Shown here: positions 1 through 44,381 of the stretch, piece by piece | How positions within the stretch are numbered: position 1 is the first letter of the stretch | Layout of the letters: every line of letters starts with the position of its first letter | Assembly: GCA_021789735.1 (NCBI GenBank) | Contig: JAJYJB010000010.1 | Span: forward strand, 1-44,381 | Length of the DNA: 44,381 bases | Origin: Nitrospirota bacterium | Lineage (GTDB): Bacteria; Nitrospirota; Thermodesulfovibrionia; Thermodesulfovibrionales; JdFR-88 | Direction: 5' to 3' | The notes under the pieces: model-generated | Seen by the model: the letters and a program-made list of their open reading frames with translations, nothing else | Told to the model about the DNA's origin: nothing | The model's database searches: none | Translations under genes and position numbers: made by a program

Positions 1-128
1 GGAGGCGCAAGCGAATAGCCCGCGACATCAGCGCCAAGCTTTTGAAGCCAGAGACAGAGCCACGAGCCCTTGAACCCGGTGTGTCCTGTTACAAAAACGC
101 ATCTGCCGCGGTATATATCCCCGAACAC
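1..128 (-). CDS. rfbG: CDP-glucose 4,6-dehydratase, N-terminal part (runs off left edge)
   Basis: Only the first 42 codons are present; the gene continues beyond position 1. It starts at a GTG one base after the stop of rfbF. The visible part is a Rossmann N-terminus with VTGHTGFKGSWL at residues 13-24, the glycine-rich NAD-binding loop and following segment typical of CDP-glucose 4,6-dehydratases of the short-chain dehydrogenase superfamily. The family enzyme converts CDP-glucose to CDP-4-keto-6-deoxyglucose, the precursor of CDP-3,6-dideoxyhexoses in O-antigens. The neighbouring cytidylyltransferase makes its substrate, which supports the call. Start choice is limited: a TAG lies in frame 18 bases upstream and there is no clear Shine-Dalgarno, so translational coupling to rfbF is likely. 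Confidence 0.85.
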   Translation of the reverse strand, partial: MFGDIYRGRCVFVTGHTGFKGSWLCLWLQKLGADVAGYSLAP

Positions 129-129
129 C

Positions 130-909
130 CTAATCCCGCCACACTATCCATGGGGCTTTTCCGGAATTCCATAATGCCTCCAGCTCGAACTTGTCGCGCA
201 TGGTGTCCATGGGTTTCCAGAATCCGCAGTGCTTGTAGGTCTTGAGCTGGGAGGTTGCAGCTAGCCCCTCCAAAGGCCCCTTTTCCCATACCGTCTGGTC
301 CCCGTCGATATAATCAAAGATCTCCGGTTCCAGGACGAAAAAACCGGCGTTTACCCAGCCGCCGTCTCCACGGGGTTTTTCCAGAAAAGAGGTGACATTG
401 CTGCCCTCGTCTACGTTGAGCATGCCGAACCTGCCGGAGGGCTGTACTGACGTTATTGTCGCCTGCTTCCCATGGAACCTGTGAAACTCAACAAGCTTAT
501 CTATGGGAACGTTGCCCACGCCATCGCCGTAAGTGAGCATGAACGTTTCTCCCTCCAAATAAGGGGCCACTCTTTTGATCCTTCCCCCGGTCATGGTCTG
601 GAGGCCTGTGTCTACGAGCGTCACGCGCCAGGGTTCGGCTTTGCTGTTGTGCATTATAAGCTCGTTGTTCCTGCTGAAATCGAAGGTGACGTCGCACTGG
701 TGGAGGAAATAATGGGCGAAATACTCCTTGATATAGTATCCCATATAACCCAAACATATTATGAATTCGTTAAAGCCGTAATGGGAATATATCTTCATAA
801 TGTGCCAGAGGATAGGCTTGCCGCCTATCTCGACCATGGGCTTAGGCTTAATGGCGGTCTCCTCAGTCAGCCTGGTGCCGAAGCCGCCTGCAAGAATAAC
901 AACTTTCAC
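130..909 (-). CDS. rfbF: Glucose-1-phosphate cytidylyltransferase
   Basis: This 259-residue cytoplasmic protein matches the usual length of RfbF. It makes CDP-glucose from CTP and glucose-1-phosphate, the entry step to CDP-dideoxyhexoses. The nucleotidyltransferase signature LAGGFGTRL is at residues 6-14, followed by KPKPM at about 22-26, which together bind the nucleotide and sugar phosphate. YGDGVGN near residue 127 is the metal-binding segment, and WVNAGFFV and the C-terminal GFWKPMDT are RfbF-like. Translation starts at GTG; an ATG is not available nearby and the Shine-Dalgarno is weak. A TTGACA/TAAAAT promoter lies about 150 bases upstream. rfbG follows one base after its stop, so the two form an operon. 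Confidence 0.95.
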   Translation of the reverse strand: MKVVILAGGFGTRLTEETAIKPKPMVEIGGKPILWHIMKIYSHYGFNEFIICLGYMGYYIKEYFAHYFLHQCDVTFDFSRNNELIMHNSKAEPWRVTLVDTGLQTMTGGRIKRVAPYLEGETFMLTYGDGVGNVPIDKLVEFHRFHGKQATITSVQPSGRFGMLNVDEGSNVTSFLEKPRGDGGWVNAGFFVLEPEIFDYIDGDQTVWEKGPLEGLAATSQLKTYKHCGFWKPMDTMRDKFELEALWNSGKAPWIVWRD

Positions 910-1280
910 GATATATTCAATAGACCAGCCTTCCTTGAGAGAAATTGAAAAAAACGAACCTCCTCAGGCTGTGTGTTTCCTCTCCTAATCTGCAAAAAGA
1001 TCCACCCCCCGGGCAGGAGCTCCCCTTCCTTTCAAGCGCTTAGGCAGACCCGGTGCTTATTTTATGCATCGGCCCCGTTTTCTGTCAAGACAAGGCCCTC
1101 CAGATTCCGCCTGTTTGAGACCCCTGATGAAAAGAGGGGATCATAGTTCAAGTTGAGGCCCTAAGCTTCGCAATTTACTGGATATGCGCCAGTTATAACT
1201 GGAGGAGGCGTAACGCAAGGGCCGGAGCCAAAGGTTTTCCCCCTGGGCGGAATTCAAAAAAGCCTTCGTTCGAGACGGTA
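910..1280. other. Gene-free stretch between wbaP-like gene and rfbF
   Basis: This 371-base stretch lies between the end of the sugar-transferase gene and the start of rfbF. Besides the rfbF promoter it contains a perfect 14-base palindrome CCAGTTATAACTGG at 1189-1202. The palindrome is about 100 bases upstream of the -35 box and could be a regulator site. I see no credible gene; short open frames here lack family resemblance and ribosome sites. Confidence 0.5.
1059..1088 (-). promoter_or_regulatory. Putative sigma-70 promoter for rfbF-rfbG
   Basis: On the minus strand a perfect -35 box TTGACA (1088-1083) is separated by 18 bases from TAAAAT (1064-1059). Transcription would start near 1052 and leave a leader of about 140 bases before the rfbF GTG. 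This is a pattern match only. Confidence 0.5.
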
Positions 1281-2717
1281 TTAAAATGCGCCCCTCCCCG
1301 TTGCCACCACCCGCATCGTCTTGAACAGGATCACGATGTCCAGCCATATGTTCCAGTTGCGCACGTACCACATATCAAGAGCAAGCCTTTCTCTGAATGT
1401 CTTGTCGCTCCTGCCCGAAACCTGCCACAAGCCGGTTATGCCCGGAGGTACTCGCAGGATCGTCTCTTCAAACTTTAGCAGATGGTCCCGTTCCCTCTCA
1501 AGATAAGGCCTTGGCCCCACAATGCTCATCTGCCCCTTAAGCACGTTGATCAGTTGCGGCAGCTCGTCAAGCGATGTTTTCCGCAAAAACTTCCCAAACC
1601 GTGTCACGCGCGGGTCGTCCTCGAGTTTCCAGTATTTTTCCCACTGTTTTCTGGCCCCGGCGTCGATCTGCAGGATTTCCTTAAGCCTGTCTTCAGCGTC
1701 CGTGTACATCGTCCGGAATTTATAGCACCAGAACAGGCGCCCATCTTTGCCGATCCTCTGCTGCTTAAAGAGGACCGGCCCCCTGGATGTGGCCTTCACG
1801 ATCACACATATCGCCAGGGCCGGCAGCAGGAAAATCACGAACAGGACAAACCATATTGCGAGATCGAAGAGCTTCTTCAGGACATAATTCTTGGGCCTGC
1901 CCAGGTTGTTTTTGATCTCGACAACCATGCCATCCTGGTTGCCGAAGTGCCTGAGCTCGGCGCCGAGGACGGCCACGGCTGAGACATCGGACATGTAAAG
2001 CGTGTTTTCCGCCTTGTACTGGACCTTGTTTATGAGGTTTGTGAGCCTCTCTTTTTCAAGGCCCGGCATGGCTATCATAACATCGTGAATGCCGCACCTC
2101 TCTATGTACCTGTCCGCGCTGTCCATGAAGCCGTGCACCTTCATCCCTTCTATTTCGCTTCTTTTTGCCTCATCGTCTCCGGCAAAGCCGGCCACCTCGT
2201 AGCCCAGGTTTTTTTCCTTCCGCACCGCCCGGAGCGCCATAAGGGCAGCCTCACCGGAGCCCAGGATCAGGAGTTTTCTTTTCAGAAAACCCAGCCTGTA
2301 AATCACTCTCTTAAAAGGCGGCCTCAGCAAGGGGAAGAAAACCAGCGACAACAGGCAGACTCCCAATAAGAACGCCCTCGAAAACTCCGGGCCTTCTTTG
2401 CCAATGTAAAGGACCGCGAAGACGGCCACGCTTACGACGAAGGAGACCTTCCAGAGCGATCTGACCTCGTCCCAGAAGGTAAACCGCCTCGTGTACGCAC
2501 CGTTATATGCGAGCACCGCGATCCAGCCGGGGAACAGCCAGTAGTATTTATGCGGGAGCTCAAATGGCGGCATTGCATGGAAGATGTGCGGCAGGAGGCT
2601 TTTCCTTATGGCCATGGAAGTTAACGCGATCAGAAGGAGTATCAGAAGATCAGCGCCTGCAAGAAGGGAAACGCCGATTGCCGTCCTTATCCTTGATTCA
2701 AACTGCCCTTTTGACAT
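1281..2717 (-). CDS. Polyprenyl-phosphate sugar-1-phosphate transferase (WbaP-type)
   Basis: This 478-residue integral membrane protein has the layout of exopolysaccharide initiating transferases. Four hydrophobic helices lie in roughly the first 135 residues, then a Rossmann-like CoA_binding_3 domain (about 145-265). A further hydrophobic segment near 290-310 precedes the C-terminal bacterial sugar transferase domain. That domain shows KFRTM, LRKTSLDELPQLINVL and SIVGPRP, which are core catalytic and binding motifs. The family transfers a hexose-1-phosphate (WbaP: galactose-1-P) from a UDP-sugar to undecaprenyl phosphate at the cytoplasmic face, starting surface-glycan assembly. The exact sugar cannot be read from sequence. 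The ATG has only a weak ribosome site, and a promoter match lies about 165 bases upstream. Confidence 0.93.
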   Translation of the reverse strand: MSKGQFESRIRTAIGVSLLAGADLLILLLIALTSMAIRKSLLPHIFHAMPPFELPHKYYWLFPGWIAVLAYNGAYTRRFTFWDEVRSLWKVSFVVSVAVFAVLYIGKEGPEFSRAFLLGVCLLSLVFFPLLRPPFKRVIYRLGFLKRKLLILGSGEAALMALRAVRKEKNLGYEVAGFAGDDEAKRSEIEGMKVHGFMDSADRYIERCGIHDVMIAMPGLEKERLTNLINKVQYKAENTLYMSDVSAVAVLGAELRHFGNQDGMVVEIKNNLGRPKNYVLKKLFDLAIWFVLFVIFLLPALAICVIVKATSRGPVLFKQQRIGKDGRLFWCYKFRTMYTDAEDRLKEILQIDAGARKQWEKYWKLEDDPRVTRFGKFLRKTSLDELPQLINVLKGQMSIVGPRPYLERERDHLLKFEETILRVPPGITGLWQVSGRSDKTFRERLALDMWYVRNWNIWLDIVILFKTMRVVATGRGAF

Positions 2718-3033
2718 AAAAAAACTTAAAAACCCTTTCTTCCAGGGCTAAAAAAGCCTGGGGAAGCGTGAAACTGCATTCCCGTCTTCGGCAAATACAC
2801 CGCACGGCGAAATGCACGGACCGGACATATCGCACAAGAAAGAACCTTTGCCATCAGGAATTTTCTAAAAGTGTCCGTAGATTATAGGTTAAACTATTTT
2901 TTAATTTCAATCCGGGCAAATGCCCATGAGAGATATAGAAATTACCTGTTTCAGGGCCCATCCCGGAAACCGTTACGCCCTTGCAAGGCCGCTTCGCATG
3001 GCCGGCCGGGCCACTTCCGGGCGGGAAAGACGT
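2718..3033. other. Gene-free stretch upstream of the WbaP-type gene
   Basis: This 316-base gap separates two minus-strand polysaccharide genes. It holds the promoter at 2881-2910 and an imperfect CCAGG...CCTGG hairpin near 2742-2762 in the leader. The gap and internal promoter suggest that the WbaP-type gene is transcribed separately from the upstream epimerase/fusion gene pair. No JUMPstart/ops element (GGCGGTAG) was seen. Confidence 0.4.
2881..2910 (-). promoter_or_regulatory. Putative sigma-70 promoter for the WbaP-type gene
   Basis: On the minus strand TTGAAA (2910-2905) is followed after 18 bases by a perfect TATAAT (2886-2881). Transcription would start near 2874, giving a leader of about 155 bases. 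It sits in an AT-rich island inside GC-rich sequence, which adds support. Pattern match only. Confidence 0.5.
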
Positions 3034-4641
3034 CTATAGATTCTCCTTTATGACGCCAAAAGCCCCGTTCTCTAGCGCGTACCGGCTCTGGCAGTTGGGG
3101 CACACCGCCTCCTGTTCTCCCCGTCCCGTGAACTTAAGCGGCACACCGCACTTGCATGCCCAGCCCACCTGCCTGGCGGGCACGCCGGCCACAACCGCGT
3201 AATCGGGCACATCGCTTTTTACGACCGCCCCCGCTCCCACAAGCGCGTATCTCCCAATGGTATTCCCGCAGACGACCGTTGCGTTCGCGCCTATCGTCGC
3301 CCCCCGCCTGACGACGGTGGGCAGGAATTCATGTTTTCTTTCCACGAAGGCCCTTGGGTTGTAAACGTTTGTGAAAACACAGGAGGGGCCGCAAAAGACC
3401 TCTTCTTCAAGGACCACCCCCTTGTAGACGGACACGTTGTTCTGTATCTTGCACCCTCTTCCCACGGAGGCGTCCGGGCCTATCACCACGTTTTGCCCTA
3501 TAACGCAGCCCTCACCTATCACGGAGCCGCCCATTATATGGGAGAAATGCCATATCTTCGTCCCCGCTCCGATGCGCGCACCGTTGTCAACCTCGGCGGT
3601 TGCGTGGACGAAGACGTCCGGCGGCAGGTAGGACGGAGAGGGATTTTTGCTTCTCCTTTCCGGGGAAGTCCCGGCGATGGACGCCTCGGCCGCCTCAAGC
3701 ACCTTGAGGACCCTCAGCCCCTCGCGGCCGTCGGTAAGCGGCCTTTCCCTCTGCCTTACGCACTGAGCAAAGTGCTCAAGCTCCAGCCTTAGCGGCTCTC
3801 CCGGCCCTACCGGCACCACCTGGAAGTCGGCTTTGTGCGCAACCGGAATGCGCCCTTCCTTCCATTCTATCTGGTGGGGATACAGAAAAAGCTTCTCCTT
3901 GCTCACATCATCAAAAACGGCCATTGCCTGCGAGCCCACGACGACCAGCTTCTGCTCCTTGAAGGGGTGAAGCCAGCTTACAAAGATATGCCCCTTTGCC
4001 CCGCCGGCAAACTCCAGCAGGGTGAGCGTGGTGTCGTAAATGCCTTTGTTCAGGTAATCGCCGCCCTGCGCCGCTACACTTGCCGGCTCTTCCCCAAAGA
4101 GCATGAGGATAACGGATATGTCGTGGGGCGCAAAACTCCAAAGTATATTTTCCTCCGTCCTCAGCTTCCCGATGTTGAGCCGGTTCGAGTATATGTATTC
4201 GATCCTTCCCAGCACGCCATCGGTTATCAGCTGCTTGAGCTTTACGACAGCCGGATGGTATTGGAGTATGTGGCCCACCATGAGCACCCTGTCTTCGCGT
4301 CCGGCGATCTCCACCAGCTCTTCGCCCTGGGCCAGGTTGAGCGCCAGGGGTTTTTCCACGTAAACATCCTTGCCCGCAAGGAGGCACTCTTTGGCCAGCC
4401 TGTAGTGCAAGGCCGCCGGGGCCGCTATGGACACCGCTTTTATCTCCGGGTCCTTGAGGATGTCTTCCATGCTGGTGGTGTAGCGCACATCCGGGAACTG
4501 CTTTTTCCTCTCTTCTATGACCGCCAGGTCCTGGTCGCACGCCGTATGGAGCGTGCCCAGCTCATGGAGGTTCCTGAGGATGTTTTTCCCCCAGTAGCCA
4601 AGGCCTATGTGGGCGATAAATTTTCCTCCGGTCGATGTCAT
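3034..4641 (-). CDS. Fused Gfo/Idh/MocA oxidoreductase and hexapeptide N-acetyltransferase (WbpB-WbpD-like)
   Basis: This 535-residue protein combines two enzymes that are usually separate. Residues 1 to about 325 are a Gfo/Idh/MocA dehydrogenase: an N-terminal NAD-binding GLGYWGKN, then EKPLALN and GHILQYHPAV. From about 340 on is a left-handed beta-helix acyltransferase with many hexapeptide turns (HFSHIMGGSVIGEGCVIG, VVIGPDASVGRG). It resembles WbpD/WlbB, the UDP-2-acetamido-3-amino-glucuronate N-acetyltransferase. In the known pathway WbpB oxidises C3 of UDP-GlcNAcA, WbpE aminates and WbpD acetylates, giving UDP-GlcNAc3NAcA. The tail has CKCG and CPNC pairs, a likely zinc ribbon. It overlaps the upstream 2-epimerase gene by 4 bases (ATGA), and that gene would supply the final WbpI-like step. 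Confidence 0.9.
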   Translation of the reverse strand: MTSTGGKFIAHIGLGYWGKNILRNLHELGTLHTACDQDLAVIEERKKQFPDVRYTTSMEDILKDPEIKAVSIAAPAALHYRLAKECLLAGKDVYVEKPLALNLAQGEELVEIAGREDRVLMVGHILQYHPAVVKLKQLITDGVLGRIEYIYSNRLNIGKLRTEENILWSFAPHDISVILMLFGEEPASVAAQGGDYLNKGIYDTTLTLLEFAGGAKGHIFVSWLHPFKEQKLVVVGSQAMAVFDDVSKEKLFLYPHQIEWKEGRIPVAHKADFQVVPVGPGEPLRLELEHFAQCVRQRERPLTDGREGLRVLKVLEAAEASIAGTSPERRSKNPSPSYLPPDVFVHATAEVDNGARIGAGTKIWHFSHIMGGSVIGEGCVIGQNVVIGPDASVGRGCKIQNNVSVYKGVVLEEEVFCGPSCVFTNVYNPRAFVERKHEFLPTVVRRGATIGANATVVCGNTIGRYALVGAGAVVKSDVPDYAVVAGVPARQVGWACKCGVPLKFTGRGEQEAVCPNCQSRYALENGAFGVIKENL

Positions 4642-5855
4642 GCTCTAGAGCTCTCCTTGCCGAATATTTCCACCAGCGCCCCCACTATCCTTCCGGCGGC
4701 ATCGCCGTCACCGTAGGAAGTAAGCGCAGGCCTCTCCAGTGGACCATTTTTTGGGGGCAGGCCTTGCCCCGGGGCGTATTCCTTGTACAGGACGTTCCAT
4801 CCGCTCTGCAGGGTCTCCACCCATTCGGTCTCCTCCCTCAGGGTGATGCACGGCACCTTGAGCCAGCAGGCCTCCTTCTGCACCCCCCCGGAGTCCGTAA
4901 GGACAAGCCTGCTGTTTTTAAGCAGCCAGAGCATGTCGAAATAGCCAAGCGGGGGCACCAGCAGCACGTTTTCCGCAAAAAGCCTCTTTGGTGAGAGGCC
5001 CTCAAGATGTTTGCGAGTCCTCGGATGCACCGGGAAAACAACGGTTGCGCCATTGGCCGTTTGGTTCACAAATGCGGCAATCTCCTCCAGCTTTCCTTCC
5101 GTGTCCGTATTTTCCGCCCTGTGAATTGTAAGGACAGAGTACCCTCCGGAAGAAAGGCCCAGGCGCAGAAGGATGCCGGATTTTTGCGAGGCGATGCCTG
5201 AGGCAATGTTCAAAACGTCATACATCACATCCCCAACGTTGCATACAACCGGATGTGAAATGGCCGCCTTGTGGCGGGTGCCTGACTCCCCGTAATGGGC
5301 GGCAACGGCCCGCCCCGGATCGCCGCCGATCAAATCCCCGTTCAGGACAATGTTCCCAAAACCCTCGCCCCGCAGGTTTTCAACGGCCGCCCTTGAGGGG
5401 CAGAAAAGAACGGTGGAGACATGGTCTGTAAGGACCCTGTTTATCTCCTCCGGCATCTCCTTGTTGCGGCTCCTCAAACCGGCCTCCACATGCGCCACGG
5501 GGATACCCAGCTTTGCCGCGGCAAGGGCCGCGCCTATCGTGGAATTTGTGTCCCCGTACACGACAACCGCGTCCGGGCGCTCTTTTTCCAGCACCTCTTC
5601 CACCTTGATGAGTATCTGCCCGGTCTGCGCGCCGTGAGAGGCCGAGCCCACGCCAAGGTGGTACTTTGGCTCCTCTATGCCGAGCTCGTTAAAAAACACC
5701 TGAGACATGGAATAGTCGTAGTGCTGCCCCGTGTGTATGAGGACGTTCTCCAAAGGCACCGCTTCCGGACGGCCGTTATGCCTTCGGACGGCATTTGAGA
5801 CGGGCAGATACTTTATGAACTGCGGACGCGCGCCGGCCACCTGAACGAGTTTCAT
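4638..5855 (-). CDS. UDP-N-acetylglucosamine 2-epimerase (non-hydrolysing; WecB/WbpI family)
   Basis: The product has 405 residues from the chosen ATG. Homologues begin at MKLVQVAGARPQFIK, and AAGGG lies 9 bases upstream of this ATG; a longer in-frame start at 5900 adds 15 unconserved residues. The family shows GARPQ, HTGQHYD, YGDTNST, HVEAGLRS and PEEINR and a C-terminal LTDSGGVQKEA, all present. It epimerises C2 of UDP-GlcNAc or, as WbpI, UDP-GlcNAc3NAcA to the manno form. Coupling to the WbpB-WbpD fusion favours the WbpI role. A Gly/Ala/His-rich insertion of roughly 30 residues precedes VGDVMYD and is not typical of the family. Confidence 0.9.
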   Translation of the reverse strand: MKLVQVAGARPQFIKYLPVSNAVRRHNGRPEAVPLENVLIHTGQHYDYSMSQVFFNELGIEEPKYHLGVGSASHGAQTGQILIKVEEVLEKERPDAVVVYGDTNSTIGAALAAAKLGIPVAHVEAGLRSRNKEMPEEINRVLTDHVSTVLFCPSRAAVENLRGEGFGNIVLNGDLIGGDPGRAVAAHYGESGTRHKAAISHPVVCNVGDVMYDVLNIASGIASQKSGILLRLGLSSGGYSVLTIHRAENTDTEGKLEEIAAFVNQTANGATVVFPVHPRTRKHLEGLSPKRLFAENVLLVPPLGYFDMLWLLKNSRLVLTDSGGVQKEACWLKVPCITLREETEWVETLQSGWNVLYKEYAPGQGLPPKNGPLERPALTSYGDGDAAGRIVGALVEIFGKESSRA

Positions 5856-5969
5856 GAATAATATCCCTTCCGGCCTTTTGGTCTTTTGCTCGTCTGACAA
5901 TACGGGACACGTTTTTTCGATTTCTGACCTGGTGCCCGCGCCGTTTTTTGGCAGCTAAAAAAATGTTTT

Positions 5970-5983
5970 GGATTTATAAATCC
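5970..5983. repeat. 14-base perfect palindrome at the predicted transcription start
   Basis: GGATTTATAAATCC reads the same on both strands and lies just downstream of the -10 box at 5985-5990. It could be an operator for the epimerase operon, or an incidental AT-rich palindrome. Confidence 0.35.
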
Positions 5984-5984
5984 C

Positions 5985-6013
5985 ATTATATGGCAGAATG
6001 CCCGCCTCCGCAA
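5985..6013 (-). promoter_or_regulatory. Putative sigma-70 promoter for the epimerase-fusion operon
   Basis: On the minus strand TTGCGG (6013-6008), 17 bases and a perfect TATAAT (5990-5985). The predicted start near 5978 falls inside a perfect 14-base palindrome, GGATTTATAAATCC (5970-5983), a good place for a repressor site. Pattern match only. Confidence 0.5.
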
Positions 6014-6169
6014 TTTTTTGCGCAAGTCCAGGCGGAAGGGCGGGCGGCCTTCGCTGCGTTGGGACACCGTATCCGCCCACACGGATTTCCGGAAAAATCC
6101 TTTTTCTAAAATATGCGCCGGAGGATGATAAAATACGCTATGGGAGGAAAAACGGAAAAAGAGCAGAAA

Positions 6170-7090
6170 ATGGGAAAGATCAGGGTGGGCCACCTGTCCA
6201 CTTTTTACCATACCGCAATGCTCCTGATGGCGGAGGGGAACGGGGGGTCTTTTGAGTGGCGTCTTTTTGCGACCGGCCCGGATATCGTAAAGGCCTTCAG
6301 GGAAGGGCAGCTGGACATTGCGTACATAGGGCTGCCGCCTGCGGTCATCGGCATGGCCGCGGGGGTAAGGATAAAATGTGTGGCCGGCGGACACATCGAG
6401 GGCACGGTTATGTCGGGCGTCAAGGGGCTGAAGGGATATCCGGAGCTGCAAGGCCTTGGCGAGGTCCTTGGGCAGCTGGAGGGGCTCAAGATAGGCGTGC
6501 CGGGGAAAGGCTCCATTCATGATGTGGTCCTTTCAGACGCCCTTGCGCGCTACGGCCTTTCAGGGGCCGTGGAGGTCGTGAATTTCAAATGGGCCGACGC
6601 CATCACGGAGGCCGTTTCAAAAAACCGGGTGCAGGCGGCCATGGGCACCCCCTCGCTTGCCGTTGCCATCAGGCGTTATGCCGGGGGGCGGGAGCTTTAC
6701 CCTCCGCGCCTCATCTGGCCCGGAAACCCGAGCTACGGGATAGTGGCCGCGGAGGAGTTCATCGCTTCACGCCCGGCAGATATTGAGGAGTTTTTAAGGA
6801 TGCATGAGGAGGCCTGCCGGGCGCTCAGGGAAAACCCCCTTGAGTGCGCCAGGACGGTGTCCTCCTATGCCGGCGTGGCGGATGAGCAGTTCGTCCTTGA
6901 GGCCATAAATATGTCTCCCAAATACTGCGCGCAGCTTACGGAGCTGTACATGAAGACAACCATGGATTTTGTTGCTGCCATGAAGAGGCTTGGCTATATT
7001 GAGGATGGGAAAGGCCTTTCGCGGGAAGACATTTTCGAGACCGCCTTCATAAAAAAGGTGCACCCGGCGGGCGACCATTACTCCCAATAA
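6170..7090 (+). CDS. Solute-binding-protein-like protein without signal peptide (NMT1/DUF3834-like)
   Basis: The product has 306 residues from the ATG giving MGKIRVGHLSTFYHTA. Upstream in-frame ATGs exist at 6113, 6125 and 6140. The chosen one fits where homologues begin, but its ribosome site is weak, so the start is uncertain. The fold resembles periplasmic-binding-protein type II/NMT1 proteins: LDIAYIGLPPAVIG, IKCVAGGHIEG, GVPGKGSIHDVVL, ALARYGL. Unlike transporter receptors it has no signal peptide or lipobox. Similar short forms in methanogenic archaea carry the name DUF3834 as far as I remember. No permease or ATPase is adjacent, so a cytoplasmic ligand-sensing or ligand-carrier role is as likely as transport. 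It is convergent with the CoM operon. Confidence 0.7.
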   Translation: MGKIRVGHLSTFYHTAMLLMAEGNGGSFEWRLFATGPDIVKAFREGQLDIAYIGLPPAVIGMAAGVRIKCVAGGHIEGTVMSGVKGLKGYPELQGLGEVLGQLEGLKIGVPGKGSIHDVVLSDALARYGLSGAVEVVNFKWADAITEAVSKNRVQAAMGTPSLAVAIRRYAGGRELYPPRLIWPGNPSYGIVAAEEFIASRPADIEEFLRMHEEACRALRENPLECARTVSSYAGVADEQFVLEAINMSPKYCAQLTELYMKTTMDFVAAMKRLGYIEDGKGLSREDIFETAFIKKVHPAGDHYSQ

Positions 7091-7140
7091 AGGCCGCCAA
7101 AAAATAAAAATTTCCGTTCAGAGGAGGTGGAAAAACCAAA

Positions 7141-7749
7141 ATGCCAAAAAAGGAAAAAGAGAAAGAGCGCCCATTGCCAAGGCCGCCCAGAAAAAAAGCG
7201 GAACGTGGATTTTCCGGACGGGAGGAGGCAGGCGGCCTCATGTTCGACAAGCTGCAGGAGGCCGTTGCCCAGGGCAGGGTTGAGGAGTTCATGGAGGAGA
7301 ACATGCCTGAAGGCCAGTATTCCAAGAAACTGGCCGAGATGATGATGGGCATGTCAGGGGCGCCCCTTGCCTTAAGGCCGGAGAGGCCGGAGGAGGGAAA
7401 CGGGCCTGGCATGAAAGAAGCAGAAAGGCCCACGCTTAAAGTGCCAAAGGACGTGCTTCAGGCCGCCATGGAAGGCAACGTGAACACGCTTTCGGACCTG
7501 CTTAAAAGGGAACAGGGCCATCCGGCGGCGCCCACCCGCAGGAAAAAAAGCGCACCCCCGTCCGGGGAGGGCAAAGCGCTGCCAGGGGAAAAAGAAGGAC
7601 GGGAGGAAAAAAACGGGTCCCTGCTTGAAAAAGAGGTCATAGACAGTCTTCTTGAGATATCGGTTGACAACAACCTGCCCATGGACTGGCTCATCTACAG
7701 GGCGCTTAAACTCTACATCAAAAAATACCGGGAGACGGGGCAATTGTGA
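7141..7749 (+). CDS. Hypothetical charged protein with possible C-terminal ribbon-helix-helix
   Basis: I do not recognise this 202-residue protein. It begins 50 bases after the solute-binding-like gene, with AGGAGGT about 14 bases before the ATG, so the two are probably cotranscribed. The first 30 residues and residues 120-155 are rich in Lys, Arg, Glu and Pro and probably disordered. Residues about 25-60 are helical, with a Met-rich stretch (KLAEMMMGMSG). The last 40 residues (VIDSLLEISVDNNLPMDWLIYRALKLYIKKY, given here as two helices around the turn NNLPMDW) have the spacing of a ribbon-helix-helix or CopG-like domain. That suggests DNA binding or dimerisation. There is no signal peptide or membrane helix. 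Confidence 0.6.
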   Translation: MPKKEKEKERPLPRPPRKKAERGFSGREEAGGLMFDKLQEAVAQGRVEEFMEENMPEGQYSKKLAEMMMGMSGAPLALRPERPEEGNGPGMKEAERPTLKVPKDVLQAAMEGNVNTLSDLLKREQGHPAAPTRRKKSAPPSGEGKALPGEKEGREEKNGSLLEKEVIDSLLEISVDNNLPMDWLIYRALKLYIKKYRETGQL

Positions 7750-7782
7750 CGGGGCTAGGCGCCTAAAAAAAGCCGCAATGAA

Positions 7783-7799
7783 CGCCGGGCCGCCCGGCG
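7783..7799. terminator. Possible bidirectional terminator hairpin between convergent genes
   Basis: CGCCGGGCCGCCCGGCG folds into a perfect 7-base-pair stem with a 3-base loop, in the 88-base gap between two convergent genes. A-rich and T-rich tracts flank it on both strands but no uninterrupted U-tract follows directly, so efficiency is doubtful. A nearby TAGGCGCCTA palindrome (7755-7764) precedes an A-run. Confidence 0.4.
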
Positions 7800-7837
7800 A
7801 AAAAAGAAAAAAGTGAAAAAAACGAAAAATAAAAAAA

Positions 7838-9007
7838 CTAAGAAGAAAGACCGCGCAAAAAATCCATGAACTGGCGTTTTATCTCCAGGGGCCCAAGCGG
7901 AATTACCGGCACGTCCCGGTTGCCTGGCCGGGCGAGCGCGTGAATGAACCTTGGGCCTTTCACTTTTTCCTTCAGCGCACTGACGATATCTTTTTTCCCT
8001 GCCGCCATTGTCACATCGAGGCCGAACCCCTTTGCCATCATGCCAAGGTCGATGCACCCGGCGGCAAACGTGGGCTGGTTGCCGGTGGACCCGTATGCCC
8101 CGTTGTCGACGGCAAAGACCGTCAGGTTCCTGCCCGACAGGCAGGAGGCGGTGGCCAGGGTGCCGGGGTTCATCAGAAGGCTGCCGTCGCCGTCTATCAC
8201 GACCACGTCCTTTTCCTTTTTTGAAAGCGCGATCCCAAGCCCAATCGGCGTTGCCATTCCCATGCTGCCAAGCATGTAAAAATGCGAAGGCCTGTGCCCT
8301 ATGTCGTACAGCTCTCTCGAAGGGAACCCGAGATTGCAGATGACCGCCGCGCCTTCGAGCGCGGGCCAGATGGCGGAGAGCATCTCGTAACGGTCAAGCC
8401 TCCTTGCCTGCCGCACCGTTACCTTTTGGCTCCCAAGCTTTTTCCCAAAAGAAATCGCATTTTTATTTTTTGATTTTTTCCCTGGTTCTGGCCCGCTCTC
8501 AATCTTCAGGTTTGAGCCTTCCCATATGGCGGGCGACAGGAGGAAGAAGTGAATCCTGTTTTCCGAATAGACCTTCTCAAGCATTTTCGGAACAAGTTTT
8601 TTCAGGCCGGAGGCCGAATCTATGGAGGTAAAACCTATCCCTGCCCCCTCAAGGATGCCCGGCAGCTTAAGGCCCATAGGGGCCTGTGCGGCTATCTTCT
8701 CCTTGTAGATCCCCCTGTGGCTGGCAAATATGGCCACCGGCAGCCCGTAAAAGCCTGTGAGCGACAGGAGGGCGTTAATCATGTTGCCTGCTCCCGAGTT
8801 CTGGATGAACATGGCAGGCCTTTTGCCGGCCAGCGCCGCTCCGGCGCATATGCCCACGCCCTCTTCCTCCCTGGTAAGCGGGACATGAAAAAAACCCCGG
8901 GAAAGCAGGCACAAAAATCCCTTTATCCTGTCGCAGGGCAGGCTTGCCGTAAAATCCACCCCGCACTCCTGTAAAATCCCGGTCAGTTCTTCTTCAGCGG
9001 ACCGCAT
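7838..9007 (-). CDS. comDE: Sulfopyruvate decarboxylase, fused alpha and beta subunits (ComDE)
   Basis: This 389-residue protein joins the two halves of a thiamine-diphosphate decarboxylase. Residues 1-170 match ComD: CGVDFTASLPCD at 15-26 and LTREEEG at 44-50, whose glutamate activates the cofactor. A Lys/Ser-rich linker (about 172-200) leads to the ComE half, with the TPP signature GDG at 273-275 and DN at 301-302. The reaction converts sulfopyruvate to sulfoacetaldehyde, the penultimate stage of coenzyme M synthesis. ComD and ComE are separate in Methanocaldococcus but fused in Methanosarcina, as here. The gene overlaps cysteate synthase by 14 bases, matching the Methanosarcina pairing. 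A phosphonopyruvate decarboxylase is the main alternative, but no phosphonate gene is nearby. Confidence 0.88.
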   Translation of the reverse strand: MRSAEEELTGILQECGVDFTASLPCDRIKGFLCLLSRGFFHVPLTREEEGVGICAGAALAGKRPAMFIQNSGAGNMINALLSLTGFYGLPVAIFASHRGIYKEKIAAQAPMGLKLPGILEGAGIGFTSIDSASGLKKLVPKMLEKVYSENRIHFFLLSPAIWEGSNLKIESGPEPGKKSKNKNAISFGKKLGSQKVTVRQARRLDRYEMLSAIWPALEGAAVICNLGFPSRELYDIGHRPSHFYMLGSMGMATPIGLGIALSKKEKDVVVIDGDGSLLMNPGTLATASCLSGRNLTVFAVDNGAYGSTGNQPTFAAGCIDLGMMAKGFGLDVTMAAGKKDIVSALKEKVKGPRFIHALARPGNRDVPVIPLGPLEIKRQFMDFLRGLSS

Positions 9008-10256
9008 AGCGCAAAATTTTCTCGATCTCCTTCTCGGACGCGTTCTTAGATATCAGGACCGGGCTTATCCTGCCGACCGCCCTGTCCCTTTTGAGCCGCC
9101 TCTCGCCGCCCCCGGTTATGTTGAGCAGCACGGGCCCGTCGCTGCCCACCGTGCCTTTCTTTGCCGCCTTCAAAAGGGCGGCTGCGGCAACACCAGCCGC
9201 GGGCACCAGGTCTATCCCCTCGGTCTCCTCGAAAATGTCCATTGCGGAATAGACCTCGTCATTCGTTATACCATACATTGCGCCGCCTGTCGCTTCAAGG
9301 GCGTCAAACACGCCGCCAAGCACGCCATAGGCCGGGTACCGGTTCGAAAGGACCCTGGTGGTAGTCTCGCTGATGAAAGCGAAATCCAGGTCAGCCGGGT
9401 CGATCTCCCGGCTTTTTCTCATGTAGGCCTTCGTCATGGGGGCGAACGGGAGGTTCTGGGCCAGATGCAAGGCAGGCAGGGCGCTGCCGAACCGGCCGTC
9501 CCTTAAAAACCTTTCGCTCATCTCCCAGGCGGCTATCGCCCCCGCCCCGCTGCCCACGGCCTGGAAATAATGGCGGGGTAGCGTTCCGATGGTGTTTACC
9601 GACTCAAGCATGGCGATGCCCAGTCCGTCCCTCTTGGCGATGTTCTTTACGCCGCCTTCAAAGGGCATTCCCGCCACAAGGGCTATGCGCTTGGCCACGT
9701 TTATCGAATCGGAGTAATCTCCGTCCGAGACGGCTATGGTCGGGGCGCTGCCGGCGGCGTTTTTCTCCTCGAGGTACCACATCTCCGGGAGGCACATCGA
9801 GGGCACTACGATGATGGCCGGAAATCCGGAGGTGGAAGACAGATGGGCAAACGCCCTGGCCGTGTTGCCGGCGGAGGCGGCCACAAGCCCCAGCATCCCG
9901 TTTTCCATCGCGTTTTGAATGACCACCGCCGCCTCGAACTCCTTGAACGTGCAAGTCTGAAGGTGGGCGCCCTTTTCCGGCCAGTAACCGCAAAAACAGA
10001 TGTACAGCTCGGCAATGCCTGCATGGCGCGCGAACCCTTCGGACCGGTAGACGGCAGGACCGGGCTGTTTGAAACCGGGAGAATGGACAGGGAGCCAGTT
10101 GAACTTCCAGGCGCCCTCTCCAGCCCCGGAAGAAGAAAACTTCTTTTCCCTGTATTCGGTCACGAGGAGCGCGTTCACGCAGTGCTCGCAAAAGGCGCAA
10201 TAGGCGTTCTCAAGCACCTTCCCGCATTTCCTGCACACAATGTTGAAGTGGCTCAT
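8994..10256 (-). CDS. Cysteate synthase (PLP enzyme of coenzyme M biosynthesis)
   Basis: This 420-residue fold-type II PLP enzyme belongs to the threonine synthase superfamily and looks specifically like Methanosarcina cysteate synthase, which makes L-cysteate from O-phosphoserine and sulfite. From memory of that enzyme, matching blocks include GYWPEKGA, the cofactor-lysine segment TCTFKEFEA (K105), ASAGNTARAFAH, HYFQAVGSG and LAQNLPF. The N-terminus has Cys pairs at 8/11 and 20/23, suggesting a zinc ribbon. Cysteate would be transaminated to sulfopyruvate, the substrate of the next gene; no aminotransferase is present in the window. Generic annotation would say threonine synthase; the partner gene and motif pattern argue for cysteate synthase. 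It follows the hdrD-like gene by 8 bases. Confidence 0.88.
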   Translation of the reverse strand: MSHFNIVCRKCGKVLENAYCAFCEHCVNALLVTEYREKKFSSSGAGEGAWKFNWLPVHSPGFKQPGPAVYRSEGFARHAGIAELYICFCGYWPEKGAHLQTCTFKEFEAAVVIQNAMENGMLGLVAASAGNTARAFAHLSSTSGFPAIIVVPSMCLPEMWYLEEKNAAGSAPTIAVSDGDYSDSINVAKRIALVAGMPFEGGVKNIAKRDGLGIAMLESVNTIGTLPRHYFQAVGSGAGAIAAWEMSERFLRDGRFGSALPALHLAQNLPFAPMTKAYMRKSREIDPADLDFAFISETTTRVLSNRYPAYGVLGGVFDALEATGGAMYGITNDEVYSAMDIFEETEGIDLVPAAGVAAAALLKAAKKGTVGSDGPVLLNITGGGERRLKRDRAVGRISPVLISKNASEKEIEKILRYAVR

Positions 10257-10264
10257 ATGATTTT

Positions 10265-11491
10265 TTAAAAAACCTCCGTTAAAAGCTCCATCGCGTCAAC
10301 AATGCCGATCCGTCTGCCGCCGGCCCCCATATGACTTTCAAGCGCCGCCCCCGCAATGGAATAGCAGGCCGGGCAGCCAAGGACAAGCCTGTCCGCCTCT
10401 TTCCGGCAGGCCTCGTCTATGGCAAGCCTGAATATGGCAAGCGCGTTTTCCCTGAACACCTTCCTCGCGGCCCCTCCGGCCCCGCAGCAGCGCGAGTTCT
10501 GCCTGTTCCTGTCAAACTCAAGCAGTCGCGTCCCCGGTATCCGGGAAAGGATCTTCCGCGGCTCCTCCGTTATGCCGACCCCCCTGCTCAGGTAACAGGG
10601 GTCGTGGTATATAAGACGTTCATCCAGCGGCCCGGACACCGACAGCCTGCCTTCCGCGAAGGCCCGCTCGATGTGCTGGGAGATATGCCTTGTCCCGAAG
10701 GGCAGCTTCCGCCCGTAGAACGAGGGCCAGTCTTTGGATATCATGTTCACGCAGCAGGGGCATGAGCACAGAAGCGTCTCCACCCCTTTTGCCACATATG
10801 CGTCCACGAGCCTTTTCACAAGCCCTTCGAGCAGCTCGAACTGCCCGGTTACGAAAAGCGGGAAACCGCAGCAGACCTCTTCCTCAGCGGAAAGCATCGT
10901 AAAGGACTCTCCTGCGCGGGAAAGCGCAAGCACATCGCCGCGGACCATGGGCTTTGCCTCATAGGCCCCCGTGCACCCGGCATAATAGCCAAGTTTTGCG
11001 CTTGCCGCCACTTTTACCTCCGGGGGAAGCCACGTGGAAAACCTCTCGCCGGCCGGCCTGCCGTATGGGTTTCCGGACTTGCTTACCGCCTCCGGGGCGT
11101 CCCTCTGCGAGCCTATCGGCCCAAGCCCCCGCTTGACCATCTCCCTGCGCAGCATGGGCCACAGCCTCTGTGTATGGATGCCCACCGTGCAGGACTGGCC
11201 GCAGGCCCCGCACGTGGTGCATTCAAAAACGGCCTTCGTGAAATCCTGAAGCAGGCCTTCGTCTATCCTGCCGCCGCCCAGGAGCCACCGCCTGAGAACG
11301 CCCGTTCTCTTTATGAACTCCCTGAAGTTCCGTATCTTCTCAGGCGGGGAAACGGAGCGGTCTCCGGTCACCTCCTGCACCGGGCAGCACTTCAGGCATT
11401 CCCCGCACCGGGTGCAGGCATCCAGCTCAAGAAGCTGCCCGCCGGAGAGGCACCTTGAAAAAGAGCAGGTTTTTTTCTCTTGTCTGCTCAT
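10265..11491 (-). CDS. HdrD-like heterodisulfide reductase subunit (CCG-domain Fe-S protein)
   Basis: The product has 408 residues, close to the length of Methanosarcina HdrD. The N-terminus carries two [4Fe-4S] motifs: CTRCGECLKCCP at about residues 27-38 and CTTCGACGQSC near 92-102. Two CCG domains follow, the C-terminal one being C-x35-CC-x36-CxxC (YHDPCY, CCGAGG, GCPAC). The first is slightly irregular, ending in CSCPCC. In HdrD these bind the non-cubane cluster that reduces the CoM-S-S-CoB heterodisulfide at the cytoplasmic membrane face. Related CCG proteins (GlpC, LutA, DsrK, HmcF) act on other substrates. The HdrE-like partner overlaps by 4 bases and CoM synthesis genes follow directly, favouring a CoM-containing disulfide or thiol. 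CoB synthesis genes are not in the window, so the true substrate is unknown. Confidence 0.85.
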   Translation of the reverse strand: MSRQEKKTCSFSRCLSGGQLLELDACTRCGECLKCCPVQEVTGDRSVSPPEKIRNFREFIKRTGVLRRWLLGGGRIDEGLLQDFTKAVFECTTCGACGQSCTVGIHTQRLWPMLRREMVKRGLGPIGSQRDAPEAVSKSGNPYGRPAGERFSTWLPPEVKVAASAKLGYYAGCTGAYEAKPMVRGDVLALSRAGESFTMLSAEEEVCCGFPLFVTGQFELLEGLVKRLVDAYVAKGVETLLCSCPCCVNMISKDWPSFYGRKLPFGTRHISQHIERAFAEGRLSVSGPLDERLIYHDPCYLSRGVGITEEPRKILSRIPGTRLLEFDRNRQNSRCCGAGGAARKVFRENALAIFRLAIDEACRKEADRLVLGCPACYSIAGAALESHMGAGGRRIGIVDAMELLTEVF

Positions 11492-12222
11492 GGCGCGGGA
11501 GAGAAAAAACCCCCTTTCACGGACTCCTCACGCCTCCTTGCCTGGTAAATGGTAAAAGGCGCGGCGAATATATGGGAAGGCAGATAAAGCAGAAGGCACA
11601 GGGCCAGAATGAAATGGGCCAGAAACGGCGCCTCTCCATGGAAGCCCGCCAGCACGCCCCCCGGCACCGCCCCCGAAAGGAGCGCCTTTGGGTCCAGGGC
11701 GAACATCATGAACTCCTTCACCGCGACCACGTTCGGATAGAAATAAAGGCTGAGAAGAGCGCCCAGGGAGCTTATGATGAAAAACCCCGAAAGAAGAACA
11801 TAGTTATAGGCGAACATCTGCCTGCCGCGGTTTGCCGCCGCCTTGACGGCAAAGATATAAAGGAGCGAAAAGGGAAGGACGTATCCCGCGGCCCTGCCCG
11901 CGGCCTGCATCTGCCAGACAAACTGCGGCACCGGGGTCAGGAAATACCTCAGGTGCCTTATAAGCACCAGGACGAGGCTTGCGTGGAAAACCCATTCGCC
12001 AAGCCACAGGACCTTGTTCACCCTGAAGAGCCTCCTTAAAAATATCACATCCAGGGCAGCCGCCCCCGCGCCGCCGCCCCCAAGCGGCTGGCCGCGTCCG
12101 GGCTTTTCCGCCGAAGGCCCTTTCAGCCATCCCGCCAGGTGCGCCGCCGTCCTTATCACGAACGCGGCATAGACCAGAAGGGCCGCCACCGCCAGGAAAT
12201 AAAAAAAAACCTTCACCATCAT
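11488..12222 (-). CDS. HdrE/NarI-type membrane cytochrome b
   Basis: This 244-residue membrane protein has about five hydrophobic helices. Histidines suited to bind b-type haem lie in WVFHASLVLVLIRHLRYF (around 80-97) and LAHFILALC and LPSHIF (around 205-225), as in the NarI/HdrE/DsrM family. The family passes electrons between the quinone or methanophenazine pool and a cytoplasmic Fe-S partner. Length and the overlapping HdrD-like gene (ATGA) match the HdrDE pair of Methanosarcina. In a bacterium the membrane carrier would be menaquinone, which is inference. Residues 35-55 form a Gly/Ala/Pro-rich loop between helices 1 and 2. The gene is preceded by the largest gap inside the run (148 bases), with GGAGG too far away to serve as its ribosome site. 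Confidence 0.83.
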   Translation of the reverse strand: MMVKVFFYFLAVAALLVYAAFVIRTAAHLAGWLKGPSAEKPGRGQPLGGGGAGAAALDVIFLRRLFRVNKVLWLGEWVFHASLVLVLIRHLRYFLTPVPQFVWQMQAAGRAAGYVLPFSLLYIFAVKAAANRGRQMFAYNYVLLSGFFIISSLGALLSLYFYPNVVAVKEFMMFALDPKALLSGAVPGGVLAGFHGEAPFLAHFILALCLLLYLPSHIFAAPFTIYQARRREESVKGGFFSPAP

Positions 12223-12370
12223 AAATATCTATTAAATTTCAAAAAACCTCCGCAGCTTGACGATCCCCGCTGGGCCCTGGCCGTTGCGCACCTTTCGCTC
12301 CCCACTGAAGAACGAGCGGGCCATGTTGTCCCCAGCACTTCTCTCATATCCTTATGAAAATTGACCCGCT

Positions 12371-12685
12371 TCACTTCTCGAATGAGATACTCACGTCCCT
12401 GGGCAGGCAGAAACCGGCCTCTACCTCTACAGCCTTTATTATCCCACACGGCACGGGACAGCCGGGGTGCTTCAGATGTCTGGCGGCCGCCCTGTACACC
12501 GGATTGTTCAGAAAATCGGTAAAGGCGGCCGCCATCTTGTCCACCGTCGCTATCTCCCCTGCCAGCTTCTGGACCATCGTGCACTGGCTTTCCAGCCGGA
12601 TGGATATCTTTCTTTCAGGGCCTTTCTCCGCCGTCACTACACAGAGAAAACCGCAGGCGCCTGAGTTTATGGTGACTCTTGTCAT
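12371..12685 (-). CDS. Small Cys-rich protein of corrinoid methyltransferase loci (DUF6951-like)
   Basis: This 104-residue protein has no signal peptide or membrane helix. Conserved-looking cysteines fall in SGACGFLC (about residues 8-15), SQC (near 34), HPGCPVPC (near 73-80) and AGFC near 93. From memory it resembles a family called DUF6951, found beside corrinoid activases and methyltransferases in methanogens and acetogens. The function is unknown; metal or cluster binding, or a chaperone role for the corrinoid protein or activase, are possibilities. It begins 6 bases after the activase gene stops, so it is surely cotranscribed and perhaps translationally coupled. Confidence 0.7.
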   Translation of the reverse strand: MTRVTINSGACGFLCVVTAEKGPERKISIRLESQCTMVQKLAGEIATVDKMAAAFTDFLNNPVYRAAARHLKHPGCPVPCGIIKAVEVEAGFCLPRDVSISFEK

Positions 12686-12691
12686 ACGGGA

Positions 12692-14692
12692 TCACCCCTT
12701 TATCGCCACATGCGGAGACTCCTTCTCGATGAGTTTTTTAAGGTTCGGGAAGCTGTCTTTCATGTGCGGCAGGTGCATGGCCTGCATGAACTCCTTCTCA
12801 AAGGCGGGCTCGATGGCGATCTCCACGAACTCCACCCACCTGGCCCGCTCCTCGGCCTCCTGCCTCTTGGTGTTGCTCACGAGGGCCATCCTGGCCCCGT
12901 CGCCGGCCGCGTTGCCCACCGCGTAGACGTTCTCTATCTCGCAGTCCGGGAACATGCCAAGCGTCATGGCGGACTCCTTGTCTATATAGCTTCCGAATGC
13001 CCCGGCAAGAAGCACCTTGTCCAGTTTCTCGATCCCCATTTTGCGCATCATGAGCTTCGCCCCCGCGTAGAGCGCCCCCTTGGCAAGCTGGAGCGCCCGC
13101 ACGTCCGCCTGGGTTATGGTTATGTCGGCCCCGATGGACGTCTCCCGCGCCCATGCCAGGACGTACTCGGGCTTCCCCTCGTGGTCCTTTCTTGTCCTTG
13201 GGGTCTCTGCGGTCATGTCGAACCTGCCGGACTTGTCTATGATGCCGGCCTTGTACATCCAGGCGATGGCGTCTATGATGCCGGACCCGCAGATCCCCTT
13301 TGCGTCCACCTTCTCAAGATCGGTGTGCCACTGCTCCTTGCCTATCACCTTGTACAGGGGCTCTTTTGTGGCAGGGTCTATCTTCACCTTTTCTATCGCC
13401 CCGGGAGCGGCGCGCATGCCCATTTTTATCTGCGCCCCCTCAAAGGCGGGCCCGGTGGCGCAGGACGTGGAGCAAACGCGTTCCCGGTTGCCAAGCAGGA
13501 GCTCTCCGTTGGTGCCTATGTCTATTATCAGGACCTTCTCATCCATGTTGTAAGGCTCCATGGCTATGAGGACGCCAACGTTGTCCGCACCCACAAAACC
13601 CGCCTCTATGGGAAGGACGTAGATATAGGAGCCGGGGTTGATCTTTATCCCCAGGTCCCTGGCCTTGATGTCCAGGCCGTGCTGTATGGCCGGGATGAAA
13701 GGCGAGCGCCCTATGTGCTCCGGGTTGAAACCCAGGAATATGTGGTGCATGGCGGTGTTGAAGACTATGGTCATGTCCACAATGGCGTCTCCGCCCGTGT
13801 CCGCGTCCCCGCCCGGAAGCAGACCCGAATTCCTTGCGTTCGATACTATGTTTGATATGATTTCGTTCAGCCCCTCTACTATCGCCCCCTGCATCCTGCG
13901 CACCCCGTCCGGGTTGGTCATGGCGTAGGTAATGCGGGACATCACGTCCTCGCCGTAGGGGACCTGCGGGTTCATCATAGACTCCGTGGCCAATACCTTG
14001 CCCGTCGCCAAGTCGGTAAGATAGCCCACGACGGTGGTGGTTCCCACGTCCACGGCAAGCCCGTATGAGGCCTCCACGAAACCGGGCGCGATCTTTATTA
14101 TCTCCCGCCCCTTCCATATGGAGACGGTAACGCCCCAGTTGCCTTTTCTTACGGTGTCCTGGAGGTCCTTGAGGACAAGAAAATCCATGGACAGGTTTTT
14201 CCCGTCCAGCCCGTAATTTTCAGACAGGGCGCGCCTGAGCTTTTCCAGGTCCCCGGTGATGGGCTCATGCAGGGAGGGCTTTGGCAGCTCGACAAAATAG
14301 GTCTTCACGGCGGGGTCTATCGCAATATTGAGCTCTCTTGCCGCTTTTCTGACCACCTGCTTGCCAGCCCTCGATTTTTCAGGGACGAATATCTTCACGT
14401 CCCCGTGGGCGTGCGCCGCGCAGGCCAGCCTCATGCCGGGCCCGTCAGAGGGTTTCAGAAATTTCCTCTCCACGTCCGTAAGAGGGGAAAGGTGCTCCAT
14501 CCTGGAGTCCATCGAGTCCTTTTCGAAAAAACCCTCCTCCACCCTCACCTTGCATTTGCCGCATGTGCCCTTGCCCCCGCAGATAGACTCTATGTCCACT
14601 CCCAGGTTCCTGGCGACATCAAGGAGGTCAGTGCCGTCCGGCACCTCGCCCCTCCTGCCGGAGGGCTGAAAGATAACCCTGTGCTTCTTCAT
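12692..14692 (-). CDS. Reductive activator of corrinoid proteins (RACo-type, [2Fe-2S] plus ASKHA ATPase)
   Basis: This 666-residue cytoplasmic protein has an N-terminal plant-type [2Fe-2S] domain: C38, C44 and C47 in CGGKGTCGKC, with C91 as fourth ligand. A middle linker domain follows, then an actin-like ATPase domain that begins with DVGTTTVVGYL and contains DIGTNGELLLG, CGSGIIDAIAW and LAGAFGSYI. Corrinoid methyltransferases are inactivated when Co(I) oxidises to Co(II); RACo proteins restore Co(I) using ATP. The [2Fe-2S] type is the acetogen/bacterial form, in contrast to archaeal RamA, which carries C-terminal [4Fe-4S] clusters. It lies downstream of its likely target, the corrinoid protein, and is flanked by a QueG-like Fe-S protein and a small Cys-rich protein. 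Confidence 0.93.
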   Translation of the reverse strand: MKKHRVIFQPSGRRGEVPDGTDLLDVARNLGVDIESICGGKGTCGKCKVRVEEGFFEKDSMDSRMEHLSPLTDVERKFLKPSDGPGMRLACAAHAHGDVKIFVPEKSRAGKQVVRKAARELNIAIDPAVKTYFVELPKPSLHEPITGDLEKLRRALSENYGLDGKNLSMDFLVLKDLQDTVRKGNWGVTVSIWKGREIIKIAPGFVEASYGLAVDVGTTTVVGYLTDLATGKVLATESMMNPQVPYGEDVMSRITYAMTNPDGVRRMQGAIVEGLNEIISNIVSNARNSGLLPGGDADTGGDAIVDMTIVFNTAMHHIFLGFNPEHIGRSPFIPAIQHGLDIKARDLGIKINPGSYIYVLPIEAGFVGADNVGVLIAMEPYNMDEKVLIIDIGTNGELLLGNRERVCSTSCATGPAFEGAQIKMGMRAAPGAIEKVKIDPATKEPLYKVIGKEQWHTDLEKVDAKGICGSGIIDAIAWMYKAGIIDKSGRFDMTAETPRTRKDHEGKPEYVLAWARETSIGADITITQADVRALQLAKGALYAGAKLMMRKMGIEKLDKVLLAGAFGSYIDKESAMTLGMFPDCEIENVYAVGNAAGDGARMALVSNTKRQEAEERARWVEFVEIAIEPAFEKEFMQAMHLPHMKDSFPNLKKLIEKESPHVAIKG

Positions 14693-14742
14693 CCTCTACC
14701 TCCATATAAAGAACTTTTAAAAAAGGAAAAGTGCGATCTTTC

Positions 14743-15462
14743 CTATTTTTTTCTTCCCGTTGCCGTCTTTCTGCCGTAAGGGCAGATGCTTATGCAAAGG
14801 CCGCAGTTCGGCTTCCCTTTTGTTGCCCTTGCGCGCCCCTTGTGGGCCGCGCATTTGTTCGTCTTGACCAGTTCTATGTACGGCTCCCTCCAGGACCAGT
14901 CCAGGCCCGCGATGGCGTGCGAGGGGCAAAAGTCCGAGCAAAGGGTGCACGGCCCGCACTTGCTGCGGGCCACAGGGGAGCCTGGTTCCAGCGGGGCGTC
15001 AGTGAGGACCGTCGCAAGAGAGAGGCGCGGGCCGTACTCGGGGTTTATGAGAAGCCCGTTTCTGCCTATCCAGCCAAGTCCGGCCAGCGTGGCCGCCATC
15101 TTGTGCGTAAGGAGCGGATAGAGCCTGGAGGCAAAGGTGTTCCTTACCCGGTCAGAATCCGGAGGGATGCAGAAATACCTGTATCCCCTTGCCCTCAGGA
15201 AGGCCTGGGCCCTTTTTTGAAGGGCCAGAAGCAGTTTTACCGTCTCCTCGTTCAGGTTCTTTACCACCCCTATCGATACCGCGATCTGCAGGTGCGCCAG
15301 CTCATCGCCTGCAGCGCCCCGCACAAACGCGAACCCCACCACGGCAGCCCCCGCGGAAACCAGCTCCGCCTTCAATGCGGCCCCAAGGGTCTTTTCCTCC
15401 TTTTGGGGAGCAAAATCAGCGGTCCTGATTTTTTTATTTTTACTCATCGTATCCGCCAGCAT
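14743..15462 (-). CDS. QueG-like double [4Fe-4S] cluster protein
   Basis: This 239-residue protein carries the C-terminal architecture of epoxyqueuosine reductase and related proteins. A region with LGWIGRNGLLINPEYGPRLSL (shown here as key residues GWIGRN and GPR) is followed by two ferredoxin-like sites: CGPCTLCSDFCP at about residues 169-180, then a lone Cys near 203 with CGLCISICP near 219-227. QueG itself is larger and uses cobalamin to reduce epoxyqueuosine. The location, 9 bases after the corrinoid protein and 50 before the corrinoid activase, suggests it delivers electrons to the corrinoid or the activase. That role is inference. An internal ATG at 15447 is an alternative start. Confidence 0.75.
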   Translation of the reverse strand: MLADTMSKNKKIRTADFAPQKEEKTLGAALKAELVSAGAAVVGFAFVRGAAGDELAHLQIAVSIGVVKNLNEETVKLLLALQKRAQAFLRARGYRYFCIPPDSDRVRNTFASRLYPLLTHKMAATLAGLGWIGRNGLLINPEYGPRLSLATVLTDAPLEPGSPVARSKCGPCTLCSDFCPSHAIAGLDWSWREPYIELVKTNKCAAHKGRARATKGKPNCGLCISICPYGRKTATGRKK

Positions 15463-15471
15463 TCTAAAAAC

Positions 15472-16164
15472 TCATCCCCGCTTTCTTGCTTCCGCCTCTT
15501 CCTTCATCTTCTTGAGAGAGCTCACCATGTTGATGGCGTCCTTCAGGGCGTTGTTGGCGTCCTTGGCGTAGCCGTCCGCGCCCCACTTGCCCGCGATGTC
15601 GGATGAGACCGGGGCGCCGCCGATCATGATCTTCACATTGGGATTTTTCGCCCGCAGGTCGTCTATGACCTTTTTCATGCCCACCATCGTGGTGGTCATC
15701 ATGGCGGAGAGGCAGACCAGGTCCGAATCGGTCTTAAGCTGCTCCTCCACGAACTTGTCCAGGGGCACGTCCCTGCCCAGGTCGTAGACGGTAAAGCCCG
15801 CCACGTCGAACATCATCTTCACGATGTTCTTCCCGATGTCGTGCACGTCCCCCTCGACCGTGCCTATGACGACCGAGCCCTTCACCCCGAGGTCCAGCTG
15901 TTTCACGTGGGGCTTCAGGATGTCGAGGCCGGCGTAGAGGGCGTCGGCGGACATGAGGAGCTCGGGCACGAAATACTCCTGGGCCTCGAAAAGCCTTCCG
16001 ACCTCCTCCATCCCGCTGACCAGCCCGTTGAAGATGGCGTCATTTGCGTCCATGCCAAGCTCTATGACCTCGTTTGAGGCCTCCTTGGCGCCATCCTCGT
16101 CATACTGAATGACGGAATTTCTGAGCCTCTCCAAAAGCTCCTGCCTTTTTTCTTCCGTTATCAT
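15472..16164 (-). CDS. Corrinoid (cobalamin-binding) methyl-carrier protein, MtaC/MtbC/MttC family
   Basis: This 230-residue protein has the two domains of methyltransferase corrinoid proteins: a four-helix B12-binding cap (about 1-90) and a Rossmann B12 domain. The base-off, His-on signature is at D106-V-H108-D-I-G111 within GTVEGDVHDIGKN, with H108 the lower cobalt ligand. GGAPVSSD near 180 contacts the nucleotide tail. It carries the methyl group on cobalt between two methyltransferases. Its ATG overlaps the stop of the MtaA-type gene by 4 bases, implying stoichiometric synthesis. The MtrH-family gene lies just upstream. Confidence 0.95.
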   Translation of the reverse strand: MITEEKRQELLERLRNSVIQYDEDGAKEASNEVIELGMDANDAIFNGLVSGMEEVGRLFEAQEYFVPELLMSADALYAGLDILKPHVKQLDLGVKGSVVIGTVEGDVHDIGKNIVKMMFDVAGFTVYDLGRDVPLDKFVEEQLKTDSDLVCLSAMMTTTMVGMKKVIDDLRAKNPNVKIMIGGAPVSSDIAGKWGADGYAKDANNALKDAINMVSSLKKMKEEAEARKRG

Positions 16165-17201
16165 GCTTGCCTCCTGTAATTGAAAACTTCATCCATCATG
16201 GCTTTTATGTTCTGTATGGGAACGGTGGGCCAGATGTCGCAGCCCGGCCAGACCGCGTCCACCCCGTCATCCATGCACTTCCTTATGGCCTGGCGGACAT
16301 TGGCCTCGGAGCCGGCCACCAGGATGTTATAAGGGTCGTAATTGCCGAAAAGAAGCGCGCTTCCTATCTTCTTCCTGGTCTCCGCCACGTCGTTTTTCTG
16401 GTCCACGCTGATGGCGGAGGCCCCCGACTCCACCATGAAGGGCGCTATGTCATTGGTCTTCCCGCATATATGGAGGACCGTATTTGTCCTTAGCTGCCCG
16501 AATATCTTTTTCAGGTACGGGAGGATCAGGTTTTTGAACACCCTGGGGGAAAGGACGTCGGAGGTGGCGCCCATCTCCCTTACCGTGATGTAATCGGCCC
16601 CGGCCTCCTCGAACTCCCTTGCGCAAAGCACGATGGCATCGGCCAGTATGTCCATAAGGCCCCCCACCTTGTCGGGCTTCTTGAAGGAGAGTTTCAGAAG
16701 GTCGTTCAGCTCCATTATCTGGCCTGCCAGCGTGAAGGGCCCAAGCACATAGGTGCCCACGGCAACTTCTCCTCCGATGCCGGCCTTCACCAGGCTTATG
16801 GCCTCCTTCACAAGCGGGATCCTCCCCCTGCGGGTGAAGTCCGGGGGAATGCTTATGCCCATCTCCTCTTCGTTATGGATTATCTTCTTTCTGATCGTCG
16901 GATAAAGGATGTCGTCCAAGTGGGAGTAGACGTTTATCTCGCAGCCGAGCGCCTCCGCCTCCACGCAGAGGTCAAACGGCACGACGCCGCACTCAAACCC
17001 AGTCAGCTTGTAAGTGGAGGCGGCCACATCCGCCATCATTTTAGCGTTTGAGTGCAGGGCGGCAAACTTGTATCCGAGCCTGCCAAGCCCCTCCGTCGTG
17101 GCGTTTCCCATCCCACTGAAACATGGCGGCCTGTCCACCTTTTCACCCGCGAAAAGTTTCAGGACCCGCTCTTTTGGCGTCATCGTACTCGTCTCTGCCA
17201 T
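16161..17201 (-). CDS. Methylcobamide:coenzyme M methyltransferase-like protein (MtaA/MtbA, second copy)
   Basis: This 346-residue protein belongs to the uroporphyrinogen-decarboxylase superfamily. It carries the zinc site of the MtaA/MtbA branch: H244-I-C246 in VLHICGKT and C321 in WPGCDIWPTVP. These three ligands bind Zn, which activates the thiol of coenzyme M for methylation from methyl-Co(III). The heme-pathway decarboxylase HemE lacks this triad. The N-terminus MTPKERVLKLFAGEKVDRPP is typical. Related enzymes (CmuA, vanillate O-demethylase MT-I) use the same fold to take methyl groups from other substrates, so the substrate is open. Translational coupling to the corrinoid protein and CoM synthesis in the same run favour CoM. 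Confidence 0.88.
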   Translation of the reverse strand: MAETSTMTPKERVLKLFAGEKVDRPPCFSGMGNATTEGLGRLGYKFAALHSNAKMMADVAASTYKLTGFECGVVPFDLCVEAEALGCEINVYSHLDDILYPTIRKKIIHNEEEMGISIPPDFTRRGRIPLVKEAISLVKAGIGGEVAVGTYVLGPFTLAGQIMELNDLLKLSFKKPDKVGGLMDILADAIVLCAREFEEAGADYITVREMGATSDVLSPRVFKNLILPYLKKIFGQLRTNTVLHICGKTNDIAPFMVESGASAISVDQKNDVAETRKKIGSALLFGNYDPYNILVAGSEANVRQAIRKCMDDGVDAVWPGCDIWPTVPIQNIKAMMDEVFNYRRQA

Positions 17202-17270
17202 CGGCTTTTTTCCCTTTCTGATCTAAAAAATTTATTGATGGATTTTTCCTTTTTTCTTTCCCTTTTCCTT

Positions 17271-18224
17271 CTATTTCCTGGCCCCCCCGGCAACGAGCTT
17301 CTCTATGAAATCCGGGAAGAATTTCCTTATCGGCAGTTCACCTCCGGGGGCGATGGTGCCTGTCTCCGTGTACAAAAGAGTGGAAAGCAGAATGTGCGCG
17401 GTGGCCACCGCCGGAAATATCCTTGGCGCCGTGACGATAGGCCCGTAAAAATTAAAATCGCTCCAGAGGACCGAGGACATGCCCTGCGCCACGGCATCCA
17501 TCGCCTTGAACCCTTCAAGCCCCCAGGCCTCCCTGGACTGCTTCCACATATGGGTGCCGTTTGAGTAGGCCCCGCCGCAGGGCAGCCCCAGCTTCTCCTT
17601 GATAAGCCTGTTTGCCACAAGCGACAGCGAGGTGGCGGGCAGGTTCATGACGGAGGTGTCCACTATCACCGTATCGAAATCCGCCGCCCCCTGTGAAAGT
17701 ATGCCCTCAAGCGACCTGAGCCTTCCCGCGGGGCTCTGGTCCTTGTCATCGAATGCCTGGACAACGACGTGTTTGATGCCCAGGTCCTTGAGTCTTGCCA
17801 CCTGTCCGCTTATGTCCTTGTCCCACGGGGTGATGCTGTTGTACAGGAATCTATCCTGAACGCCAAGCCTGGCGATGTATTCGGTTGCCTTTGCCCGCTG
17901 CTCGGCCACCCACATGTCGATGCCGAAGGGCATGCTGCCTGAGGCCGTCTCCAGAAAAAAATCTATGTATATCTTCGCCTCCTCAGGGGTGTTGGCCACC
18001 ATTGCCACCATCCCCGGTATGCCCGTTGAGCGGGTGAGCTCCTCCTGGTTTTTTATGAGCTCCTTTGCCTTCTGCCTGTCAAAATTGCCCTTCCTGTCCG
18101 CCAGGATACGGTCCTTGTTGTGGAACATCGAGGCTATGAGGACCGGAGGGTTGCTGCCCGCCGGACCCCCTATCCGGACGTCCCCTATGTTAAAAACCTT
18201 CTGCGCCGCGTCAAACCCGAACAT
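17271..18224 (-). CDS. MtrH-family tetrahydropterin:corrinoid methyltransferase
   Basis: This 317-residue TIM-barrel protein resembles MtrH, the subunit of methyl-tetrahydromethanopterin:CoM methyltransferase that moves the methyl group between pterin and corrinoid. It also resembles bacterial relatives (MtgA, CmuB, O-demethylase MT-II) that use tetrahydrofolate. Recognisable segments are NIGDVRIGG near the start, LIASMFHNKDRI, DMWVAEQRAKATEYI and LPCGGAYSNG. No other Mtr subunit is present; the neighbouring soluble corrinoid protein would replace MtrA. It sits between the CMD-family gene (59-base gap) and the second MtaA-type gene (69-base gap). The pterin (H4F or H4MPT) cannot be told from sequence. 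Confidence 0.9.
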   Translation of the reverse strand: MFGFDAAQKVFNIGDVRIGGPAGSNPPVLIASMFHNKDRILADRKGNFDRQKAKELIKNQEELTRSTGIPGMVAMVANTPEEAKIYIDFFLETASGSMPFGIDMWVAEQRAKATEYIARLGVQDRFLYNSITPWDKDISGQVARLKDLGIKHVVVQAFDDKDQSPAGRLRSLEGILSQGAADFDTVIVDTSVMNLPATSLSLVANRLIKEKLGLPCGGAYSNGTHMWKQSREAWGLEGFKAMDAVAQGMSSVLWSDFNFYGPIVTAPRIFPAVATAHILLSTLLYTETGTIAPGGELPIRKFFPDFIEKLVAGGARK

Positions 18225-18283
18225 GCCTTCTCCTTAGGACGGGGCGGGCACGCCCGGAAGGCGCGCCCCCCGCATTTTTTTTA

Positions 18284-18730
18284 TTAGAATACGCCGTGGT
18301 CGAACCTCGGCTGGGGCAGGTACTCCCATTTTTCGCCCTTCCTGTACTTGGCCTCGATGTCAAGGCACTTCAAGGCGTACTCGAACGCGTACGGTATGCC
18401 CGGCCCTCCGGGGACAAAGCCCGCGAGTATCATGCCCACGGCGGCCGCCTCGAATATCTCTCCGGTCGTTGCCCCGGCGTTTATCGCGGGCACAACGTGG
18501 ATGATGCACCTGGGCGAGCAGTACGCCACGCCGCCCGACATGAACATAAGCTCCTTATGCTTCCTCGAGAGTGCGCCATCCCCGAATATGCTCTCGTAGA
18601 AATCCGCGAACGTCCTGCCGGGCTCCGGGGTGACGGTGTTTATTATCTGGAACATCCTGGGGACAAACCCGCATTTCTCCTTCATGTACGCGTTCACTTC
18701 TTCGACTGTCATCTTTTTCTGTTCGGCCAT
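18284..18730 (-). CDS. Carboxymuconolactone decarboxylase/AhpD-family protein
   Basis: The product has 148 residues from the ATG with AAGGAG six bases upstream. A longer in-frame start at 18790 has GGGAGG four bases before it, so both are possible, but the added residues look non-conserved. The CMD fold is shown by the helical core around LMFMSGGVAYCSPRCIIHVVPAINAGAT. Its cysteine site is C-SPR-C-II-H (CxxxCxxH) rather than the CxxC of AhpD. Such proteins act as thiol-dependent reductases or decarboxylases. CMD-family genes often accompany corrinoid methyltransferases, but the role is unknown. Here it might handle a thiol such as CoM; that is speculation. Confidence 0.8.
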   Translation of the reverse strand: MAEQKKMTVEEVNAYMKEKCGFVPRMFQIINTVTPEPGRTFADFYESIFGDGALSRKHKELMFMSGGVAYCSPRCIIHVVPAINAGATTGEIFEAAAVGMILAGFVPGGPGIPYAFEYALKCLDIEAKYRKGEKWEYLPQPRFDHGVF

Positions 18731-18839
18731 TTTCTTCTCCTTCTTCCGGCCCCACTTGAAGCCGGATGCTTTTGCTAAAAAGTCTCTCATAGAACCTCCC
18801 AAAAACGGACCTTCCCCGCCCCCCTTCACCTCCTTCCGG

Positions 18840-19868
18840 TCAGTATTTCCATTCCCTGGCGACCTGTATCAGTTTCTGAATATTCTCGTAAGGCACGGTC
18901 GGAGGGATGTCGCAGCCCGGCATAAGGACAAAGCCGCCGTCTGTGCCGACCGTGCTTATCAGCCGTCTGCACTCCGCCTCCACTTCCTGCGCGCTTCCGT
19001 TCAGCATTATCTTCACGGGGTCCACGTTGCCGCCGAAGCACATCTTGCCGTGGAGCACTTCCCTGGCCTTGACGATGTCCGTCTTGTGGTCCAGGCTTAT
19101 GCAGCTTGCTCCTGTTGCCGGGAAGAGGTCCAGACGGTCGGTGGTGTTCCCGCATATATGCAGGAGGGTGTGGGCCCCTTTTGACCTGGCCCAGTCGGTA
19201 AACTTCTTGAGGTAGGGGAGCGCGAACTTCTCGAACTGCTTCTTCGAGATCAGGTCCCCGGAGGCCGTCGGGTCGGCCAGGCTTATGACCTCAAGGGTCC
19301 CGTCCTCGACCAGAGGCTCGTACAGGCGGATGAGCAGATGGGTGGCGAAGTCCACCACCTTCTCCACAAAGGCGGGCCTCTTGAAAGTGGCCTTCATCAT
19401 CGCCTCCTCGCCCACAAAACGCGCCGCAAGGGTGAACGGCCCCCAGGCGGTCAGGGTAACGGCGTAGTTGTTGCCTATCTTTGCGTTGGCAAGCTTTGTC
19501 GCCTTCCTGGTGGTCTCGACTACCTTGTCGCTGTTTATCCGGTCCATGTCCAGTTTCTGAAGGTCTTCCTCGGAGGCCACAAGCGGGGCCTCAAGGTCCG
19601 GAGCCCCGATCTCCCTGAACTTTATGGAGCCGCCCAGCGCCGAGGCATGAAAGTTGTTGTACCCGGAGCCCGCATAGACTATATCGCACAGGAGCTTCTC
19701 AGACATCGTCACAAGCATATCGGACATCCGGACGGCGTCCTCTGAGAGTTCCTGGAAAGAAGACCCGTAATGTCTGATGCTCCACATGCCCGCCCCGAAA
19801 AGTGTGGCGGGCACCCTGTCCGCCTTGCCGCCTTCAAACGCCCTTAAAATCGTCTCCCTTGGTGTCAT
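18840..19868 (-). CDS. Methylcobamide:coenzyme M methyltransferase-like protein (MtaA/MtbA, first copy)
   Basis: This 342-residue protein is a paralogue of the gene at 16161-17201. The Zn-ligand triad is H237-I-C239 in LLHICGNT and C319 in MPGCDIPPTVP, at nearly the residue numbers of archaeal MtaA/MtbA. MTPRETILRAFEGGKADRVP is the usual N-terminus. The two copies diverge clearly (for example in the substrate-side region 50-150). One may act on CoM and the other on a different methyl donor, as MtaA/MtbA differ in corrinoid partner. The ATG overlaps the stop of the upstream receiver-like gene by 4 bases, placing it at the head of the structural genes. Confidence 0.88.
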   Translation of the reverse strand: MTPRETILRAFEGGKADRVPATLFGAGMWSIRHYGSSFQELSEDAVRMSDMLVTMSEKLLCDIVYAGSGYNNFHASALGGSIKFREIGAPDLEAPLVASEEDLQKLDMDRINSDKVVETTRKATKLANAKIGNNYAVTLTAWGPFTLAARFVGEEAMMKATFKRPAFVEKVVDFATHLLIRLYEPLVEDGTLEVISLADPTASGDLISKKQFEKFALPYLKKFTDWARSKGAHTLLHICGNTTDRLDLFPATGASCISLDHKTDIVKAREVLHGKMCFGGNVDPVKIMLNGSAQEVEAECRRLISTVGTDGGFVLMPGCDIPPTVPYENIQKLIQVAREWKY

Positions 19869-20266
19869 GGTGCCCCCTGTATTTTTTTTAAAGAAGAAAA
19901 TTCGCTTTCCGCACCTCCGCCCCCGATCGCGAGGACGGCACGGACCGCCTCCTTGAACTCCTCCAGGTCGACCGGGGCCTCGATGTTCACCGCCCCCGGA
20001 GAAGCCTGGCCGACAACTATAACGGGCAGGCCCGGCGAAACGGACTTGATCACCTGTACGGCGTCACCTGTGGAAAGGCCGAAAGGCCCGGGATCGATGG
20101 TCACGAAACTGTAGTCCCCGCCGCTGATCATCTGCATGGCCAGGATCAGGCGGTCCGCCATGTCCACCTCGTATCCCTCCTGCCGCAGCAGCCCGTATAG
20201 ACTTTTGGCCAGCACAGGGTCATGCGTGCAGAAAAGAACTTTTTTGTTTTTACCCTTCACGACCAT
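19865..20266 (-). CDS. Degenerate receiver-domain protein
   Basis: A stand-alone CheY-like domain of about 130 residues. The core reads KKVLFCTHDP, then FVTIDPGPFG with the Asp at the phosphorylation position, then LPVIVVGQAS. The conserved lysine before the last helix is missing (EAPVDLEEF instead of the usual K-P), and only one acidic residue remains at the N-terminus. Classical phosphorylation is therefore doubtful. Start choice is difficult: a GTG at 20290 would lie inside the sigma-54 promoter and the ATG at 20266 just upstream of the predicted transcript start (about 20263). A GTG at 20260 would make the mRNA nearly leaderless. It ends in a 4-base overlap with the first MtaA-type gene. 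Confidence 0.7.
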   Translation of the reverse strand: MVVKGKNKKVLFCTHDPVLAKSLYGLLRQEGYEVDMADRLILAMQMISGGDYSFVTIDPGPFGLSTGDAVQVIKSVSPGLPVIVVGQASPGAVNIEAPVDLEEFKEAVRAVLAIGGGGAESEFSSLKKIQGAP

Positions 20267-20273
20267 AGAAACA

Positions 20274-20289
20274 AGCAACAGGCGTGCCA
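20274..20289 (-). promoter_or_regulatory. Consensus sigma-54 promoter of the CoM/methyltransferase operon
   Basis: On the minus strand TGGCACG (20289-20283), four bases, then TTGCT (20278-20274) match the sigma-54 consensus exactly, with GG and GC elements 10 bases apart as required. Transcription would start near 20263 and run into 13 minus-strand genes. The adjacent upstream gene encodes an NtrC-type sigma-54 activator, which strongly supports function. Confidence 0.85.
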
Positions 20290-20375
20290 CCCTTGGTGGG
20301 TTGGCCGGAAGCCCGCTTTCTCAAAGGGTTTTTGGCATGGGAGAAAAGACGAGGCGCAAAAAAGCGGGATAGTTG

Positions 20376-20419
20376 TTGGGGAAAAATTACCTGGCCGTGG
20401 GGAATTTTTCCCCATGGCC
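20376..20419. promoter_or_regulatory. Candidate enhancer (upstream activator) sites for the sigma-54 promoter
   Basis: A 27-base inverted repeat spans 20393-20419; its arms GGCCGTGGGGAA and TTCCCCATGGCC differ at one position. A third half-site, TGGGGAA at 20377-20383, lies exactly 21 bases (two helical turns) from the one at 20398-20404. The sites are about 115-155 bases upstream of the predicted sigma-54 transcript start, the usual place for NtrC-type activator binding. The inverted repeat could instead act as a terminator for the activator gene ending at 20427, although no direct U-tract follows. Confidence 0.55.
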
Positions 20420-20426
20420 AAAAAGC

Positions 20427-21785
20427 TCAGGAGGGGTCCGTTTTCGCCGGGTCCATACCGTCCATACCGTACTTCCTGAGCTTAAGGTACAGGGTTTTTC
20501 TGTCTATGCCCAGCATCTGGCTTGCCCTGGACTGGTTCCTTCCGGCGGCCTTGAACACCCGTAGTATATAATCCCTCTCCATCTCTTCCAGGGAAAGCCG
20601 TTCGCCCCCGTCCGCGGCTGGCGCCTCGGGAATGAGGACCGCATCCCGCCCTATCGTGCCGGACTCGGACAGTATGACCGCCCTTTCCATTATGTTCTCA
20701 AGCTCCCTTACATTGCCCGGCCAGCGGTAGCCCTTAAGGGCCTCCATCGCCTGCCTTTCGATGCTCTCCATGTTCTTTGAGAACTTGCGGCCGTACTTGA
20801 GGAGGAAGTATCCGGCCAGCTCCTCTATGTCTTCGGGGCGCTCCCTGAGCGGCGGGATGTTGACCGAAAAGACATTGAGCCTGTAATAGAGGTCCTCCCT
20901 GAAGAGGCCCTCCTTGATGAGGCCCCTTATGTCCCTGTTCGTGGCCGCTATCACCCTTACATCCACGGTCAGGTTCTTGTTGCCGCCCACCCGCCTGAAC
21001 TCCCCCGAATCCAGGAACCTGAGGAGCTTGGCCTGGAGCTTCATGGGCATCTCGCCTATCTCGTCCAGAAAGAGCGTGCCCGTGTCCGCCACCTCCACTA
21101 TGCCGTGCTTGGTCTGGTAGGCGTTAGTGAAGGCCCCCTTCTCGTGCCCGAATATCTCCGACTCCATCAGGCTTTCAGAAAGGGTGGCGCAATTGAGCGC
21201 GATGAAGGGCAGATCCCGCCTCTTGCTGCTTCGCCACAGGATGTTGGCGGCCAGTTCCTTGCCGGTGCCGGATTCCCCCTGGATGAGGACCGGAGAGTCC
21301 GTGGGAGCTATCTTTTTTATGAGTGAGATGACATCGCCAAGCTGCCTGCTTTTATAAACGAACTGGGCGGCGGACTCCTTCCTCACCAGCTCCTGTTCGA
21401 GAAGCTTGCTCTTGGTGGAAAGCCTTCCGTATTCATAGGCCCTGTTTATGATGATAACGAGCTCATCGAGCTTGTAAGGTTTCGTCAGGTAGTCGTAGGC
21501 CCCGTTTTTCATTGCAGCAACGGCGGTCTCCACGGTCGCCTTTCCTGTGAGGACTATTATCACGGGGCCGGCCGGGTCGTTTTTCAACTTCTCCATCATG
21601 GAAACCCCGTCCATGCCCGCCATCACGATGTCAAGGAGTATTATGTCAAAGGTCTTCTCCTTGAGGATCTGCAGGGCCTCCCCGCCATCGGCGGCAGCCT
21701 CGACGTAAAAACCTTTCCTGGCAAGCTCCCTTTTAAGGAGCCTCCTGAAGGGCTCCTCGTCGTCCACCGCAAGGACCCTTATCAC
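20427..21785 (-). CDS. NtrC-family sigma-54-dependent response regulator
   Basis: This 452-residue protein has three domains. The receiver (1-120) has the acidic pocket VDDEE at 7-11, phosphorylatable D52 and K102. The AAA+ sigma-54 interaction domain has Walker A GESGTGKE at 170-177, the sigma-54 contact loop as GAFTNA at 217-222 (consensus GAFTGA), and Walker B FLDEIGEMP. A C-terminal Fis-type helix-turn-helix has NQSRASQMLGIDRKTLYLKL. It would activate sigma-54 promoters by ATP-driven remodelling. A consensus sigma-54 site lies just downstream, ahead of the methyltransferase run, the obvious target. The gene overlaps its cognate kinase by 4 bases. Confidence 0.95.
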   Translation of the reverse strand: MIRVLAVDDEEPFRRLLKRELARKGFYVEAAADGGEALQILKEKTFDIILLDIVMAGMDGVSMMEKLKNDPAGPVIIVLTGKATVETAVAAMKNGAYDYLTKPYKLDELVIIINRAYEYGRLSTKSKLLEQELVRKESAAQFVYKSRQLGDVISLIKKIAPTDSPVLIQGESGTGKELAANILWRSSKRRDLPFIALNCATLSESLMESEIFGHEKGAFTNAYQTKHGIVEVADTGTLFLDEIGEMPMKLQAKLLRFLDSGEFRRVGGNKNLTVDVRVIAATNRDIRGLIKEGLFREDLYYRLNVFSVNIPPLRERPEDIEELAGYFLLKYGRKFSKNMESIERQAMEALKGYRWPGNVRELENIMERAVILSESGTIGRDAVLIPEAPAADGGERLSLEEMERDYILRVFKAAGRNQSRASQMLGIDRKTLYLKLRKYGMDGMDPAKTDPS

Positions 21786-23875
21786 GCGTTCCTCACCGCC
21801 TTCTTCCCTTCTTCATGGGCTTCGTGGGTCTTCCTCGTCCCGGGGGCCCTTTTTTCCGCATCCACGGGGAGTTTTATGGTGAAGGCTGTCCCTCTTCCGG
21901 GGGAGCTCTGTGCGTCTATGCTGCCCCCGTGCTCCTCCACTATCTTGTGGCAGATCGAAAGCCCAAGCCCGGTGCCTTCTCCGGCCGTCTTGGTCGTGAA
22001 AAAAGGGTCGAATATCTTGTCCATTATCTCGGCCGGTATGCCCGCGCCCGTGTCCCTTATGACCACCTTTACGACAGGGGGCCGGGAGGCGAAGCCCTCG
22101 CCGTCCGCTCCGTCCTCCATGAGCGTCGTTATCGTGATGCGCCCCTTCTCCGGAGTGAAGTACATGGAGTTTATGATGATGTTCATGAAAAGCTGCCTCA
22201 GGGCGCCGGGTTCCCCATATATCTTTGGCAGGTCCCTCCTCAGGTTGAACTCCATGAGGTGGTTGAGCCTCTTTGCCTTGTGGTTTACAAGAAGGATGAC
22301 CTCCTTGATTATCTCGTTTATGTCCAGTTGGCGGAACGAGCCCGGGGAAGGGCTGGCGAAATCAAGCAGGCTGCGCAGGATGCCCTTGCACCTGAATATC
22401 TCCTTGTGTATCGTCTCCAGGTACTCCGGGAAGTCCTCGAACTCCGGGACCTTCAGCAGGGCGTCTTCCCTGGCCCTGTCCATGAGGGCCTCAGAATAGC
22501 CCGCTATGATGCCCAGAGGATTGTTTATCTCATGGGCGATGCCCGCCACCAGCGTGCCCAGAGAGGCCAGCCTGTTTGACCTTATAAGGTGCTGCTCCAT
22601 CCTCTTCTGGCCGGTGACGTCTTTCAGATAATGCACCATGGCGTACATCCGCCCCTCTTCATCCACAAGTGGATAGACCCAGAAATGGAATATGCCGCTG
22701 TCCCTGCCCGCAAGCTCCAGGAAGGACGGCGTCCTGTTCACCAGGGTCTGCTGGCAAAGCCTGGCCGTCACATGAATGCCTATTTTTTCCATGACCTGCC
22801 TGCACGGCTTGCCGACCACCTGGGAGGCCGTGAAGCCTGTCTTCTCCAGGACCGCCTGGTTTGCCCGTATTATCCGCTGGTTGCCGTCCTCTATCCACAC
22901 CATGTCCGTTATCGCGTCAAACGTCTTTTTCCACTCCTTCTTCTCCTTGGATATCTCCTCGAAAAGAAGGGCGTTCTCAAGCGCCATCGAGATGTGCCTG
23001 GCGACCGGAAGGAGTATGTCGAGGTCTCCCCCGGAGTACTTCGCGGGCGTGGTGCTGTCCAGGTTGAACACGCCCAGCATCCGGTCCTTGAACAGCGGGA
23101 TGCTTATGGTCGAGCGTATGCCCTCATCGGCCAGCTTTTTGTCATCCGGGAAGAGGACCTCTTCCCGGAGGTCGCAATTTATCCATGGCCGGTTGTTTTT
23201 TGCCACCCAGCCCGCGCTGGTTGTCTCTATCGGGGCCTTTACGCCTTTCGGCATGAGCGTCCTCATCCCGGTGTCCAGGGCGAAGATGAGCAGGTTTTTA
23301 TTTTCCTCGTCATAAAGCAGCAGGCTGGCCCTGTCGTAATCAACGATCTTTTTTATCTCCGAGGCGACCATCCTGAATATGGTGCCTATGCTGAGGCTGG
23401 AATTTATTATCCCGCCAAGCTCGTTTATGAGCCCGGCGTGCCCGGGGTCTTCCTTCCTCTCCTGTATGATGACGGCCTGGCAGGCCGGCTGGCTGCGCTT
23501 GATGACGGTGATCTTCGAGGCGAACGTCTCGCCGTTTTTCCTGGTGCAGCGGGATTCAAAACAGCATGTCCGGACGGCCCCTGCCCCGGCCGGGACGGCC
23601 AGGCCCGGAATACCGGCAGCATCGCCCGTCGGCCCGCCATGTCCTTCAGGATGCGTCCCAGCCCAGGGGTCCGCTCCCGCGTGAGGCGCGGCGGTAGAGA
23701 TGAAATCGCCCAGACAGGCGCCCTTTATATCTTCGGGTGAACAGCCCAGAGCGGCGCCGGCTGCCCGGTTTGCCTTGAGGACCTTCCGGTCTTCACCTGC
23801 CAAAACAGCGGGGATGTCAAGGGAATCCAGAGAATCCAGGAGGAATACAAACTCTTCGGAAAACGGTGCGCTCAC
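21782..23875 (-). CDS. Cytoplasmic sensor histidine kinase (PAS-GAF-PAS-HisKA-HATPase)
   Basis: The product has 697 residues from the chosen GTG. No membrane segment is visible, so it senses a cytoplasmic signal. The order is an N-terminal PAS domain (about 15-130), a GAF domain (about 170-310, with SLLLYDEENKNLLIFA), a second PAS (about 330-440), HisKA with AGIAHEINNPLG (phospho-His) and an HATPase with DTGAGIP and GTGLGLSI. It should phosphorylate the NtrC-type regulator whose gene overlaps its stop. A TTG at 23893 is a possible longer start. However, a TATAAT box at 23887-23882 ends 6 bases before the GTG at 23875, which suggests a leaderless GTG start; its -35 box is poor. Confidence 0.9.
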   Translation of the reverse strand: MSAPFSEEFVFLLDSLDSLDIPAVLAGEDRKVLKANRAAGAALGCSPEDIKGACLGDFISTAAPHAGADPWAGTHPEGHGGPTGDAAGIPGLAVPAGAGAVRTCCFESRCTRKNGETFASKITVIKRSQPACQAVIIQERKEDPGHAGLINELGGIINSSLSIGTIFRMVASEIKKIVDYDRASLLLYDEENKNLLIFALDTGMRTLMPKGVKAPIETTSAGWVAKNNRPWINCDLREEVLFPDDKKLADEGIRSTISIPLFKDRMLGVFNLDSTTPAKYSGGDLDILLPVARHISMALENALLFEEISKEKKEWKKTFDAITDMVWIEDGNQRIIRANQAVLEKTGFTASQVVGKPCRQVMEKIGIHVTARLCQQTLVNRTPSFLELAGRDSGIFHFWVYPLVDEEGRMYAMVHYLKDVTGQKRMEQHLIRSNRLASLGTLVAGIAHEINNPLGIIAGYSEALMDRAREDALLKVPEFEDFPEYLETIHKEIFRCKGILRSLLDFASPSPGSFRQLDINEIIKEVILLVNHKAKRLNHLMEFNLRRDLPKIYGEPGALRQLFMNIIINSMYFTPEKGRITITTLMEDGADGEGFASRPPVVKVVIRDTGAGIPAEIMDKIFDPFFTTKTAGEGTGLGLSICHKIVEEHGGSIDAQSSPGRGTAFTIKLPVDAEKRAPGTRKTHEAHEEGKKAVRNA

Positions 23876-23984
23876 AACTTTATTATATATCAAACGGAAG
23901 AGGCGGGGATTGCGCGAAAAAAACTCTTACGGGGTCCTTTTTTGTTTTAAAAGTCCCCCCCGCGGCTGATTTTTTTAAAAAAAC

Positions 23985-24977
23985 CTAATAGGGCATCGCC
24001 TTTGTGAAATGGCATCCCCTGCAGAAAGTGCGGGGGTGTCTGTAGTCACCGAAGAGCTGGAACCTGTAGGGCGACGCGTGCGGGCTATGGCAAGAGGCGC
24101 AGGACAGCTCCCGTCCCGGGTGCCTGGGGTCCGGATGGCCGCGCATCGGGTGGGGATCTCCGTTAAAAAAGGTGATCACATGATTGCCGCTTTGCCCCAC
24201 ATGGCAGGACAGACAGAGGTCCGTGGGGAACTTCCTGGTCCAGAACGGCCAGTTGGAGCCGTGCGGGCTATGGCACGTAGTGCACATCCCGAGCGCGAAG
24301 GGGCCGTGCTGGTGCTTGAGCTTTTGCCATGCGGCGATATCGTCGCCATGGCATTTTTCGCACATCTTCACGGGAGGGTTTGGCGTGGAATATTTCGGGT
24401 CCGCCTTCGGGTCGTGGCACATGAGGCAGGCCCAGGCGGCAGTCGGGCCGTGGACGTATTTCCGGTCCGTTATGTCCTTGTGGCATACATAGCAACTGGA
24501 ATCCGAGTGTTTTGCCGGATACAGGTCAGACTTTTGCGGCTGCATCTGGTGGCAGGTGAAGCAGGTGCTCGAGGAGCTGTGGAACCAGTACTGGGTGTAA
24601 CCGTCGGGGGGATTGCCGTACCTGGCGGATATGGGCGAAATGATGAAGACCTTTACCTGCCTGGAGACCGCGCCCCCGTCCTCCATTATGCCCGAAACCA
24701 TTATGGTGTTTATCCCCGGATGGACATCGGCCACCGAGCATACGTACCGCTTGCCGTCAATGTCGCTAAGGGTCTTTTGCAGATCCCCGTCCACGTATAT
24801 CTTAAGCGAGCTGAAGGCATTTTCACTTACTCTGGAGACGACGGAGATGGTCTGCCCTCCCTGCGTATAAGTCATGTCCACAGGGGTGACGATCCTCAGG
24901 GAATAATCGTCAGGATAACCTCTTTGCGGCAGCAGCAGGAGGAGGAAAAACAAGCAGACGGCGGCCCGCTTCATCAT
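23985..24977 (-). CDS. Octahaem c-type cytochrome with N-terminal Ig-like domain
   Basis: This 330-residue exported protein starts with a clear signal peptide (MMKRAAVCLFFLLLLLPQRGYP). A beta-rich, haem-free domain of about 100 residues (about 25-125) follows, with sequence of the Ig/FN3-like type. The rest carries eight CxxCH motifs (CFTCH, CYVCH, CLMCH, CEKCH, CTTCH, CLSCH, CASCH, CRGCH), several in the HSPHGS context of the doubled-CxxCH family. It should move electrons in the periplasm or at the cell surface. It overlaps the thioredoxin-like gene by 4 bases and is the last gene of a four-gene cytochrome operon. Confidence 0.92.
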   Translation of the reverse strand: MMKRAAVCLFFLLLLLPQRGYPDDYSLRIVTPVDMTYTQGGQTISVVSRVSENAFSSLKIYVDGDLQKTLSDIDGKRYVCSVADVHPGINTIMVSGIMEDGGAVSRQVKVFIISPISARYGNPPDGYTQYWFHSSSSTCFTCHQMQPQKSDLYPAKHSDSSCYVCHKDITDRKYVHGPTAAWACLMCHDPKADPKYSTPNPPVKMCEKCHGDDIAAWQKLKHQHGPFALGMCTTCHSPHGSNWPFWTRKFPTDLCLSCHVGQSGNHVITFFNGDPHPMRGHPDPRHPGRELSCASCHSPHASPYRFQLFGDYRHPRTFCRGCHFTKAMPY

Positions 24978-26125
24978 AGGCCAAGCATGGTTTTCAGTGC
25001 CATGCCGTACGCCACGGCGGCATCCCGCGCATCGCTTTTCCCCTCATACAGCCTGCCTTCGTACATGTATATCTGGGAATCCATGGGGTCCAGCTTGGCC
25101 GCTGCCGCAAACATGCCGCGCGCCTTTGCCATGTCGCCCCCTTTCCCGTAATAATAGCCCAGCAGATAATAGCAGGGAGTATAGGCCTCGTCAAGCTCCA
25201 TTGCCTTCTGCATGAGCGCCATTCCGCCCTTGATATCGCCCGAGGCTGCCAGAAGACTGCCCAGGTCGCACATGGCTATGACATTGCCGGGCTCCTTTGT
25301 GAGGGCCTGCTCGAACTGCTCCTTTGCAAGCTTCGTCTGGCCCTGCGAGGCATAATACTCCCCAAGGCTTATGTTCGGACGGGCGAATTTGGGGTCGGCG
25401 GCTATGGACTCTTCCAGCCACGTGGGGGCCATGCTTGCCATGCGCTCTGATCTGAGCATCCTCATGCCCAGGTTGTAGCACCTGAGGGCCCTGTCGCTCG
25501 GCATATGGACATTTTTGGCGCTGCCGCCCTTCTTGCCGCCTCCGAACTGCCCGTTTATGAAATCTATCATATCCGCGGAGCCGACGATCGGGTAACCGAA
25601 AAGCTCGTACTGGATCTTCATCTGCGGGTCCAGTATGACGGTGGTCGGGACGGCGATCACTTCATAGTCATGGAAGGCATTGAGCCCATAGTCTATGAGC
25701 ACCGGGACGTCGAGCTTCAGCTCGGCCATCTTGGCCTTTATCTTGGCAAGGGTCTGGTCATCGATGTTCTGCTGTTCGACGTTGATCGCCACAACAGCGA
25801 AACCCTTGTCCTTGTATTTGTGGTAAAGGGCCTCCATCTTTTTAAGCTCGCGCGGGGAATTTACACTCCATGTGGCCCAGAAGACGAGGGCGGTGAGTTT
25901 GGCCCCCTTTACATCGGCGAATGTCTTCGTCTGGCCGTTCAGGTCCTTAAGAGAAAAGGCCGGGGCCTTTGTGCCCACCTGAAGGTTCTGGCCAAAAGTC
26001 CGGGGGGCCAGGGAGAAAAAGACCGCCTGGAAGGACAAAAACGCAGGCACCAGAAGCACAAGGAAAAGGCTTTTTCCGCGGGCCTTTTTTCTTTTTATGC
26101 CGGCTCTTATTTTTCCCTTCCCCAC
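24974..26125 (-). CDS. Exported thioredoxin-fold/TPR fusion lacking the CxxC site
   Basis: The product has 383 residues from a GTG with GGAGG about 8 bases upstream. A Lys/Arg-rich N-terminus and hydrophobic segment (about 17-44) form a signal peptide or anchor. Residues about 52-190 are a TlpA/ResA-like domain: APAFSLKDLNG, LVFWATW and the cis-proline segment VIAVPTTVILD. Where active proteins have WCxxC this one has WSVNS, so both redox cysteines are serine and disulfide exchange is not possible there. Residues about 210-375 are TPR repeats. Family members help cytochrome c maturation. This version is more likely a scaffold or apocytochrome/haem-protein binder for the flanking cytochromes, which is inference. 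Confidence 0.85.
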   Translation of the reverse strand: MGKGKIRAGIKRKKARGKSLFLVLLVPAFLSFQAVFFSLAPRTFGQNLQVGTKAPAFSLKDLNGQTKTFADVKGAKLTALVFWATWSVNSPRELKKMEALYHKYKDKGFAVVAINVEQQNIDDQTLAKIKAKMAELKLDVPVLIDYGLNAFHDYEVIAVPTTVILDPQMKIQYELFGYPIVGSADMIDFINGQFGGGKKGGSAKNVHMPSDRALRCYNLGMRMLRSERMASMAPTWLEESIAADPKFARPNISLGEYYASQGQTKLAKEQFEQALTKEPGNVIAMCDLGSLLAASGDIKGGMALMQKAMELDEAYTPCYYLLGYYYGKGGDMAKARGMFAAAAKLDPMDSQIYMYEGRLYEGKSDARDAAVAYGMALKTMLGL

Positions 26126-26126
26126 T

Positions 26127-26816
26127 TCAGTGCCTCCCCTGCTTTAATTTTTCTATCCCTTTTTTGTACGCCTCCATCGCCTTCCGGGGCTTGCCCATTT
26201 TCTCATAGACATTGCCCAGCTCATAATACGCCTCGACCGGGTCCGGGTTGAGCACAAGGGCCTCTTTCAGATCGGCCAGCGCTCCTTGGAGGTCTCCTTT
26301 TTTGAAAAGGACAACCCCTTCGCCAGCCTTTGCGGCATGCAGTTCGGGATTTTCCTTCAGATCGCCCTCGAAGACCTTCATCGCCTCATCCAAAAGGCCT
26401 TTTTTGACAAGCAGGTCGCCAAGCCGCACCTTGGCAGGCATATAAGCGGGGTCTGCGGTGATGCTCTGCCTCGTCTCCGATATAGCCTCGTCCAGCTTGT
26501 TTTCCTTTTCGAGGGCCAATGACCGCCTTAACAGGGAAAGCGCCAGCGCCTCGCCCGAAAGGGGTTTTTTTTGTTCTTTCTTTTTGTTTTCCTTTTCAGC
26601 CTCCGCCGCTGCCATTAAAGCGGCAGCCCCCTGCAACCCGGGTTGGGTCTGGGCATTTTGCACCTGGTCCTGTCCCTGCTCCGGGGCCTGGGTTTGTCCC
26701 TGTACGGCAAAAGCGGGTTTTTCGGGAATGGCCAAAAATGCCACAAGGCAGAAAAAAGCAACAGTCAGAGATAAAGGGGACCTCCAAAAGGTCCCCTGCC
26801 GGTCAATCATGTATTT
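26127..26816 (-). CDS. Exported tetratricopeptide-repeat protein
   Basis: The product has about 229 residues. A hydrophobic signal segment (LTVAFFCLVAFLAI) ends in PAFA|VQ, followed by a Gln/Pro/Ala/Glu-rich linker. Four or so TPR motifs fill the C-terminal 130 residues (LAPNP-type helices such as YYELGNVYEKMGKPRKAMEAY). The start is uncertain: GGAGG lies 11 bases before GTG 26816 and 17 before ATG 26810; a longer frame begins at 26882. It ends one base before the thioredoxin/TPR gene begins. Cotranscribed with two multihaem cytochromes, it is likely a periplasmic assembly or scaffold protein. Confidence 0.8.
   Translation of the reverse strand, partial: KYMIDRQGTFWRSPLSLTVAFFCLVAFLAIPEKPAFAVQGQTQAPEQGQDQVQNAQTQPGLQGAAALMAAAEAEKENKKKEQKKPLSGEALALSLLRRSLALEKENKLDEAISETRQSITADPAYMPAKVRLGDLLVKKGLLDEAMKVFEGDLKENPELHAAKAGEGVVLFKKGDLQGALADLKEALVLNPDPVEAYYELGNVYEKMGKPRKAMEAYKKGIEKLKQGRH
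26776..26796 (-). repeat. Perfect hairpin in the first codons of the TPR gene
   Basis: Arms GGGGACCT and AGGTCCCC flank a 5-base loop, with TTTATCT following on the minus strand. The stem is stable and lies about 5-11 codons into the TPR gene, downstream of the large cytochrome gene. It may attenuate transcription after the cytochrome or limit translation of the TPR gene; it may also be coincidence. Confidence 0.45.
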
Positions 26817-26923
26817 CACTTTAAAAAACGCCTCCAGTTTTTTCAAGCCCTGAACTTTAAAAAAGCCGGGCCCCACATCCAAAAGTTTTATGGTTCATCC
26901 TGTCCGCTTCAAAAAGCTCCGGG

Positions 26924-28279
26924 CTACCGGTTTTTCTTCGGGTTTACGCGGTCGTAGTAGCGCGTAACGTGACAGCCCGGAGAACACTGCCCGCCCGTGG
27001 GCGTCTTCTTGTAATTTATCGGCAGGTGCCATGCCCCAAACTTGACATAGTCTCTGATGTGCTTCGGGTTATTGCTGCCGTGCGGGTCGTGGCAGAATAT
27101 GCAGACACGGCCTTTTTGCTGGTGCACATGGACATAATGCAGGTTCAGGTTGCCGTTCCTGAAGTTGGTGAGCGTCGTCGTGTATTTCTCCGCCGCAATG
27201 GTGTTCTGGTGGCACATGAAGCAAAGCGCGTATGCCTTGGGGTCATAAGGCGTATACATGGTGGAGGGGAAATGCTTCCTCAGCAGCCTGTAATACGGCG
27301 AGCCGTGCGGGCTGTGGCAGGCCGGGCAGTCCCCTTCCCTGACTGGCCCGTGCCAGTCCTTGTTTTCCTGCAGGTACTTCTTCATGTTCACTATCCAGCC
27401 TGTGGGGGTTTTCAGCCGCTTGTCATGGCAGGACAGGCACAGGTCCACCGGTTTTTTCAGGAGCATCTTGGGGAGGTTCGAGCCGTGCGGATTATGGCAG
27501 TTCAGGCATTTTTTCTTGGTCTCGGTAATGGCCCCGTGCTTCGTCTTTGAGTCCTCGACCTGCTGCTTCTTGCCCGTGTGGCACCTGAAGCAGAGGGCCT
27601 CATGGCGGTCGGCCCTCAGGTTGTACTTGTAGCCCGCGCTGTGCGGGCTGTGGCAGTTAATGCAGCCAAGCTCCACCGCGGGATGGATGTATTTGTCATT
27701 TTTCAGTTCTTGCGCCTTGTCGGTGTGACAGGAAAGACAGAGGTTGTTTCCTCTTGCGAAGAGCATCTTCGGGTAAGGGGAGCCATGGGGGTTATGGCAT
27801 ATGGTGCACTGGCCGGTTGCGGCCGGCCCGTGCTTAAATGGGCCGGCCATTCTCTTCTTGTTGTGGCACATGAAGCACAGGTCCTGTCCCTCGGCGGCCC
27901 GCAACTGGTACTTGTACGGCGACTGATGGGGACTGTGGCATGCCGTGCATGCGCCGGCCTTCACCGGCGGATGGACATGGCGGGCTGTGTCCATTCTCTG
28001 ATGGCACTTGTAGCAGAGCTGGGAAACCGGGTCCGGAACGGGTTTGAACTTGTGCTTCCCCGTCTTCTGGTGGCAGAAAAGGCAATCGCCCGCAGCAACC
28101 GGGCCATGGATGAACTTGTCCGTCCCGAAGTTGCTGTGGCATTTGCTCGTCACACAGCCTTCCTTCCCGATCCTGCCCGCGCTGTCCGCCCGCGCCGTGC
28201 CACCAGGCCCGGGGAGAAAAACAAGGAAAAACACAAAAAATGCCAATACACCTAAAGTACTGCCGCGCCGCTTAGCCAT
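26924..28279 (-). CDS. Large multihaem c-type cytochrome (13 CxxCH plus CX4CH and CX3CH sites)
   Basis: The product has 451 residues from the ATG with GGGGGAAG 8 bases upstream; an earlier in-frame ATG at 28333 adds 18 unlikely residues. A signal peptide (TLGVLAFFVFFLVFLPG) ends near ARADS. I count 13 CxxCH motifs, plus CVTSKCH near the N-terminus (CX4CH) and CSPGCH at the C-terminus (CX3CH), for up to 15 haems. Repeats of CHSPHGSPY and LCLSCH place it in the doubled-CxxCH family. Such proteins carry electrons across the periplasm or out of the cell. It is the first gene of the cytochrome operon and is divergent from a hybrid histidine kinase. Confidence 0.93.
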   Translation of the reverse strand: MAKRRGSTLGVLAFFVFFLVFLPGPGGTARADSAGRIGKEGCVTSKCHSNFGTDKFIHGPVAAGDCLFCHQKTGKHKFKPVPDPVSQLCYKCHQRMDTARHVHPPVKAGACTACHSPHQSPYKYQLRAAEGQDLCFMCHNKKRMAGPFKHGPAATGQCTICHNPHGSPYPKMLFARGNNLCLSCHTDKAQELKNDKYIHPAVELGCINCHSPHSAGYKYNLRADRHEALCFRCHTGKKQQVEDSKTKHGAITETKKKCLNCHNPHGSNLPKMLLKKPVDLCLSCHDKRLKTPTGWIVNMKKYLQENKDWHGPVREGDCPACHSPHGSPYYRLLRKHFPSTMYTPYDPKAYALCFMCHQNTIAAEKYTTTLTNFRNGNLNLHYVHVHQQKGRVCIFCHDPHGSNNPKHIRDYVKFGAWHLPINYKKTPTGGQCSPGCHVTRYYDRVNPKKNR

Positions 28280-28358
28280 TTCAGCTTCTTCCCCCTTCAG
28301 AGCATAGAAAAGCACCATGTGCATTAGGTGCACTATTCTATGTTAAAAAAAGCCGCTG

Positions 28359-28380
28359 TGTCTACATTAATTTATAGACA
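28359..28380. repeat. Inverted repeat upstream of the large cytochrome gene
   Basis: TGTCTA and TAGACA arms are 10 bases apart, about 80 bases before the cytochrome start in the divergent control region. A second small repeat, GTGCA-N5-TGCAC, lies at 28319-28333. Either could be an operator; there is no direct proof. Confidence 0.35.
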
Positions 28381-28466
28381 TTGTGAGAATCAAAATTTCA
28401 GGACCGGAACATGGAGGGCGTCCCTGAAAACCGAAGCTTTAAAGGACCTGTTTTTTCAGACCGGGC

Positions 28467-28496
28467 TTGACAATAAAGCCATTTTTTTAAAATAAT
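28467..28496 (+). promoter_or_regulatory. Putative sigma-70 promoter for the hybrid histidine kinase
   Basis: TTGACA (28467-28472), 18 bases and AATAAT (28491-28496) precede the kinase start by about 44 bases. Transcription would begin near 28503. Pattern match only. Confidence 0.5.
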
Positions 28497-28539
28497 CCAT
28501 TAGTTTTTAAATTTAAAGATTGTTTTAAAAAGGACCCCT

Positions 28540-30549
28540 TTGGAAAAAACCCCTGGAAACGGGCGGCAGCCAACTGCAAGTCCCGCCGGCTGGAAAAAAA
28601 AGGCTGAGGACCTGCATGCCTGCCTGATCGAAAATCTGTCAGTTGCCGCTTTCGTGCTCAATGCGGACCATGAGGTTGTAGTCTGGAACAAGGCCTGCGA
28701 GGAGCTCACGGGGGTGAAGGCCGAGGCCGTGATAGGCACCAGGGACCACTGGAGGCCCTTCTATTCCGAAAAACGCCCCACCCTTGCGGACATGATAATA
28801 GACGGGAATTTTGAGGAAATGGACGGCCGGTATGCCGCGCACTGCCTTTCCAGGCTGGTCAACAAGGGGCTCGAGGCCGAGGGGTGGTTCCGCGATCTGG
28901 GCGGAGCTGACAGGTACATGCTGTTCAGCGCCGCGCCTTCCCATGACCCTGAAGGGCGGCTGCTCTTCGTCACCGAGACCTTCCAGGACATCACCAGCAG
29001 GAAGAAACTGGAAGAGGCGCTGAAGGAAAGCGAAAGCCGTTTACGGATGATAATAGAGACCGAGCCCCAATGTGTAAAGCTGCTTGCCCCGGACGGGGCG
29101 CTTCTTGCGATGAACCCTTCGGGGCTGGCCATGATAGAGGCCGACTCCTTCGAGCAGGTGAAGGGCAGGCAGGTCTCAGGCCTGGTCATGCCCGAATACA
29201 GGGGCCCCTTCAAGGCCCTCATGAACAGTGTCTTCAAAGGCGAGCCGGCCTCGCTTGAGTTCGAGATCATTGGATTGAAGGGGACACCCCGCAGGCTATC
29301 GACGCAGGCGTTGCCTTTCAGGGACGCAACCGGGCGGATCGTGGCCCTCCTGGGCATTACCACAGACATAACCCGGCAAACGAAGCTTGAGGAGCAGTTG
29401 AGGCATGCGCAGAAAATGGAGGCCGTGGGCCAGCTGGCCGGCGGCATCGCCCATGACTTCAACAACATACTGTCGGCCATAATCGGTTATGCCGACCTGC
29501 TTGAAGCCAGGGTCGGAGAGGACTCGCCCCTGAAAAACTACGTAAACAATATCCTCTCGGCCTCCAACAGGGCGGCACAGCTGGTCAAAAGCCTCCTGAC
29601 GTTCAGCCGTAAACAGAACATAAGCCTGCGCCCGGTAGAGCTGAATGCCCTGGTAAAAGGGATCGAAAAACTCCTTCTCGGACTGATAAGGGAAGACATC
29701 GAGCTTGTGGTCAGGCGCTCGGGCGATGACCTGGTCGTAATGGCCGACAGCGGCCAGATAGAACAGGTGCTCATGAACCTGGTGGCAAACGCCAGGGACG
29801 CCATGCCGGCAGGGGGGTTCATTGTCATACAGGCCGGGACCGCGGAGCTGAAGGGCGGGCGCGGCAACCCCGCGGCGGGCAGGCACGCGGTGATCTCCGT
29901 GACGGACACGGGCACAGGGATGGAGGCCCAGACCATCGAAAGGATATTTGACCCCTTTTTCACGACAAAGGAAGCGGGCAAGGGGACCGGGCTCGGCCTC
30001 TCCGTGACCTACGGGATAATAGAGCAGCACGGCGGCCGCATCGATGTTCAAAGCGAGCCGGGGATCGGCACGTCATTCAGCATATATCTGCCCCTCATGG
30101 ATGTCCCGGAAGCCATGGGCCAAAAAGGCGGCCTCCCGGACAGGGACGGGCTGCGGGGAGGGCCTGAAACCATTCTCGTGGCCGAAGATGACGTCATATT
30201 GCGGCAGCTCACAAGCGCCGTCCTCCGGGAATACGGGTACACGGTCATCGAGGCTGAAAACGGGCTGGACGCCGTGGAGAAGTTCACGGCAAACCGCAAG
30301 GACATTCAGCTTGCCGTGCTGGACGTCATCATGCCAAAAATGGGCGGGAAAGAGGCCAGCGAGCAGATAAGGCGGATAGGGCCGTCCACGGAGGTCATCT
30401 TCATGAGCGGCTACGCGCCTGAGGTCATAGGCGGAAGCGGTCTTGGGGAAGCCGGCATGAAAAAAGACAAAAACTTCATCCTGAAGCCGGTTGCCCCAGG
30501 GGTCCTTGTTTCGAAGGTGAGGGAGGTCCTGGACCGGAAAACGCCCTGA
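28540..30549 (+). CDS. Hybrid histidine kinase (PAS-PAS-HisKA-HATPase-receiver)
   Basis: This 669-residue soluble protein starts at TTG with AAGGA about 6 bases upstream. Two PAS domains (about 25-150 and 160-285) precede HisKA with AGGIAHDFNNILS. An HATPase (DTGTGM, GTGLGLSV) and a C-terminal receiver follow (VAEDD, VLDVIMPKMGG with phospho-Asp, ILKPVAP with the conserved Lys). The HDFNN type and fused receiver indicate internal phosphotransfer. There is no transmembrane segment, so the PAS domains read a cytoplasmic signal, possibly redox. Being divergent from the large cytochrome gene suggests it may govern the cytochrome operon, but no partner output regulator is adjacent. Confidence 0.93.
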   Translation: MEKTPGNGRQPTASPAGWKKKAEDLHACLIENLSVAAFVLNADHEVVVWNKACEELTGVKAEAVIGTRDHWRPFYSEKRPTLADMIIDGNFEEMDGRYAAHCLSRLVNKGLEAEGWFRDLGGADRYMLFSAAPSHDPEGRLLFVTETFQDITSRKKLEEALKESESRLRMIIETEPQCVKLLAPDGALLAMNPSGLAMIEADSFEQVKGRQVSGLVMPEYRGPFKALMNSVFKGEPASLEFEIIGLKGTPRRLSTQALPFRDATGRIVALLGITTDITRQTKLEEQLRHAQKMEAVGQLAGGIAHDFNNILSAIIGYADLLEARVGEDSPLKNYVNNILSASNRAAQLVKSLLTFSRKQNISLRPVELNALVKGIEKLLLGLIREDIELVVRRSGDDLVVMADSGQIEQVLMNLVANARDAMPAGGFIVIQAGTAELKGGRGNPAAGRHAVISVTDTGTGMEAQTIERIFDPFFTTKEAGKGTGLGLSVTYGIIEQHGGRIDVQSEPGIGTSFSIYLPLMDVPEAMGQKGGLPDRDGLRGGPETILVAEDDVILRQLTSAVLREYGYTVIEAENGLDAVEKFTANRKDIQLAVLDVIMPKMGGKEASEQIRRIGPSTEVIFMSGYAPEVIGGSGLGEAGMKKDKNFILKPVAPGVLVSKVREVLDRKTP

Positions 30550-30618
30550 AGCAACTTTTCTTCCGGGCCTGGGACCTTTTTTCGGGGAAGCGAAACGGAA
30601 CTTTTTAAAAATTAAAAA

Positions 30619-30701
30619 TGCCGAAGGCGGGATTTGAACCCGCACGGGTTGCCCCACACGCCCCTCAAACGTGCGTGTCTACCAGGTTCCACCACTTCGG
30701 C
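30619..30701 (-). tRNA. tRNA-Leu(GAG)
   Basis: The 83-base minus-strand sequence folds as a class II tRNA. The acceptor stem GCCGAAG pairs with CTTCGGC, with discriminator A at 30619. The anticodon stem CACGT/GCGTG encloses loop TTGAGGG with anticodon GAG. A long variable arm and the T arm GCGGGTTCAAATCCCGC follow. The 3' CCA is not encoded. GAG reads CUC and CUU leucine codons. Confidence 0.97.
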
Positions 30702-30709
30702 TAATGTTA

Positions 30710-30739
30710 ATACTACAATAAAAGACCTTCTGTTTTCAA
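30710..30739 (-). promoter_or_regulatory. Putative promoter for tRNA-Leu
   Basis: On the minus strand TTGAAA (30739-30734), 18 bases and TAGTAT (30715-30710) end 8 bases before the tRNA 5' end. This position fits a tRNA promoter. Pattern match only. Confidence 0.5.
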
Positions 30740-30810
30740 TGGGTTAAGAGCAGTTTTCCAGTGGGTTAAAGACCGCGCCCGCCGCCCGCCCCGGCCTTCC
30801 GGGCCAAAAA

Positions 30811-30819
30811 TGTTATAAT
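30811..30819 (+). promoter_or_regulatory. Putative extended -10 promoter for ftsK
   Basis: TGT followed by TATAAT forms an extended -10 element. A recognisable -35 is absent upstream (GC-rich). The transcript would start near 30826, about 70 bases before the ftsK GTG. Confidence 0.4.
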
Positions 30820-30896
30820 TTCATCCATGTTCGGGGTGCCGCTGGCGCTTTTTTGCGCGGATGAAAATGGTTTTTTGTTTTTTGATTTGACGGCCG

Positions 30897-33002
30897 GTGA
30901 ATAAGAAACGCGAGCTCATAGGCGTTGCCTCCGTACTGGGGGCCCTCTACCTTGCGCTTTGCCTTTTCAGCTACTCAAAATGGGACCCGTCGCTATTCAC
31001 TGACAGCACCTATGCCGTGCACAATTACGGCGGTCCCGTTGGCGCAGACATCGCAGACCTGTTTTTCTCCCTTTTCGGGGTCTCGGCCTTTTTCCTGCCG
31101 TTTTTCCTGGCCGCTGCCGGCATCCGGAAGATCATGGAACGGCAGGTATTAAAACTCCACCTGGCGGGCGCGGCTCTGTTCATGCTGTCTTTTTCTTTCA
31201 TTTCGGGGCTCACCGGGCTTGATTTCAAGCTCACGGGCTGGAACGCGGGGGGGTTCATAGGCCAGCGCGGCGCCCTGTACCTGGTAAGGTACCTTTCCGT
31301 GCCCGGAGGCTACATACTGGCCGTTTTTTTCCTGCTGTCCTCCCTGGTTCTTTTAAGCCCGGTGACGCTCAAAGAACTGCTGTCCACGGCAAAAAACGGC
31401 GGGACCGGGCAGGCGAAAAATGCGGGCCGGGGAAAAGGGAGAGACCAAAAAACTCCGGAGCCTGAGGCTGTGCCCTTTGCGGAAGACCCGCTGCCGGAGA
31501 GCGAACCGGTATTTATCGCCGGCCCCGAGGAACCCGCGGAAGAGGACTACAGAAAATACGAACCAGCCAGTGCGCCCCATGCCGGAAGCGTCTCCCCCGG
31601 AAACCGGGCGTATGCGCTGCCCTCAGCCAGCCTCCTTGAGGACCCGGGCACGCAGGTGGAGCGGCCCTCGAAGGAGGAACTGATCTCGGGGTCCGCCTTG
31701 CTTGAAAGAAAACTCCGGGATTTTGGCATTCAGGGCAAGGTCTCGCAGGTGCAGGCCGGCCCCGTGGTCACGATGTACGAGTTCGAGCCCGCCCCGGGCG
31801 TGAAGATCCAGAAGGTGGTCTCGCTGGCAGAGGACCTTTCGCTTTCCATGAAGGCGCTGAGCACAAGGATCGCGCCGATACCCGGAAAGGCCGCCATCGG
31901 CATAGAGGTGCCAAACAGGCAGAGGGAGACCGTTTTTTTAAAGGACATAATCAACTCGGAGGGTTTCAGGCGCAGCGCCTCAAACCTGACACTGGCCCTG
32001 GGCAAGGACATATTCGGGACCTCCGTGGTTGCGGACCTCGCGCGCATGCCGCACCTGCTTGTGGCCGGGGCAACGGGGGCGGGCAAAAGCGTCTGTCTTA
32101 ACTCCATGATAACGAGCGTCCTTTACAAGGCCTCGCCCGAGCAGGTGAAGATGCTCATGATAGACCCGAAACTCCTTGAGCTTTCGGCATACGAAGGCAT
32201 ACCCCACTTGATAAGCCCGGTCGTGACCGGGCCCAAGCCCGCTTCCGAGGCGCTTAAAAAAATGGTGTTCGAGATGGAGAGGCGCTACCGGCTCATAGCG
32301 GGCAAAGGGGTGCGCGGGATAGAGGGGTACAACCGCGCCGTCCCGGAGGAGGAAAGGCTCCCTTTCATAGTCATCGTCATCGACGAGCTTGCCGACCTGA
32401 TGCTGTCCTCGGCCGCCCAGGTGGAGGAAAGCATCGCGAGGCTCGCCCAGATGGCCAGGGCATCGGGCATCCACCTGATACTGGCTACCCAGAGGCCTTC
32501 GGTGGATGTCCTTACCGGGGTGATCAAGGCCAATTTCCCCACCAGGATAGCCTTCCAGGTGGCCTCGAGGATAGATTCCAGGACCATACTGGACGCCCAG
32601 GGCGCCGAGCAGCTCATAGGCAAGGGGGACATGCTCCTGCTTTCCCCGGGCTCCAGGGTCCTGAGGGTGCATGGGGCCTACATATCAGAAGGCGAGATAA
32701 AATCCATCACCGATTTCATAAAGGCCCAGAGGCCGCCAGACTACAGCATCTTTGAGGCCATAAAGGAAGCGGAGCCGGAAAACGATCAGCCCGGCGAGAC
32801 CGCCAGGGACGAGCTTTACGAAAAGGCGGTGGAGCTCGGAGCGCAGTCCGGCGAGGTCTCCATCTCCGCCATACAGCGGAGGCTCAAGATAGGCTTCAAC
32901 AGGGCCGCCAGGATAGTGGAGCTCATGGAGGAGGACAGCCTCATCGGTCCGCCCAGGGGCGCGGGGAAGCCAAGGGCCTTCCTGGGCCGCAAGGAGTTTT
33001 GA
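30897..33002 (+). CDS. ftsK: DNA translocase FtsK/SpoIIIE
   Basis: This 701-residue membrane-anchored motor has four hydrophobic helices in the first 165 residues, then a short charged linker (about 165-240). The RecA-like motor has Walker A GATGAGKS at 391-398 and Walker B VIVIDELADLM. The C-terminal winged-helix gamma domain (about 630-695) recognises polarised KOPS-like sequences. FtsK pumps chromosome dimers apart at the division septum. The linker is much shorter than that of E. coli FtsK, as in most bacteria. The GTG start lacks a good Shine-Dalgarno, though the N-terminal helix begins just after it. Confidence 0.96.
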   Translation: MNKKRELIGVASVLGALYLALCLFSYSKWDPSLFTDSTYAVHNYGGPVGADIADLFFSLFGVSAFFLPFFLAAAGIRKIMERQVLKLHLAGAALFMLSFSFISGLTGLDFKLTGWNAGGFIGQRGALYLVRYLSVPGGYILAVFFLLSSLVLLSPVTLKELLSTAKNGGTGQAKNAGRGKGRDQKTPEPEAVPFAEDPLPESEPVFIAGPEEPAEEDYRKYEPASAPHAGSVSPGNRAYALPSASLLEDPGTQVERPSKEELISGSALLERKLRDFGIQGKVSQVQAGPVVTMYEFEPAPGVKIQKVVSLAEDLSLSMKALSTRIAPIPGKAAIGIEVPNRQRETVFLKDIINSEGFRRSASNLTLALGKDIFGTSVVADLARMPHLLVAGATGAGKSVCLNSMITSVLYKASPEQVKMLMIDPKLLELSAYEGIPHLISPVVTGPKPASEALKKMVFEMERRYRLIAGKGVRGIEGYNRAVPEEERLPFIVIVIDELADLMLSSAAQVEESIARLAQMARASGIHLILATQRPSVDVLTGVIKANFPTRIAFQVASRIDSRTILDAQGAEQLIGKGDMLLLSPGSRVLRVHGAYISEGEIKSITDFIKAQRPPDYSIFEAIKEAEPENDQPGETARDELYEKAVELGAQSGEVSISAIQRRLKIGFNRAARIVELMEEDSLIGPPRGAGKPRAFLGRKEF

Positions 33003-33031
33003 CCCCTCCGGCTGTCCGTCCCTTCAAAACA

Positions 33032-33046
33032 AGAGGCCCGGCCTCT
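33032..33046. terminator. Weak hairpin after ftsK
   Basis: AGAGGC, a 3-base loop and GCCTCT form a short stem about 30 bases after the ftsK stop. On the plus strand an A-rich rather than T-rich tract follows, so it is a poor rho-independent terminator. It may only be a processing or pausing site. Confidence 0.3.
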
Positions 33047-33112
33047 CAAAAAAACAAAAAAATTACCCTTAGAAAAAACCTATACCCGGCATAAAACAGA
33101 TTTCTCTTTTCT

Positions 33113-33141
33113 TTAGACTCTCCTTGGAGTAAACTTATAGG
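33113..33141 (+). promoter_or_regulatory. Putative promoter for metK-ahcY with dyad in the spacer
   Basis: TTAGAC (33113-33118), 17 bases and TATAGG (33136-33141) precede metK by about 35 bases. The spacer contains ACTCTCCTTGGAGT, an imperfect dyad. MerR-type regulators act on dyads inside promoter spacers, but no such regulator is adjacent. No known SAM riboswitch pattern was recognised in the short leader. Confidence 0.4.
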
Positions 33142-33175
33142 CTGCTATTTCCAGAAAAAGGGAGGTGCTTTTAAA

Positions 33176-35586
<2,411 letters not shown>

Positions 35587-35629
35587 TTTTTTCTTTTTCC
35601 CTGTCCAAAAAAACAAGAAACGCAAATCA

Positions 35630-35660
35630 AAAAGCCCGGGCTGAAATACCCGGGCTTTTT
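35630..35660 (+). terminator. Rho-independent terminator of the metK-ahcY operon
   Basis: AAAAGCCCGGG and CCCGGGCTTTTT form a strong stem with an 8-base loop, ending in a T-run, about 45 bases after the ahcY stop. Its A-run on the other side makes it potentially bidirectional. Confidence 0.92.
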
Positions 35661-35738
35661 GGTAATGATGATAAAAGATCTACAAAAAAGGCTGGTTAAA
35701 CTGGTTAAAAGGAGGCGGGGTGGGCATGGCGGCGGCTT

Positions 35739-35788
35739 ATTTGCCGAATGAGACCTTTCGGGGTAACAATAAATCTCATTCGGCAAAT
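35739..35788. repeat. 15-base perfect inverted repeat, possible small repeat element
   Basis: ATTTGCCGAATGAGA (35739-35753) and its exact complement (35774-35788) are separated by 20 bases. Immediately afterwards a GC stem GCGGGGC/GCCCCGC spans 35798-35814. The arrangement resembles palindromic interspersed elements or MITE-like remnants. No second copy occurs in this window, so its repeat nature is untested. Confidence 0.5.
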
Positions 35789-35934
35789 CCTCGGAGCGCG
35801 GGGCAGTGCCCCGCAGCGAGAATGAGCAAGCCGTGCTCACCCTGTCTCCTTATCCATGGATCCAAAAAACCTGTGCCACTAACGGCTTTTTGCTTGCCTT
35901 GAAAGGGTGGCGGAGGTCGAATTAAAATAAAAAG

Positions 35935-37020
35935 ATGGCCTCTGCAAAGACAGACCTCAAATCCCTGGGCAAGTCCGCCCTGGAAGAATTTTTAATGAAA
36001 AATGAGGGCCTGCCCGCCTTCCGGGCCGGCCAGCTCCTGCACTGGATGTACGAAAAAAACGTAACCTGCATCGAAGAGATAACGGAATTTTCGAAAAACC
36101 TGCGGGAAAGCCTCTCACAAAAGGCGTTCATAAGCACGCTCAAGACAAAAGAAACCCTTACCTCAAAGGACGGCACTCAAAAATACCTTTTCGAGCTGGA
36201 CGACGGAAATTTTGTCGAAAGCGTCCTTATCCCGTCCGATGAGGACCAGGAGGCGGAAAATACTGAAAAAACAAAGACCCCGCGGCTCACCCTGTGCATC
36301 TCAAGCCAGGTGGGCTGCACCGTGGGCTGCAGGTTCTGTCTCACGGGCAGGCTTGGCTTCATAAGGGACCTCGAACCCCGGGAGATCGTGGAGCAGGTCC
36401 TTTCCGTCCAGAGGCGCATCGCGCCGCGACAGATAACCAACATCGTCTTCATGGGGATGGGGGAGCCGCTTAACAATCTTGAAAACGTTGCCGCCGCGCT
36501 GAAGCGCCTTACGGAATTTGCGCATTTTTCAAAACGGAGGATCACCCTTTCCACGGCGGGCATCGTGCCCCGGATAATGGAGCTGCCCGGAAAGGCGCCG
36601 ATGGTGAACCTTGCCGTGTCCCTGAATGCGGCAACTGACGAGACAAGAAGCCTTATCATGCCAATAAACAGAAGATACGGGATCTCCCCGCTCATGCAGG
36701 CGCTAAGGCAGTTCCCGCTTGCCAGGCGGGGAAGGATAACATTCGAATACGTGCTTCTTGGCGGCATAAACGACAGCGTGGCGGACGCCCGCAGGCTTGT
36801 GAAACTGCTGCACGGCATCCCTTCAAAGGTGAACCTGATACCTTTCAACCGGCACGAAGGGTCGGAAAAAAACTTCCAGACACCATCGGCCCAAAGCGTG
36901 CTTGCCTTTCAGAAGACACTTGCAGACTCGGGCTGCACTGCCATCATCAGGAAAAGCAAAGGAGCGGACATCCTGGCCGCCTGCGGCCAGCTGAAAGCGA
37001 AGTACGAGTTGAAGAAATAA
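35935..37020 (+). CDS. rlmN: 23S rRNA (adenine2503-C2)-methyltransferase
   Basis: This 361-residue radical-SAM enzyme methylates A2503 of 23S rRNA and A37 of some tRNAs. The cluster motif CTVGCRFC is at C128, C132 and C135. C350 in AACGQL near the C-terminus is the methyl-carrying cysteine. GMGEPLNN, the SAM-binding GGE-like motif, and STAGIVPRI also match. The N-terminal accessory domain includes FRAGQLLHWMYEK. The ATG has no close Shine-Dalgarno. Confidence 0.97.
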   Translation: MASAKTDLKSLGKSALEEFLMKNEGLPAFRAGQLLHWMYEKNVTCIEEITEFSKNLRESLSQKAFISTLKTKETLTSKDGTQKYLFELDDGNFVESVLIPSDEDQEAENTEKTKTPRLTLCISSQVGCTVGCRFCLTGRLGFIRDLEPREIVEQVLSVQRRIAPRQITNIVFMGMGEPLNNLENVAAALKRLTEFAHFSKRRITLSTAGIVPRIMELPGKAPMVNLAVSLNAATDETRSLIMPINRRYGISPLMQALRQFPLARRGRITFEYVLLGGINDSVADARRLVKLLHGIPSKVNLIPFNRHEGSEKNFQTPSAQSVLAFQKTLADSGCTAIIRKSKGADILAACGQLKAKYELKK

Positions 37021-37043
37021 AGAGGCCTTTTTTATGGAAGGTA

Positions 37044-37514
37044 TCAGACGCTCCTTAGAACGCATACGGCAAAGGCCGCAATGCCCTCGCCCCTGCCGGT
37101 AAAACCCATGCCTTCGTTGGTCTTGGCCTTCACGCTTACCGCCTCCGTCCCAAGCGCCCCGGAAAGCGTCTTCCGCATTGCTCCGATATGAGGGGCCAGA
37201 CGGGGGGCCTGGGCTATGACCGTGGAGTCCACCTGGTCCACCGCAAAACCCTTTTCCCTCGCCATGCGCACGGTATGCTCCAGGAGCAAAAGGCTTGATA
37301 TGCCCTTGTACCTGGGGTCGGTGTCCGGAAAGTGCGTCCCGATGTCTCCGGCGCAAAGAGCGCCCAGAATGGCGTCTATGAGGGCATGGATAAGCGCGTC
37401 CGCGTCCGAGTGGCCTGCCAGGCCCTTTTCATGCGGTATGCGTACGCCCCCCAGTATTAAATCCCTGCCTTCTGCAAACCTGTGGCTGTCGTATCCGAAC
37501 CCGGTCCTCATCAT
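37044..37514 (-). CDS. ispF: 2-C-methyl-D-erythritol 2,4-cyclodiphosphate synthase
   Basis: This 156-residue enzyme of the MEP isoprenoid pathway forms the cyclic diphosphate with release of CMP. GFGYDSHRF carries the zinc ligands D9 and H11. HSDADALIHALIDAILGA follows near residue 34, and DSTVIAQAPRLAPH and KTNEGMGFTGRGEGIAAFA are conserved. It works as a trimer in the cytosol. It begins 12 bases after ispD, whose product feeds the pathway upstream. Confidence 0.98.
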   Translation of the reverse strand: MMRTGFGYDSHRFAEGRDLILGGVRIPHEKGLAGHSDADALIHALIDAILGALCAGDIGTHFPDTDPRYKGISSLLLLEHTVRMAREKGFAVDQVDSTVIAQAPRLAPHIGAMRKTLSGALGTEAVSVKAKTNEGMGFTGRGEGIAAFAVCVLRSV

Positions 37515-37526
37515 CGGCCTTTTAAA

Positions 37527-38258
37527 TTAAGAAGCCCCTCCCCTGTATTTGAAAATGGCCCCGGCTATCAAACCGTCCTCCGGGGTGGTGATCTTTATGT
37601 TCTCCGGGAGGCCAGGCACCACGCGGACCCTGCCCCCGGCGGCCTCAACCAGGGCGGAATCGTCCGTCCCGTAATGGCCGCGGGCCATGGCCTGCCTGTA
37701 AGCCCGCAAGAGGACCTCATAGAGAAAGATCTGGGGGGTCTGCACGGCGATCAGTCCGCCCCTGTCAAGCGTACCTTTTACCGCTTCGCCTTCCCCCCGC
37801 TGCTTGATCGTGTCTTTTGGCATCAGGCCCGGCACCACCCCGTCCCACCCGGGCTCGGAGAGGGCGGCAACGAGGCCGCTAATGAACCCTGCGGTGGCAA
37901 ACGGGCGGACCGCGTCGTGGATGGCCACGGCCTTTGTGCCCGGGGGAACAAGGCCAAGCGCGCTCCATACGGAGTCCTGCCTCTCCTTGCCGCCAAGGGC
38001 CAGCCGGCGGACTTTCCTGATGCCCCCTTCCGCAAGAAGCGCTTCAAGCGGGCCAAAATCCTCCTGCCGCACCGCGGGAATCACCTCTTTTATCTCGTCA
38101 ACCCGGTCCAGGACCTCAAGCGTCCTTATTATGACAGGCCTGCCGCCAAGCTCAAAAAAGGTTTTTTTCTTTTTCTTTTCCCCTTTAACGCCAGGCCCCA
38201 TGCCTGAAGAAAACCTTTTTCCAAGCCCCGCGGCGGGCACTATCGCTATAATATCCAT
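37527..38258 (-). CDS. ispD: 2-C-methyl-D-erythritol 4-phosphate cytidylyltransferase
   Basis: This 243-residue enzyme couples CTP to methylerythritol phosphate. IVPAAGLGKRF at residues 6-16 is the CTP loop, and GGKERQDSVWSAL, AIHDAVRPFA and KDTIKQ are typical. The segment after the CTP loop has an unusual Lys-rich insertion (GVKGEKKKKKTF) where family members have the short KQF motif. Activity is probably kept because the terminal lysine and FFELGG still align. It forms an operon with ispF. Confidence 0.96.
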   Translation of the reverse strand: MDIIAIVPAAGLGKRFSSGMGPGVKGEKKKKKTFFELGGRPVIIRTLEVLDRVDEIKEVIPAVRQEDFGPLEALLAEGGIRKVRRLALGGKERQDSVWSALGLVPPGTKAVAIHDAVRPFATAGFISGLVAALSEPGWDGVVPGLMPKDTIKQRGEGEAVKGTLDRGGLIAVQTPQIFLYEVLLRAYRQAMARGHYGTDDSALVEAAGGRVRVVPGLPENIKITTPEDGLIAGAIFKYRGGAS

Positions 38259-38292
38259 CCTCTTTCGCGGTCCCTGTTGTCCTCTGCCTCCG

Positions 38293-39300
38293 CTACCTGG
38301 CGGCCCTCAGTTCTTCCTTCTCGTAATCTTCCCTGGTCTTGGAAAAGATCATCCTTCCGGCGGTCGTCTGGAGCACGCTCGTAACGGTCACGTCCACGTG
38401 CTTGCCTATGAGTTTCCTGCCGTTGTCCACGACCACCATCGTGCCGTCGTCAAGGTAAGCCACCCCCTGGTTGGCCTCCTTGCCTTCCTTTATTATGAAG
38501 ACCTTCATGAGCTCGCCTGGCAGAACAACGGGTTTCAGCACATTTGCAAGCTCGTTTATGTTCAAAACCGAGACTCCCTGCAGCTCGGCCACCTTGTTCA
38601 GATTGAAATCATTGGTGACCACCTTTGCCCCAAGCATCTTGCCAAGCGCGACCAGCTTGGAGTCCACCTCCTTGATCTTGGGAAACTCCTCCTCCACTAT
38701 CCTGATCTCCAGGTTTGTCATCTTCTGCATCCGGTGGAGGACGTCCAGCCCGCGTCTGCCCCTGCCGCGTTTAAGGGGGTCGGGAGAATCGGCTATGTGC
38801 TGCAGCTCCTGCAATATGAACTGGGGGAGTATGAAACTGCCCTCCAGGAAGCCCGACTCGCAGACATCGGCTATCCTGCCGTCGATTATGACGCTGGTGT
38901 CAAGTATCTTCAGGTTCTGCTCCTCGGCCTCCCCCCTGAAGATCCTGAAGAGCCCCGGGACGGTAAGGTTTTGTCCTTTTTTAAGCCCTATCACCAGCCC
39001 CCCCCATCCGAGCAGTCCGGCGAGCGCAAAATCGAATACGGGTTTGCTGCTTGCGGGGATTATGCCCGAGAGCGGCTCCAGAAGGAGTTCGGCAAAAAGG
39101 ATGCCCGCGGCAAGCCCTATGAACCCCCCGATAATGGTCCCCAGTGAGATCTTCTTCAGGGAAGACTCGACAAGCAGCGCGCCCAGGCCCAGCACGAACC
39201 CTCCCGCAAGGCCCGCAATCGGATATCCGTAATTTCGTCCCAGGAAAAGTCCAGCCGCGGAAAATACTATCACTATCGCACTTCTGAAAAATGCCAGCAT
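38293..39300 (-). CDS. Membrane PIN-domain/TRAM-domain protein (YacL-like)
   Basis: The product has 335 residues from the ATG with GAGGTGG 5 bases upstream. Four hydrophobic helices fill the first 115 residues. A PIN nuclease-like domain follows, with the acidic residues starting at LDTSVIIDGR near 135 and FNLNKVAELQGV near 240. A C-terminal TRAM-type OB fold (DGTMVVVDNGRKLIGKHVDVTVTSVL, key part DNGRKLIG) probably binds RNA. Such proteins are widespread next to ispD. The cellular role is not well established; a membrane-tethered RNase is likely. Confidence 0.93.
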   Translation of the reverse strand: MLAFFRSAIVIVFSAAGLFLGRNYGYPIAGLAGGFVLGLGALLVESSLKKISLGTIIGGFIGLAAGILFAELLLEPLSGIIPASSKPVFDFALAGLLGWGGLVIGLKKGQNLTVPGLFRIFRGEAEEQNLKILDTSVIIDGRIADVCESGFLEGSFILPQFILQELQHIADSPDPLKRGRGRRGLDVLHRMQKMTNLEIRIVEEEFPKIKEVDSKLVALGKMLGAKVVTNDFNLNKVAELQGVSVLNINELANVLKPVVLPGELMKVFIIKEGKEANQGVAYLDDGTMVVVDNGRKLIGKHVDVTVTSVLQTTAGRMIFSKTREDYEKEELRAAR

Positions 39301-39372
39301 TTTTCCACCTCTTTCCGGGTCTTTCTATTGCTCTTGCGGCCCACTATGAAGATAAGCCGGATAAAAATTCGC

Positions 39373-40812
39373 CTAGTACTGTTTTAAGAGAACGTAAGAC
39401 CTTTTTCCCGCGCGGTTGACCAGCAGCAGGACCGTGCGCAGCCCGGCCGCCCTCCTTACCGCGGAGTTGAAGCCCATGAGCGACCGGATGGGCCTGTGCT
39501 CCACCTCCTCGATAACGTCGCCCCTCCGCAGGCCGGCCTCCCCGGCAGGGCTGTCTTCGTCCACATCGGAGATGACCACGCCCCTTTCGCCGGAGGACAG
39601 GTCCAACTGCCTGACGATGTCCCTGGTAAGCTCCATCACCCCCAGGCCGGAAAACGCGCTCCTGTGTATATGCACGCGCGGAGTCATCATCTCCGCCTTC
39701 TGTGCGAGATCGGCCGGATACTGCCCAAGCTCCACATGGAGGTGGAGCTCCCGTCCGCCCCTGAGCACGTCAACCTGGGCATCCTTGCCGGGGCCGGTCT
39801 CTGCCACCATGTTTTTAAGCGCTGCCGGGCTTTCGACCGCCTTGCCACCGAACCCGATTATGGTATCGCCCCTCCTGATGCCTGCCCTTGCAGCCGGGCT
39901 GCCGGGGGCCACATCGCTGATGAGCGCGCCATCGGAAGTGTCCAGCCCGAACTTGGCGGCAAGCCCCGGAGTAAGGTCCTGCATGGTGACCCCCATCCAT
40001 CCCCTGATCACCTTCCCATTGGCCTTCAGCTGCTCCATTATCTCGCGGACCATGTTGCTTGGCACCGCGAACCCTATGCCCTGGAAACCGCCGCTTTTGG
40101 AGAATATGGCCGTGTTGATGCCTATGACCTGGCCCTTCACATTCACCAGCGGCCCCCCTGAATTGCCTGGGTTTATGGCGGCGTCGGTCTGTATGAAATC
40201 CTCGTAGTCCGCTATGCCTACGTTCGCCCTGCCAACGGCGCTTATGATCCCCATCGTGATGGTATGGCTCAGGCTGAAGGGGTTGCCTATTGCCAGCACG
40301 AACTGCCCCGCTTCTATGTTGTCCGAGTTCCCCCAGGTTATCTGGGGAAGCCCTGTTGCATTTATCTTGAGCAGGGCGATGTCAGACTTGGGGTCCGCGC
40401 CGATGACCTTCCCCTCGAACGTCCTTTTGTCCAACAGGGTGACGGTTATATCATCGGAGTCCTCTATGACGTGGTTGTTGGTTATTATATAGCCGTCGGG
40501 CGAGACGATCACCCCGGACCCGAGGCTCTTTTCGCTCCACATCCTTGGCTGCTCCGAAAATGGGCCCTTGCCCCCAACGCCGTCCCCGCTTTCTTCCGGC
40601 ACCATCCGCTGGCTTGAGATATTTACCACCGAAGGGGATACAGCCTTGACGATCCCTGAAAAGTCCCTTACCCCGGTGAACGGGACAACCACCGGACGGG
40701 ACTCGGACTGCACGTAAGGCAGCCCGATAAAGTTTCCGAAACGGTAAAAAACAAACCAGCCCGAAAGGCACCCAAGCAGCAAAAGGCCCACGGCCCATGT
40801 GGTCTTCTTCAC
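39373..40812 (-). CDS. HtrA/DegP-family serine protease with two PDZ domains
   Basis: This 479-residue protein has an N-terminal signal anchor (WAVGLLLLGCLSGWFVFY). A trypsin-like domain carries catalytic H114 (NNHVIED), D144 (KSDIALL) and S218 (NPGNSGGP). Two PDZ domains follow (about 275-360 and 375-465). It degrades or chaperones misfolded envelope proteins. The GTG start is only 6 bases after a TATAAT box, so the mRNA appears leaderless. Whether it is DegP, DegQ or DegS-like is unclear; two PDZ domains favour DegP/DegQ. Confidence 0.95.
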   Translation of the reverse strand: MKKTTWAVGLLLLGCLSGWFVFYRFGNFIGLPYVQSESRPVVVPFTGVRDFSGIVKAVSPSVVNISSQRMVPEESGDGVGGKGPFSEQPRMWSEKSLGSGVIVSPDGYIITNNHVIEDSDDITVTLLDKRTFEGKVIGADPKSDIALLKINATGLPQITWGNSDNIEAGQFVLAIGNPFSLSHTITMGIISAVGRANVGIADYEDFIQTDAAINPGNSGGPLVNVKGQVIGINTAIFSKSGGFQGIGFAVPSNMVREIMEQLKANGKVIRGWMGVTMQDLTPGLAAKFGLDTSDGALISDVAPGSPAARAGIRRGDTIIGFGGKAVESPAALKNMVAETGPGKDAQVDVLRGGRELHLHVELGQYPADLAQKAEMMTPRVHIHRSAFSGLGVMELTRDIVRQLDLSSGERGVVISDVDEDSPAGEAGLRRGDVIEEVEHRPIRSLMGFNSAVRRAAGLRTVLLLVNRAGKRSYVLLKQY

Positions 40813-40818
40813 TATATT

Positions 40819-40848
40819 ATTATAATCTCAAGAGTGAAGGGTAAGCAA
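40819..40848 (-). promoter_or_regulatory. Putative promoter for the HtrA gene, leaderless layout
   Basis: On the minus strand TTGCTT (40848-40843), 18 bases and TATAAT (40824-40819). The GTG start begins at 40812, about where transcription should begin. Confidence 0.55.
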
Positions 40849-40898
40849 TTTTTGTCGCCGTTTTTGCAAAAACCTCCCCTGGCTTGTGATGTGCGGCT

Positions 40899-40928
40899 TT
40901 GACAGACGTTTTATGCGCATTTTATAAT
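40899..40928 (+). promoter_or_regulatory. Promoter for the PBP1A gene, near-leaderless layout
   Basis: Perfect TTGACA (40899-40904), 18 bases and perfect TATAAT (40923-40928). The ATG of the PBP gene is at 40937, only 8 bases after the -10 box, so the leader is 0-3 bases. There is no Shine-Dalgarno. Confidence 0.65.
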
Positions 40929-40936
40929 TTTGCTGG

Positions 40937-43270
40937 ATGAAGAAGATCTGGCTTGTCTTGCTGGTAGTGCTGATCCCTCTTTTGGCCGGTACGGCAGTTG
41001 GCGGGTATCTGGGGTTGATCAAGGACACCCCCTCTATAAGCGAGCTTAAAAAGGGCCATGGACATGGCACCAGGATATATGCCGACGACGACTCTTTTGT
41101 GGCTGAGATCAGCACGCAAAAAGGCATCAGTGTGCCGTTCCGTGAGATACCCGAAAACCTGAGAGACGCGGTAGTGGCAGTTGAGGATGCCCGGTTTTAC
41201 CAGCACCCGGCGCTGGACTACATCGGGATAATCAGGGCGGCGATGACCGACCTCTACTACCACCGCATAGTGCAGGGCGGCAGCACCATTACCCAGCAGT
41301 TGGCCAAGATAACCTTCCTCAGCCCGAAGCGCACGTTCAAAAGGAAGATCCGGGAAGCGGCGCTGGCCATAAAGATGGAGAAAAGCCTGACAAAAAATCA
41401 GATACTTGAGCTCTATCTTAACCGGGTGTATTTCGGGCACGGCGCCTATGGCGTTCAAGAAGCCGCCAAACTGTACTTTGGGGAGCCCGTCACGCGGCTT
41501 ACCCTGCCGGAGGCGGCGCTGCTTGCCGGTCTCATAAAGGGCCCGGGAGAGTTCTCACCCTATGTCCATCCGCAAAGGGCCAAAGAGCGCCAGGGTTTCG
41601 TGCTCCAGAGGATGCACGATGAGGGGTATATCACCAAGACGCAGATGCTGCGGGCATTCAGGACACCGGTAAGGCTGAGCCCGATCAGGCCGGCTTTCGA
41701 GGCCAACGCGTATTTTGTGGATTACGTAAAGAAGTACCTCGTGCAGAAGTACGGCGCCAAGATGGTCTACTCCGGCGGCCTCAGGGTATATACCACCTTG
41801 AGGAAAGACTACCAGATGGCGGCCGAAAGCGCGCTGAGGGCGGGCCTCAGGGCGGTTGATAAGAGACGGGGCTGGAGAGGGCCGATACGGCAGATAAGCG
41901 ACCTCGAAGCGCTCAAGGCGTCGGAGACCCCCTCCTCTGTTCTGCCCGCACGCGGAGAGATAACCGATGGCACGGTGCTTAAGGTCACGCCGGACCGGGC
42001 CCTTATAGACGTGGCCGGACATACAGGCGTGCTTCTGAAAAAGGACGCCATGTGGGCCCAGACGGTCCTGCTGCCCGACGGCAGGACAAAGACCATAAAG
42101 AATTTCAACCTTACCAGGATACTGGGCCCCGGAGATGTCATAAAGGTCAGGGTATTGTACGCCTCCGAGCGCGGACTTTTCAGCCTGTCTCTGGAGCAGG
42201 GGCCGCAGGTCCAGGGGGCGCTGGTGGCCATGGACCCGAAAACGGGTTTTGTCCGGGCGCTCGTCGGGGGATATGATTACCTGCAAAGCGAATATGACCG
42301 GGCCCTTTACTCAAAGAGGCAGGCGGGCTCGTCATTCAAGCCGATAATCTACGGCGCGGCGCTAAACGAAGGCATACCGCCCTCCTACGTGATCAACGAC
42401 GCACCCGTGACGTACCAGTGGAACGGCGGGGAATGGAGCCCAAAGAACTACGAGCGGACCTATGGCGGGCCCACCAGCCTCAGGGACGCGCTTGCCCATT
42501 CGATAAACGTGGTCACCGTGAAACTCCTGGACAAAATAGGGGTAGACAAGGCCATAGATTTCGCGCACCTGATGGGCGTCGAGGAGCCCATGCCTCATGA
42601 CCTCACCCTGGCCCTGGGCTCTTTAAGCATAACCCCGATAGACCTGCTTGCAGCCTATGCCCCTTACGACAACGGCGGGATAAGGGTGCAGCCGATAATA
42701 ATAAAATATATTACCGATTCCAGGGGCCGGATACTGGAGTCCAACCAGCCTTCAACGGAGAGGGTGATCACCCCCCAGGTCGCCTTCCTCATGACCTCTA
42801 TGCTTCAGGACGTCGTAAGGGACGGGACAGGGTGGAGGGCCAGGGTCCTCGGGCAGGACGTGGCAGGCAAGACCGGGACGACCAACGATTACCGTGACGC
42901 CTGGTTCGTAGGTTTTTCGCCTGACCTCATGGCCGCCACATGGGTGGGCTTTGACAACATGCAGAGCCTTGGCTATGGGGAGACGGGCGCCCAGGCCGCA
43001 AGCCCCATCTGGGTGCAGTTCATGAAATACGCCATGAGCAAATCCCCCGATGAGAGTTTCGGGCCCCCGCCTGAGGGCATATCGGCATATACCGTGGACT
43101 CAGTGACGGGCGAAATCATAGACAATTCGCCTGCGCCGGTCTCGAACCCCGAATATTACAAGGAATATTTCCTCACGGGTACGCAGCCGCAGTCGGGGGC
43201 GCGCCTTCAGCCCCTGCAGCCCCGCGATAACGCGGGCGCCGGCCAGGGCGTGTCCGGTGTCACCAATTAA
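40937..43270 (+). CDS. Penicillin-binding protein 1A (transglycosylase/transpeptidase)
   Basis: This 777-residue bifunctional peptidoglycan synthase has an N-terminal membrane anchor (4-24). The GT51 domain has the catalytic E83 in AVEDARFYQHP and GGSTITQQLAK near 115. An OB-like insert follows (about 320-420). The transpeptidase domain has S465-x-x-K468 (SSFK), SIN in AHSINVV and KTGT at 645-648. It builds cell wall at the outer face of the membrane. The translation start lacks a Shine-Dalgarno and follows the promoter almost directly. Confidence 0.97.
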   Translation: MKKIWLVLLVVLIPLLAGTAVGGYLGLIKDTPSISELKKGHGHGTRIYADDDSFVAEISTQKGISVPFREIPENLRDAVVAVEDARFYQHPALDYIGIIRAAMTDLYYHRIVQGGSTITQQLAKITFLSPKRTFKRKIREAALAIKMEKSLTKNQILELYLNRVYFGHGAYGVQEAAKLYFGEPVTRLTLPEAALLAGLIKGPGEFSPYVHPQRAKERQGFVLQRMHDEGYITKTQMLRAFRTPVRLSPIRPAFEANAYFVDYVKKYLVQKYGAKMVYSGGLRVYTTLRKDYQMAAESALRAGLRAVDKRRGWRGPIRQISDLEALKASETPSSVLPARGEITDGTVLKVTPDRALIDVAGHTGVLLKKDAMWAQTVLLPDGRTKTIKNFNLTRILGPGDVIKVRVLYASERGLFSLSLEQGPQVQGALVAMDPKTGFVRALVGGYDYLQSEYDRALYSKRQAGSSFKPIIYGAALNEGIPPSYVINDAPVTYQWNGGEWSPKNYERTYGGPTSLRDALAHSINVVTVKLLDKIGVDKAIDFAHLMGVEEPMPHDLTLALGSLSITPIDLLAAYAPYDNGGIRVQPIIIKYITDSRGRILESNQPSTERVITPQVAFLMTSMLQDVVRDGTGWRARVLGQDVAGKTGTTNDYRDAWFVGFSPDLMAATWVGFDNMQSLGYGETGAQAASPIWVQFMKYAMSKSPDESFGPPPEGISAYTVDSVTGEIIDNSPAPVSNPEYYKEYFLTGTQPQSGARLQPLQPRDNAGAGQGVSGVTN

Positions 43271-43326
43271 ACGGGCTCGACGGTCTAAAATAGTGCCATA
43301 AATTTTAAAAAAGGAGGGGATGCGGC

Positions 43327-43719
43327 ATGGTCCAAAAAAGGTTTTTTTTTGCCGGGGAAAGCATAGCGGCCCTCGTCATTGCGCTTGCCGTAGCTCTTGT
43401 CTTTCCCGTAAAAGCATTCTCAGGCCCCGTTGTCCATGGGGAAAAAAGCTCTTCAGTCTATGAAAAGGCTCTGTCCGCTTATTCCCGCGGCGATTACGCA
43501 ACCGCCGCGGGGCTGCTGAAAAAAGAGGTAAGCGTGCGTCCGGACGCCAGGAGCTATTACCTGCTTGGCTACGCCAGCTACAAGCTTGGCCGCCGTATGG
43601 CCGCAAAAAGATATTTCAGCGAGGCATATCTGATAGACCCAAGGCTTGACCCCAGTACCATTCTGCTTCAGGCGGGAAAGGCGGGGGGAAAAGGAAGGCG
43701 CTCCGGGGCGCAAAAATGA
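43327..43719 (+). CDS. Small exported TPR protein
   Basis: This 130-residue protein has AGGAGG upstream of its ATG and a signal peptide (ALVIALAVALVFPVKAFS). One to two TPR-like helical pairs follow (YEKALSAYSRGDYATAAGLLKKEV, given as key residues SAYSRGDYATAAGLL; and YYLLGYASYKLGRRMAAKRYF). The C-terminus is Gly/Lys/Arg-rich. It would serve as a periplasmic protein-protein adaptor. It overlaps the following phosphomannomutase gene by 4 bases (ATGA) and so is cotranscribed, but a functional link is not evident. Confidence 0.8.
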   Translation: MVQKRFFFAGESIAALVIALAVALVFPVKAFSGPVVHGEKSSSVYEKALSAYSRGDYATAAGLLKKEVSVRPDARSYYLLGYASYKLGRRMAAKRYFSEAYLIDPRLDPSTILLQAGKAGGKGRRSGAQK

Positions 43720-44381
43720 CGGTTTCCCCTCACATATTCAGGCAATACGACATACGCGGCGTCTGGGGCCAAGATCTGAACGAGGAGGTCGTCTACTCCA
43801 TAGGCAGGGCAATGGCCTTCCGGCTTTATGAGAGGTCAGCGGGGAAAAAGGGCCTGAAGGTCACCGTGGCGCGCGATGTAAGGCTGAGCTCACCGGCCAT
43901 GGCCACCGCCCTTTCCCGGGCGTTCATGGAAAGCGGCATAGATGTCATGGACCTGGGGGCCTGCCCGACTCCCGTCCAGTACTTCTCTCTTTTCAGTATG
44001 CCCGTGGATGGAGGCGCGATGATAACCGCAAGCCACAACCCTGCCCAGTTCAACGGCCTCAAGCTCTCTATAGGCGCAGAGACGATCTACGGGGCGGAGA
44101 TACAGAGGATCAGGGAGTATATCTCGGAAGAAAAGACGGTAAACGGCCCCGGGGCCCTTCTGATGCACGACATATTGCCTGAATACATGGAGTACATGAG
44201 GGGCCAGTTCGGACAGCTTGGAGGGGTGAAGGCTGTGCTTGACTGCGGAAACGGCGCGGCCGGCCTGGTCGCACCGCAGCTCTTTAACAGCCTGGGTATC
44301 GAAACCGTCCCCCTCTACTGCACCCCGGACGGCACCTTCCCGAATCACCACCCGGACCCCGTGGTGCCCGAAAACATAAAA
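43716..44381 (+). CDS. Phosphomannomutase/phosphoglucomutase, N-terminal part (runs off right edge)
   Basis: The first 222 residues are present. The alpha-D-phosphohexomutase family is shown by FRQYDIRGVWGQDL near the N-terminus, ARDVRLSSP near 50, the catalytic serine loop ITASHNPAQFNGLK near 105 (Ser is phosphorylated in the cycle) and LDCGNGAAG near 173. It interconverts mannose- or glucose-6-phosphate and the 1-phosphate, feeding nucleotide sugars such as the CDP-glucose pathway at the other end of the window. The ATG overlaps the TPR gene stop by 4 bases. Confidence 0.95.
   Translation, partial: MTVSPHIFRQYDIRGVWGQDLNEEVVYSIGRAMAFRLYERSAGKKGLKVTVARDVRLSSPAMATALSRAFMESGIDVMDLGACPTPVQYFSLFSMPVDGGAMITASHNPAQFNGLKLSIGAETIYGAEIQRIREYISEEKTVNGPGALLMHDILPEYMEYMRGQFGQLGGVKAVLDCGNGAAGLVAPQLFNSLGIETVPLYCTPDGTFPNHHPDPVVPENIK

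Follow-up and report, generated by a model that had tools for sequence, protein, structure and literature searches.

The window (the whole stretch of DNA analyzed here, 44,381 nucleotides from a Nitrospirota bacterium) carries a gene cluster that is conserved in Nitrospirota. In methanogenic archaea, coenzyme M (CoM) serves as methyl carrier; the contents of this cluster suggest that a bacterium makes it too and likely uses it as a methyl carrier joined to tetrahydrofolate by a corrinoid protein. We put the probability of this reading at roughly 0.6.

The cluster is a single run of 13 genes on the minus strand, from position 20290 down to position 7838; all other features described below lie on the same strand. 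An earlier note on this DNA had also described 13 same-strand genes here, and the cluster stands, with one ORF replaced. The ORF at 12219-12584, taken for a Cys-rich protein, is in the wrong frame and was rejected; the conserved gene is at 12371..12685 and encodes a 104-aa protein with conserved Cys11, Cys35, His73, and Cys76, whose homolog in a related locus (L007) is DUF6951 (PF22263). With this gene included, neighboring genes overlap or are at most 10 nt apart at 8 of the 12 junctions, rather than at the six reported before. The cluster order was found again, to the extent of the contigs, in 37 related loci, 35 of which are titled Nitrospirota or a group inside it; thus, the arrangement is more than chance. 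A pattern scan revealed a sigma-54-type promoter-like site, TGGCACGCCTGTTGCT, at 20274..20289 (one mismatch). Of 16 testable loci, 12 have such a site, with up to two mismatches, close to where their first gene starts, against an expectation of 0.45. The cluster is predicted to be a single sigma-54-controlled operon. Its first ORF (19865..20290), which encodes a response-regulator-receiver-like protein of 141 aa as listed (weak receiver matches), begins on the promoter-like site; the true start is therefore probably further in, downstream of the site. This receiver-like gene heads the operon in only part of the related loci. Directly upstream of the cluster is a gene for an NtrC-type sigma-54 activator (20427..21785), adjoined by one for a PAS/GAF sensor histidine kinase (21782..23893); a 63% relative of the activator is found upstream of the operon in only one related locus (L033).

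Family models agree with the proposal that the cluster contains CoM-type biosynthesis genes. The cysteate synthase (8994..10256) scores 456.7 bits with TIGR03844, above the cut-off of 324.9, and the fused ComDE (7838..9007), a predicted sulfopyruvate decarboxylase, is above the cut-off for the alpha part (TIGR03845; 179.9 bits versus 147.95) and 2.4 bits short of that for the beta part (TIGR03846; 219.1 bits versus 221.5). Kinship with threonine synthase and phosphonopyruvate decarboxylase, which the earlier note had held up against its own reading, stays below the model cut-offs: the best threonine synthase model gives 63.9 bits (cut-off, 303) and the phosphonopyruvate decarboxylase model 196.8 bits (cut-off, 312.5). 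The narrow shortfall in the beta part and the match of all 35 ComDE members to the phosphonopyruvate decarboxylase model at E 1e-30 nevertheless weigh against the ComDE assignment. In a tree built without these two families, the window cysteate synthase falls among archaeal enzymes and is separated from those of Bacteroidales without ComDE, which we take to be capnine makers. The position of the Bacteroidales enzymes on the opposite side of this tree led us to reject a capnine-type cysteate synthase.

Genome-wide counts reported here concern related genomes, not the source genome of the window. In a co-occurrence survey of 200 genomes from one class, cysteate synthase was identified in 61, the operon's MtrH in 66, and both in 60, so that carriers make up about three in ten of the genomes. 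Cysteate synthase is thus present in 60 of the 66 genomes with an MtrH orthologue versus 1 of the 134 without it, as the suggested co-occurrence of CoM biosynthesis and MtrH in bacteria would have it. On the other hand, two genomes (G174 and G191) have the methyl module without adjacent HdrD, cysteate synthase, or ComDE, and a search at E 1e-60 detected no cysteate synthase anywhere in them; these genomes count against the CoM-linked reading. The same holds for a third genome (G210), in which cysteate synthase is reduced to remnants, and for the lack of HdrD at 5 of the 37 loci: L027, L032, L033, and L034, plus L010, which lies at a contig edge.

Three methyltransferases are encoded in the cluster. 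MtaA1 (16161..17201), a predicted methylcorrinoid:CoM methyltransferase, scores 280 bits with NF004889 (cut-off, 244), a model that all 25 aligned MtaA1 members match at E 1e-30 or better; the equivalog cut-offs for MtaA (251.8 of 400 bits) and MtbA (190.1 of 600 bits) are not reached. MtaA2 (18840..19868), a URO-D/MtaA-type protein and predicted corrinoid S-methyltransferase, is below the NF004889 cut-off with 172 bits. The MtrH-family methyltransferase (17271..18224), predicted to act on the methyl-tetrahydrofolate side, scores 326 bits with NF002142 (cut-off, 287) and does not reach the MtrH and MtgA equivalog cut-offs; folate is its presumed pterin, and the sequence does not tell it apart from methanopterin. 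Family models further identify a B12-binding methyltransferase corrinoid protein (15472..16164), a RACo-type corrinoid reductive activator (12692..14692), and a QueG/reductive-dehalogenase-like Fe-S protein (14743..15462), in which an alignment reveals eight conserved Cys residues. The cluster could be of the same kind as the type 1 mlp gene clusters (Kountz and Balskus, PMC10418091), which also combine a corrinoid protein and an activator with several MtaA-like proteins (here two, 29-32% identical to M. mazei MtaA) in a bacterial host. However, that source defines type 1 mlp clusters by the lack of a folate methylase within 20 kb, whereas the window cluster has an MtrH-family gene inside it, with folate as its likely substrate, and adds cysteate synthase, ComDE, and HdrDE; we consider this assignment unlikely.

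The HdrD-family protein (10265..11491) contains a pair of 4Fe-4S motifs together with two complete CCG motifs, and at least 95% of 31 aligned members retain the Cys residues of these motifs. It is 37% identical to a Methanoperedens homolog, which supports the HdrD-like partner originally proposed. The proposed HdrE-like partner, a membrane cytochrome b (11488..12222) with four invariant His residues (80, 90, 203, and 217), fares less evenly: a NarI-type fold is predicted, and the resemblance is of the NarI/DsrM type. Of DsrM and the single archaeal HdrE candidate considered, DsrM is the nearer in sequence, and the candidate barely aligns with the protein (E 0.003). HdrDE adjoins the CoM genes, and a carboxymuconolactone-decarboxylase/AhpD-like protein (18284..18829) is highly conserved (64-94% identity in 13 relatives). 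Both observations fit the alternative that CoM or another sulfonated thiol serves mainly as a redox buffer, with HdrDE and the AhpD-like protein carrying out disulfide chemistry and the methyltransferases serving a different thiol. In M. acetivorans, comDE overexpression and raised CoM protect from oxidative stress, according to PMC12713407. Even so, we find a redox buffer quite unlikely: a general redox thiol would not need MtrH, yet 60 of the 61 genomes with cysteate synthase also have the MtrH orthologue, and MtaA1 scores as a member of the CoM methyltransferase subfamily.

In M. acetivorans, MMP16 acts as CoM synthase. The enzyme converting sulfoacetaldehyde to CoM, which the earlier note had proposed to look for, did not turn up in this form: MMP16 is above cut-off in none of the 37 related genomes, and this weighs against CoM as the end product. 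Two genomes (G033 and G034) match MMP16 over positions 1-281; the other MMP16 matches listed in these genomes span only its C-terminal, ferredoxin-like part. Sulfoacetaldehyde might instead end up as isethionate, taurine, or sulfoacetate, with the genes clustered through common sulfur regulation. However, the lack of MMP16 is softened by a Methanoperedens genome (G038) in which mcrA, cysteate synthase, and ComDE are present and MMP16 over cut-off is likewise absent. Moreover, predicted thiol methyltransferases of the MtaA type share the cluster with an HdrD-family protein, and PMC12068725 cites a slow uncatalyzed reaction of sulfoacetaldehyde with sulfide that yields CoM. We judge another end product to be rather improbable.

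The His-Cys-Cys zinc ligands (H244, C246, and C321 in MtaA1; H237, C239, and C319 in MtaA2) are found in 25 of 25 MtaA1 members and are invariant across all members of both alignments; thus, a thiol substrate fits these enzymes and an O-methyl substrate does not. MtaA2 matches CdmB of Acetobacterium, presumably an O-demethylase part, at 35.8 bits versus 94 for MtaA, and CdmB is absent among the matches listed for MtaA1. On these ligands we reject, as highly improbable, an O-demethylase cluster for methoxylated aromatics in which the CoM genes are incidental, although acetogen O-demethylases have a similar parts list (URO-D methyltransferase, corrinoid protein, MtrH-type enzyme, and RACo). In favor of this rival, uncultured Thermodesulfovibrionia were among the dominant labeled taxa in a groundwater incubation with 13C-veratric acid (PMC10602745); against it, O-methyltransferases have one or both Cys residues of the zinc site replaced (PMC10418091).

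As the earlier note had it, there is no sign of Mcr: mcrA was detected in none of the 37 related genomes by a search that found it in both archaeal genomes, and methane is therefore not expected. Acetyl-CoA synthase is present in 34 and DsrA in 35 of these 37 genomes. Because acetyl-CoA synthase is found in 176 of the 200 genomes across the class, it does not mark out operon carriers and was rejected as a correlate.

If CoM is the methyl carrier, its synthesis would begin with cysteate synthase forming cysteate from phosphoserine and sulfite; a general aminotransferase would then yield sulfopyruvate, which ComDE would decarboxylate to sulfoacetaldehyde, both named enzymes being assigned by family membership. 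Sulfoacetaldehyde would become CoM via a further enzyme or directly with sulfide, which the cells presumably form. The three methyltransferases would share one corrinoid protein, with MtrH handling methyl-tetrahydrofolate, MtaA1 handling CoM, and MtaA2 handling another thiol, for which a methylated sulfur compound is the likeliest candidate. Re-reduction of the corrinoid would fall to RACo, perhaps aided by the QueG-like and DUF6951 proteins. HdrD and the HdrE-like cytochrome b may pass electrons between menaquinone and a disulfide that contains CoM, and so recycle this disulfide. As for the net flow, we favor, as a guess, methyl groups moving from a pool of methyl-thiol and methyl-CoM to methyl-tetrahydrofolate and on into the Wood-Ljungdahl pathway.

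The two CoM metabolisms recognized earlier are archaeal methane/alkane chemistry and bacterial alkene/epoxide chemistry. The chance that the cluster represents a third one appears to us slightly below even. It would be a metabolism of Wood-Ljungdahl, sulfite-reducing Nitrospirota. These bacteria would obtain CoM through the cysteate route of archaea, with a CoM synthase still to be discovered, and would have a soluble equivalent of the methanogen Mtr step, linking methyl-folate, a corrinoid, and methyl-CoM. An HdrDE-type pair would complete the cycle at menaquinone, and neither Mcr nor methane would be involved. In the literature searched, we found no bacterial CoM use of this type (CoM-folate methyl exchange), in keeping with the initial impression that no system of such composition had been described. 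If true, CoM leaves its methane and epoxide niches and becomes a methyl and redox carrier in sulfur-cycling bacteria. The cluster allows testing whether the methyl-transfer and disulfide half of methanogen-type energy metabolism runs without Mcr, bears on the origin of that half, and points to a new last step of CoM synthesis, which Methanoperedens may share.

The order of cysteate synthase followed by fused ComDE is that of the Methanosarcina CoM pathway (MA3297-MA3298 in PMC12068725) and is also seen in loci L038, L039, and L052. In contrast to Methanosarcina, no MMP16 over cut-off was found in the 37 relatives, no Mcr was found, and the genes sit inside a bacterial methyl-transfer and redox cluster. 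With the Xanthobacter epoxide pathway the system would share CoM in a bacterium; however, that pathway starts from phosphoenolpyruvate through ComA (PMC12068725), whereas the cysteate synthase route is predicted here, and a route via ComA was rejected because ComA is present in just 2 of the 37 related genomes. MtaA1 and MtaA2 resemble MtaA/MtbA/MtsA of methylotrophic methanogens in the URO-D family, the His-Cys-Cys zinc site, and the corrinoid partner, but MtaA1 is only 32% identical to M. mazei MtaA (4ay7) and below the equivalog cut-offs. The partner on the opposite side is MtrH here; MttB-type enzymes are found in just 1 of the 37 related genomes, and methylamine/betaine entry through them was rejected. 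Because an MtrH-family enzyme is combined with a corrinoid-to-CoM step, the overall reaction would resemble that of the methanogen Mtr complex, yet the corrinoid protein is of the MtaC type, folate is presumed instead of methanopterin, and no further Mtr subunit was detected among the 25 window ORFs scanned. Finally, HdrDE of methanogens, DsrMK, and EtfD likewise combine a NarI-type cytochrome b with a CCG/4Fe-4S protein, whereas the window pair joins an HdrD half nearest to archaeal homologs with a cytochrome half nearest to DsrM.

The best interpretation on offer for this operon is the one first proposed, in which predicted CoM synthesis is joined to corrinoid methyl transfer and a putative HdrDE-like module. 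The thirteen genes, all on the minus strand, run from position 20290 to 7838 in the order receiver-like protein, MtaA2 (18840–19868), AhpD-like protein (CMD), MtrH, MtaA1 (16161–17201), corrinoid protein, QueG-like Fe-S protein, RACo, DUF6951 protein, HdrE-like protein, HdrD, cysteate synthase, and ComDE; family scans back these names. The earlier note's thirteen-gene, same-strand operon is upheld with small corrections: 8 of the 12 gene junctions overlap or are at most 10 nucleotides apart, and the conserved frame between the RACo and HdrE-like genes is that of DUF6951 (12371–12685, minus strand), the ORF at 12219–12584 being dropped. Directly upstream, family scans identify an NtrC-type activator of sigma-54 and, next to it, a sensor kinase. 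A sigma-54-like site (two mismatches or fewer) lies by the first-gene start at 12 of the 16 loci with enough upstream room, whereas random stretches drawn from these loci would give 0.45; this recurrence is in favour of transcription beginning as one unit with the receiver-like gene, co-transcription being predicted. Relatives of the kinase/NtrC pair were found upstream at one locus (L033) and at none of the others with more than 1 kb of upstream sequence. Upstream of the regulators (23985–28333, minus strand) are genes for multihaem cytochromes whose CXXCH motifs are doubled and for two TPR proteins, one of them thioredoxin-like. Polysaccharide-type genes (1281–5900, minus strand) encode a sugar transferase, a Gfo/Idh/MocA-hexapeptide protein, and a UDP-GlcNAc 2-epimerase.

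A cysteate synthase scan over named species left 80 loci, of which the first 37, with 55–94% identity in this enzyme, form the related set. All but two carry Nitrospirota (or subgroup) titles; L034 is titled only "bacterium," and L031, titled "Thermoleophilia," has the operon with a cysteate synthase that falls inside the Nitrospirota clade in the tree, so transfer or mis-binning is indicated there. The genes detected at these loci are ComDE (36), HdrD (32), HdrE-like (31), DUF6951 (30), RACo (29), corrinoid protein (26), MtaA1 (25), QueG-like (25), MtrH (24), CMD (20), and MtaA2 (18). Contig ends account for most missing genes; those missing for other reasons are HdrDE in L032–L034 and probably L027, the QueG-like gene in L011 and L031, and ComDE in L022, beside a displaced cysteate synthase. 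Locus L020 has a second, divergent HdrD-like protein (30%; 6484–7890) directly upstream of the operon's HdrE.

Among 200 genomes from the class of genome G024, cysteate synthase was found in 61 (60 over the cut-off) and an MtrH orthologue (at least 63% identity; G184, at 31%, excluded) in 66. The two occur together in 60 genomes (Fisher p 7.5e-43, kinship ignored). Only G051 has cysteate synthase alone, and six genomes have MtrH alone. In two of these (G195, G199) the locus stops at a contig edge, and G047 has a partial HdrD close to one. G210 (L162) retains full-length ComDE with cysteate synthase reduced to remnants, by deletion or an assembly fault. In G174 (L164) and G191 (L163), the methyl module has no HdrDE, cysteate synthase, or ComDE adjoining. 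Thus, CoM genes nearly always accompany the methyl module, which can exist without them.

The window's cysteate synthase scores far above its model cut-off. In a midpoint-rooted tree built without a threonine synthase outgroup, operon enzymes cluster with 12 archaeal rows (support 100/99), away from those of Bacteroidales, Spirochaetes, and WOR-3; ComDE accompanies none of 31 loci from these three groups and 9 of 12 archaeal loci. Each of the 35 ComDE members hits the phosphonopyruvate decarboxylase model as well as the two sulfopyruvate decarboxylase models; the window's own protein, the one compared with cut-offs, passes sulfopyruvate alpha, narrowly misses beta, and clearly misses phosphonopyruvate decarboxylase. 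The largest gap in the CoM reading is MMP16, the known CoM synthase (PMC12068725): profile searches found it over the cut-off in none of 37 related genomes. G033 and G034 have part-length relatives, and the other matches listed cover the ferredoxin-like end only. Methanoperedens nitroreducens (G038; L039) has mcrA, cysteate synthase, and ComDE with no MMP16 over the cut-off, so that archaeon, too, may use a different CoM synthase; slow uncatalysed CoM formation from sulfoacetaldehyde and sulfide is also cited in PMC12068725. ComA occurs in 2 of 37 related genomes. Convergent to the operon are genes for an NMT1-like solute-binding protein (6113–7090, plus strand) and an unknown protein (7141–7749, plus strand), with relatives near 9 and 14 of 37 loci, respectively, and a distant binding protein (27–29%) lies within the operon of L162, L163, and L165; the pair is perhaps part of sulfonate transport or sensing.

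MtaA1 and MtaA2 share 32% and 29% identity with Methanosarcina mazei MtaA. Their His-Cys-Cys zinc ligands are invariant (25/25 and 15/15 aligned members) and would mark thiol or selenol substrates rather than O-methyl ones, one or both Cys being replaced in O-methyltransferases (PMC10418091). In the tree, MtaA1 joins the M. mazei structure (4ay7) and archaeal relatives at 87/91, below firm support, and MtaA2 forms a separate clade. MtaA1-like proteins (48–52% identity) also occur outside the operon, with at least 13 matches in at least 12 class genomes (e.g., G199:C48, G096:C46, G167:C42). As an MttB-type enzyme turned up in just 1 of 37 related genomes, MtaA2 is a candidate for methyl entry. 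MtrH passes the MtrH-family subfamily cut-off and misses both the Mtr and MtgA equivalog cut-offs; its solved relatives include Mtr subunit H (172 bits) and methylcorrinoid:tetrahydrofolate methyltransferase (128 bits). Gene content favours folate as its probable pterin, because 3 of 37 loci (L004, L008, L037) have FolD in the cluster, where it separates DUF6951 from the HdrE-like gene.

The expectation of a system without Mcr holds in the related genomes, where mcrA was found in 0 of 37. Since CdhC-type acetyl-CoA synthase (34/37) and DsrA (35/37, 34 over the cut-off) are common there, operon carriers look like Wood-Ljungdahl, sulfite-reducing bacteria; the synthase is widespread in the class regardless (176 of 200 genomes). 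No account of such a cluster was found in the literature searched. The nearest described systems there are the type 1 mlp clusters, which are by definition without folate methylases (PMC10418091).
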